DNA from: Bolinopsis microptera
Taxonomy: Eukaryota; Ctenophora; Tentaculata; Lobata; Bolinopsidae
NCBI RefSeq assembly: GCF_026151205.1
Contig: NC_087072.1
Location: 23,391,603 to 23,455,602 of the forward strand
Direction of reading: 5' to 3'
Length of the DNA stretch: 64,000 nucleotides
Of the stretch, positions 1 to 64,000 are shown piece after piece. The translations under genes were made by a program, and so were the position numbers. The notes under the pieces are model-generated. The model saw nothing but the letters and a program-made list of their open reading frames with translations, ran no database searches and was not told the origin of the DNA. Every line of letters starts with the position of its first letter. The stretch's first letter is position 1.

Positions 1-112
1 TAAATCACCATTTGACCGGGACCGGGACCGCGACCGGGATGAAAAATGTGACTTGACCCGGTTGACCGGGACCGGGACCGGGATAGCTAAAAATTGCCAA
101 TCCCGGTACCGG
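1..112. repeat. ACCGGG-type short tandem repeat
   Basis: Repeated ACCGGG hexamers in two clusters, each with three GGG tracts, end near the sentence-like run CCGGTACCGGGATTCCCGG. The repeat is cut by the left window edge. No gene is visible around it. Confidence 0.7.
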
Positions 113-168
113 GATTCCCGGTCACCTCCTGGTCTATACTCTATAATAGTTAGGATCGAATACTTTAT

Positions 169-292
169 ACTGGATCACGTACTGCAATACATGCCGTCTA
201 GCTAGTATCAAATACTGGATCACGTACTGCAATACGTGCTGACTAGCTAGTATCAAATACTGGATCACGTACTGCAATACGTGCTGTCAAGG
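169..292. repeat. 45-bp tandem repeat, about 2.7 copies
   Basis: The phrase ACTGGATCACGTACTGCAAT starts at 169, 214 and 259, an exact 45-bp period. The copies differ at a few bases. It does not overlap any recognisable gene. Confidence 0.75.
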
Positions 293-2710
293 CAGAACAA
301 AAACTCCATCACGTAATCGACTACGTAACGCGTAACGTACTGTCTAGCTAGGATCTAAGTTTCCGGGTTGTTTTGGATCACCCTGTGAATCTGCATTGCT
401 GCCAAATTGATGGTGGGCAAAGAACCAATAACTATCTACAAAATGTACTGTGACCTGTGTCACATATTGCATAACAATAAAGGTACCAGAGAAATTGTGA
501 GAAAAGAGGCAACAATTCTGTGGCCGTATTTCATGTCTAGTTTCTAAACTTTCTGCAAGATTTAATATAACGTTGAGTAACATTTATTATTTTCAGGTAC
601 CTAGAGTTTCAGTGTCTGAACTCTGAAATCCCTATAACCTACTCTTGCCCTCAGTCAGACTGCTGTTCAAAGTAAGACAAGTTCTAGTTAAGTTTGAGAT
701 CAAGATTTAACTATTGAAGTATGTATAAATTGTATATTGTATAAATTGCATGTATAAATTAAAGAAGATTCCGTTCCTTGAATGACTTTAAAACATTTGA
801 ACATAAAATTTTTTACTGAGATACAGAGGGATTCGAATTTTTCTCTTCAATCTTATTGGTTCTATCAATAATATTCTGATTTTGTTGCAGGTCGACTGCA
901 GGGCGCAGGCAACGACTGGCAACCGGAGATCATAAATTCAGCTTGATCAGACTAAAGTATGCTTCATGATGAAAAACGAAAGACATCAAACTTGGTTAAA
1001 TGGTATACAGATCAACGATTGGACATTCCTTCTACTTTAATGCTACATCAACATGTAATACTTGATAGACAATAACCTTCAAATATTTTGTGACTGAACT
1101 GTGAAATGTGAACACAATCCCAACCCTTCAATTATGATAGGATTTACCTCGACCAATATATATATTACAACTATGACAGTGGGTTGCATGTACATACGAT
1201 GTTTCAGGAAGCCCGTGAACCCGGCTTTGTAATATGCAATTTTTCAGCATTATCTGTGATAGCTGCACTGAAAGTATTTTGGGGTCTCGTATTTGTAGTT
1301 TGTACGTGTGAAATTTACTCTTTACTGTTTATTTTCACTAGCAGGAACCCGTCTAACCCTAAAGTGGTGTCAAGACTCGAGAGACTAAAATAATTATTAC
1401 CTATTTAATTCGCGTTTTTGACACCACTTGAGAGTCCAAATTTTGGGCACTAAAATTATTATTCCTTGGCCAATTTTTTATTTTTTCATGCTGATTTGAA
1501 GGCCATTAAAGCATTTGACCCAGTCAAAAAAGTTTCAGTTGTATATGTTTTACGGTTTTTGCGGAAAGTCGCGTTAAAGTTGATGCCGTGGTGTCAGTAA
1601 AATGGCACGGATATATACACATATATATATCGTCTCGCTTTATATATAGTAAGATATGTTATTTATCATATTTGGCTTTTGTAATTGATCGTGGATGATT
1701 AAACTTAACTTATAACTGTTGTGCATGTTGATAACGGTGATTGGCAAATGGCATACTTATATTGACTGTATTGAGTTATTGATGGGATGAAATGTATTAG
1801 AATTATTGTTCTGCTTAAACAGACCGCTTCAAATTAACCAAGCCTATTTATTGAATGCCAACATAATGAAGAACTCAATCGATATAGCGAATTTACCAGA
1901 TTACGTTCATATCAACTCTGTCCAGTATCTGTGCTGTCACAGTGTCACAATATGCAGAAATGATATAATGTGCTCGCGGTAACGCGCGATATTAGTCAAG
2001 TTTGCGCTAAGTTGAGCGCTCGATCTTTCGTTTCTCTCCCGTCTAACATTTCGAGAAGAAAGCGGCGCGCGCTACTTCGAAGAAATTTAGACGAGTAACA
2101 TCCGTCAAGGCTTTTGGAGCAAAATTAGGTGTAAAAGTCGCGTAATTTGACGAAATTCGTTGATTTTTGTCGTATTATTCTGTCATATCTTCGGTTCCTA
2201 AACATGAATCATGCTGAAAATTTGTCAGAACCTTCAATTCATACTTAACTACCGAACCTAATTTAGTTGGGAGAGATTGGCCTTGATTAAGAGGTCTAAA
2301 AATGACAAAATAGGTATAAATTCGTTGATAACTCAAATTCTGAGCATCGAAATTGCTCAAACTAAATTAGGTTCAGTAGAACATAAGTGTTTACGTAAGC
2401 TGACCAAATTTCAACAAAATTGTTATATGGGAAGTATTATAACTTTTCGATTGTTTCCAAAATAATGTGCTGGCCGAAATAAGAGCTATAAAACCATTCA
2501 ATGGTCAGCGCGCGCGTCTTATTGTCGATGGCGCACTGCCTATCTATATGTTTATGAACATAATAGCCTGAGGTCCCCAGGTAAAAAAAGATTAACTCAT
2601 TAGGGACGATATAGGGTTGTTGACAACCCATCTTTTCTAGAAGCTATAGATGACAAATAAAAATATTTGATTACACAAATTTTATGCACGGCCGGATGTT
2701 CAAAATTCAT
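293..2710. other. No gene recognised
   Basis: Only short unrelated open frames occur here and none resembles a known domain. An imperfect inverted repeat is present (CCTAATTTAGTT near 2259 against AACTAAATTAGG near 2361). The stretch is AT-rich with small TA-rich runs, for example near 1612-1650. Confidence 0.5.
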
Positions 2711-2852
2711 TGGGCTACATTATTTAGTTCGGAATATTATATGGGCCTAATGAGTAACTAACAATTAAATATATTTAAATATATTTAAATATATTTAATT
2801 GTTAGTTACTCATTAGGCCCATATAATATTCCGAACTAAATAATGTAGCCCA
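2711..2852. repeat. Perfect 142-bp palindrome (foldback MITE-like)
   Basis: The left half begins TGGGCTACATTATTTAGTTC and the right half ends with its exact reverse complement (GAACTAAATAATGTAGCCCA). The centre is made of AATATATTTAA repeats. I saw no mismatch between the arms. There is no coding capacity. A non-autonomous foldback element or a recent inverted duplication would both fit, and I could not find a convincing target duplication. Confidence 0.85.
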
Positions 2853-3176
2853 CAAAACTATAGTTTAGTTAATTGTTAATTAGTCGTGATAATTGGAAAT
2901 TATTCCAATTAACTTGTGGCCTTTACAATTATTGGGCCATTAAAACTTCATGAAGGCCACTGGTGCTATGCGACAAAATTTGTGGGCAACGATTTCCTGA
3001 AGGCTAGTGAAAAGCCCGTGATAATCATATGTTTGCAAACATTTTAGGTTTATGTGTTATGGTTTACAACCTACCAGGACGCGCGCCGAGTTGGACTCGT
3101 CGACGGTCCAATATAATTATATGAAACAGACATTTTACAAGTATCACCCGTTAACGATTTTCCCACTTGAGGGAAT

Positions 3177-3487
3177 CAGTGACGTAACTTTGCCTTTTGG
3201 CGCCCCCGCTCAGTGACGAAAAGCGCCCCCTTAAATTATTTGTGTCCCTAAAAAAAAGAAAAAAAAGTCGGGTACTTTTTTCTCGCCCCCTACAGCTTTT
3301 TGCGCCCCCTGAAGCAAAAAAGGGTACCCCAAATATTTTTTTCGCGTCGACCGAACGCTTAATTGGGCAGGGAAATACACAAACAAGGCGTTTTTCAGTG
3401 AAAGGGCCTACAATTCAGGAAAATTGCGCCCCCTTATACGGCGCCCCCCGCACAGCGGGGTCTGCGGGACCCTAAGTTACGCCACTG
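3177..3487. mobile_element. hAT-superfamily MITE, 311 bp
   Basis: The left end CAGTGACGTAACTT and the right end (read on the other strand) CAGTGGCGTAACTT form 14-bp terminal inverted repeats with one mismatch. Both ends are flanked by the same 8-bp duplication GAGGGAAT (3169-3176 and 3488-3495), the size used by hAT elements. The inside is rich in GCGCCCCC runs and encodes no transposase, so this is a non-autonomous copy. An apparent 92-codon frame inside it is not taken as a gene. Confidence 0.85.
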
Positions 3488-3495
3488 GAGGGAAT

Positions 3496-4347
3496 TCAAC
3501 GCATGTTGTTAACTGTCTTATTCTAATTATAACCATCTAGATTCTAGGGGAATTAAATTGAATTATTGGATGCCAGGAACTAGAATTAAATATACTGGAA
3601 TTGATTGAAATCAAGAACTGAATACTGGATATCCTTGAAGAGGTCTTATTCTAATTTATTCTAATTAGAACCGTGAACGTTACGCGATCTGATCATTATA
3701 TTATCGATTATGATCAGTGATCATATCGAGCGCGCCGGCCTTAATTAATTGATTGTATGTACGTGGGCGCGCGCTTTTAGCGCTATGAAATAAGACTCTT
3801 TTGTTGTCCATTTTAATTAAAAACTAGCGATAGCAATGAGATTGATTTGTTGTTATCTATGTTCAAGAAACCAAGATTGTAACTGTTAATATTAACTCCA
3901 ACTCTCGAAGCCAGTAACTTCATATTTATAAACAAAATGAATGAACAATAAGTTAAATACTCTGTCGCTTTCAAAAGATGATTGACCGACATATAAAATG
4001 GTTTGTCGGGTCTCATGTGATTGGACATAAACTCGGTAAACTTGATATTTACTGTAAATTAAAATACGATCAAAACACAATTTTAGCAACTAAGATTGTT
4101 AGTGGACATAAATTAGTATAAAACGAGTCAATCAAACAATCATTGTTTGATGGAGTATCAGGAGGTCCCACTTTCATCTTTTTGTGATGTCTTATCTTAT
4201 GTCGGTAGAGAGTCGTTGAATGATCTTTCGCAATCTGAAATTGTTAAATTCATCTCCTAAGTTATTCACCAGGTCTATTTGCAGTTACTGCATAACTAAT
4301 CAATCAGAATAATCAGGAACTCTCAAGTTTCCAGTAAATAACTAAAA
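3496..4347. other. No gene recognised downstream of MTFR1-like gene
   Basis: AT-rich sequence beyond the stop codon of the minus-strand gene at 4348; part of it must be that gene's 3' untranslated region. No clear AATAAA was found on the minus strand close to the stop. Short open frames here show no domain. Confidence 0.4.
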
Positions 4348-7300
4348 CTAACCGGTGCTTTCGTTCATGGTTGTAGGCGTGTTGGCAAACTTTTGCCGCA
4401 GAGCGTTTGCGAGAATAGTACTAGGATCCTGAGGATTGCACGGTTTTGGCTGCCTTCTTATCGGAGTTCCGCCAGGCGATCTGAGAGGAAGCTAACGTGA
4501 AAAAAGTGACAAGTTCATTTAACAGACGTTACTTACATAGCTTGATGTATCTTTACAACCGAAGTTAGAATGTAAGTTATATCTTCTCTGCTCGATCTCT
4601 CATGCAAAAGATAGCCATATTTCCAGTGCTTTTCTCAGCGACTTTAAAACGTCATAACAATTTCTCCGGTTAAAATGACAACAGTGGTATTTTGTCAAGA
4701 TAGGAGTTCAGGTTTGATAAGAAATTGTGCAGTTCCAGGTTTTGTTTTCGTTATTATTTATGTCAATAAAACTTGCATTCAATCCCCATTCAACACCGTA
4801 CTTACTTGAGATTCACACTCTTTGTCTCGCTGAATTTATCATTCGATAAGATATCACACATTTACACAAATAGAATAAATTAAAAGAAGAAAAAACAAAC
4901 CCTTGAAGTCACTTAAACAATTTATCAAGATTTTTAGCTTATAATAGCACATACTTTTCAACTGATTTGAGTAGAGATTTTTGCTTTCCAACATCTTTCA
5001 AAACGTTCGAGAAATCACCCTGTCTCGGTTCGGCCACTTTATTCTGAAAATGATATTTTGATTAAAATCTTTTGGCAGATCAAACTGGATGCTATCTTTA
5101 TACCTATGCATTGTCAGATGGAGTGAAGACTGAGCAAAAGATAAGAAAGTATTGAAACATTACCTCATTGATCTCCGGAAGTTTGTTAGAATTCTTTTTA
5201 GAAGGAACGGAAGGTTTGAAGCCGGGCCTGGAATTGGAAGCTAAAGCCGGAGCAGGAGGTGCAGGTGCTGGTGGTGCAGGAGGTGGTGGTGCAGGAGTGC
5301 GTGGGGTGCTTTTGACAGAAGCCGGTGTGCTTGCTGCTGTAGGCTGCATCTGCGCCAGCGCAATAGACGCCATCATCGCCTGAAATATGGGAAAAAGTTG
5401 TTATCTGATCTCTAACTGTTGAGCCTGGCTCACGTAACTTATAACACCAGAATAATGAACAGCAGTATCCTTCTCACCAACTATGTAATTATAAAATACC
5501 ACCAATACCTTCAGACTAGCCAGCTCGTTCTCCAGTGCCGCCACCCTCTCTTCAGCGACCTCACTCATACCACTCTTGCACACACTCACACTATCCAGGC
5601 CACTATCTAGATCCTCGTTGCCAGAGCCGTGTCGGCTGCGCTCACGGGGTGGTCTCAGTTCCCATCGCTGGATAAAGTCCTTCGGGTACGGGGTCGGTGT
5701 AAACTGAAAGAGAGAATGAGTAAATAAACTGTAGCTAAGTGTGGCTTGGAGTAAATAGTTGGGTGAGTGGCAGATGTTATATAAATAGTTGGGTGAGTGG
5801 CAGATGTTATATAAATAGTTGGGTGAGTGCCAGATGTTATATAAATAGTTGGGTGAGTGCCAGATGTTATATAAATAGTTGGGTGAGTGGCAGATGTTAT
5901 ATAAATAGTTGGGTGAGTGCCAGATGTTATATAAATAGTTGGGTGAGTGGCAGATGTTATATAAATAGTTGGGTGAGTGCCCAGATGTTATATAAATAGT
6001 TGGAGTGAGTGCCAGATGTTATATAAATAGTTGGGTGAGTGGCAGATGTTATATAAATAGTTGGGTGAGTGCCAGTAGTTATATATTTATAAATGTTGGG
6101 TGATGCCAGATATTAAATAAATAGTTGGTGAGTGCCAGATGTTATATAAATAGTTGGGTGAGTGGCAGATGTTATATAAATAGTTGGGTGAGTGCCAGAT
6201 GTTATATAAATAGTTGGGGTGAGTGCCAGATGTTATATAAATAGTTGGGTGAGTGGCCAGATGTTATATAAATAGTTGGGTGAGTGCCAGATGTTATATA
6301 AAATAGTTGGGTGAGTGCAGATGTTATATAAATAGTTGGGTGAGTGGCAGTCGGCAGATGTTATATAAATAGTTGGGTGAGTGCCAGATGTTATATAAAT
6401 AGTTGGGTGAGTGCCAGATGTTATATAAATAGTTGGGTGAGTGCCAGATGTTATATAAATAGTTGGGTGAGTGGCAGATGTTATATAAATAGTTGGGTGA
6501 GTGCCAGATGTTATATAAATAGTTGGGTGAGTGGCAGTCGGCAGATGTTATATAAATAGTTGGGTGAGTGCCAGATGTTATATAATTTATAAATAGTTGG
6601 GTGAGTGCCAGATATTATATAAATAGTTGGGTGAGTGCCAGATGTTATATAAATAGTTGGGTGAGTGCCAGATGTTATATAAATAGTTGGGTGAGTGCCA
6701 GATGTTATATAAATAGTTGGGTGAGTGCCAGATGTTATATAACATCCAGTTCTCCGCAACACTTCGACATGGCCAAAAGGCAGCTATTCCCACTCTGAAT
6801 AAATTTAGCAGTCAGCGCAACCAAACGCTCTACGATAATTCGTTTGCAGTAATTGAACCTCGATTGTGGAACTTAATCCCACCAAACATGCTCACTATCG
6901 AAGATCCCCTGCACTTTAAAGAAATGCTTGCAACGTTTGTGAAATCATTCCCGGATGAGCCTCTAGTGGCAGGATACAGCTGCCGAAATGCTGATGACCC
7001 GATAGAGGATTCTATGAAGCACACCAAAGTAACCAAAGTAAGTAATTAGTTGGGTGAGTGCCAGATGTTATATACCCTCTATCTAACGTTCAGTTACACA
7101 CTTGACACTGAGCTGTTTGGCACAATAAGCCACTAATTGTACGGAATGCGAGGATAACTGATAACTATAGAAGTGTATGATATAGTTGTAGTACATTTGT
7201 AGTAGTTATTATAGTAACTGTACAGTATAACAGACCTTGTGAGTCCTGTAAGAGCTGTTAATGTGACCCTCCTCTTCGTAAAGCCAAGATGTGTCCTCAA

Positions 7301-7942
7301 AAGGAGACACGCTGTACTTCCCATTATTAGATACTGATATCCCGTACTCTTCTTGGAATCTCGTTATCTGAACAGAGCAGTGTACATTGAGTTATGTGTA
7401 GAATGTACATTGTACATTTAAGTGCGTAGTTTGTACATAATAAATTAACCACATCGGTATTAATAGAATTCATGTTGTGCCAGAGTGTTGACTGAGTCAG
7501 GCATTTAGAGGCATTTAATAATACTTTACACAATGTACAAGATTGTATTGGCCTATGACGAAAAATTAAATTTCAAGCGATAATGCAGCAGGGATGCAAC
7601 ATGATACATTCCATGATACATTCCATGATACATTCCATGGTACAATTAAAATGAGATAAAACTCCTAGTCAATGTAACGGCTAATGCTGTAATAATAGAC
7701 AAAGTGAATATCTGAAGACTGACCGGTATTTTAAGACGAGGCTCAGATTTAAGCGGCAGCGTCTGAGCCACTCTTCTGACCAAGCTCTGAGGAATCCTGC
7801 GTCGTGTACGTTTCATGTCGCGGCGCGAATTTGCAATTATTTCTGGATCATTTGCAGGATCACCGAGTATTTCGTTGTAGACAGCTACACCAACTTCTAC
7901 AGTAGATACTATCGTATCAGAGAATATAATACCAAGAGACAT
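4348..7942 (-). CDS. MTFR1: MTFR1-family mitochondrial fission regulator
   Basis: Six exons, all with GT-AG ends and matching phases: 7942-7724, 7367-7236, 5703-5509, 5379-5164, 5043-4955, 4480-4348, giving 327 residues, close to vertebrate MTFR1 (about 330). Recognised parts in order: a basic segment IPQSLVRRVAQTLPLK (residues ~50-65) like the SVVRRIGTNLPLK of MTFR proteins; a coiled coil VAALENELASLK (~167-178); a proline run PAPPPPAPPAPAPPAP (~210); a DFSNVLKDVGKQKSLLKSVE segment matching the family's 'FADMMGILKD' region; and the C-terminal DPSTILANALRQKFAN. Family members sit at mitochondria and affect network shape and respiration. The start is the first Met after an in-frame stop. The gene lies head-to-tail about 550 bp downstream of GPATCH1. 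Intron 2 holds a minisatellite and a LINE fragment. Assignment to MTFR1, MTFR2 or MTFR1L is not resolved. Confidence 0.87.
5751..6743. repeat. 30-bp minisatellite, about 33 copies, in MTFR1-like intron 2
   Basis: The unit contains AGTTGGGTGAGTGCCAGATG followed by TTATATAAAT. Most copies are 30 bp with a G/C switch in GTGGCAG/GTGCCAG, and some have small insertions or deletions (near 5981, 6076, 6350, 6535, 6580). One more partial unit lies at 7048-7075, after a LINE fragment. Long open frames within it arise because 30 is a multiple of three, and they are not genes. Confidence 0.92.
6745..7047 (+). mobile_element. LINE 3'-end fragment (Jockey/CR1-like ORF2 C-terminus)
   Basis: The translation ends with DNSFAVIEPRLWNLIPP, then a stretch reading FPDEPLVAGYSC. 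This matches the usual C-terminal tail of CR1/Jockey-type ORF2 ('..VxxPRLWNSLP..' then 'FPDxPPVxGY'). No reverse-transcriptase core is present, so the copy is strongly 5'-truncated. Copies of the 30-bp minisatellite lie directly on both sides. Confidence 0.7.
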
Positions 7943-8488
7943 TATTGCTCATCAAGAGACATTATTGCTCATTACTAGAAATATTTATTTTTACAAGTTA
8001 TTACATCAACATTGAAATATTTGCACAATAAACAATTTACATGCGATTTCGTTGTTGAATCTTATATTTTAGCATATAAAACATGGAACTCGGTAATCAC
8101 AAATCTGCGCAAAATTCGTTTGCAAACTCACACGAAAACAATAAAATGCGTGTAATTTTATACCATTGAATAAATTATGTTACATCTATAAACCATTAAT
8201 ATTTATAAATGATTAAACAATTCAGTTAAATAGTAAATACTATCAAGTAATCTGAAGGTGGTCAACATCGCATGAACAGATTACTTTCAAACCCTTTAAG
8301 ATTGTATTATCTTAATTTTGTTGATTCAACTGCAAATTGAACCACGTTCAAGGATTTGAGATTAGGCCTTCACTTTGATTAAAAATAAGCAATCTTAAAA
8401 GTAAAAATCTGTTAAAGCTGAACTATTTTCATCCGCATAATGGATTGCTAACATTATCAAAACATTCATGACATAAACTTGTACCATT

Positions 8489-11400
8489 TCATATGTCGCA
8501 AAGGTCAATAGCCCTAGCACGTTTTGGAGCAAACTTAGGCCGATTTCCAGAATCAGTCTTCTTCTTAACAGAGCTGTCAGCCTTACTGGTCGGAGCTTTT
8601 GTTTCAGCAGAAGTTGATGGTTCAGATTTTGTCGCAACAACAGGTGATGCGACATTAGGGAATGCTGGAGTTGGAGAGGGTAATACTCTGTGAGCGGATA
8701 CAGGAGACGACAACACTTTTTGTGTATCTATAACTTGCTGAGGCTGCTGCCAGCCTCTAGGCAGTGCACGTTGTGGATGTGTTTGTCTGGTGTTATTTGA
8801 CTGATGTGGACCAGGTTGATCCTGAGACTGATGAGGCTGATTTCGAGCTGGAGACTGATACGGAACAGACTTGCTCTGAGCTAGAGACTGAAGATTTGAT
8901 ATTACATTCTGTTCAGATGGCTCGGTCATTCTGCGCCCCAATCTAGAGACAGCGGAGAGACGGTTGCTCGTACCACGGTCCTTGAACGGTCTCATTTGTC
9001 GTCCACGACCTGATTTGTGATCAAGACTTGGAGAGTGGGAGAATGATCCCCCAGACTCCGTTCTACTTCTGTTACTTTCAGACTCATTTCGTCTCTGTAA
9101 GGAGATCGCGAGTCCTCAGACTCTTTCTTACTTCTTGAAATTGGGGAGCGGGATTTGTGGGGCTTTCTGTACACTTCTCGGGAGCGGGAACGTCTGAGAA
9201 CCTCCCGAGATCTACTTCTTGATCTGCTCCTTGATCTGCTTCTTGATCTACTCCTAGTTTTTCTCCTTGATCTGCTCCTTCTCCTTTCATCTGAACTGTG
9301 TGAACTTCTACCACTCCGTCTGTTCCTATCGCTAGATCTACTGCGTGTGCGCTTGTCTCTTGAGTGAGATCGAGAGAAACTTCGTTCACGACTCCTAGAT
9401 CTGGAATAACTGCGAGTTTTGTCTCGGCGGTCGTCTCTTGAGACACTCCGAGTTCTTCTCTTATCACGTGACTTCCTGTTGTCACGTGATAATGCCCGTG
9501 ATGGAGAAGGAGACCTGGTTTCACTTCTAGATCTGGACTTCTGATCAACTGAGGAGGAATTGGAAGATTCTCTCTTTCGTTTCTTCTTTTTCTTTTCTTT
9601 CTTTTTCCTCTTCTTCGCTTTCTTCTCCTTTTTCGCTTTCTTCTCTTTTTTACTTTTCTTCTTTTTCAGAGGTTGATCAGGTATTGATCTGATTCTTTCC
9701 AGCAGATCTTTGTCAATGCTGAGAGTAGCTTTGTCAGCAGTGTTCTGGTATCTGTCCGTGTTAAATAAGATAGGGTGATTAGCAGGAGGTAACGGTACAA
9801 TGACAGGTGTGACAGGGTGTGTGACAGGGTTGGGTAGGTAAGGTATCGGAGTAAAAGAAGGTATCATGGAGGGAGGCATGGGTAAGATGATGGGAGCTAA
9901 TGTAACAGGTGTTGTTACAGGTACTAGTTCAGGTGCGACAGTAACACCGTGTGATGTTACATTGTCTGACTGGCTGTTCTGACCCAACACCGGTATCTGG
10001 TGTGATATAGTCTCATCCCTCTCCTCTTTTACAGAGATATTTTGAAGTTGAGTGTCTGACTTTTCAGACGTTCCTGGAGTCTCTTCCTCGTCACCACTTT
10101 CCTGAAATAATACAAAGAATTCAGGTAAAATATGCACGACATAGTGTACTGTTTAACTGTGAGCTTTTAATAGAGATTTTCCAGAATAAACTGTTCCCAA
10201 ATAGATCATTTGAATTGATCTGGAATAATCTGGTTGGCTTCTTATAGGATAAGATGGCCCCTCCGCCGAGCATTGTTTTACTGTACCAAGTAAATATAGA
10301 CAAGAAACCATTGCAAACATTTTAACAAACACACAGTAAAGCAGTAACTAATTGCTAATTACAACAACGACTGCAAAACATAAACGTATACATTTACAAA
10401 CTGTACCATCAAGCTGATATGTATATTTACGCATCATAGTTTTTAAATTAAACTGTACCGAGGTGTTATTTTTATAGTTCTGCACGCTACAATATCAAGA
10501 CACATGCGGACATGTTACAATGTTTAGGTCATGCTGACAATTTTATTATGCATGTTATGGATAAGATTGGAATACATCCAGAAAATCAGGTGACTTCCTT
10601 ACATGGGCATGCAAATGGTAGCGGTGACTATCTTAACTTTATGTCTTACCCATCATTTTATGAGTATAAAAATCTTATTATTACATCGAGATGGCAGGGC
10701 CTACTCTCATGCTGTCTATATAGTCAGGGGAAAAGTGGAAATCCGTCGGATTTGAAGGGTAATAAGGATTTAGCAACGGAATATGGTAGTTAGGACCCCT
10801 ACGAACATAATTAGACTTGTCGTCAATTTTGCATCTCCCGGCAACACCACTTTTTACCACTTTTTACCACCTTTCTGGTTTGCCAAATATCTTTAGTTGT
10901 GAACGTCGTAGAAGGTTGCAAATTAATCGAGGATGTTCATCTCATCAAGGAGAAAAACTTTTATTTAAAAACTTTTATTAAAAACTTTTTTCGTTGGATA
11001 ATCAGCTAATTGGATAATTACCAATTAGCCAATTACCAAAAAAAGTAAAATTTTTTATTGGCTCAAAATGATCAAAATCGTTTGAAACACGGAGAAATGT
11101 AGTTTTTAGAAAAACGAAAATTTTTCACTTGAATATTTTTTCCGCCAAAAGTGATCGAATAAAACCTCTCTATACCATCAATCTTGCCAATATTTACCGG
11201 GTACCTGAATGTACCGGGCCTCTTCTTTGCCTCTATAATTAGACCGAGTTGAGTTAGAAATGTGATTTCCCACCGGGGTTTCTCTGAACTGTGCACTTTT
11301 TGTCACTCTCGCAAGAGGCCCAGTATTATAGGGAGGTATAGGAAGCGAGTGAAAAATATCACGTTGTACGTGTAATGTAAATAGTGTGGATTATATATGC

Positions 11401-14400
11401 GAATATATAATCGAATGACTGATAACTGTATTCCGCACGAAGCATGAAATTGTGCTGTATATGAGTGGTGATTTCGCTCTGAAAATCAGGGACAGTAGCT
11501 CAATAGGTAGAGCAAGGCACGCGATATGTCGAGGTTCTGGGATCATTCCCCAGTTGTTCAGAGTTAATCATCACCTATAGACAGCATGAGAGTAGGCCCT
11601 GCCATGTAATAATAATGGATAAATGTTTCGCAGCTTGGCAATTGATCGGTGTAGTTGGTGTTGTACACACTGCCCTAATAATAATATCACGTTGTACGTG
11701 TAATGTAAATAGTGTGGATATATTATATGCGAATATATAATCTAATAACTGATATAAAATCTTACATTGAGTATGCTGCATGAAACAAGATAAAGACACG
11801 ATGCATACTGCACACGATGCAATGTTTTCATAAACTACACTGGTAACATACTAAAATAAAACTCTACATTTGTTAACATAACTAACGATCTGCTCGGATA
11901 ATAAACACAGGATCCGAGAATAATCTGCGGCATACCGACACTACAGTGACTACATAGTAATTACTCCACAACCTATATTCTGTGTGGAATCCACTTCCTC
12001 CACAATGAACACGTTACACATGTCAATTGTTAAGTCTCACATTTCACGCGGTCCAGTTCTTTTTGTTGTTGATTGTTTGTATCAAGCCGAGTCTGTTTTA
12101 GCTATCTTGAAAGTTCCTTTATCGTTTTTATTTAAATTAAGGTTTGTTAAACTTTTCCTAAGGCCCGAGCCCTTTTCAAGATATGCAAGCGCTTTACTCT
12201 TATTTATTCGAGTACCCACCCTTTACCCAGAAAGTTCGTGCTCATTGAGGGCTAGGAATAGTTGTTTTTCAATACATTATCCAAAATTTATGATATCTTT
12301 ATTATACAATTTCTTTATTATACAAAATCATAATAATTGCATTCAATCTAATATCAGTGATTTCTGCGTTCGAGGATAATGAAATTTGAGGGTCCTGACG
12401 GGAAACCAAAACTTGGTTGTATAGCGTCAAGAATGTACCACCACCCTTTGTTGAATACAGTTGACACTACTGCGGCCGATAGGAAACTGGTAACTATACA
12501 TGTATTGAATGATGAATTACTGGACATAACACTATCTTATCTCAACACAGTTGAGGTCCTGAGACTAGGACTAGTTTGCCGTCGTTGGTACAATCTTTGT
12601 TTGTTAAAGATTTCTCAGAATAAATCATTATCTATAGAACATCTGAGGTTTTTAATGAATAAATCCAAGAAAAATAATTCAGATTGGGGAGAAATTGAAC
12701 TCGATAGTGTTTTGTCAGTTTTGTCTCTCAATTGTGGAAGTCTGACTACTTTGTCATTGGAAAGACACGTTACTGGTTTTAATGCAGAAACCCTATCAGA
12801 ATTGTGCGATGTCACGCCCAACTTGGCAGAATTAGACATGAGCGGGACTTTCTCTAAGTCACTGAATGAACCCATGTTAGCAGTAATAGAAGAAAAGATG
12901 GCTCCAAAGATAAAAAGGATTCGTTTACAAGGAGGTTTTGCGTCAAATAGAGTAATAGAGCGAGTGCTGAGGAATTCTAAGAAATTGGTCAGCATCTCCT
13001 TAAAGAGTTGTAGGAGCAGCTATGCCTATGATGACTTCAATGGATCTTACATACCAGATATTGTTTCCTCAGCTAATCCGTTAACATCAATAGAATTTAG
13101 TTGTAAAAGCCTTGACCCCAGTGTTTTGGACTTCATGTTGAGGACATTTGCTGCTACTTTGGAGTGTTTAAACTTATCATACAATAACCCGGGGGGTCTG
13201 GACAACTTAACAAAGTTTCTGCCCAAATTCAATAATATGAGAACATTTCAATCAAGGAACTATTTCAATCAGAGAACTGTTTCAACTCTATACGGAAACT
13301 TATCTCAAAATATGGTTTCAATTTTGAAGCTTATGCCTAACCTAAAACTGGTTGATTTGACAGGAAACAATCACTTGACACTCAATGGTTTTGATATTGT
13401 TGGCATATTGTCAACCCACTGCATGTTGCTTGAAGAACTGAACTTATCCGACTGTCAAATAACTTCAGATTACTTAAATAACTTAAAACATCTCAGGTTT
13501 CTAAAAGCACTGCGTCTTGATCATACCTATATTACTGAAGCACATACACTTCCAGCGTATGATATGGTTGCAAGCTTCAGGTGTATAGCATCAAGAGTTT
13601 TGCCTTATCTAAAAGAACTGGAGCAACTCACTATGATGGATAAAAATACCACATTTGATGAGGATGACATAGCTTTACTCGTTGCTAATGCAGGACCCAA
13701 CTTTAAGTGTTTGCTTGTAATAGATTCGTCTAATCAGACTGTGAAAGTAAGGAACATTATTGTGAAGAACTATTCAAAATTTTAATTTGCATTATATGAG
13801 GACGGAGTAACTACCGACATGGTTCGGAATCCGGTACTGATTCTGTGTTAGTAATCTGTGTTATTAATGGTACTGATTCTGTGTTAGTAATCTGTGTTAT
13901 AAATGGTACTGATTCTGTGTTAGTAATCTGTGTTTTTAATGGTACTGATTCTGTGTTAGTAATCTGTGTTATTAATGGTACTGATTCTGTGTTAGTAATC
14001 TGTGTTATTAATGGTACTGATTCTGTGTTAGTAATCTGTGTTATTAATGGTACTGATTATGTGTTAGTAATCTGTGTTATTAATGGTACTGATTCTGTTT
14101 TAGTAATCTGTGTTATCAATGGTACAGATTCTGTGTTAGTAATCTGTGTTATTAGAGGGAGGTGCAAGTAGGTTCTCTGGAGATGCAGAGCAGGTGGGGT
14201 GAGTGGAGAGAGCTCGTAATGAAGACGGATTTGAGCTGGCATACACTTTTTAAGTATGGTGACTCACTTATTGGGTTCATGCTAAGTGCTGTGTACGGCA
14301 CCCTCTTAACCCCCTCTATGGTTTCCAAGTGGAGTGAAGATGAGGATGGGAAGTGCAAGTTATGTGAGGAGAGGATGGGCACCATTCAGCACATTTTGGC

Positions 14401-17400
14401 TGGGTGTAAGGTGGCCCTTAGTCAAGGAAGGTATAGATGGCGGCACGACAAGGTTCTGAAGCAGATCTCTGAACAGGTTGTCTTCCATTGTGATCGCCGA
14501 GTGAACACTTATAAGAACAAGGCCGGCGATGGAAAGCAGTTCATTGATTTTGTTCCTGCTGGGAAAAGAAAAGCAGGTACAGACGACCGGAAGGAGAGTC
14601 GTGGTTTTGGGATCCTGAGTGGGTATCGGGATTGGATAGTGCTGTCAGACCTTGAGGGGCAGCTTAAGTTTCCCAGTGAGATTGTGGAAACACGGCTGAG
14701 GCCGGACCTTGTGATATTCTCAAGGTCGGCAAAGACAGTTATTTGGTGGGAGCTAACAGTACCATCTGAAGAGCGGATCGCTGAATCGCACGAGTACAAG
14801 CTCGACCGATACAGCGGTCTGCAGGCTGAGATTCAGGCGAAAGGTTGGTGCTGTTATAATGCCGCAGTCGAAGTTGGAGCTAGGGGAGTGGTTGCGCAGA
14901 GTTTGGAGAGAGCTGCGAGGAGGATTGGTTTTAGGGGAAGAGAGCTGAAGAAGCTGGTACGGGACAGCGGGAAAGAGGCAGCCCACTGTTCCAGATGGAT
15001 TTACTTGTTATCGAGAAAGAGGGAGTGGGAGTTCAGGAAGGTTGGAGCTTGAGAGTTCACTATAACATCTAGAGGTACCATAAACGTTATCTCGTCGCCA
15101 ATTGCGAGCTCTAACGGGTCTCCTCAAGTGACTCTCGGATCAGATGGTGGTTCAAGGGTGGACTGCTGGGGCGCCTGACAGGAAACCGTATTGCGATTAA
15201 AGCCCCGAAACGGTGTCAGGTTGGTAACTGATGATTCTGATCCATGCTCCTGTGAGTTTGCTGTTGTATCTCAACTCGCTAAACTGAGGCATCTCCGCAT
15301 CTTGGGTGAATATGCGTACATCTTCATACTAAACCCAGGTGTGGCATGTGTCAGTGAATACGGGCGAGCGGATGCAATAGCGAAGGTGGTGTGGCAAGGC
15401 CTAAAAGACACAGTCAGATAGTTGTCAGCTCGCTGACTGTAAGGGAGAAGGTATATCCGTATTTCGCTGCTACTGATGCAGTCCTTGATCTGGCAATCAA
15501 GGCTTCTCTGTTTTTCGTCTAACTATGTACCGTTGGGCTTGTGGAACCCGTAGGGGGGACATACATAGGTTGGAATGGTTTTGTGCACCAAGAGGAGTGA
15601 GGGAATGAGGGTTGAAGAGATAGAGAGCTAGAGAGTTGTTAGGGTGGTTAGGATCAGTAGGTGAAGTGTTTGGTTAGAGCGTTCTGTTTTTGCTGTATAG
15701 CATTTTAGTCACTCCGCAGTTTATTAACTGTGTCTCAACTCTACTGATTCTGTGTTAGTAATCTGTGTTATTAATGGTACTGATTCTGTGTTAGTAATCT
15801 GTATTATTAATGGTACTGATTCTGTGTTAGTAATCTGTGTTATTAATGGTACTGATTCTGTGTTAGTAATCTGTGAACTTATTAATGGTACTGATTCTGT
15901 GTTAGTAATCTGTGTTATTAATGGTACTGATTCTGTGTTAGTAATCTGTGTTATTAATCTTGTGTATTTATTCTCTTTTATTCTGAGATAAAGTGTTAAA
16001 ACGCTTGCTTCAGGCTCAAACCCTTCACACAAATTCCACGACCTGTTTTATTTCTGTGAGGTATTCTAATCCACCTTATTTAGGTTCATCGCCAATCTGA
16101 CTGGTTAACAGGTAACTTTTAGCATCATTTCGCGGAACCTGAGTTCTCTCACTTCAAACTTAAGCTCATGTACAATGTACAATGTACAATGTACATTAAC
16201 AACATTCACACGAAACACAAGCGGAACAGGTTTAAAACCTCATGCACGTTAACAAGGACATAATATATTATAGCAGTGTAAGTAACACTGTGAACACATA
16301 CTTTACATATTGTAAAATAACTGAATCTGAAGATTGTTCATATCACAGTTGAGTGTGTCCTATATCCTAGCACCTTGACTAAAATGCCGGTACACAGGGT
16401 GGGCAGTTACTTCTAGCCACCATGTATAGCGTAAACCCGGACCTATCTTGTAAGTTTGCTCCCTCAACAAAACAAAACAATTTTTTCATACCACTTACCT
16501 CGCTATCCGAATCTGCAAAGACAGATTTGAAGAGGTCGACATTATCTCCTATCCTATCCTCCAACTTCCGCTCATCTTCAGCCACTGCTGAGGGCCCTGG
16601 AGCACCACGTGACACACTGTTATTACCACGTGTTGCGTCACGTGACACACTGTTATTACCACGTGTTGCGTCACGTGACACACTGTTATTACCACGTGTT
16701 GCGTCACGTGACACACTGTTATTACCACGTGTTGCGTCACGTGACATGGAGGGGGTGTTGTCGGGGTGCTGGGATACTGAGCGTGCTTCTTCTTCTGGAG
16801 ATTTTACCTGAAATGGAGCGGGTTCTGGGTAGTGCAACAGGCGACTGAACATTGTAAGAAGACCCCAGCTCCGCCATTCGTTATTAAACAACAAATATAC
16901 ATAATGCTCACAATCTGATAATATGAGATAGCAAAATCTGACTATGAACTGTTTTAAAACTATAGATAGGTTCCTATACTGTGGGCTAATACCTGTGATG
17001 TTGAGGCAGCAGAAGTAGTAGTGACTATCCTGCTGAATCTTCTTATTGTACCCACACTTTGTATACTAAAATACAGGTCAGTTAGCACTCAGCTATATTC
17101 AAATTTTAAATTTAATCAGATTATTACATTTAAATGATTTAATTACAATATGATCATTATATCCTACTTTTCTCCACGAAACATTAATTAATTATGCAAA
17201 TTTTAGAAATTTTTTCCATTATAATGCACTAAGAGGCTAGTTATAGTGGATACACTAAATTTGGGGGCCATCCCCCCCCGGCCCCCCCCCCCCCCCCCCC
17301 CCAAATTAAATAAACCGGAAATTAATAATTATGCATGAATTTAATCTCTTATAATATGGATGATTTTCTTATAACCACGAATCAGAAGCATCTATAAACA

Positions 17401-20081
17401 AAACACGTCTCCCCTATTTGTAACTGCAATTGCACACCAGTAAGCAACTTACTCAGGATAAGGGTTCATGACATCAAATCTTCTACAAAGCAAAGAGGCA
17501 GGAATCCACTGGTGAGTCTCCCTGGTCAGCTGTCCGAACATCTTCATCCTCACCGCCTCCTTCCTCTCCTTCTCTGCCTGCTTTTCCAGCTCCTGTCTTT
17601 TATCGTCCTCAACGTTAGTCCCTGCGCTGGCAAACCTGTTCGACATCTCAAAACTCAGCGGTTTGAAGAACTTGGAGGATTTGGTGAACTCCTCGGTCTC
17701 CCGGTCCCGTTCCCAATCTGTCACACCGATTGAGAAGTAGTCGATTGTTTCTCCCTTCAAGAACTTGTTGTAACGCTCCTCCTTTGCAGGTTTACTTTGA
17801 AATGGTCGGAACATAGCGTAGGGCTGTGCTGGTTTCGTATCTTTAATACCTTCATGTTCAGACATCTCCTCAGACTTATCAAAGGGGACAGCAGCAAAGG
17901 CTGGAGAGGGACGGTCGAAGTCGGTGATACCTAACTTAGCAGCTCTTTCCTGAATGTTAGATGCTGGCTGAGTTTTAATACTGCTTGTTGAAGGAACATG
18001 AAAGGGTTTAAACCCTGGCGGTATAGCTGGAGGAGTATAATTCTTCCTCAAGTACTTATCCATCTTGCCCACATTAAAGTTGCCAAGATAATCCTTCTTT
18101 GTAGACTTGAACTTGTGAGTTAGGTGGAAGTTGTCACTTCTACTCTCCTCTTCTTCAATAGTAGTGGAGTAGTTAGATTTGTGGTCCTTGTCGTACACAC
18201 TGTATTGATCCCCATCTTCCAGTGCCCCGATACCGAACGCTTCCCCTGAAAACCCTGCAACTTTTTGGTCTCTACCGGAGGAGCTGGCGGACGTTTCACC
18301 TGATATTCCGATATAGTCGATACCTTTGTTCGTGAGATGGGCAGTGAGCATGTACTGGTTTGAGTCTTTAGGAGCTAGGTACAAACCAATCGTGTACATG
18401 TCCTCTTCCTCTTCTTCCTCTTCTGCGTCTCCTTCTTCCTATAAGTTTCGTGAGTTAATGGAAATGATTTTCTGAGAAAGGCGAATAAGCTGATAATTCC
18501 CCAAATTTAAAAAAGTCCTTTTTATCAAACATTATAACTGAACTTCATCATAGTAATGATTGGAACTATCATACCGATGATCTCAAACAAATCTTATTGT
18601 GGAGAAATTTTGAATAATTCTTGAGTACACAATGGAATGTATCAATATTTAAGAACTATGTGAATACCTTACTATAGCCAGGGGGAGGTTGACAACTGTA
18701 CGCTGCTTTACTAGACTCCTTCTGTTCTACCTGAAGGTTGTATTTTAATAATGTGTTAACGAAATCAAGACAAAAGATTAAACACTTCAACATTAAATTA
18801 ATATAGTAGAACATGTGAATCGAAATAGAGGTGAATTATCGTAATTAAACGTGTTATTAATACTACAAGGTGTTATGTGACAGTACCGACCTGTTTTCTA
18901 GGTCCTACTCCAAAGCCCGGTTTCCAGCCCATAGCTCTCATAAGCTTTACACCCTTACTGTCCCTGTAAATAATTCAAATACACATCACAAGTTAAGAAG
19001 CGGTCAACTTAGATTTTATGTAGTCTAGATCGAGATGTGCCGTAACTTTGCAGTCAAAATAAATCGTATGCAAATGTATCTTCTATGGATATGTGCATTA
19101 TATACATTTGATATCGGTAGATAATTGCCAATTCCAAGTATAGAACAAATCAACACCATATATATGATAACCAGACATTAATACAATATACACCATATTA
19201 TGAAGTACAAAACAAAATGGATTGACACAGAGTCATGAAGTAAATAAGGGCTGAAGTTAGTGAGCTACAATCCCTCATCGTGTATACGAATCTAGGAGGT
19301 TATTCTACTATAAAATGTACGGTGTATGTTAAGAAAAACATCTATAATAAAAGATACCTGTCCACAGTCATAACTGAGAGAATTGAATCTTTTGATTGGC
19401 TCTTTTCTTCATTATACTCACTCGACTTACCGATATTTTTTGGGGCGATGCCGAATGCTGAAATAATTATTTTTATTAGGTCTAAAATATTTTTAAAAAT
19501 GTAATATTATGTTACTCAAAATGTGATGTAATGTAAAGAACACTATTTAGATAAGGTAATAAACTTAAAAACTTCATTCAAAATTGATATTAATTAATAT
19601 AAAAGACTAATCAATATAAATGAGATACCTGATATATCTTCCTCATCCATGTACATATCAGCAGTTCTATTTGATGCCGTTTGACGCTTTTCTTTAGAGG
19701 AGGTGAAAGTCGATGGTGTAAAACCTGCGGGTATAATAACCATCAAATTTTTGGGAGACGTAAAATAATTAAAGATCAAACTAAAGTATTATCTGATTTT
19801 AGTTCAAAAAGCACAAGATCAGAATACAAAACTGATTTAGGTCTCTGAAATTGTAAACCAGAAACCAGGAAAAGTAATTCAACAAAACTAGACATACCCT
19901 CTTTAGATCCGACACTATTATAATAGCCCGCAGAAAAACCCCCAGTGAAGGCTCCATGAAACCTCCTCCTTCCCTGTTCGTCAGTAACCACCTCATCCTG
20001 CACATGCTTTATCTTGCCTTGTGTTGAGATGTTGGTAAATTTACTGCCAAATAATACATAATCATCTTCATCATCAGACAT
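8489..20081 (-). CDS. GPATCH1: GPATCH1 homologue (G-patch splicing factor)
   Basis: Exons: 20081-19898, 19724-19629, 19457-19431, 19373-19358 (16-nt microexon), 18963-18891, 18730-18668, 18438-17453, 17065-16993, 16807-16499, 10101 to about 9175, then 9094-8489. All joints to 10101 keep frame. Landmarks against human GPATCH1: FHGAFTGGFSAGYYNSVGSK, FTPSTFTSSK, DEEDISGFGIAPKNI (FGIAPKAI in human), G-patch MRAMGWKPGFGVGPR (residues ~115-130), AYSCQPPPG, ISGETS..FGIGALED, TDWERDRE, MKMFGQLTRETHQW.PASLL, and DLFKSVFADSDSE. The tail is KKKKSKKEKK-like and then RS-rich. GPATCH1 is a spliceosome-associated nuclear protein thought to work with DHX35. The human segment between the APKAI motif and the G-patch (~35 residues) appears missing. 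The last joint is uncertain: the RS frame 8992-10101 closes at a stop, and the frame ending at 8489 continues only if a short intron (such as 9174-9095) is removed. Linking across the 6.4-kb intron rests on phase and on the DSDSE/ESGDEEE continuity. Confidence 0.82.
10673..11617. repeat. Inverted repeat pair around 850 bp
   Basis: ATGGCAGGGCCTACTCTCAT, continuing GCTGTCTATA at 10690-10720, recurs as its reverse complement at 11575-11605. ATTATTACAT precedes both copies, with a 4-bp insertion in the left one. The inside encodes nothing recognised. It may be the ends of a small non-autonomous element or two copies of one repeat in opposite orientation. Confidence 0.55.
11356..11753. repeat. 60-70-bp direct repeat flanking a tRNA-like unit
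   Basis: ATATCACGTTGTACGTGTAA and the following GTAAATAGTGTGGAT..GAATATATAATC occur at 11356-11425 and again at 11693-11753. The tRNA-like sequence lies between them. Confidence 0.6.
11489..11610 (+). repeat. tRNA-derived SINE head
   Basis: GGGACAGTAGCTCAATAGGT contains a good polymerase III A box (TAGCTCAATAGG). About 35 bases later GAGGTTCTGGGATCATTCC resembles a disturbed B box. It does not fold into a normal cloverleaf, so a SINE or tRNA pseudogene is more likely than a working tRNA. Confidence 0.45.
12379..13785 (+). CDS. F-box/leucine-rich-repeat protein, intronless
   Basis: A single 468-residue frame with no introns. The F-box is at residues ~40-78, with LNDELLDITLSYLNTVEVLR followed by GLVCRRWYNLCL. 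After it comes a run of leucine-rich repeats to about residue 440 (for example LTTLSLERH, LAELDMSG, LECLNLSYNN, LVDLTGNN, LEELNLSDCQI). F-box/LRR proteins serve as substrate receptors of SCF (SKP1-CUL1-F-box) ubiquitin ligases, the LRR arc holding the substrate. I cannot name the orthologue. It lies wholly inside a 6.4-kb intron of the GPATCH1 gene on the opposite strand. Lack of introns in an intron-rich region suggests a retrocopy or simply a compact nested gene. A minisatellite begins 48 bp after the stop, and no AATAAA was seen before it. Confidence 0.85.
   Translation: MKFEGPDGKPKLGCIASRMYHHPLLNTVDTTAADRKLVTIHVLNDELLDITLSYLNTVEVLRLGLVCRRWYNLCLLKISQNKSLSIEHLRFLMNKSKKNNSDWGEIELDSVLSVLSLNCGSLTTLSLERHVTGFNAETLSELCDVTPNLAELDMSGTFSKSLNEPMLAVIEEKMAPKIKRIRLQGGFASNRVIERVLRNSKKLVSISLKSCRSSYAYDDFNGSYIPDIVSSANPLTSIEFSCKSLDPSVLDFMLRTFAATLECLNLSYNNPGGLDNLTKFLPKFNNMRTFQSRNYFNQRTVSTLYGNLSQNMVSILKLMPNLKLVDLTGNNHLTLNGFDIVGILSTHCMLLEELNLSDCQITSDYLNNLKHLRFLKALRLDHTYITEAHTLPAYDMVASFRCIASRVLPYLKELEQLTMMDKNTTFDEDDIALLVANAGPNFKCLLVIDSSNQTVKVRNIIVKNYSKF
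13833..14154. repeat. 36-bp minisatellite, left block (about 9 copies)
   Basis: The unit begins GGTACTGATTCTGTGTTAGT, continues AATCTGTGTTATTAAT, and is 36 bp with very few changes. Because 36 is a multiple of three and no frame has a stop in the main register, it reads as open on both strands (DSVLVICVINGT on plus). I do not regard it as coding. Confidence 0.92.
14155..15740 (+). mobile_element. 3' part of an R2-like (RLE-type) LINE
   Basis: An open frame 14162-15052 (296 codons, first codon GTG, hence open at its 5' side) carries the two hallmarks of restriction-like-endonuclease LINEs. The first is a CCHC knuckle C-x2-C-x8-H-x4-C (C65, C68, H77, C82) followed by GRYRWRHDKVL. The second is an endonuclease domain with RPDLVIFSRS (P181-D182), WWELTVP (E197) and a K..Y pair at 213-217. 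About 690 bp of probable 3' untranslated sequence follow. The reverse transcriptase is absent, so this is a 5'-truncated copy. The same minisatellite lies on both sides, so the insertion split an existing array. No clear poly-A tail or target duplication was seen. Clade (R2, NeSL, HERO, other) is not resolved. Confidence 0.75.
15741..15957. repeat. 36-bp minisatellite, right block (about 6 copies)
   Basis: Same unit as the block at 13833-14154, with one copy carrying a 3-bp insertion (near 15872). It resumes directly after the RLE LINE fragment, in the same orientation. Confidence 0.92.
16606..16745 (-). repeat. In-frame 33-bp coding minisatellite in GPATCH1 exon
   Basis: Four near-identical 33-bp units inside the exon 16499-16807 add four copies of an 11-residue repeat (SRDATRGNNSV) to the protein. 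Each unit carries two CACGTG palindromes. The length is a multiple of three, so copy changes would keep frame. Confidence 0.85.
17271..17302. repeat. Poly-C tract (poly-G on the GPATCH1 sense strand)
   Basis: A run of cytosines broken only by GG near its left part lies in a GPATCH1 intron between exons 17453-18438 and 16993-17065. The pre-mRNA would contain about 20 consecutive guanosines. Length in the assembly may be unreliable. Confidence 0.85.
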
Positions 20082-20312
20082 TCTGAGAAGGGGGGTTTGT
20101 TATTAATGTGAAACGCAGTGATCAATAATTACATAGACAGAAATGATCAAGGAATGAGCAGACTGAAAATTGTAAAAATAATTTTACACTGGAATTATAT
20201 AATATATTTAATATTTTTTAAACCTCAAGTGGTTTTACAATGCTAGACATCTTTGCACAATTTTGTGCGCACTTCTGGCATTAATTTCACGATTTATCTT
20301 TTTCTTGTTTAC

Positions 20313-20995
20313 TTAATAAATAAATAAATAAATAAATTCTAACATTTATTACACGCTTCGACATTAAAATATACCCAACAAAGATGTACATTAAAGTCAT
20401 TCAAGCAAGACTTAGTGTTGAAATAGCAAGATTATGGACTTTTTAAACAGTTCAGATTTTATGAACAAATATTTGTATGAAGTTACCAAAATTATGCACT
20501 TTCATATCAGTTCAGACATTATGGACAAATATTAGAAATATTATCAAAAGCTAGTTGGAAATAAAACGTCTTTAGGGCATTTTTAAAACATTCTACAGAT
20601 GATAATGATCTCACTGAGTAGGGTAGTTCATTCCAAATTTTTGGTCCACAAAACATAAATGCAGCATCTGTTCGTCTGAAATGAGGAGCAGGAGGAACTT
20701 TCAACAAATAAAAGTCATCATCTAGTCTGGAACTTTGTCTTCGTACTTCCCTTAGATTGACGTGTCCTTGTAAGTACTGAGGGGCTATGTTATTAAGACA
20801 CTTGAAGACCAGAAGTGATATTTTGAACTTAATTCTGAACCGAACAGGCAGAAAGTGGAGCTTTTTGAGGTAAGGCATGATAGGTTCACGTATCTTTTTT
20901 CCGTAAAGACCAAAGATAAATCTAGCAGCATTGTTCTGTATCTTTTGTAGCTTATGAAGACCCCATACAAATGCCACAAATCCTTAATCAGTAAT
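20313..20995 (-). mobile_element. 5'-truncated LINE (Jockey/CR1-like), minus strand
   Basis: The frame 20977-20519 reads LHKLQKIQNNAARFIFGL, LKKLHFLPVRFRIKFKISLL, VFKCLNNIAPQYL, and then FCGPKIWNELPYSVR. This is the typical post-RT C-terminal region of CR1/L2/Jockey ORF2. The RT core is missing. An AAAT tetranucleotide repeat at 20313-20340 lies just past its 3' end, as is common for CR1-like tails. It sits between the GPATCH1 start and another LINE on the opposite strand. Confidence 0.8.
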
Positions 20996-21173
20996 CTGAA
21001 TTTCCGGTTATAATACAATTTTCGGTGTCCCTGATTGTATTTACACTCGGTCACTTGTCAAGGCATGTACAGCTACAGGTGATTCGGCGAATTTTCTTTG
21101 AAATAAAATGATGTATTGGTGTAACAATTTGAAAGCTTATTGGTAAAAATGATAAAAGGGCAATAATGAGCAC

Positions 21174-21207
21174 TCAAATCAAATCAAATCAAATCAAATC
21201 AAATCAA
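21174..21207. repeat. AAATC pentanucleotide microsatellite
   Basis: Six or more consecutive CAAAT units. It lies in a 480-bp gap between two LINE copies; nothing else is recognised in 20996-21471. Confidence 0.85.
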
Positions 21208-21471
21208 AACATAATGATACATAAGATCATCACAACTATTCATAAAAATATGTTAATAATTTAAATTATACCCAAACGGCCTAGTTCAGGTTGATAAACT
21301 TTTTCTTTGCTACATATGGATGAAACCACAGATAATCATTATGTTTCCTTTTATTCTCCAAATTGTTATCTCCTTCAATTCTACTTGTCACCTCAACAGA
21401 CACTTTACAATGATGATGACTTTTTCTTTGAAACAATGTTTTAAAAACTCTTCTGTAAACTCTTTTGTCTC

Positions 21472-24400
21472 TTGTTTATATTTTATATTTTAGTTATACT
21501 GTGTACTGTCCCACTTATATCACTGGCAACGCACCATAAACCAGGCTGTGTCCCATCGCTTATTGACAATATTCTGACAAACTCCACTGACAACATTGTG
21601 TCAGCTGGACTACTGGATACCAGGGTTTCGCATCACTCTCCAATTTTCTGTATTCTCGAATGTAGCATGCCTGAAGAACCAGAACTTGACCCTTGTAAAC
21701 CAAAATACGACTACTGTGAATCTAATATGACCAAGTTCTTAGAAGATATTCAAACAAATTTTTGTGGGCAGGTGTGCTACAACGTAGAAAACTTTGAAAT
21801 TTTTGCAAATAAGATAAAACTTTTGATCGAAGAAAACTTTTTAATTGAATCTGAATCGTTCAAAAAGTCAAAAAGAAATATGATTGCAAACCCTTGGATC
21901 ACACCACCTGGATCATTGCATCAGTGAAAAAGAAAGAATATCTTTACAAGCAGTGGAAGAGTACAATTAAGGAACCCAACCCTCTTGGAGACTCTGATCT
22001 ATACTTAACCTATAGTAAATTCCGTCGACAGTTAAAATACATTATCAGATCTGCCAAGAAATTGTACTATTGCAGAAAATTCTCAAAAGTCTCAGGTAAT
22101 ATGAAGCAAACATGGGCACTGATCAATGAACTGAGGGGAAAAACAAAAACTGGAATAAAGGCCTCGTTCAAAATAGATGGTAGTTTAGTAAAAGACAAGC
22201 GTGTCATATCGAATGGCTTTAACATGTTCTTCTCTTCCATTGCAGGTAAACTTAACGCGAAGCTCTGCTCCTCCAAACCAATAAGTCGTGACACAGCTTG
22301 CCAGAGGCCCCTTAATTATAAGAACTACTTTAACAAAAGAGTTACCAACAGTATGTTCTTAAACCCCTGTGATTCTGAGGAAATCGAAAAAATTGTTAAA
22401 ACCTTCCAGGGTGACAAGGCTAGTGACATATCAATAGCTGTTCTTAAGAAATGTTGCACTACAATCTCTAAACACCTAGCTGGTTTCCTAAACTCATTCA
22501 TGAAGCTGGGTCTATTTCCAAATATTCTCAAAATAGGTAAGGTCACCCCCGTATTTAAGAAAGGAGACCCACAGCTGTTTGATAACTACAGGCCTATATC
22601 CATTCTACCTATCTTTGGTAAGATATTTGAAAAAGTAATTTACTGCCGACTATATAGCTTCTTTACTTCACATATGGTCATATACGATAAACAGTTTGGA
22701 TTCAGATCCAACCACTCAACGGCACATGCCATCAATTACTCCATTGACCACATTCTTAAAAACCTAGAAAGTAAGAATCATGTAATTGGCATATTCATTG
22801 ACTTAAGCAAAGCGTTTGACACAATCGACCACAGAAAATTACTTGTCAAACTTGAACACTATGGCATAAGAGGGCCCTGTCTTGACCTAATTGAAAGCTA
22901 TTTGTGTAACCGACAGCAGTATGTTGATTTCCAAAATACACACTCTGATCACTGCAAAATTGAATATGGGGTACCACAGGGATCAGTTCTAGGCCCTCTC
23001 CTCTTCTTACTCTACATTAATGACATTACCAACTCTAGCAAACTTGGACACTTCATACTGTTTGCAGATGACACGAACATATTTGTTGCTGGAAAAACTG
23101 AACAAGAAGCCTATTTGAATGCTAATAAAGTACTTGAATCTGTAAATGACTATATGGAATCTAACTTGCTGCACTTTCACCAAAGCAAATCGGTCTACAT
23201 GTTATTCAGACCTGGCCGGTACTCGTCCTGTGCACGTGCTCGTGAATATGGCTCTGAGAACTCACTCACGTTATCAGGCAACACGCTTACACGGGTAGAT
23301 AAAGTGAGATTCCTTGGTGTTATCATAGACCATGAACTATCCTGGGAACCCCAACTAGATAACATAAAAAGTAAACTAACTACAAGTATAGCTATAATTA
23401 AACGTATTATGAAGTTTATTCCAGAAACAGAGTACCATAAGCTGTATGACTCCTTATTCAAGTCTCATATGAGCTACTGTATCAGTAGCTGGGGTGGTGT
23501 CACACCTTATAGACTATCTAAACTGTTCTCCATCCAAAAAAGATGTGTACGCCTTCTATTTGGAAGCAAACCAAGCTTTGACCGGGCAGAGTATTATGAA
23601 ACATGTGCACGTGCAAGACCATACAGTGAACACATCGCAAAAAGGAGCTTTGCTTTGGAAAACACTAAGCCAATATTCAATACCGAGAAAATCATGTCAA
23701 TCCACAACCTGTACACCCAACATATATCCACTGAACTGTTTAAAATCTTGAAACTGCATCAACCTATCTCTCTGACAAGTTTATTCCAAACAAGTTCCAG
23801 AGCATGTAGCCAAACTATGCGGGTCCCCCGACACAAACTTGAAATTTCTAAACACAATTTTGTCTTCAAAGGTACGACTATATGGAACAGTTTGGTTGAT
23901 AAAATATTCGACAAATGCACTCCTAATGAAAACAATGTCATGGTCCCTGGCTCTAGTAAATTTTCAGACCTTTCCTCCCCCATCTCAATTATCAAGAGCC
24001 GTATCAAAAAGCTCTTACTTGAAACCCAGCAATTGACAACACCTGGGCGTGAAATTGAGTGGCTCCCCCTAAATAGCTGGGGCATTGAACCAGCTTAGTC
24101 AATCAGCATCCCATCCCTTGCATACAACTAATTACAAAAGCGCTAATTATACCTGTTTCAAAAGCATCCTGTCTGGAAATTCCCTGACTGCCGTGTGAAT
24201 CTTTGGATCTATTTTTGGATCTATTTTTATATTGATATGATTTTTATATACCTATATATTCCTCGCATAATTTCCATGTCCGCCTGAACAAACCTGGCAC
24301 CATCAAATCTTACTCTAGAAACCCCAGAACTCATCAAGCCTAGTCTGAATTCAAAACTAGTTGACCAGCTACGTACAGTTTCCTGGACAGCTGGAACCTT

Positions 24401-24700
24401 TTGGGCCATGCACAAGCCAATAGCATGTATGGTCCTGCAGTGGGGTCTCCTTGTCCTTGGATCTGTGTTTTGATCCGTCTTTTCTTAAAATTTTCCATTT
24501 GTGTCACTTAGAATCACCTTTTAAAATGTTAATCGACACCACTGGTCCTAGTTAAATTTAGCCATGGCACGACTACTCGAACGTAACAGTTAAATAGGTG
24601 TGACATACTATTATATTCTTATAATTATATCATATGAATTGATTGCACTGCTACTAAATAAAATACTTTGTTTTACTAAATACTTTGTTTTACTGTGTAC
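21472..24700 (+). mobile_element. 5'-truncated Jockey/CR1-like LINE with near-complete RT
   Basis: The left part encodes the end of an AP endonuclease domain (SLIDNILTNSTDNIVSAGLL, then SHHSPIF where SDHSPIF is usual; the active-site Asp is changed to His). It is followed by a 734-residue frame with a full reverse transcriptase: FKKGDPQLFDNYRPISILPI, FGFRSNHST, FIDLSKAFDTIDHRKLL, YGVPQGSVLGPLLFLLYIND, and the catalytic FADDTNIF (residues ~390-397). After that come MKFIPETEYHKLYDSLFKSH and the GTTIWNSLVD C-terminal motif. One single-base frameshift near 21910 separates the endonuclease frame from the RT frame. A 3' untranslated region of about 600 bp ends in short direct repeats (ATACTTTGTTTTACTA near 24660-24692). 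It is inactive: 5'-truncated and frameshifted, but with few other defects, so fairly young. Confidence 0.88.
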
Positions 24701-24796
24701 TGTGTACAATAGTTATAGTGTGTAGTGTGTAGCGTTGTAACGTGTCACTTTATATTTTGCTCCCATCGTCAGCCTTGACTGCAACTTACCATTTAA

Positions 24797-24832
24797 TGTC
24801 ACCGCGCCAGAAGGAGTAGGGACCTTTTCCGC
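24797..24832. repeat. Short dispersed repeat, copy 1
   Basis: CAGAAGGAGTAGGGACCTTT preceded by CACCGCG. An inverted copy lies at 32974-33010 and a partial copy (GGAGTAGGGACCT) at 31440-31452. The rest of 24701-25611 shows no gene. Confidence 0.6.
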
Positions 24833-25611
24833 GTACAATTGGCAAAATTCGGGGTTTGCGATAGCAAAATAAGTTTTTGGAAACACTTATGAAAGTTTCG
24901 GCAAAAGTGGAATGTAAAACATGAAATAAAATGTTTAAATAAATGAATAGTGAAGGTTTGATAAAAATTGAAGAAAACTGTAAAAAATGGTACGTGTCAG
25001 AGCAAAAAAAGTTGGGAAAAATCGCAAAAATATGAGCCAAAAAAGGTGTATAAAATTGTTCATAACTTTTTTTTTGATCATGATAGGAAAAAAATTTTTT
25101 TAAGTGCAAAAAGCTGTAAATTTTGTGCGCGTCATAAATACAATCTTACGCCGCGCAAGACATTGGGATATGAAATATAAGTGCCAACGCAATTTTGTTT
25201 CGCCATTCGCGTTGGATCATGACACGTATGATTTGTATCATTCCTGCGACTCTTGAATCATTGCAACGCTAACTTTCTTATCACTGTCAATTGCATTGTT
25301 TTTCTTTGTACTTAAACGATCACATTACCGTATTCAGTTGTTGCTGGCCCGTTCAAGATTTAACTTAGCTTAGCTAAGAAATATAAATTAGGCTAAAACA
25401 TATAAGATTGTAATGAATTTGTACATGACGTACAGGGTCTTGGACGTCGTTTGGATATAAGGTTTAAATTTCTTGGTCTGTTGAACCACAGTTTTGTGAG
25501 ACATAACAGATTTTGGATTTACATGTTTCATTTTCAAACAACCCCACCTAAGAAAAATAACACTTAACTGTGTAACTTGTACATTGTAAGGTAGATCCAC
25601 ATATTTTTAGC

Positions 25612-25690
25612 TATTTGACACTGGGATTCGAACCCTTGACCGTCTATTCAAATGGTGACAGCTTAGCCCACTCGGCCATCTAGTTTTGTT
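25612..25690 (-). pseudogene. tRNA-like sequence (class II type), probably a pseudogene
   Basis: On the minus strand TGGCCGAGTGGGCTAAGC is a perfect A box in a serine/leucine-type D arm, and GGGTTCGAATCCC is a perfect B box. The would-be acceptor strands (AACTAGA and TGTCAAA) do not pair, and the anticodon stem is poor around TTTGAAT. A decayed tRNA-Ser(UGA)-like gene or a SINE head fits better than a functional tRNA. Confidence 0.5.
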
Positions 25691-25933
25691 ACATAGTGTC
25701 TCTTCGTTTTCAACCACAACTAGAATGGTAGCTTAGGATGTTAGTTTTGACTTCTGATCACGCCTTTCTTACCTTTTGTGACAGATTACATTTAACCGGG
25801 TTTACCCTTTCTAGCAAAATGTCAAGCACACCAGATTAACCGATTGGAGCGGAGAGTTGCGGATCAGTGGCAGCAGACTATCGTCCAATCAGTAAGTATT
25901 TATTTTTGTTATTTATTAAGTATTTATTTGCAA

Positions 25934-28900
25934 GTGTAATTGAACTGAAGTGATAGCTTAGGAACCATAATTCACAACATTCTGCCGACTCAAAACTTTG
26001 AAATAGTGACCAGAATTGATCGGTGATTCAGTTTTGAAGTTTAAAAGTGTAATTGAACTGGAGTGATAGCTTAGGAACCATAATTCACAACATTCTGCCG
26101 ACTCAAAACTTTGAAATAGTGACCAGAATTGATTGGTGATTCAGTTTTGAAGTTTAAAAGTGTAATTGAACTGGAGTGATAGCTTAGGAACCATAATTCA
26201 CAACATTCTGCCGACTCAAAACTTTGAAATAGTGACCAGAATTGATTGGTGATTCAGTTTTGAAGTTTAAAAGTGTAATTGAACTGGAGTGATAGCTTAG
26301 GAACCATAATTCACAACATTCTGCCGACTCAAAACTTTGAAATAGTGATCAGAATTAATTGGTGATTCAGTTTTGAAGTTTAAAAGTGTAATTGAACTGG
26401 AGTGATAGCTTAGGAACCATAATTCACAACATTCTGCCGTATCAAAACTTTGAAATAGTGACCAGGATTGATTGGTGATTCAGTTTTGAAGTTTAAAAGT
26501 GTAATTGAACTGGAGTGATAGCTTAGGAACCATAATTAACAACATTCTGCCGACTCAAAACTTTGAAATAGTGACCAGGATTGATTGATGATTCAGTTTT
26601 GAAGTTTAAAAGTGTAATTGAACTGGAGTGATAGCTTAGGAACCATAATTCACAACATTCTGCCGTATCAAAACTTTGAAATAGTGACCAGGATTGATTG
26701 GTGATTCAGTTTTGAAGTTTAAAAGTGTAATTGAACTGGAGTGATAGCTTAGGAACCATAATTAACAACATTCTGCCGACTCAAAACTTTGAAATAGTGA
26801 CCAGGATTGATCGGTGATTCAGTTTTGAAGTTTAAAAGTGTAATTGAACTGGAGTGATAGCTTAGGAACCATAATTCACAACATTCTGCCGACTCAAAAC
26901 TTTGAAATAGTGACCAGAATTGATCGGTGATTCTGTTTTGAAGTTTAAAAGTGTAATTGAACTGGAGTGATAGCTTAGGAACCATAATTAACAACATTCT
27001 GCCGACTCAAAACTTTGAAATAGTGACCAGGATTGATTGGTGATTCAGTTTTGAAGTTTAAAAGTGTAATTGAACTGGAGTGATAGCTTAGGAACCATAA
27101 TTCACAACATTCTGCCGTATCAAAACTTTGAAATAGTGACCAGAATTGATTGGTGATTCAGTTTTGAAGTTTAAAAGTGTAATTGAACTGGAGTGATAGC
27201 TTAGGAACCATAATTCACAACATTCTGCCGACTCAAAACTTTGAAATAGTGATCAGAATTAATTGGTGATTCAGTTTTGAAGTTTAAAAGTGTAATTGAA
27301 CTGGAGTGATAGCTTAGGAACCATAATTCACAACATTCTGCCATATCAAAACTTTGAAATAGTGACCAGGATTGATTGGTGATTCAGTTTTGAAGTTTAA
27401 AAGTGTAATTGAACTGGAGTGATAGCTTAGGAACCATAATTCACAACATTCTGCCGACTCAAAACTTTGAAATAGTGACCAGGATTGATTGATGATTCAG
27501 TTTTGAAGTTTAAAAGTGTAATTGAACTGGAGTGATAGCTTAGGAACCATAATTCACAACATTCTGCCGTATCAAAACTTTGAAATAGTGACCAGGATTG
27601 ATTGGTGATTCAGTTTTGAAGTTTAAAAGTGTAATTGAACTGGAGTGATAGCTTAGGAACCATAATTAACAACATTCTGCCGACTCAAAACTTTGAAATA
27701 GTGACCAGGATTGATTGGTGATTCAGTTTTGAAGTAAGAAAGTGTAATTGAACTGGAGTGATAGCTTATGAGCTATAATTCACAACATTCTGCCGTCTCA
27801 AAACTTTGAAGTAGTGACAAGAATTGATTGGTGATTCAGTTTTGAAGTTTTGAAGTGTAATTGAACTGGTGTGATAGCTTAGGAACCACAATTCACAACA
27901 TTCTGCCGTCTCAAAACTTTGAAGTAGTGACAAGAATTGATTGGTGATTCAGTTGTGAAGTTTAAAAGTGCAATTGTGGTAATTTCTAACAACTATATAG
28001 TAGCTAACTTTATGCTCAAGTTTTATTTACTTACCATGACCACGTTATTAGCTTAGGAACCATAATTCACAACATTCTGCCGACTCAAAACTTTGAAATA
28101 GTGATCAGAATTAATTGGTGATTCAGTTTTGAAGTTTAAAAGTGTAATTGAACTGGAGTGATAGCTTAGGAACCATAATTCACAACATTCTGCCGACTCA
28201 AAACTTTGAAATATTGACCAGAATTGATCGGTGATTCAGTTTTGAAGTTTAAAAGTGTAATTGAACTGGAGTGATAGCTTAGGAACCATAATTCACAACA
28301 TTCTGCCGGCTCAAAACTTTGAAATAGTGACCAGGATTGATCGGTGATTCTGTTTTGAAGTTTAAAAGTGTAATTGAACTGGAGTGATAGCTTAGGAACC
28401 ATAATTCACAACATTCTGTCGTATCAAAACTTTGAAATAGTGACCAGGATTGATTGGTGATTCAGTTTTGAAGTTTAAAAGTGTAATTGAACTGGAGTGA
28501 TAGCTTAGGAACCATAATTAACAACATTCTGCCGACTCAAAACTTTGAAATAGTGACCAGGATTGATTGATGATTCAGTTTTGAAGTTTAAAAGTGTAAT
28601 TGAACTGGAGTGATAGCTTAGGAACCATAATTCACAACATTCTGCCGTATCAAAACTTTGAAATAGTGACCAGGATTGATTGGTGATTCAGTTTTGAAGT
28701 TTAAAAGTGTAATTGAACTGGAGTGATAGCTTAGGAACCATAATTAACAACATTCTGCCGACTCAAAACTTTGAAATAGTGACCAGGATTGATCGGTGAT
28801 TCAGTTTTGAAGTTTAAAAGTGTAATTGAACTGGAGTGATAGCTTAGGAACCATAATTCACAACATTCTGCCGACTCAAAACTTTGAAATAGTGACCAGA

Positions 28901-30998
28901 ATTGATCGGTGATTCTGTTTTGAAGTTTAAAAGTGTAATTGAACTGGAGTGATAGCTTAGGAACCATAATTAACAACATTCTGCCGACTCAAAACTTTGA
29001 AATAGTGACCAGGATTGATTGGTGATTCAGTTTTGAAGTTTAAAAGTGTAATTGAACTGGAGTGATAGCTTAGGAACCATAATTCACAACATTCTGCCGT
29101 ATCAAAACTTTGAAATAGTGACCAGAATTGATTGGTGATTCAGTTTTGAAGTTTAAAAGTGTAATTGAACTGGAGTGATAGCTTAGGAACCATAATTCAC
29201 AACATTCTGCCGACTCAAAACTTTGAAATAGTGATCAGAATTAATTGGTGATTCAGTTTTGAAGTTTAAAAGTGTAATTGAACTGGAGTGATAGCTTAGG
29301 AACCATAATTCACAACATTCTGCCATATCAAAACTTTGAAATAGTGACCAGGATTGATTGGTGATTCAGTTTTGAAGTTTAAAAGTGTAATTGAACTGGA
29401 GTGATAGCTTAGGAACCATAATTCACAACATTCTGCCGACTCAAAACTTTGAAATAGTGACCAGGATTGATTGATGATTCAGTTTTGAAGTTTAAAAGTG
29501 TAATTGAACTGGAGTGATAGCTTAGGAACCATAATTCACAACATTCTGCCGTATCAAAACTTTGAAATAGTGACCAGGATTGATTGGTGATTCAGTTTTG
29601 AAGTTTAAAAGTGTAATTGAACTGGAGTGATAGCTTAGGAACCATAATTAACAACATTCTGCCGACTCAAAACTTTGAAATAGTGACCAGGATTGATTGG
29701 TGATTCAGTTTTGAAGTAAGAAAGTGTAATTGAACTGGAGTGATAGCTTATGAGCTATAATTCACAACATTCTGCCGTCTCAAAACTTTGAAGTAGTGAC
29801 AAGAATTGATTGGTGATTCAGTTTTGAAGTTTTGAAGTGTAATTGAACTGGTGTGATAGCTTAGGAACCACAATTCACAACATTCTGCCGTCTCAAAACT
29901 TTGAAGTAGTGACAAGAATTGATTGGTGATTCAGTTGTGAAGTTTAAAAGTGCAATTGTGGTAATTTCTAACAACTATATAGTAGCTAACTTTATGCTCA
30001 AGTTTTATTTACTTACCATGACCACGTTATTAGCTTAGGAACCATAATTCACAACATTCTGCCGACTCAAAACTTTGAAATAGTGATCAGAATTAATTGG
30101 TGATTCAGTTTTGAAGTTTAAAAGTGTAATTGAACTGGAGTGATAGCTTAGGAACCATAATTCACAACATTCTGCCGACTCAAAACTTTGAAATATTGAC
30201 CAGAATTGATCGGTGATTCAGTTTTGAAGTTTAAAAGTGTAATTGAACTGGAGTGATAGCTTAGGAACCATAATTCACAACATTCTGCCGGCTCAAAACT
30301 TTGAAATAGTGACCAGGATTGATCGGTGATTCTGTTTTGAAGTTTAAAAGTGTAATTGAACTGGAGTGATAGCTTAGGAACCATAATTCACAACATTCTG
30401 TCGTATCAAAACTTTGAAATAGTGACCAGGATTGATTGGTGATTCAGTTTTGAAGTTTAAAAGTGTAATTGAACTGGAGTGATAGCTTAGGAACCATAAT
30501 TCACAACATTCTGCCGTATCAAAACTTTGAAATAGTGACCAGGATTGATTGGTGATTCAGTTTTGAAGTTTAAAAGTGTAATTGAACTGGAGTGATAGCT
30601 TAGGAACCATAATTAACAACATTCTGCCGACTCAAAACTTTGAAATAGTGACCAGGATTGATTGGTGATTCAGTTTTGAAGTAAGAAAATGTAATTGAAC
30701 TGGAGTGATAGCTTATGAGCTATAATTCACAACATTCTGCCGTCTCAAAACTTTGAAGTAGTGACAAGAATTGATTGGTGATTCAGTTTTGAAGTTTTGA
30801 AGTGTAATTGAACTAGTGTGATAGCTTAGGATTCACAATTCACAACATTCTGCCGTCTCAAAACTTTGAAGTAGTGACAAGAATTGATTGGTGATTCAGT
30901 TGTGAAGTTTAAAAGTGCAATTGTGGTAATTTCTAACAACCATATAGTAGCTAACTTTATGCTCAAGTTTTATTTACTTACCATGACCACGTTATTAT
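25934..30998. repeat. 113-bp satellite with 1982-bp higher-order repeat
   Basis: Monomers start GTGTAATTGAACTGGAGTGA at 25934, 26047, 26160, 26273 and so on, an exact 113-bp period, over 40 copies in total. Monomer variants (GACTC or GTATC, CACAAC or AACAAC, GATTGG or GATCGG) recur in the same order 1982 bp apart: about 26400-28382 matches 28383-30365. Each block includes an 80-bp non-monomer spacer beginning CAATTGTGGTAATTTCTAAC (27971-28050, 29953-30032, and a third at 30918-30998, where it runs into unique sequence). A last partial block (30366-30998) lacks about 1019 bp, close to nine monomers. Repeated 78-82-codon frames in it are not genes. Confidence 0.93.
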
Positions 30999-32059
30999 AT
31001 CTACCTAGGATTAGAAAAATGTGCTTGAATGTGCTAGAATTCAACCGAATCTACACGCATTTGATTCGATTTGTCACCGATTTACCTTGGACCAGCAAAT
31101 CTGATTAAGTAGGATTGGAGGTACCTACAGCCTTATAATCAAATCATCTTACTGATATAAAACTTTAAAGCTTTTGCGAAATTTTGCCCCATTTTGCGTT
31201 TTGCTCCGACCGAAAACAAGAAATACGGTATTTCTGCAATAGATTACCAATATATGAACAACTTGCTGTGACTTTGGAGGATTGTTTAACAAATATGATA
31301 ACGCAGTTTTAACAAAATTAATGTTAGTTAGTAAATTTCTCTACGGTCAAATTCTACAACATACAATGAGATCGACTACCATTTTGGTCGGCTGGATTCG
31401 GGACCTTTTGAAGTTTGCGCGCGCGTTTTCTTGCCTCTTGGAGTAGGGACCTCAGTGCTGTGTACACAATTTTTCCCGCCTAATTTCAATGCAAGCCCAA
31501 CGGTCATAAAACCATTACACATTACTATTCTACACTTTACTCCATCTTGACATACTAATTGGATACCAGTTTAACTGTTTATACTCTGACTTCTCTAGTT
31601 TACACTTTTAACTAATGTTGTACATATTTTCAGTTCCTCTAGTCGTCAACCGTGTGACACTACAGCTAGACAGTCGATGGGTGATAATTGAAACCGGAAT
31701 ATCCCACATTGTATTCCATCAGCAAGCATGGTAGAGCACCAAACGATGATGAATGATACCATGGAAATAATGTTTCTAATTCAGTGAATAACCCACAATG
31801 AAGATACATCGGACAAATCACTTCTTATAGTTCTCTGCCGAAAAAACTAAACTTTATCTTTTCGTATCAACCAAAGAAACATTTCTTATTACTAAAATGT
31901 CAAAACTGCCAAATATTAATTGTATAATAGAATATTATGCTCATTTGGAGAAATAAAGACTTTATTTGTAGAAATTTGTGTTAAAAACCGACAACGATTA
32001 AGTGAGATATATTTGCGCCAGATATGTAATATTTTTATCGGCGGACTGATTTCAATATT
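30999..32059. other. No gene recognised right of the satellite
   Basis: AT-rich sequence with a GC-alternating patch near 31417-31430 and the partial dispersed-repeat copy at 31440-31452. Open frames are short and without recognisable domains. Confidence 0.4.
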
Positions 32060-32973
32060 GATTGAAATAAATTTTCGTGCACATACAGAATGAATGGTTA
32101 ATAATTTAATATATATGTAGACCAAGCTCTGTGCACGGGATGCTTCCTGGAAGAATCCAGTTCTTTTAGCGGGGCACCCTACCTAAAGCCAAATTGAGAT
32201 ATAATAATCATATTCCTAGAGAAATAATCAGAAATCGAATACCAATCAAATAATATGATATATATGAGTAGTAACCATATTTACTATGCAAAATGCCCCA
32301 ACCACATAGTGTAAATTTATATAGAATTCAAATTCCATATCATCATTAAACCTCAATACCTAGTCAATATAATAGCCCAAGCAAAATTAAATAACTTCTT
32401 ATATACCTTACTGTCATACTACAAATTAATTAAACATTTGAAATCTGTTGACCAGAGAATAAATTTCTAAGCCTAATGCAAGTGAAATAATTTAGATGCA
32501 ATAATGAATGCCTAATGTGAGTATCATTTGTCAATGTCCTTGTAAAAAAGTCTGTACAAGAGATATGAGTAACTAATATAGAAGAAAAAACAGGAAGTTG
32601 TCGTCTGTTGTAAAATAATATGGTATCTATTGTGATTTAAGACATCAATTTTGAGGAAAAATTTTAATATGTACGGTTAGAAAATCATTTCAGCTTTCTA
32701 CACTTAACTGCACAATTTTTGTATTGTGTCTATCAGCCAAGAAATTGTTTAATGAAGACAAAAATTATGGGCGCAAATTCGTTCAATATTACCAAATGCG
32801 CGGAGGTTTCTTTTTACCATTTTAACAGATTTTATCCGATTTTTAAAATTCTTTCTGTGTGATCATGTGTAAACCTTTATGAATACATTGGTGTACTTCA
32901 TTTGTCAAATGAAATCGAATAAACACACTAATCAAGCTGTCTAAGAGCGAGATGGCCGTATTTTCCCAATCTG

Positions 32974-33010
32974 CGCGTGAAAAGGTCCCTACTCCTTCTG
33001 CCGCGGTGAA
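32974..33010. repeat. Short dispersed repeat, inverted copy 2
   Basis: The reverse complement reads CAGAAGGAGTAGGGACCTTT preceded by CACCGCGG. It is nearly identical to 24797-24832, but in the opposite orientation on the other side of the satellite. Confidence 0.6.
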
Positions 33011-33319
33011 TGTACTTGATACAGCATATATCGAAAATTAAAACACTGTTTTCGATCTGACGGGTGGTGGGCTCTCTCTGATGAGACATAGTTCTAGGGG
33101 GTACCCGGGCCGGGGTACGAGTTAACGAATAATGTTCGTGTCCTTCCACAATCCCCTCTCACTATGTTTCTGACGGAGGAGGAGCCTAGTTCATCCGTCT
33201 CATTTACGGTTTTCTCTTTGGCGCATGTTTATTGTAGGTAATAAGCACAAGCTTCTGAAATTAAGTACTAATTTATATATTATATATATAGTAGACACTG
33301 CACAAATAATAGCCAAAAA

Positions 33320-33905
33320 AAATTATTCAAACAATATACACATAATATAACAATTACCCTATATAAAAATTCAATATAAATTCAATAGAAAACTAAATAA
33401 AATTTATAAACACCCTTTAAGTAGTATATATAGTATAAGTAAGCCAGTTTAAATAAAAGAACTGGCTCCAAATTTATATCTAATTCTGCTATTTTTACTG
33501 CACTACTACTTTTCAACCCTCTCTCCTCTAAGAGCTATGATTGTTGTTCTCAATAGATCAAATCTTACTCTCTTCCTAATAAATAGCCAAATGATATTAA
33601 AATGATTCCAACATTCAGGAATATACGATAGGAATGGGGACTTGGACTATCAAGTTGTTAAGTAGATTAGACTTATTGTTGAATTTCGTCAAACAAGATT
33701 TAAAGTGGAATGAAAGAATGAACACAATATTATATATAAAGTAGTAGTGCAATAAAAATAGCAGAATTAGATATAAATTTGGAGCCAGTTCTTTAAACTG
33801 GCTTACTTATACTACTTAAAGGGTGTTCAAGGGTTTTCTATTGAATTTATATTGAATTTTATATAGGGTAATTGTTATATTATGTGTATATTGTTTGAAT
33901 AATAT
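33320..33905. repeat. 586-bp foldback element inside the larger inverted repeat
   Basis: The left arm 33320-33511 and the right arm 33739-33905 are inverted copies (for example AGCCAGTTCTTTAAACTGGC on the right against GCCAGTTTAAATAAAAGAAC on the left), with a spacer near 227 bp. A related piece of the right arm recurs at 34760-34815 (TATATAGGGTCATTGTGACA). Confidence 0.75.
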
Positions 33906-35725
33906 AGCTTTAGTCAATATTATATATATATATCAGTTGTCTTTTTTTAAGTTGTATTTTAATTTACATATTTATCCAATTAATAAAATAAAATTGTAAA
34001 GTCAGTAACACATAACATTTAACAAAATAACCTAACTTTTATATTACCAACCTGTATATCAAACCGTAAGCCATTTTACTATTATATATATATATATAGC
34101 TTAGCGTTATTGAAATATAGCGAGGTGACAAGCTGGCGCCTGGCATGCCATCCACCATTCCTCTGCGCGCATGCGTTTCATTTATATTTACCAGAATATT
34201 AATAGCGAATCAAGCTAAAGTGTACAGCTGAACAAGCTAGCGAAGTGAACGCCATCCAGTAATAATTGTTACAGGTGATACGTCACAAGAATTTTTTTAA
34301 TTTGGGTGAGCGATTTAGTGAAAAGTATATTTTGTAGATCGATGCACTACTAGACCGCGCCGCGCATGACATTATGTTTCTTGTATGAACCAGACGAGAT
34401 TGCAGCAAAGCTACGAGCCGGAAGGGATTGACATTGTCAATCAGTGTAATATTTGTGTAAGGTTCACTAAGGGAGAAGCCCAACTGTTACTGTTGCATAA
34501 TAAACCTTGCAACCAGCATTTCTCACGTTTATTAAAGAAGCTGGCTTGTAAGATGGAATACCACACATAACAGGGCAGAGGTACTCAAATGCTGTGGGAT
34601 ACATAACATTAGGAAGCGCCTTCGTTTCGAAATCTTAAGAACGACGGTAATTTCTCTCCTGGGAGACAGAGGGGCGAAAAAGAACTTTGTCAATATAGAC
34701 AGTTTAAATTTGAACTTGGAGCTGCAAGGCCAAGGGTGATTTTCAAAATATTGAGTTTTTGAAGGGTTATTTTTATATAGGGTCATTGTGACATTATGTG
34801 TATACTGTTTGAAACATTTTATTAATTAAATGCAGCATGCTCAAGACATGATTGATGATGATGATGAAAATCTAAAATATATGGCTACAATGAGCATTTT
34901 AATAACAATATTTATTCAATCCTAAAATGTGCCACTTAATAATATTAGAACCGTTATATGTATGTTGTATGTACGTACTTAACAACAATTGGCAGCATTA
35001 TCACTCAGAAATCAACCCAGTTACGGGTGGTTACAGAAGATTTGTTGAATGAAGTTAACTCCTGAGATAAATGTTATTACTTTTTAATAAAGGGAATTGG
35101 AGTATAAACGACCAAGTTCGCATAAATGCCTACCCAACCAAGAATTTAGGAGGCAAGGGTGGGTGCGTAAACTTCACGGTAAACTGCACTCTCCAATCCT
35201 GTATCACCCTGGATTCTTTTTGACGTATTTTTGTAATAGGTATTTATATCCACTCTCTAACTCCAAGTCCCCTAAGATATCTGGTATAAAGGTCCTGCTA
35301 GTTATATATAAAATATATTTATGTTTGCTTTAATTGATACTAAATAGAATTGTTGTTTTCTTGAAATTTTTGTTTTCTTGATCTGCCAATGCGTTTGAAC
35401 TGTCCAATATGACCTTGTCAGGCCTGGAAATGTCACTAATAATTAACCTGAATTCTATATAAATTTACACTATGTGGTTGGGGCATTTTGCATAGTAAAT
35501 ATGGTTACTACTCCTATATATCATATTATTTGATTGGTATTCGATTTCTGATTATTTCTCTAGGAATATGATTATTATATCTCAATTTGGCTTTAGGCAG
35601 GGTGCCCCGCTAAAAGAACTGGATTCTTCCAGGAAGCATCCCGTGCACAGACCTTGGTCTACATATATATTAAATTATTAACCATTCATTCTGTATGTGC
35701 ACGAAAATTTATTTCAATCAAAAAC

Positions 35726-35995
35726 CTACTGTTTCCCAATCCTCTCTGACTTGAATAAGGGTTTCTCTTCAATCGACATGAATGCTTCCTTTACTGTTGA
35801 GTAAAGATCTTCACCAACTGCCTCTTCCAAACCAAATATCTTAAGGGTTATTACTCCTATATTCTGCAATGTTTTCCACAGCTGTTTTAGTAAAACGCGC
35901 AGTTTTGCTAACTTACCGGAGTTAAGTTTTTCAAAATTGTCCATTTTGTCCCGTTCCTCTATTTTTAAATACCAGCTCTTCAGTGAACTCAACAT
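35726..35995 (-). other. Unassigned 89-codon open frame
   Basis: The frame has a non-random look (SWYLKIEERDKMDNFEKLN, LRVLLKQLWKTLQNIG, MSIEEKPLFKSERIG) but no domain I can name. It begins six bases beyond the right arm of the inverted repeat, so it may be part of a repeat or a decayed exon. The stretch 35996-36764 to its right holds no gene apart from a probable 5' untranslated exon boundary of the next gene (acceptor ATTGCAG ending at 36757). Confidence 0.25.
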
Positions 35996-36764
35996 GATCT
36001 TTTCGACCCGTCTTCTTGTACAAAGAATGAAAAACCGCCTCTGTTGTTCTGTTTCACTGCATCTTGGTGAAAGGTAGCCATCGGGCTCCCCTCAACACTC
36101 TAACAACTAATAAACTGTACTCATAGTTCAGAGCTCATAAATTCTCACTGCGTACGGGTCCTTCGATCCTCTTTGGTGATAAAGAGGCATACCTAAACAA
36201 GTTCCTAACATGTGCAAGAACAAGAGAGTTTGACAACCAGGCACTTGACCATACTTTCTTCCAACTAGAGCACTGTAAACCACTTTTCAAATTGTTTTAA
36301 CATTTTCTCCATGATATGCAAAATGACTGTGTTACAGGGACAAAAGGATTTCGCGATTATTTTGACCAAAAATCGCGATTTTAAAATTTTAACAGACTAT
36401 ACCTTAAACTACACATAAAATTTGTCGCAAATAATGGGAAAAATCGCGATTCCGTACATGCCGCGATTTCCTTTTTTCCCTGCTGTGTTATAGGCTCAAA
36501 CGTTTGCACACTGACCTATTATAAAATATGTGGCTCACTCTTTATTGCATAATCATTCTTTTGCATACAATTACAGTGAGATTGCCTTGCAAAAAAATGA
36601 GGATTCTTGCGGGAGACAAAGATCTGCAAGTTCACTGTAATAAGCTCAACTTAACTTTTTATTTATCATAAAAATGGTGATTGTAAATGTGTATAGTGGG
36701 GTTAGATGCTTATTGCTGTATTGAAAACTTATTAAATTACCAAAAAAACAATTGCAGGATATAC

Positions 36765-39700
36765 ATGTCAAATACTAATGGGAAAGAAGGTAGTGGAAGT
36801 TCAGAGAACACACAGCCTCCTCAGAATGCTCCCTTCTTTGGGTCCTTCTCTCTGACTGCTCCAGTATTCCTTGTTCCATCCAGCTCAACCAACAACATCA
36901 ACCTTGGAAACAACCAAACAAAGTACAGACCAATATTTTCCAATGGCCAATCGTCTAACCAGGGCTCAAGTCAACCCCATCGTGACATGAGCCTACATTC
37001 TCAAGCCTTGGACCTTCAAGCACTGAGCTCATCTCTTGCCACTCAACAGGTACAGAAATCTATGCCTGTACCTCTGTACCAGGGCAAAGTATTGAACCCC
37101 GTTGCTGTTAAACCAGTTGCTGTTAAAAGTGTCACCAGCAAGAAATCAAAAGGAAAGGCTGCAGCAAAACACAAATTCTCTTCTAAGTTCAGCCCACCCA
37201 AGTTACCCAAGCTCCCACCTCAACTGAACTCTGCAAATTTTCCAGATTTGTCAACAAACTCCCTGGCCATGATGGATAGGTTAGGCATGTCAAGGAAGAG
37301 ATCAAGAGATAGGATAGAAACTAAAGACAACTCATGCCAGACTAGTGGCTGGAAGTTCATGTCAGAGATTGGAACTATTGAAGCTCTAAAAGAGAAGAAC
37401 AAAAACAGAGACAAGCAAGCCTCCAAATCCACTATCGTAGCCACACTTCGAGATGTATACCGCAGATTTAAACAAAAGATCGAGGTGATGAACTATGAGT
37501 CCCCGGACTCTCACAGCTACCTTATGGACTCTGTTGTGGAGGACTTCCAAAGGTGGTTAAAACAACAGCATGCAGACTCTAAAAACACTTGTCTGCTTTG
37601 TGAACAGACTTTCTTGAACGAGAAAGCTGTGCAGCAGCATCTGGTGTCATCTTGTGTTGTGTTAAGGACGATATTCACCGAAACTGTGGTAGGTCTTCCT
37701 CAAACAACGACTCCCGATCCCGAGGTATCAACTCAGACTGCTGAGGAGAGCATAGAGAAAACCACCAATCCTATCATCATTCAAGAAATCTTCTCCAAAA
37801 GTTATCTCCACAACAACAGTGTCCAGGGCCTCAAGGGCAAATGCATTTTCTGTGGAGAAACGGTAAAGAACAAAGAAGTATCTGACACTGATATGTATCT
37901 CGACAAGAGACATTTGTTTGATTCGTGTATCGTCTTCAAATCGTTTCTTATATTTCATGGTGATTCCTACACTTTGGAAACTTCCCAGAAGGTCGGTACT
38001 TCATGGACCTTCCAGTATTACTACTGTCTTCTCAACTATTACGCTCTCAACTTCCAACACGACATCCACGACTTGCGGTTCCTGCAGGAAGATAAAGCTC
38101 ACTTCATTGTACAGATCATGGAGTCCATCACGGAGAGTATAATCCACCGGGCATCAGACTGTCCCCTGTGTTATTCAAACATCACAAATCCTGCCGTGCT
38201 GAAGCATCACATATCATTCTCCCTCTGTCCGTTCTTGTTGAAGTTCTACAAAGAAATGCGCACTCACGTGGACACTGTTTGGAAAGTTCCTGGACAGATT
38301 GAGTCGCTTAGAATGATGAGCAGCTGCTTCCAATACTTCATGAGTTTTCAATGTGTTGCTAAACCCATCATGATCAAACAGTCCATTCTACCTGATGCTC
38401 TGGCGTACAAACTGTTGGAGAACGCCATGTACTTTAAATCATTGGACCAGGGTTTTAATTTGCAGTATTACAAAGCACCAAAAGAAACGGCCATCGCGGT
38501 GAAAATCGAGGAACAACAACAACAGTGGGCCGAGGAAGTTCTGCAGTGTAAGAGTAGCGACATTGCCACTGAGTGTCCCTTTTGCTTCACAACCTTCAAC
38601 ACGGAGAGAAATCTACTGAAGCACATCGTGTACATCTCCTGTAAGAGCATCAGACCTGTGTGTCAGCAGATTTACAACTTGCTGGAGTATTGTGAGTGGG
38701 ATGTTCAGAACCCTGTGGCAATAATCACTCAACACTCCTGCTACATAATAAAACAAGCTGTGTTACGGGGGGAATACGAGATCAATCTCCAGAAGGAGCA
38801 ACTAACTGAGTACATCACCATTGTCACCGCCAAGTTCCTCAACTTTAATCTCACTGACAGAGTTAAAAGTATTCTGTTTGAGAGTACAGAACAGTCCATC
38901 TTGGAGCCGACTCTGAACTACGACGAAAACAATCTGTTTCAAGAGTTTTTCTCGTGGGCAAAACGAGTGATAAAGAAGAAGAACGGTGCAATGTGTCCGC
39001 TCTGTGGACAAGACAAAGGTTTGTTTAACACGCTGGTAAATCACCTGGCACTTGGAGCATGTCCTTATCTCAAACAGTTTCTCCAAGTTATGGACGAGAT
39101 ATACCAGTTCAACCACCTCTTCAGGCCTTGCCACGCTCCTCCCAATATCCTCATAAGTAAAAACAGATCCATCACCTTCGACTTTGTTCACCACATTCGC
39201 AAAGTTTTGTTTCTTTTCAAGGGATCAACCAAGTGTTCCAAGTTTTTTGATCACGAAGAATTTGAAACATTTTTGATCAACTCTCCCCAGAACTATGTCA
39301 AGCACGCGAACTTAATGTCGTATGTTATCAGTAACGACAGTACGACCTGCTCGTTCTGTTTCATGGACTTCAAGTCCCAAGACCACCTGTTGCTGCACCT
39401 CCAGTTCTTGAGGTGTCCCACTATCATGTTCATTGTGGACCTGGTTAAGAATGAATGGAACAAATGCGGCAAAGGTATGGCTAAGACGGACAAAATGCTC
39501 GAGGTTATCAAAATTTATTCGTCCATGTTCGAAATGGACCCCAACACTGTCATTTCTTCTGGCAGCATGAAGAAATATTTCAGTGAAAACAACAACATGG
39601 CCATGCTACATAACTTCAAATCTCTACAGTCCTGGGCCCAGTCCATGTTCACGTACGACGCACGATCCACACTGAACATCTGCAATGCTTGTAACGTTGC

Positions 39701-42700
39701 AGCGGAGTTGATAGAACGACATTTGTGGTTGGAGGAACCTGTCGAGAACTTCTGTCCAGAGATCAAATCTTATCTCGACTTCCACCGGAGAATGGTGTGT
39801 AAGAAGGATAATCGTGGTGAGATCAAAGCGTCCTTTACTGTGACTGATCTGTTTGAGATAAAGAGATTTATCCAGAGTCAGTACAGTCACTTACACAAGA
39901 GCGTGAAGACTGATATCAGCAGTAAACAGTCCATAATCTCACCAACTCTTAGAAAGCAGATCAAGGAATCTATCAACATGACTCTGAAGATATATCCTAG
40001 ATACGATGGTACCATGGAATCGTTCAGGTTGATGTATGGCACCTCCCCAGGATTCCTTGCCAACCAACTAGCGATTGCCGACAAGATCGCAGTGTCCAAG
40101 ATCTGTTTCCTGTGTGACATAATGTTTCAGACGATAGAAGACGTGCGTTACCACATAGCCACGTTTGAGTGTCGGGTGTTACAGAACATGTTACAACATG
40201 TCAAGCTACAAGACCAGATTGATGAGGGTGTTGTGAAGAGTGAGTTACTGAACGCGTACAAGCGAACTGTTGCTTACTGTCGTGAACTCTACCCCAACTT
40301 GTATGAGGGTAATCTCCTGCTGGTCATGGAAACTGTGGACTCTCAGTGCCATTCTAAGCTTTACAATTTCATCATGTCCAAGATTCCCAGAAATAACCCC
40401 TACAAATGTAGTTTTTGTACCGAAACCTTCACTTCAATGGGGGAGATCTATTCTCACTATAAGAAAATCCAGTGTCTCGGACTAAAGGACTGCTTTGGTT
40501 TCATCCCCAACAAAGGTCCATCAGGCATTAAACACCCCTTCCTCCTCGCTGTCTACAAAATCTTCCTCAGCTGCTACAACACGTTTGGTATGCGGAATCA
40601 GAGCAAACTGAAAGCTCTGTTAGTTGGAGTTAACAACCTGGCAGATTCCTACGAGTTCTGGTGCTCCAACTACTGTGATTCTCTGGTACCAGAGTGCCCG
40701 TTTTGTGGACAGGATCTACTGTCTGTGTCCATGATTAAATCTCATCCCCTGATGTGTTCCAAACTGAGGGAAACTAATCTGGAGGTATTTAGATCTGATA
40801 GATTACAGGACTCCTCCTTCATGAAACAACAGGGGCTTGGGTCTTGTAAATTGACAGGTAAGAGTAAATTTGAAATATTATCATGATTTATTTTCAATCC
40901 TTTTTTAATGATTCTATCATAATTCTTAAATTTCTACTTAATCTAAACCTCCTCCCCTCTCAAGGAGAGTTGCCGAGAGAAGTAACAAAAGAGAGCGAAG
41001 GAGTACCGTTTATGCAGCGGTACAGATGTTCACAATACCTTGGTTGGATCCCACTCTGTCTGGATTGTGCCACCAGTAACACCTCTAACTCCGCCATAGA
41101 CGAGGAAACGTGTCGCTTCCTCTGGTTCCGGAGACTGGTGAAGAAGGATACTAGACTCTTTGTATTTGATTTCGAGAGTTGTCAAACTGCAGCTAATATC
41201 ACAAGTTGGGTTCCTTCCAGTAAGTGGGGTTAACTTTTTTGCCAGAAGCTATCCTATCTAGTATAGAGTTAATTTTTTTCTTCGCTATATTTTGTATATT
41301 AGAATATTTTGGGACTAGATGAGTGGAGATGGATAATGTTGAAGTAGTGACTAGTACCACTCAATATCACATTCCAAGGTATAGCGAACCTATCTATGTG
41401 TCTGACAATTTAAGTAGTGAAGTAGAATATTCTAGAAGGTTAAATTTACTCCTGCCTCAGGGAACGCTGTTCTAGAACTCGAGGTCGATGCAGCTAAATA
41501 CATCCTCAGACATCTGCTGCCTCACTTTAACCTTCTCATGTCCTTCGAACTGTGGGAACTCGAGAATGTTCCAAACATTAGTAAGTGTTATTGTTATTAT
41601 ATGTTATCACAGTGAAGGTTAACAGTGCCGGATGTAGTTCAGTACTGTAATGTAGCCTCTTATCAGGTGACTATCATGAACATTCTGGAACATTCTGGAT
41701 CGCTCGCTGATGTTATTATGTTCTACGGTGTTCTATAGTTTTCTATCATGATCATTCGCATTCATAATCATTGATTATTGAAAGTTACAAACGTATTACC
41801 AATTCATCTATGTTGTAGCACATGTTTCATACTATGACAGTTGCTTAACCAATTAGTAGTTACCCTTACTTTTTAATTGTTTACCAATTTGTACGCACAA
41901 TTAAAATATTAAGAACAGTAGCTGCCCTTTAATTACTGGTGATATGAATGTGCATACATTATATATAGATCTGTCAATCTCATCAAACAGTAAGGAACAC
42001 TTTTGGTTTCGGTTAGTTAATTTTATCTTGATAGATAAGAATTGGTATTAATTATGATGTTTTTTCACTTCTTTTATGACAGTGTAATACTAAACGTTGG
42101 CACATATAAACCGAAATATGTCGGCACATTACTGCGATCATTGATTTAACTCATCATAAAGAGTCACATGTCACAACACGCATTATATATTCTACATTCT
42201 CACGTGACTAAATTATTCGTTCACATTTGATAACAGATCAAATTATTTTTAGAGCTATTACACTCTGTATCGCATCTGCTCAGAATTTCTAGCAATATCT
42301 AATTATTCAGGATTGAAGCACCAAGTGAAGAATGTTCGGGAACTATGCGACACCTGCACCACTACTCTCTTTAACATCCACCTCTTCTGTCCGAGGTGTG
42401 GCTATGTTATCTGTATGGATTGCTACCGAGACAGGCTTGCAGGTTAGTTTGTGTAGGATTTTTTCGCACATGACACATATTTTGAAACACGGTCAGTGAG
42501 CGTGGTATGGTAAACAAATGAGCCGCGTACATCATGAAAAAGCACACCATTTTTCGGTTGCGCTGCTATAAAAAGCTCACTATTTTTCGCGCGTCGCCAG
42601 CCAAAATACCAAGGTTGATGCGGCAAACTTTGCGGATCTCGACTGATCCTGAACTTTTCAGGTTTTGTGTCGACTGGATTAGCGGATTGCAGTGATGGAA

Positions 42701-45700
42701 GTGTTCACAATCTCACTTCGCTGGATACCTGTCTTACTATTCCACCTAGAGGTAAGTTTACATGCTCCAAATGTCAAACAAATTTGCAGGATCATTCTAT
42801 GTTTGTGTTAAAAATACAGCACCTCTTCTGTAATTTTAATCATTAATGATCATTAGTTCTACGAGAAGTTGTAAAAAGTAAGTAAACAATAAATGAAACG
42901 TCATCGAACAATACTCCCGTTGAGCTCCTCTTCAATGAAATTTTAACTGTGTAAGTCTAAATATCAATATTCTCACACCGTACGTAAGGCTTCAGCCTTC
43001 ATGCCATTTATACATTAATATCGAATAATAAACATATAAACCTAACCAATGTAACGTGCGTTCTTTCTAGATCTTTGTACAATTTACAGGAAGATTATTT
43101 ATCTACACTCGCCCTGTTCCATCCTCCGCGTTTCTTTAATTTCTATGCAGTATTGTGTGCGAAGAGTACATTTTTATTACGCATTCGCCAATGTATAATT
43201 GTATAACTTAGATATTGTCTAATGTTGAGTCAAAGTAGTAAATTGAGAAACATTTTCAGCTGTTAAACAATTGTGTAGTGCAGTGGAGGCTGTGAAGGAT
43301 TTGCACTGTATCTCCGTTACCGATATTCCTTTTACGAGATGTCCTACTGGAGGTAAAGTTTCCAATTTATGTATCAAAACTATGATTTATGGTTGCAATC
43401 AATGTATATTGATTTGCTGAATTTCTCAACGTGCAGTTTGCTATCTGCATTATAAAAAGGATAGGAGGTAAGCGTGGCGATTAACGTAAAACCCGGGGCT
43501 TTTTAATAATTTTATGTCTAAGGTGTTCTTAGGACTGAAATCTCAATGGTCATCAAAAGGGTCGATGGTCATAAATTAGGCGTGACCTAGTGAATATATT
43601 GATCGATATGACCGATTTCGCGAATTGTGCCACCCAGCATCCGAGTAAATCTAAAGATTAAAGAGTGCGACTGTTACTTTCCTTTCATCCTTTGTCGCAA
43701 CAGCATGGTTATCGTATACTCTGAACGATAAGTTACCAGCTCCAAAACAGACTAATATAAGAATTCACTAATGCAATGTAAGGTACAATAAAACTCGGGT
43801 TTAATTAACTGTTTTAACAACTAAACAGTTTACTGTTTGTTAATAGCTGGGATAGCTATTTATTAACAATGCAAGGTTCACATTGCCCATTACTGAGCTC
43901 TCTTTTATTAATATCTTTGTCAAGGTTCTGCTGTTCAAAGAAGTAAATATTAAAAAGGGTGGGGGAGGGTGATTCGGGGCTGTATTGTATTTCTTTATAC
44001 ATCATAATAACATACCGGTAAGACAGAAAGAAGGCTGTTCAGTAGGTATGAGAACGCCGTCCTGACAAGTAGCCTGTTGAGTACTGAGAGCACCCTCCAT
44101 AGTGAACCCTGGAGCACACCTCACTGTAACCTCTGTTCCGTGATCTTGGGGGAGTGGGGGTTCGGGGACTAGGTTAACGTCCCAATCTGGTGGTGGGGCC
44201 TTGCATTCCCCTGAAATAATTTAATGATTTTCCTCATTATTTTGTGTTTTCTGGCAAACCTGGACGCCATGGAATCGTAAATAATTCTAAATCCTCCAAG
44301 ATAATCATAATTGTTTAAGCAACAACAGTGACATGCAAAAGGCTTTGATAAATTAAAGGATCAACATGACCATGTCTGTCTCACCTTTACAGCTAGGCTG
44401 AACACTGTACTGGAAGCTCTGTTCAGACTCACAAGTCACTTCATTATCTCCTGTGAGAGTAAAGCCAGATGTGCAGGACACTGTTATCACATATCCTCTC
44501 TCTACAGGTAATCCAGGGGAGCTGGTCATGTGGGTCCAGGTCGGGGGTAGTCCGCTACACACTGGAGTTAAAGATTTATTGTGAGGTAGGAGCGTCTTTC
44601 TGGAAAATTAGGGAGCCTTGGATATCAGAGTTGGAAGAATTGTGGCTTGATTTAATGGGTTTAATCTATTTTCTCGACCGTAAATTGCTCATTATACGTA
44701 AAAGTAACATACTGATAAGACAAGAAGGAGGTTGTCCAGTAGATTCGAGAACCCCGTCCTGACAAGTAGCCTGTTGAGTACTGAGAGCACCCTCCATAGT
44801 GAACCCTGGAGCACACCTCACTGTAACCTCTGTTCCGTGATCTTGGGGGAGTGGGGGTTCGGGGACTAGGTTAACGTCCCACTCTATTGGCAGGACCTTG
44901 CAGGCGCCTGAAATTGTTTTTCGGTTTACCTCAATCATATATATGTTGTTTTTTTCTGTTTGGGGAAGCTCTAATACTTCTGTCAAAACTGGACATCAGC
45001 TCAAATAATGTAAGATCTTCAGAAATAATGATAACAGCTTAATCATTGGTTTTGAGTTGAAAAAAAAAAGCTTTCCAAAGTTAAGGAATCAGCATGACCT
45101 TGACTTTCTCACCTTTACAACTAGGCTGCACACTGTACTGAAAGCTCTGATCAGCTTGACAAGTCACGTGGTTATCTCCTGTGAGAGTGTAGCCAGATGT
45201 GCAGGAGACTGTTATCACAACTCCTGAATCTACAGGTAGTTCGGGGGAGCTGGTCATGTGGGTCCAGGTCGGGGGTAGTCCGCTGCACACTGTGGATTTA
45301 ATTGAGTTTAATTGTAACTCTTCTTGGACAAGATATTATAATATATATATGTGTCATTATTTTTGTGAAATTAGCAAACTTCAAATACCAAGCTTATAGT
45401 TATATCCAATCTTCACCTTCTCTCCAGATAAACTGCTCGTTCCAAGTAGAGAAAGAAAATGTTATTGTTGTGGATTGTGTAGTCCAATGGCTGTAACAGT
45501 TAGAGAATCCGTTCATATAGCTGCTTGCAAAGTTGAAGTTAAGGACTGTCGCATCATTGCATATGAGTATCAAGGAAGTTCCTGTTTTCTGGATTTTCCA
45601 TACTTTAGTATAGTCGCTTGGGATGCTCATATATTGGTTTGTACCCCATGAGTTTGTCATGCATTGCGGGATTACATATTTCCATCCAGTTGACTGGTAT

Positions 45701-48700
45701 TGAAAGAGGAAGGTCCTTGAGTCGTAGTAAACTTGAATATGTGCACCAACACTATTTCCCGTGGTTTTTACTTCTACTATTTGATCGGATGGTATGCTAT
45801 ACACTTTACTACTAATCATCGTAACCCACCCTGAGAATAAGAAATGTTAGATCTGCTGCAGGTGCTGGATATTAGTATCTAATCAGTCATATCTTTATAT
45901 TCTAATTAAAAATTGGCAGGTCAACTTTATCTCTGCAATGAAAATAAACATTACATTTACCTGGCGAGCCGTGGGACATCTTAAGCGAGAAAGCTAAGAT
46001 AACGACCAAACACGTCAAACTTTTCTTCATTTTAGAATTTCTCCATTCTAAAACGGTAAGAAATTATGTCCTCTGTATCATGATATAGGGATCACCACAT
46101 CGTGGTGGAAAATCAAATTAATATCTTATTAAAAGTAAAAATTTCCCCTATCTGATTCTTTGGATCTTAGCAAACTATTCCCCGCCCTTTTCAACGAGAG
46201 TGGTGGTTTCCAAGGAAAATAAATCAGACGGAATGAACTAGGGAAAGGGAGGCACTGAGTGGGTCTGGATCTTGCAGGAGAGAGCGTCATTCGTCCCGAA
46301 CACCTGAACCTTAGCTTCTGCGCTATAGATCTGGATACTGGCGTGGAGGTGAACCATGTTTGTTTTGACACGTGACAAATGTCCTCGGTTTTGATTGGTC
46401 AATGCTGGAAACTGATCGGTTACTTGCTGTCACGTGTCAGTATGCTGCAACCATATCTATTGTCCAAGTCTGAAACTAACGGTAAAGATGGGTCAGCTTT
46501 ACAAAAGAAAACTGGTGAGACGGAAGGGCTAACAAACAGCCATCACAAGTTAGAGCATTAGCTAGAACCTGGCTAGCTAACCTCTGTTCCGTGTACTTGA
46601 GGGAGTGTGGGTTCGGGGACTAGGTTAACGTCCCAATCTGGTGGTGGGGCCTTGCATTCTCCTGAAATTGTTTTTCGGTTTACCTCAGTCATATATAATA
46701 TGTTGTTTTTTTCTGTTTGGGGAAGCTCTAATACTTCTGTCAAAACTGGACATCAGCTCAAATAATGTAAGATCTTCAGAAATAATGATAACAGCTTAAT
46801 CATTGGTTTTGAGTTGAAAAAAAAGCTTTCCAAAGTTAAGGAATCAGCATGACCTTGACTTTCTCACCTTTACAACTAGGCTGCACACTGTACTGAAAGC
46901 TCTGATCAGCTTGACAAGTCACGTGGTTATCTCCTGTGAGAGTGTAACCAGGTGTGCAGGACACTGTTATCACAACTCCTGAATCTACAGGTAGTCCAGG
47001 GGAGCTGGTCATGTGGGTCCAGCTCGGGGGTAGTCCGCTACACACTGTGGATTTAATTGAGTTTAATTGTAACTCTTCTTGGACAAGATATTATAATATA
47101 TATATGTGTCATTATTTTTGTGAAATTAGCAAACTTCAAATACCAAGCTTATAGTTATATCCAATCTTCACCTTCTCTCCAGATAAACTGCTCGTTCCAA
47201 GTAGAGAAAGAAAATGTTATTGTTGTGGATTGTGTAGTCCAATGGCTGTAACAGTTAGAGAATCCGTTCATATAGCTGCTTGCAAAGTTGAAGTTAAGGA
47301 CTGTCGCATCATTGCATATGAGTATCAAGGAAGTTCCTGTTTTCTGGATTTTCCATACTTTAGTATAGTCGCTTGGGATGCTCATATATTGGTTTGTACC
47401 CCATGAGTTTGTCATGCATTGCGGGATTACATATTTCCATCCAGTTGACTGGTATTGAAAGAGGAAGGTCCTTGAGTCGTAGTAAACTTGAATATGTGCA
47501 CCAACACTATTTCCCGTGGTTTTTACTTCTACTATTTGATCGGATGGTATGCTATACACTTTACTACTAATCATCGTAACCCACCCTGAGAATAAGAAAT
47601 GTTAGATCTGCTGCAGGTGCTGGATATTAGTATCTAATCAGTCATATCTTTATATTCTAATTAAAAATTGGCAGGTCAACTTTATCTCTGCAATGAAAAT
47701 AAACATTACATTTACCTGGCGAGCCGTGGGACATCTTAAGCGAGAAAGCTAAAATAACGACCAAACACGTCAAACTTTTCTTCATTTTAGAATTTCTCCA
47801 TTCTAAAACGGTAAGAAATTATGTCCTCTGTATCATGATATAGGGATCACCACATCGTGGTGGAAAATCAAATTAATATCTTATTAAAAGTCAAAATTTC
47901 CCCTATCTTTGGATCTTAGCAAACTATTCCCCGCCCTTTTCAACGAGAGTGGTGGTTTCCAAGGAAAATAAATCAGACGGAATGAACTAGGGAAAGGGAG
48001 GCACTAAGAGGGTCTGGATCTTGGAGGAGAGAGCGTCATTCGTCCCGAACACCTGGACCTTCTGCGCTATAGATCTGGATACTGATGTGGAGGTGAACCA
48101 TGTTTGTTTTGACACGTGACAAATGTCCTCGGTTTTGATTGGTCAATGCTGGAAACTGATCGGTTACTTTCTGTCACGTGTCAGTATGCTGCAACCATAT
48201 CTATTGTTTAAGTCTGAAACTAACGGTAAAGATGGGTCAGCTTCACAAAAGAAAACTGGGGAGACGGAAGGGCTAACAAACAGCCATCACAAGTTAGAGC
48301 ATTAGCTAGAACCTGGCTCTGGTACTGATACTCCTAGAGAGAATACTGAACTTGGATAATCGTTACACAGTCACAAGTCTATGAGACTGCAGTTATACTG
48401 TTCCCAGCGTCTGGGGTCGTTAGCTTCAAGGGAGGTAAAGTAAGTCAGGAGGTTTACTCGCCACAAAATGTAGTTTAAACTGAGTTAGAGAGAGGGTGAT
48501 GTATATTGAGATAAATTTTTATCGATATCTGCGTCAAGGTTCTCTGTTCGAAGAAGTAAATATTAACGGGGATTGCCTGGGCCGGGGAGGGTGATTCGGG
48601 CCTTTATTAGATTTCTTTATAATTTTGGTGCTGACACATCACAATAACATACCGGTAAGACAGGAGGAAGGCTGTTCAGTAGGTTCGAGAACCCCGTCCT

Positions 48701-51700
48701 GACAAGTAGCCTGTTGAGTACTGAGAGCACCCTCCATAGTGAACCCTGGAGCACACCTCACTGTAACCTCTGTTCCGTGATCTTGGGGGAGTTGGGGTTC
48801 GGGGACTAGGTTAACGTCCCAATCTGGTGGTGGGGCCTTGCATTCCCCTGAAATTATTTAATGATTTTCCTCATTATTTTGTGTTTTCTGGCAAATTTGG
48901 ACGACGGAATCGTAAATAATTCTAAATCCTCCAAGATACTCATAATTGTTAAGCAACAAAAGTGACATGAAGTTAAAGGATTGATAAGTAAAAGGATGAG
49001 TAATGAGTATGACCATGTCTGTCTCACCTTTACAGCTAGGCTGAACATTGAACTGGAAGCTCTGTTCAGACTCACAAGTCACTTCATTATCTCCTGTGAT
49101 AGAGTAACCAGATGTGCAGGACACTGTTATCACATCTCCTGTCTCTACAGGAAGTCCAGGGGAGCTGGTCATGTGTTCCCAGGTCGGTGGTAGTCCGCTG
49201 CACACTGGAGTTAATTGGAAGAATAAATATGAGGTAGGGGCGTCTTTCTGGAAAATTAGGGAGCCTTGGATATCAGAGTTAGAAGAATTGTGGCTTGATT
49301 TAATGGGTTTAATCTATTTTGTCGATAAAGTGATCATTATACATAAATGTAACATACTGATAAGACAAGAAGGAGGTTGCCCAGTAGGTATGAGAACCCC
49401 GTCCTGACAAGTAGCCTGTTGAGTACTGAGAGCACCCTGCATAGTGAACCCTGGAGCACACCTCACTGTAACTTCTGTTCCGTGATCTTGGGGGAGTGGG
49501 GGTTCAAGGACTAGGTTAACGTCCCACTCTATTGGCAGGACCTTGCAGGCGTCTGAAATTGTTTTTTGGCTTACCTCAATCATATATATGTTTTTTTTTT
49601 TCTCTTTGGGAAGCTTTAATATTTCAGTCAAAACTGGACATCAGCTCAAATAATGTAAGATCTTCAGAAATAATGATAACAGGTTAATCATTGATTTTGA
49701 GTTGGAAAAAAAAGCTTTCCAAAGTTAAGGAATCAGCATGACCTTGACTGTCTCACCTTTACAGCTAGGCTGAACACTGAACTGGAAGCTCTGATCAGCT
49801 TGACAAGTCACGTGGTTATCTCCTGTGAGAGTGTAGCCAGATGTACAGGACACTGTTATCACATCTCCTGTCTCTACAGGTAGTCCAGGGGAGCTGGTCA
49901 TGTGGGTCCAGGTCGGGGGTAGTCCGCTACACACTGTGGATTTAATTGAGTTTAATTGTAACTCTTCTTGGACAAGATATATGTCATTATTTTTGTGAAA
50001 GTAGCAAACTTCAAAGACCAAGGTTATATTTAATTGTCACCTTCTCTCCAGATAAGTATATTGTTCCAAGTAGAGAAACTTGAAAATTGAATCGTTGTGG
50101 CTTGTGTAGTCCAATGGCTGTAACAGTTAGAGAATCCGTTCATATAGCTGCTTGCAAAGTTAAAGTTAAGGACTGTCACATCATTGCATATGAGTATCAA
50201 AGCAGTTCCTGTTTTCTGGATTTTCCATACTTTAGTATAGTCGCTTGGGATGCTCATATGTTGGTTCGTAGCCCATGAGTTTGTCATGCATTCCGCGACT
50301 ACATATCTCCATCCAGTGGAGTGGTATTGGATGACGAAGGCCCTTGTGTCGTAGGAAGCTCCAAAATATGCACCAACACTATTTCCCGTGGTTTTTACTT
50401 CTACTATTTGATCGGATGGTATGCTATATACTTTACTACTAATCATCGTAACCCACCCTGAGAATAAGAAATGTTAGATCTGCTGCAGGTGCTGGATATT
50501 TGTATCAGCTATATTTTAATTAAAAATGGACAGGTCAACTTTATCTCTGCAATGAAAATAAACATTACATTTACCTGGTGAGCCGTGGGACATCTTAAGC
50601 GAGAAAGCTAATATAACGACCAAACACGTCAAACTTTTGTTCATTTTAGAATTTCTCCATTCTAAAACGGTAAGAAATTATGTCCTCTGTATCATGATAT
50701 AGGGATCACCACATCGTGGTGGAAAATCAAATTAATATCTTATTAAAAGTCAAAATCTCCCCTATCTGAGTCTTTGGATCTTAGCAAACTGTTCCCCGCC
50801 CTTATCAAGGAGAGTGGTGGTTTCCAAGGAGAATAAATCAGACGGAATTAAATAGGGAAAGGGAGGCACTGAGTGGGTCTGGATCTTGGAGGAGAGAGCG
50901 TCATTCGTCCCGAACACCTGAACCTTCTGCGCTATAGATCTGGATACTGGCGTGGAGGTGATCTATGTTTGTTTTGACACGTGACAAATGTCCTCGGTTT
51001 TGATTGGTCAATGCTGGAAACTGATCGGTTACTTTCTGTCACGTGTCAGTATGCTGCGACCATATCTATTGTCTAAGTCTGAAACTAACGGTAAAGATGG
51101 GACAGCTTCACAAAAGAAGACTGGGGAGACGGAAGGGCTAACAAACAGCCATCACAAGTTAGAGCATTAGCTAGAACCTGGCTCTGGTACTGATACTCCT
51201 AGAGAGGATACTGAACTTAGATAATCGTTACACAAGTCTTTGAGAATGCAGTTATACTCTTCCCCAGCGTCTGGGGTCGTTAGCTTCATAAGGGAGGTAA
51301 AGTAAGTCAGGAGGTTTACTCGCCACAAAATGTAGTTTAAACTGAGTTAGAGGGTGATGTATAGTTGGACAACTTTGGTTATACTTTATTTTATATTTTA
51401 CTTGGTTCAAACTGTGCACAGTTCACACTTCACATCACGTCAAATAGTTTCAGTGTCCGAATGAACAAAGTTACATTTTTCAACCTTTTTCAGACGTTCC
51501 ACACGATCTGATTTGTAACGGACAAGTACTAGCTCTAAAGGAAAGAGGACACCCCGACAATGTGGGCCTGTTCTCTAAGTTCCACCAGAAGGGAAATGCG
51601 GTTGTAGTGTACGGATCCGCCAGTGATAGCATTAACAAAAACCTCTGGAACCCTGATAGCTTCAGCAAACATTTCGGTAGGTTTGAAGATATGGACAAGC

Positions 51701-54700
51701 AGATTTAAGATCATGGTTACAACAAGATCATAATGCTTTATACAATAATGGAGTATATATTGCTACGAAAGCATTGTTCTACTATACCTTATCTCTGAAA
51801 TCATTATAAACGAGTGTTGCAGGTAACGAGAGAGAACTGGTGATTAACACCTCTACATTGGAGGTTCACCGTATCTCCCTCAAAGACTTCTTCGACGGTT
51901 TCGCCAATGTGAACGAGCGGCCGAGGAACGAGAATGGTGATCCTATGGTCCTCAAGTTGAAGGACTGGCCGACCACCTGGGACTTCAAGGAGAAACTACC
52001 TCAATGGTAGATCAATCTTGGTTCTGTTATCTGTACATGGTACAATTTTGGCCTGACAATAACTCATTAACAGCAGAAATAATAATCTTAACTCTTAACA
52101 AGAATACGTGTAATACCCCTTTATTTTCAATTTCATAACCTCCCTTCTTATCAATCACCCTTCCTAGGTACGATGACTTCATGAGAGTTATACCTCTGAA
52201 GACATACACGCAAAGAGACGGGTTGTTCAACATAGCCCGCTACCTTCCTAACATATACTGCACTCCTGACCTTGGCCCTAAGATGTACATTGCTTACAGT
52301 AACGCTAACAACCCTAACGGTAATTATTGTCCGGTGTTGTTTTATCGTATTCTATGCAGCGTATTCTTAGTTTGAAGACCCACCAAGATCCTGCTTATTA
52401 TTACAGATTTACAGACGCTAATTAGACCAGTTGACTAGTGACTATATTATATCAGGTGTGATTTGTAGTAGTGTAGTATATTATATATTATATAGTATAT
52501 ATATACTATATAGTAATGGTAGTGTAATACGATCCCTCGTTATACACCCCATACCACAGTGCAAGTCTACATTCCAAGTGTGTGTGTAATGATCGAGCAG
52601 TAAAAACTACATGTCTTGTATTTTGAGATGTTCTCGAACATTCCACCTGCACCACCTGTTTCAATTCTTCAGAGGCTAGCACGGTGTTACATATTGACAT
52701 ATCATTCCTTCAGAGGCTAGCACGGTTTTACATATTGCCATATCATTCCTTCAGAGGCTAACACGGTTTTACATATTGCCATATCATTCCTTCAGAGGCT
52801 AGCACGGTTTTACATATTGCCATATCATTCCTTCAGAGGCTAGTACGGTTTTACATATTGCCATATCATTCCTTCAGAGGCTAGCACGGTGTTACATATT
52901 GACATATCATTCCTTCAGAGGCTAGTACGGTGTTACATATTGACATATCATTCCTTCAGAGGCTAACACGGTTTTACATATTGACATATCATTCCTTCAG
53001 AGGCAAACACGGTTTTACATATTGCCATATCATTCCTTCAGAGGCTAGCACGGTGTTACATATTGACATATCATTCCTTCAGAGGCTAGCACGGTTTTAC
53101 ATATTGCCATATCATTCTTTCAGAGGCAAGCACGGTGTTACATATTGACATATCATTCCTTCAGAGGCTAGTACGGTGTTACATATTGACATATCATTCC
53201 TTCAGAGGCTAGCACGGTGTTACATATTGACATATCATTCCTTCAGAGGCTAGCACGGTTTTACATATTGACATATCATTCCTTCAGAGGCTAGCACGGT
53301 GTTAAATATTGACATATCATTCCTTCAGAGGCTAGCACGGTGTTACATATTGACATATCATTCCTTCAGAGGCTAGTACGGTGTTACATATTGCCATATC
53401 ATTCCTTCAGAGGCTAGCACGGTGTTACATATTGACATATCATTCCTTCAGAGGCTAGCACTGTGTTACATATTGACATATCATTCCTTCAGAGGCTAGC
53501 ACTGTGTTACATATTGACATATCATTCCTTCAGAGGCTAGCACGGTGTTACATATTGACATATCATTCCTTCAGAGGCTAGCACTGTGTTACATATTGAC
53601 ATATCAGACGCTGTAAACGTGGTCATGTACGTAGGACAGTCTCAGGATGTCGTTATTAATTACGACGACGATTCGGGGTCTTCTAAATCTGGTAAGTACG
53701 TTGTCTACATTTTAAGAGAAAGAATTACAATTTTTACTAAGTTCAGGATCGTGTATGTATTCCACATGTTCAAATAAGTGAAATAAACATATCAATATTT
53801 TGATTAATTTTAATCTTTACAGATTCGTCTTTCTTGAAAAGGAAGGTTTATGCTCTCAAAGACATCTGTGAAGACACTGATGACAAACAGGTACGAATAA
53901 GTGCGATAATTACCTTTTATCAACTGAGATTTACTATTTTACTAATTTAGTTACTGACATGCAGCTAGTTTATGTCTCATTTTGTGGAACTAAAAATGTT
54001 AACCACAATTGAATTCGATACCTAATAAAAATACTGAAAACAACTTCATCGTAGTTGGAGAGGATAAGACGTGACAAATGTAAAATAGGTGCACTTTGGC
54101 ACATCTACCACCCAAACGACATCGACAAGATCCGGCACTTCATCCACAAAGTGGCTAACGAGAACGGACAGACCCTGCCGTCTGGACACGATCCAATACA
54201 CGATCAGGCCATGTACATTGATAAGAAAATGAGGAAACGTCTCTTCCAGGTAAGTGGCTTGATTAGGAACCGACTGGGGTCTGGGGTTTCGGCTCCGGAC
54301 CGGAAACGACCGGATATCAATTTATTTTCCGGTTTGAGGCTGCCGAAGATCAACAAATTTTAAGAATTTACTGCGGTTTGCGTAGCACAAATGTAGACAT
54401 TGTTCTCGAATTTATACAAAAAAAATGTATACAAGAATTTATACAAATTCCGAGCTGAGGGGCTACAAATACAATTATAAGCATTATATAATGCAGTTAG
54501 GGGGGATACAGATATGTGGTGAAAAGTTTTGGTACACAAAACCACACTAGAAAGCTCCTCGCTAGTGATATAACATAAAGCCACTCTATATATGACCCTC
54601 GCCAAATGTAGCCAGATCCAGACATGTGATTCCCTCAGGAGTACGGTGTGAGAGGTTGGCCGATAGTGCAGTGCGAGGGAGACGCTGTCTTCATCCCAGC

Positions 54701-57700
54701 AGGAGCCCCGCATCAGGTCCGCAATCTTCAGAGCTGTATCAAGATCGCTGAGGATTACGTTTCTCCTGAGGTAACTTTTGTAAAGCTCCACCGGTCACAT
54801 TTATAAATTATCTTACCATTGCTCTGAATTCACATTTTTCGTTTTTAATTTTCTTTTCTCTTAATCATATTATGTTTAAACCTTGATTTCTTGTAAACTG
54901 CTGAACTAATAATGGCAATCATTACAGCGAGTAAGCTTTTGCCTGAAGCACACTCAAGAGATCAGACACTTATCAAAACAGCATTCTAACCAAGAAGATA
55001 AACTACAGGTACGACAGTCAAAATGTAGCTTGCAAAGCGGTAAATTTATCATTAAAAACTCCCAATCCTCTAAGTTTCTTTACAGCTAGAGATTATATAA
55101 ACATTTACTTTAATGCATCCCGAGTAGTTTAAGTTAATAATAATGATATTTTAACCGAATGTCTTCACTGTTCCCAGATCAAGAACCTGATCTACCACGG
55201 AGTAAAAGAGTGTGTCTCAGTACTCCAGAACAACCTGCCCACTAAGGACCTCTGTATCTGTAAGCCTATTGAGACCTGTTCCTCAAGTACACAGTTCACA
55301 GCCCCACAACCTGACGACTCCAGAGATCTGGTAATTGAGAGACTTCAGGCTGAGATGGAGACCATCAGGAAGAACGCCACGCTCGAGAAGAAAAGTTTTA
55401 AGGATCAGCTTGCTAATAAAGAGGTTTGTTTCATTTAAGAACTGTTCTCTTCCTTTTGTTATTTGTACAAATTGGTTTTTTAAGATTTTGTTTTGCCGAT
55501 TGTGTGGCCTTTACTTTGAACTTTTTTGTCTCAAATTTTAAAATTGTTGACAGTTTCCATTTTTCAGGCTGATTTCAACAAAGCGAGGAAATGTTACGAG
55601 ATGGAAAAGCAGACCAACAAAGAACTCAGATCAAATCTTACAAAGCTAACAAAAACGAGGCAAGAAGAGCAAGCTTCTCAGAGTTTCGTCAAAGTTCTAC
55701 CGGTCTCCTATCAAACTTCGTTCAGCTCGCGTGGTCACGAGATCCAAAAACCAGAAGCGAGAGTACAGGAGCTCAGAAAGCCAGAACCTCGCCACCCTCA
55801 ACATCGGAATGTGGAGCCGAGACATTCTGAGCATTCCAAGAGATCAGAAACACGTTCTTTCGATGTCCGGAGTGCTGAAACCCTCCACAAAGCTTCGAGT
55901 TCCTCTCACACGGACCTGAAGAGAAGTCAGTTCTCAAACTTTGAACCAACTGATTACAGAAGGGCATCTTCCTCGCAAAGCTCGTCTTCCCAGCCTAGTT
56001 CCAGTAATTCAAGAGATCCGCGCCTGAAGTCAAAAATGGTAGAGAATGAGCCAGAGGTAGCCAACGCTCCGGTTTGGGGACCTCCTAGACACTTGAACAG
56101 CCGACCTACAACAGTGGTTCCAAGGTCAGCGTTCCAGGGAGTGCAACACGCTGTTCAGGACCTCAGGACCAAGAAACCGCCCCCTCAAAAGGTCCGAAAA
56201 ACTCCTGAGACTCCCGAGCCGATGGACACTAACCAGGATAGTTGTAGTCCAAGTCCAGCTGGACTGTTCGGTGATGGACCCAAGAGTAATCTGGAGATGC
56301 TGAGTGCAGTTTCATCGGTGCAGCCAAAGTGTTACCCGTCTAATAGGGTGTACGATCAGGGAGCCTCTAATTCGGAGACAGATTCAAATGAGGAGGCTCT
56401 AAACCCACAGTACGCGGGGAACTTTGCTCCAACTCCTCCAGCAAGTAAAGCTTCCGTTATTCCTGGTCCATTCAGTAGCCCTTCAGTGTCACCAGGCTTC
56501 AACCCGAAATCTCTGAACCTCCAGATTTCGTCGCCAAAACAACCGGCGATATTCTCTAAACAGCACAACCAGAAAAAGGCTACATATAACAAAGTGAAGG
56601 AAGAAATAGTGGGGAAACCCAGACAAGGGCAAGCCAGCAACAAACCAAACGCCCTCTCGGAGATATTCCCTCTACAACCTGCTTACTCCAACAACACCTA
56701 CTCCACTGTGAAACAAGCGATAACGAAGAAAGATATCAAGCCAGAGCTGCGGACACCGCCAAGTGAACGTGTCAATCCTCCCACATTCGCCCCACACTTA
56801 GCATCCTATCTCCCGGATATGCTGACCAGGTCAGCTTGTGCTCCGGACCGATCCACATGGAACACAGGGCACAGGAAGACAGTCGCATCGCCCGTTACAC
56901 CGACCATTTCACCTGCCGTCACCTCTCAAACGGTGGTCACCTCCCCTGCCACACCTCCTCCCAACCAGCTAACCCTCACTCAGCGGCAGTCTTCTTTCTC
57001 TACCCCTCCTATAGGGCGAGCTACTGACCGCTCTGTCCCGCCTAAAAACGAACAATCCCAGCAATCATCCTGTGAGCTGCAAACAAACCAGTCACTTCAA
57101 GGTGGCTCGCTTATCAGGGCGAACAACACGTTTAACCTGGATGTTCGGAGAGCAGCTATTCCAGTGAATCCTATACCGATTACAGGGACAGGTCAAAGAG
57201 CTCGAGGTTTGGGTTCTGATGCTCTGAGAGCACGATCAAAAAGTAACGAGTCTTACGCTTCCCTTAGTTCCTCCTCCCCTGATATTGCAGTGCCCCAGAA
57301 AGCTGGTGATAAACCGCCTGCTAGCGAAAGTGTAGCTTCTACTGAGTCAACTAGTGCTACTACATCTCAATCCAAAGTGGTTTCCGGTCAAGCTGAGGTT
57401 CAAGTGTCATCCAGGGACCCTAGACTTGCTCGACGGCCTTCCGGTGAAACGAAACAGAATGAAGTTGTAAAGCATCAAGATGAAACTATTACCTCTTCAA
57501 ACGAGGCTACTAACAGCAGCAGTAAACAACGTGTTGCCAAATCTGATGATTCAGTCCAGAAAACTTTGAATGTGCCTGCAGTAGCTAAAGGGTCCACTGC
57601 ACCGTCCGAAGCAAAGGAAACTTCTGAAGCTAAAGTCACTTCCACTACTACTTCCAGTTCTAAAGACACGTTAACGGAAGAGCAGAAGCGGCTGTATTGC

Positions 57701-59347
57701 CTCCCAGAGCCAGAAAAGCTGGTGATATTTGACGAAGCACTTTTGACCCGACTGAGAAAGAAACGAGGGCAGGGATCAGCTGAAGGGACCAATATTGTGG
57801 GTACTTCGAACATGAGTAGTGTAGTTGCTGTGAGCCCTGCCTCCAGCAGCATAGTCGTGAACCCTCTCCTGCGCAAGAAGGCAGCTCCGGTTCCAGCATC
57901 TCCCCCGAAAGTGCCCCGTAAACCCCATCTCGCTCACACAGTTGATGCTATTCTCAAGTCTGACAAAATACCACCAGCTAGAATGCCGCCCACGGTAGAG
58001 GTTCCTGCACCGACTTTTGACGCGTCGACTGCAGTTTCAAGATACGAAGATATAGTGAACCCTGCTTTAGCAGTGCTGTCTGGTATAACCAGATCAGCCA
58101 AACGGAGCAGGGAATCTTCTGGAAACAGTGTATCGAGTTTAGGCAACATGCCAGTTTTATCACCAATATCCCCGGCCTCCACGCCTCCTATGAGTTCTAC
58201 TCCAGGAGAGGCTCCACCCCTTCCGCCTGGATCTCCACCTCGCACTGACACTCCCCCAGCTCCACCGCCAGAACCTACTTCATTACCCACTGTTCTTCCA
58301 ACCACCACAACTCAACCTATCCTCCTCCCACCACCGGGCTCTGATGTGGTGATACCGCCCCTCCTTCTTACCCCTCCAGAGCAGACAAAACAACCGATAC
58401 TTCTACCTCCACCAGGAAAAGATCTCACCGAGCCACCCATTCTTCTCCCTCCGCCCGGTGTCGACCCAATCCCTCTTCTACCTCGCCCTGATCAGATTGA
58501 GATGTCTCCAACTGAGCCCCTTGAAACATTGACGTCTGATCGTGTTGCGTTCCCCAGAAAAAGGAAATGCTCTAAATCTTCGAACTACAGGAAACGGTCC
58601 AGCGAGACCAGCGATGACGAAGGTGGAGACGTTCAGTTGGCATCAAAAATTTGTCAGAATCAGGATACAACCCTCATCGTTAATGATTCAAAATCAGACT
58701 CGAAGCCGAAAAAGGTCAAGGACTCTCAGAAAACTCATAAGAAAAGATCATCAGATAAAGGAATCAAGTTAGATTCTTCCCAAAGTAAAAAGAAACACGG
58801 TAAAAAGGATCGACAATCCAAACACGCCTCAGCAACCAACCTGACGCCTAAAAAAGATCGTCGAAAAAAGGGGTCATCAGAGTCGGAGTCAAAATCCACA
58901 CCAGTGTCTTGTTCTAGCGAAACCACTCGAGAACGAGCACCAAAAATGAAAACTCCTCCTCCGTCGGACAGCGAGCAGAAACTGAATAAGCAGTCAGGGT
59001 CATCCTCCAGCGTGAAATCGAGGAGACGATCCAAGAACACGTCTTCAGGAACACCACCTCGACAGTGTTCGAAAGAAGAATCAGACACTGCTAGGGACTC
59101 GGAGCGGGGTTACTCGAGTAGAGACACATCTCGGAGACCATTATCAGATGACACCAGACGATCTGATCACCGGAGACCGGACGAGATTCTCCCAGCGCGG
59201 AGATCCCGAACTAGAACTACCTCCAGTGAAAGGGTGGTCCGATATCAGGAGAGACAGTCACCTGTTTTTACTAGGACAATTAATGTGGGCCGGGACTCCC
59301 AAACTGAGGTTATTAGTCACAAGAGGAAATCAAGGAGGCGAAAGTAG
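36765..59347 (+). CDS. KDM3: Giant KDM3-family JmjC histone demethylase with N-terminal C2HC fingers
   Basis: Sixteen exons with GT-AG ends and matching phases: 36765-40857, 40965-41219, 41461-41580, 42311-42442, 42662-42751, 43260-43352, 51494-51676, 51823-52006, 52168-52319, 53575-53691, 53823-53890, 54055-54249, 54639-54770, 54928-55008, 55178-55423, 55568-59347; about 3306 residues. Residues ~275-1335: ten CxxC-x(~12)-H-x(4-6)-C fingers spaced 84-141 apart. ~1490-1533: KDM3 finger [20 protein letters not shown]. ~1595-1965: JmjC, with [29 protein letters not shown] (H-x-D ~1774), [21 protein letters not shown] (third iron ligand His ~1919) and [21 protein letters not shown]3 enzymes remove H3K9me1/2 using Fe(II) and 2-oxoglutarate, and all iron ligands are present. 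Then a coiled coil (~2048-2085) and a disordered Ser/Pro/Lys-rich tail with two SRDPRL motifs (~2195, ~2662) and a basic end. The start follows a splice acceptor. The finger exon joins by phase; it could be a separate gene only if KDM3 starts elsewhere. Confidence 0.9.
44002..46030 (-). CDS. Secreted four-sushi protein, copy 3 (nested in KDM3 intron 6)
   Basis: Six exons: 46030-45961, 45830-45417, 45289-45113, 44907-44713, 44561-44385, 44210-44002, all phase 1, 413 residues. Order: signal peptide ([20 protein letters not shown]); a ~140-residue N-terminal domain with [39 protein letters not shown] and a late C..W pair; then four CCP/sushi modules alternating type A (CSGLPPTW...PSCKG) and type B ([10 protein letters not shown] or [10 protein letters not shown] ... 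PSCL). Sushi modules are protein-binding units typical of complement regulators and adhesion or lectin-like secreted proteins. One exon per module with uniform phase 1 allows shuffling. It ends SFCLTGMLL, with AATAAA on the minus strand at 43919-43914. No membrane anchor is seen. Ligand unknown. Confidence 0.82.
46361..46440 (-). promoter_or_regulatory. Candidate upstream element of sushi copy 3
   Basis: Two CACGTG palindromes (46369-46374 and 46431-46436), each in a TGACACGTG/CACGTGTCA context, bracket an inverted CCAAT box (GATTGGTC, 46393-46400). The same arrangement lies the same distance upstream of all three sushi copies, which may reflect recent duplication as much as function. Confidence 0.4.
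46573..47785 (-). CDS. Truncated sushi protein, copy 2 (nested in KDM3 intron 6)
   Basis: Exons 47785-47716, 47585-47172, 47044-46868, 46661-46573; 249 residues. The signal peptide, N-terminal domain and first sushi module are nearly identical to copy 3, about 1.75 kb away. The next module starts as type B ([18 protein letters not shown]) but stops early after HGTEVS, because the exon runs directly into sequence homologous to the upstream region of the neighbouring copy. It thus looks like the scar of an unequal crossover. It could still be secreted as a short one-sushi protein, or be a pseudogene. No polyadenylation signal was found near its stop. Confidence 0.7.
48105..48185 (-). promoter_or_regulatory. 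Candidate upstream element of sushi copy 2
   Basis: CACGTG at 48113-48118 and 48175-48180 flank an inverted CCAAT box (GATTGGTC), in the same arrangement as upstream of the other two copies. Confidence 0.4.
48639..50644 (-). CDS. Secreted four-sushi protein, copy 1 (nested in KDM3 intron 6)
   Basis: Exons 50644-50575, 50457-50041, 49933-49757, 49552-49358, 49204-49028, 48847-48639, all phase 1, 414 residues. Same order as copy 3: signal peptide [21 protein letters not shown]-terminal domain ([20 protein letters not shown]; more diverged from copies 2 and 3, with one extra codon); then sushi modules A, B, A, B with four cysteines each (for example [33 protein letters not shown]). It ends SSCLTGMLL, with AATAAA on the minus strand at 48608-48603. 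It is the oldest-looking member of the three and lies farthest upstream on the minus strand. A role in immunity, adhesion or matrix is possible but is inference. Confidence 0.82.
50970..51050 (-). promoter_or_regulatory. Candidate upstream element of sushi copy 1
   Basis: CACGTG at 50978-50983 and 51040-51045 flank an inverted CCAAT box, as in the other two copies. It is about 330 bp upstream of the start codon. Confidence 0.4.
52673..53606 (+). repeat. 41-bp array made of the KDM3 exon-10 acceptor and HxD codons
   Basis: Twenty-three units with an exact 41-bp period. Each contains CATTCCTTCAG (a consensus 3' splice site) followed by AGGCTAGCACGGTGTTACAT and ATTGACATATCA. In the last unit the same sequence is the real start of KDM3 exon 10: AG at 53573-53574, then codons for [10 protein letters not shown]. 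The first AG is at 52671-52672, preceded by a longer pyrimidine-rich stretch (ACCACCTGTTTCAATTCTTC); 53574-52672 = 22 x 41. Variation is limited (GTGTT/TTTTT, GACAT/GCCAT, CTAG/CTAA/CAAA/CAAG). Confidence 0.93.
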
Positions 59348-59403
59348 AGCAATATTGTTCTGTCCGATTTCTTAGTTTTGGTTTTTCGTTATTTTTACAA
59401 TTT

Positions 59404-59409
59404 ATTAAA
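59404..59409 (+). terminator. Candidate polyadenylation signal of KDM3 gene
   Basis: ATTAAA 57 bp after the stop codon at 59347. A canonical AATAAA is found only much later (59928-59933). Either may be used. Confidence 0.35.
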
Positions 59410-62400
59410 TTATGCCTGTTCATATAAGCTTTTACCGGTCTTAGATTTAATTTCTATAATATTATGACTTTGATTTATTCTGAAATCTGAATACTTTATT
59501 GCCGTTGACTTTTGTTAGGATTGTTCATTATTGCATTGTAGCGAACGTTTGAAGTTAATTTAAAGTAATCAGCAATGTTACAAATGAAACAACTTGCTAA
59601 AATGTTATTGTTATCCGCACAGATTTCTAAAAGAGCCTCTGGTGTAACGAAACACTTGGTTTTGAAACAAAATGTAAAATACTTTATAGCCAAAGATTCA
59701 TTTAGCAAAAATTCAATTTTGATTGTTTTCAGAAAATCTATTTTAAAGACTATTTTAGTAATTAAATGGCTTTGCAAATGAATTGCCATGTGTTGGCTTA
59801 TTTGATGTTGATCAGTAGTTCTGAAGAATAATGCGCACTTACTGTCAGAGTTACTAGACCTATTAAACATTCAATAACCTCATTTTACTAGAAACTTGTT
59901 TAAATTGTCTCGACAGCTCACATAACGTCAATAAATTGAAACACCAAACTCGAGACTAGTTCGATTCCTAACAAATACAAATTATATTTGAATTAAGCTA
60001 CTCCAATTCTAAAATGTTATGATATTCTCGACATACGTACTTCACGATCAACAATACTCAGGTAGAAGCCAGCTATCAGTTCCTATTTCGTCCAAGGTTG
60101 GGTGTTGCAATTAAGACGGAAGAATTCAGTTCACTGTTCATATTATATCATTAGGTTGGTGAGGAAAGTGGTGAAGTTTAATTTGAATGATCTCTCCTTG
60201 TTAAACACGGCTCCATTTCTTCGAAGAGACAAGACGTGATGGTGGACTAGTACGTTCCAATTAGTGGATGTTATAATCCCACTCCACAATGCATCAAGCT
60301 CCTGTGACCACACTCTCAGACGAAATTATTTTCTGTTACATAGCGCACTCCAATCATAAGGAATATTCCATGATGGCATACACCGGCATTAATTATGGGG
60401 GCATCTCTGTGCTCTGTAACGCTGTTAAGGCGGGAAAATGCACGTTGGCATGGGCAGCTGATCTTGAAATCCGATATCACTGGAGACACCAAATATGACA
60501 TGGGAAATGTACCAAGTGTTAATGAGATGAAAACATTGACTTGAAACCTCTGAAATGCATTCTGACCTGGTTACACGTCACCCTGACCATGTGTAGACAA
60601 ATGCGCGCGCTACGACGTAGAGAATATTTTGTGATGAAACCGGTAGACTTTAACCACAAGAGTGTCATTTTTTGGCGCGCGCGATCGCGGCCGATTATTT
60701 CATTGACGTAAACAAGGCACCTCCTTGACAGCCAATCGATGTTACAACGGGAATTCGATACTACGGAGCACAATTACTTGCTTTGTCAAACAAAATGTGG
60801 CTAAGTCGGAGCTTCATGTTTCTCACACATGAGTTTCAGCAGTATGACAAGTATTACACAGCCGAAAGAATTGGCGCCAGCGCACCAAACATCATACATA
60901 TTTAATCTACAATGGGGCGTACCGCGTAGATATCACGCCGTGACATAATATGGGACTTAGATCATCATTCATCCGTTATTCGTTATAATATCTTATACGG
61001 GTTCTGATATTTCAAAGGGCACATTTGATAAGTGGTTAGGGGATATTGATATTAGACACTATCATGAAATCTGTTACATTAAATTAGATCACTTCCTTTA
61101 CCTCTTTTGTTTACATTTGTCGTCCAATAACATAATTGGTTTGCATATTTTGATATTTTTTGCAGATTCTGTTGGATTAATTGATATAAATGGTGACATC
61201 ACTTATTGACACACCAATTTCTGATTTCATGACCACTTTTGGGACTGAGTGACAAAGAAAATTCGCTTGTCTAAATTCTAAACTGAAGTTATTTAACTTA
61301 AATAAACAAATATTTCATAACAGCTCTAGAAACATGCAGATAAATAGAGAATTTTTCCGAATTTCTAAAAAAAAGAAACCCACAGTCAATAAGTAAGCAG
61401 TGCATTACAGTAATTCACAGCATAGTAAAATTTCTAATTGAAATGCTAAAAATTGGAATTTAAAAAGATGATCAATGAAAGCAATAAGCATCGAGTTAAA
61501 TTAAAACATTCTCTTAAATCAATATTCCGAACAAATACCAATATTTCGAACAAATACTGAATAACATGATGGTAACAACAACATTTCTAAAACCAGAACA
61601 GCTGTGTAAATAATATTGTATGAGAAAATTAAACGCTCGAGGTTCTGATCTGGTTCTAATATATATATAATATATATATAATGTAAAATCCTAATATGTA
61701 TGACATTACCAGTTACCAACTTATTTTTAACTATCTCGAGAATCCATCTCCTTCAAGTAATACGCCTTCTTCTATACTCCATATGTGTACTGTTTTTTGG
61801 TGGCTACAAGCCGTTGACTTTAAACCAGATGATCCTAATTGTCGGCCCGGGTATCCTTCGAGGTATTTGATGTTATCATCTGATGAATACTAGAAATCGT
61901 ATCTGATGCGTCTAAAATGTGGCTATCCTGAAATTAACGGCAGTGTGAGCAGGGGATCGATATAAATCATCTTATAGCGCACATTAATGTCTTGTGCTAG
62001 TTTCAGATACTTAGATAGTTATGCTATCCTAAACTAGAAACTAAAGTGCGTAAATTTTGGCAATATCCAAGAATTCCAGCACAGCTCCGTGGAATTTCCT
62101 CTTATGTTGAATGTTCTAAGGTTACTTCAACAGAATGTGAATTGTATAATATAATGGTTATGATCAGTGATCAAAGTTTTGATCTTGAATTGAGTTTGAT
62201 TTTCGAATTATTTGAGATTTTAGTCAAAGAAGCCTTGTATTTTGTAACATTCTTGTCATCAAATTAGTGTTATTCTATGATAGTGTACAATTCATATTGT
62301 TTTGCTTTAAAAATTTTTTTAAAAACTTTCAAAAAACTCCAAAATCTCTAGTTTACATTCTTACCTATAACCGTGATACTTTGTGAGAGAACGTAGAGTT

Positions 62401-62944
62401 ATTTCATTAGTAGAAACAGTATATCACTACCAGATATTATCTGAACTCCTCTTACTTCAACTATCGAATATGTCTCCTAATCTTTAGCATGATGTCGTTA
62501 GTCTTGTCGGGAGATGGTCGTGAATACAGTACTCTCACTGCACTAGGAGTCATTATATAAGACGTCATCCTCTACAAGAGGAGCATTATATTAGCTGGGT
62601 CAATTATATCTATTTGGGTCAATTATATCATTCAAAATTATATGACTTGATTATCTTAGTTCAAGTAGTGACCTATTTGTTTGCGAATCGTACTATCGTA
62701 GTCAAAACAAACATGGATTACCTTCGTTTGAAATGAATGTCATCTCATTTCATGACATAACAAAGATCTTACATTCAAGAAACCGTCAATTTTGGAAGTA
62801 CAAATTGAGAAAAGTTGAAGAAGGAGATAAGAAACATATGATGAGAAGTTCAGAAAATAATGCAAACAAAATATTATGATGTAAAAGAATTATGTTGAAT
62901 TGGTACACATCAATCAATCAAATAAACTGAATTATTGTTTGTCT
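59410..62944. other. Intergenic, no gene recognised
   Basis: AT-rich, with many short frames of 60-75 codons and none resembling a domain. TA-rich dinucleotide runs occur at 61652-61682. A GC-alternating patch (GCGCGCGCGATCGCGGCC) is at 60676-60692. I see no RNA gene. Confidence 0.4.
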
Positions 62945-62950
62945 TTTATT
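62945..62950 (-). terminator. Candidate polyadenylation signal
   Basis: AATAAA on the minus strand, 130 bp beyond the stop codon at 63081. It supports that stop as the end of the gene entering from the right edge. Confidence 0.5.
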
Positions 62951-63080
62951 AAATTGAATATAAATTATAATATACAGACAAGTTGGAAAATAGATGCTCT
63001 ACACGTTAAAATAAATCTAAAAGCATTCTTAATCAAATTAACATGAATACAAATCCAAATTAGCATAAACAAATATAAAA

Positions 63081-64000
63081 TTATTTACCCACATGAAAAA
63101 TCCCAACGAACTCCCTAACATTCTCAATCACCACTTCACTGCTCACTCTCCCAAGAAGACACATTGCAGGTGATACCATCTGTTCTAAGAAGGGACCCTC
63201 TTCTGGAAGTGTCCTGTATTTTGCTATCTCAACCATACAACTTGTAAACTTTACCAGATGTTCTTCATACTCTGGTGCATCTTTATCGAGATTTCTGATA
63301 ATGATGTCTGTCAGAATCTCAAAAATGTTTGAAATTGAGGTATTTTCATTACAAGTATCATCAGAAGAGTAGAAAAATAGAGTAGATGAGTGGAAGTGCA
63401 GAGAAGAAGCAGATATTTTGGACAACTCCTTAATGAGCAGTTTGTGTCTGCCACATTTAACCATGCTCCACGCTAGTCTTATAACACCTGGATCCGATAA
63501 ACCAGTCTTCCGAATTTGTGTGATAACATTAGACTCTAATAAGGATACATCAGGAATCAGATGTAGTGGTAACACCAGTGAAAGGTTCATGGTGAGCTGT
63601 ACGACTTTATCAACAGTTTCCCTTAATTCTGGATTGTAAATTACCTTTTTCCAAAGAAGTGGCAACATCTCCATGATTGAGTCTTTCTGTAAAATGTTAA
63701 GCAGTCCATATTTATTGTGAAGAAGACAAAAAGTATCTACCATCTTGCGGACCGTTGCATGCTGTTTGCTGTACTGAAGATCCAACAAAGACAGTTCTTC
63801 GGTGACTCGTTTCACAAGAGCAAAGGATCCTTTCCGTGACGTCTCATCGAGCAAGCTTATTTTGTGTGCTATGATTTCAGAAGTTATTCTTTCAAGAGGA
63901 ATCAAAGAAATTGTATTGATAGTAACTTCCGCAAGCAAATTAGGCTCTCTTTCTGCGAGATTGGCCATGGCAGCAATGTAGGTTTCATTGCAGAGGACAT
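63081..64000 (-). CDS. C-terminal part of an unrecognised helical-repeat protein (cut by window edge)
   Basis: The frame is open from the right edge to a TAA at 63081, over 300 residues; the Met at 63968 is probably internal because the frame continues upstream (TYIAAMANLAEREPNLLAEV). The sequence is leucine-rich and almost wholly alpha-helical in look (KISLLDETSRKGSFALVKRV, IMEMLPLLWKKVIYNPELRE, VVQLTMNLSLVLPLHLIPDV, FVGIFHVGK at the end), as in HEAT/ARM-type solenoids. There is no signal peptide or transmembrane segment. I considered the AP-5 zeta subunit because of weak likeness but cannot support it. A GTAAAT immediately before the stop could also serve as a splice donor, but the polyadenylation signal downstream favours termination here. 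Confidence 0.6.
   Translation of the reverse strand, partial: VLCNETYIAAMANLAEREPNLLAEVTINTISLIPLERITSEIIAHKISLLDETSRKGSFALVKRVTEELSLLDLQYSKQHATVRKMVDTFCLLHNKYGLLNILQKDSIMEMLPLLWKKVIYNPELRETVDKVVQLTMNLSLVLPLHLIPDVSLLESNVITQIRKTGLSDPGVIRLAWSMVKCGRHKLLIKELSKISASSLHFHSSTLFFYSSDDTCNENTSISNIFEILTDIIIRNLDKDAPEYEEHLVKFTSCMVEIAKYRTLPEEGPFLEQMVSPAMCLLGRVSSEVVIENVREFVGIFHVGK

Follow-up and report, generated by a model that had tools for sequence, protein, structure and literature searches.

A mirage-type 41-bp minisatellite repeats a splice acceptor and the HxD codons of a KDM3-type demethylase gene

Tandem repeats that lie over exon-intron boundaries and repeat the splice signals, known as 'mirages', have been described in amphioxus in the Adh3, globin, TnC and PGBD5 genes (PMC3087553, PMC3902484; the original Adh paper is PMC117041, as cited by both). 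In the parts of these two papers on which we draw, all mirage cases come from lancelets, the units of the Adh3 mirage measure 10-72 bp, and the Adh, globin and TnC mirages are described as leaving splicing undisturbed or as giving no aberrant mRNA. The PGBD5 mirage was added by PMC3902484, where TnC is cited and where undisturbed splicing of PGBD5 is a suggestion only. Two other known systems are related. Variable internal tandem repeats of human segmental-duplication genes are minisatellites that may give rise to novel introns when located at such a boundary; they differ from the locus reported here in that half of them lie in coding sequence and their average is 30-bp units in 4 copies (PMC2812944, in the portion used). 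NAGNAG and other tandem acceptors are similar in that closely spaced AGs compete (PMC2875228, likewise in part), but there the AGs are adjacent, whereas at the present locus whole acceptors recur every 41 nt.

The stretch of DNA that was analysed (64,000 nt, hereafter the window) contains, on the forward strand at 52667-53606, a 41-bp minisatellite that covers a 3′ splice site and the adjoining exon edge and that we class as mirage-type from TRF, unit parsing and a count of TTCAGAGGC. TRF reported a period of 41 bp, 22.9 copies, 95% matches and 0% indels. Unit parsing recovered TTCAG|AGGC in 23/23 units, and TTCAGAGGC occurred 23 times within the window, never outside the array, while shuffled sequence contained it 0.37 times on average and at most 3 times (100 dinucleotide shuffles). 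Of the 41 nt in a unit, 9 close an intron and 32 open a KDM3-type JmjC exon, the His-Ile-Asp codons among them. An earlier note on this DNA had read the unit as a splice acceptor plus an exon edge with HxD codons, a reading borne out by splicing and by alignment to KDM3B, and its 23 acceptor AGs, from 52671-52672 to 53573-53574, agree with the unit parsing.

Like the amphioxus mirages, the KDM3 array spans an exon-intron boundary (9 nt of intron and 32 nt of exon per repeat), repeats the splice signals (TTCAG|AG in 23/23 units) and keeps an intact section of the gene at one end, where unit 23 is the start of the open exon and the genuine gene section is unbroken. The earlier note had stated that it knew of no described case of an array repeating an enzyme's active-site exon edge; because mirages of amphioxus Adh3, globins, TnC and PGBD5 are on record in the passages we draw on (PMC3087553, PMC3902484), that statement is wrong at the level of kind. 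What the KDM3 array adds is a striking further instance of an oddity already on record, not a new mechanism. Unlike the amphioxus mirages, it sits in a KDM3 gene and holds catalytic codons inside its unit, a feature encountered in none of the cases in those passages; these codons are repeated because of the position of this intron, and no special explanation is needed. The array also has 23 copies, compared with 6 and 3 in the reported haplotypes of BflGb6, one of the two amphioxus globin mirages (BflGb6 and BflGb9) in the sources as used here. Mirage traits include length and somatic instability as well as undisturbed splicing; the KDM3 array is represented here by a single genomic sequence.

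When the last array acceptor is used, a partial gene model, which leaves out the 5′ part of the gene, comprises 10 exons and nine GT-AG introns on the forward strand and encodes a 1711-residue frame ending in a stop. Its first two exons lie at 51494-51676 and 51823-52006. The exon 5′ of the array (52168-52319) ends in AACG|gtaatt and leaves one base of a split codon, and the intron that follows, at 52320-53574, carries the 22 non-productive acceptor copies. The AG of unit 23 (53573-53574) opens the fourth exon of the model, a JmjC exon at 53575-53691 that begins with unit 23 and has the HxD codons inside; an E codon is split over the junction when 52168-52319 is joined to it. Exons at 53823-53890, 54055-54249 (JmjC, GALWHIY...) and 54639-54770 (JmjC, carrying GAPHQV) follow. 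The KDM3 frame runs past the JmjC region into a 1259-residue C-terminal exon at 55178-59347 that is rich in Ser (15%) and Pro (12%) and has no Pfam match at E<=0.001.

We take HxD...H in the KDM3 JmjC region to be the iron-binding triad, with the His of GAPHQV presumably the second iron-binding His. Aligned to human KDM3B (5r7x), the spliced JmjC region gave E=1.9e-98 with 168/342 aligned residues identical (49%); HID was placed over HLD, and GAPHQV, intact, over GAPHQV. All 7 PDB sequences at E<=0.001 were KDM3-type, namely three of KDM3B and four of JHDM2C/JMJD1C. Pfam reported JmjC at 1.6e-13 over residues 250-350, outside the HID exon, for a query not identical at every junction to the final splice product. 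On this homology, the gene that bears the array is a KDM3-type JmjC demethylase.

Following the reading frame from each of the 23 CAG|AG acceptors showed that only the last leads into an open frame, as the earlier note had claimed, and that all 22 upstream ones lead to a stop 75-930 nt ahead of the next junction. Transcripts with such early stops are usually decay targets. Units 9 and 12 carry CAAA/CAAG; the frames from acceptors 7 and 10 are longer than those from the others and still reach a stop. When every AG between the array start and the donor of the exon was considered, 3/70 gave a frame that stayed open as far as the final stop, with exon starts at 53575, 53608 and 53635. The latter two are located past the HID codons, which are retained from 53575 only, and the further claim that an intact JmjC frame arises from the last array acceptor alone thus stood up to this wider test. 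At 53606-53608 the last unit ends in ATATCAG, so that exon start 53608 is in frame with the HID codons dropped; judged from the sequence, a catalytically dead isoform from this start is possible. Recruitment of the copies as new exons, as an early step in the gain of introns or exons, has been proposed for mirages in the part of PMC3087553 on which we draw. For the KDM3 array we find this most improbable: the best internal GT per unit matches the 5′ splice consensus at 4-5 of 9 positions, compared with 7 and 8 for two real donors, and the 41-bp period breaks the reading frame.

Taking the sequence and these analyses together, we are fairly confident that the locus is a mirage-type minisatellite that arose by slippage and amplification, whose last acceptor would mostly be used and whose transcripts from early copies would be degraded. 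The spliceosome would mostly pick the last acceptor because it is the closest to the 5′ splice site of the exon, as expected under exon definition, and transcripts spliced to earlier copies would reach an early stop and then be degraded. Two other grounds for choosing the last copy were considered and set aside. A stronger last acceptor was ruled out, since acceptors 20-23 have an identical 30-nt upstream context, and the context of the last acceptor also matches many earlier ones; the choice therefore cannot depend on this context. RNA structure hiding the upstream copies was rejected for 53400-53620 (221 nt covering the last part of the array), whose fold gave z = 0.45 with 131/200 shuffles at least equally stable.

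The upstream copies might instead, as the earlier note suggested, act as length-tunable decoys that compete with the last acceptor, array length then setting the share of KDM3 mRNA that goes to decay. Such decoys would be helped by the TTCAG|AG kept in 22/22 upstream units, with a premature stop from each, and by a branch-like YTNAY motif 12-45 nt upstream of 21/23 array acceptors (20/22 upstream ones and the last, where it is TTGAC, 17 nt upstream, supplied by the Ile-Asp codons of the preceding unit). YTNAY is, however, also found at 7/9 other acceptors of the gene and is therefore not special to the array. Within the 9-position acceptor core no position varies among the 22 upstream units, but with 8 variable positions in these units such invariance could arise by chance (P about 0.11) and gives no sign of selection on the core. 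Splicing is, moreover, said to be undisturbed by the Adh, globin and TnC mirages of amphioxus in the passages used of PMC3087553 and PMC3902484. Nor did the analysis turn up specific support for a tuned system, as neither the fold of 53400-53620 nor the strength of the last acceptor was out of the ordinary. On balance we regard decoys of this kind as quite unlikely, and it seems very unlikely that the array serves as a functional rheostat in which decoy copy number would set the decay share and the units would also store His/Asp variants that conversion could move. If the rheostat were true, the dose of a chromatin enzyme would vary with a fast-mutating minisatellite. The locus offers, as a natural construct, 22 near-identical acceptors ahead of the required one and could serve to test first-acceptor choice against choice of the acceptor nearest to the 5′ splice site.

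Comparison of the 22 upstream units showed that their 8 variable positions follow a mixed pattern. An array length mis-sized by the assembler is unlikely in our view: tandem arrays are in general error-prone, and a supplement legend of PMC3087553 notes one globin mirage whose draft assembly looks aberrant, but here the units vary in this mixed manner and the flanks of the array join into an open gene model, although the copy number may nonetheless be off. The catalytic Asp codon is changed from GAC to GCC (Ala) in 7/22 upstream units (2, 3, 4, 5, 9, 11 and 18) and the His codon from CAT to AAT (Asn) in unit 16. With one or other of these codons altered in 8/22 upstream units, the copies appear unconstrained as protein, which fits the expectation for upstream copies that are untranslated. 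The first 38 nt of the coding unit 23 equal those of units 20 and 21, and unit 23 differs by one base from units 1, 6, 10, 14, 17, 19 and 22; given this near-identity, the coding edge may still be exchanging sequence with the array. Unit positions 20 and 31 show linked changes, with TTGAC turned into TTTAC in several units, which looks like one inherited variant spreading rather than proven compensation. A T in place of G before GTGTTA, present in units 20, 21 and 23 only, lowers a faint 5′-splice-like match.

A TCA triplet at 52661-52663 on the forward strand, ahead of the array, is a candidate slippage microhomology, as it lies exactly 41 bp, one period, before the TCA at 52702-52704 that ends the first exon copy. 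The 41-bp KDM3 segment would have been duplicated, probably through replication slippage between these triplets, and unequal exchange would then have amplified it to 23 copies, of which the last would be the real exon start and the other 22 would ride in the intron. Between units the intron portion reads TTCCTTCAG; the 9 bases that precede unit 1 are ATTCTTCAG, with two mismatches to it, and the slippage model therefore requires two later changes.

Searching the open-licence literature for minisatellite, KDM3 and splicing together returned a sole match, on G-quadruplex variants, which lends weak support to the locus being previously undescribed. In viral_contigs, a degenerate pattern that fits 16/23 array units had 0 matches, and the KDM3 exon gave 6 pattern stretches with 0 confirmed; a reverse transcriptase encoded in the window gave 30 stretches in genome_contigs, again with 0 confirmed. 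The collections searched were viral and prokaryotic, so absence of the array from animals is not implied. With this locus, the described mirages come to include a gene for a chromatin enzyme and, perhaps, a further animal group. The 49% identity to human KDM3B is lower than might be expected of a lancelet gene, although this value does not settle the host group; were the host something other than a lancelet, the range of mirages would extend beyond the lancelet cases.

Other repeats occur elsewhere in the window. A 30-bp minisatellite of 32 copies (5752-6742) seems to occupy part of a minus-strand intron and ends about 50 bp short of a likely acceptor; judged by eye, the exon edge is not copied. 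A 113-bp tandem array of about 43 copies in three blocks spans 25932-30923. One 36-bp repeat, 12 codons long and with the open frame GTDSVLVICVIN, is present at both 13833-14154 and 15742-15958; a nearby ORF matches zf-RVT weakly, below the cutoff. Finally, repeated minus-strand ORFs across 44000-50500, whose sushi matches are borderline, together with an ORF of ~148 residues that recurs there, suggest an internal segmental duplication.
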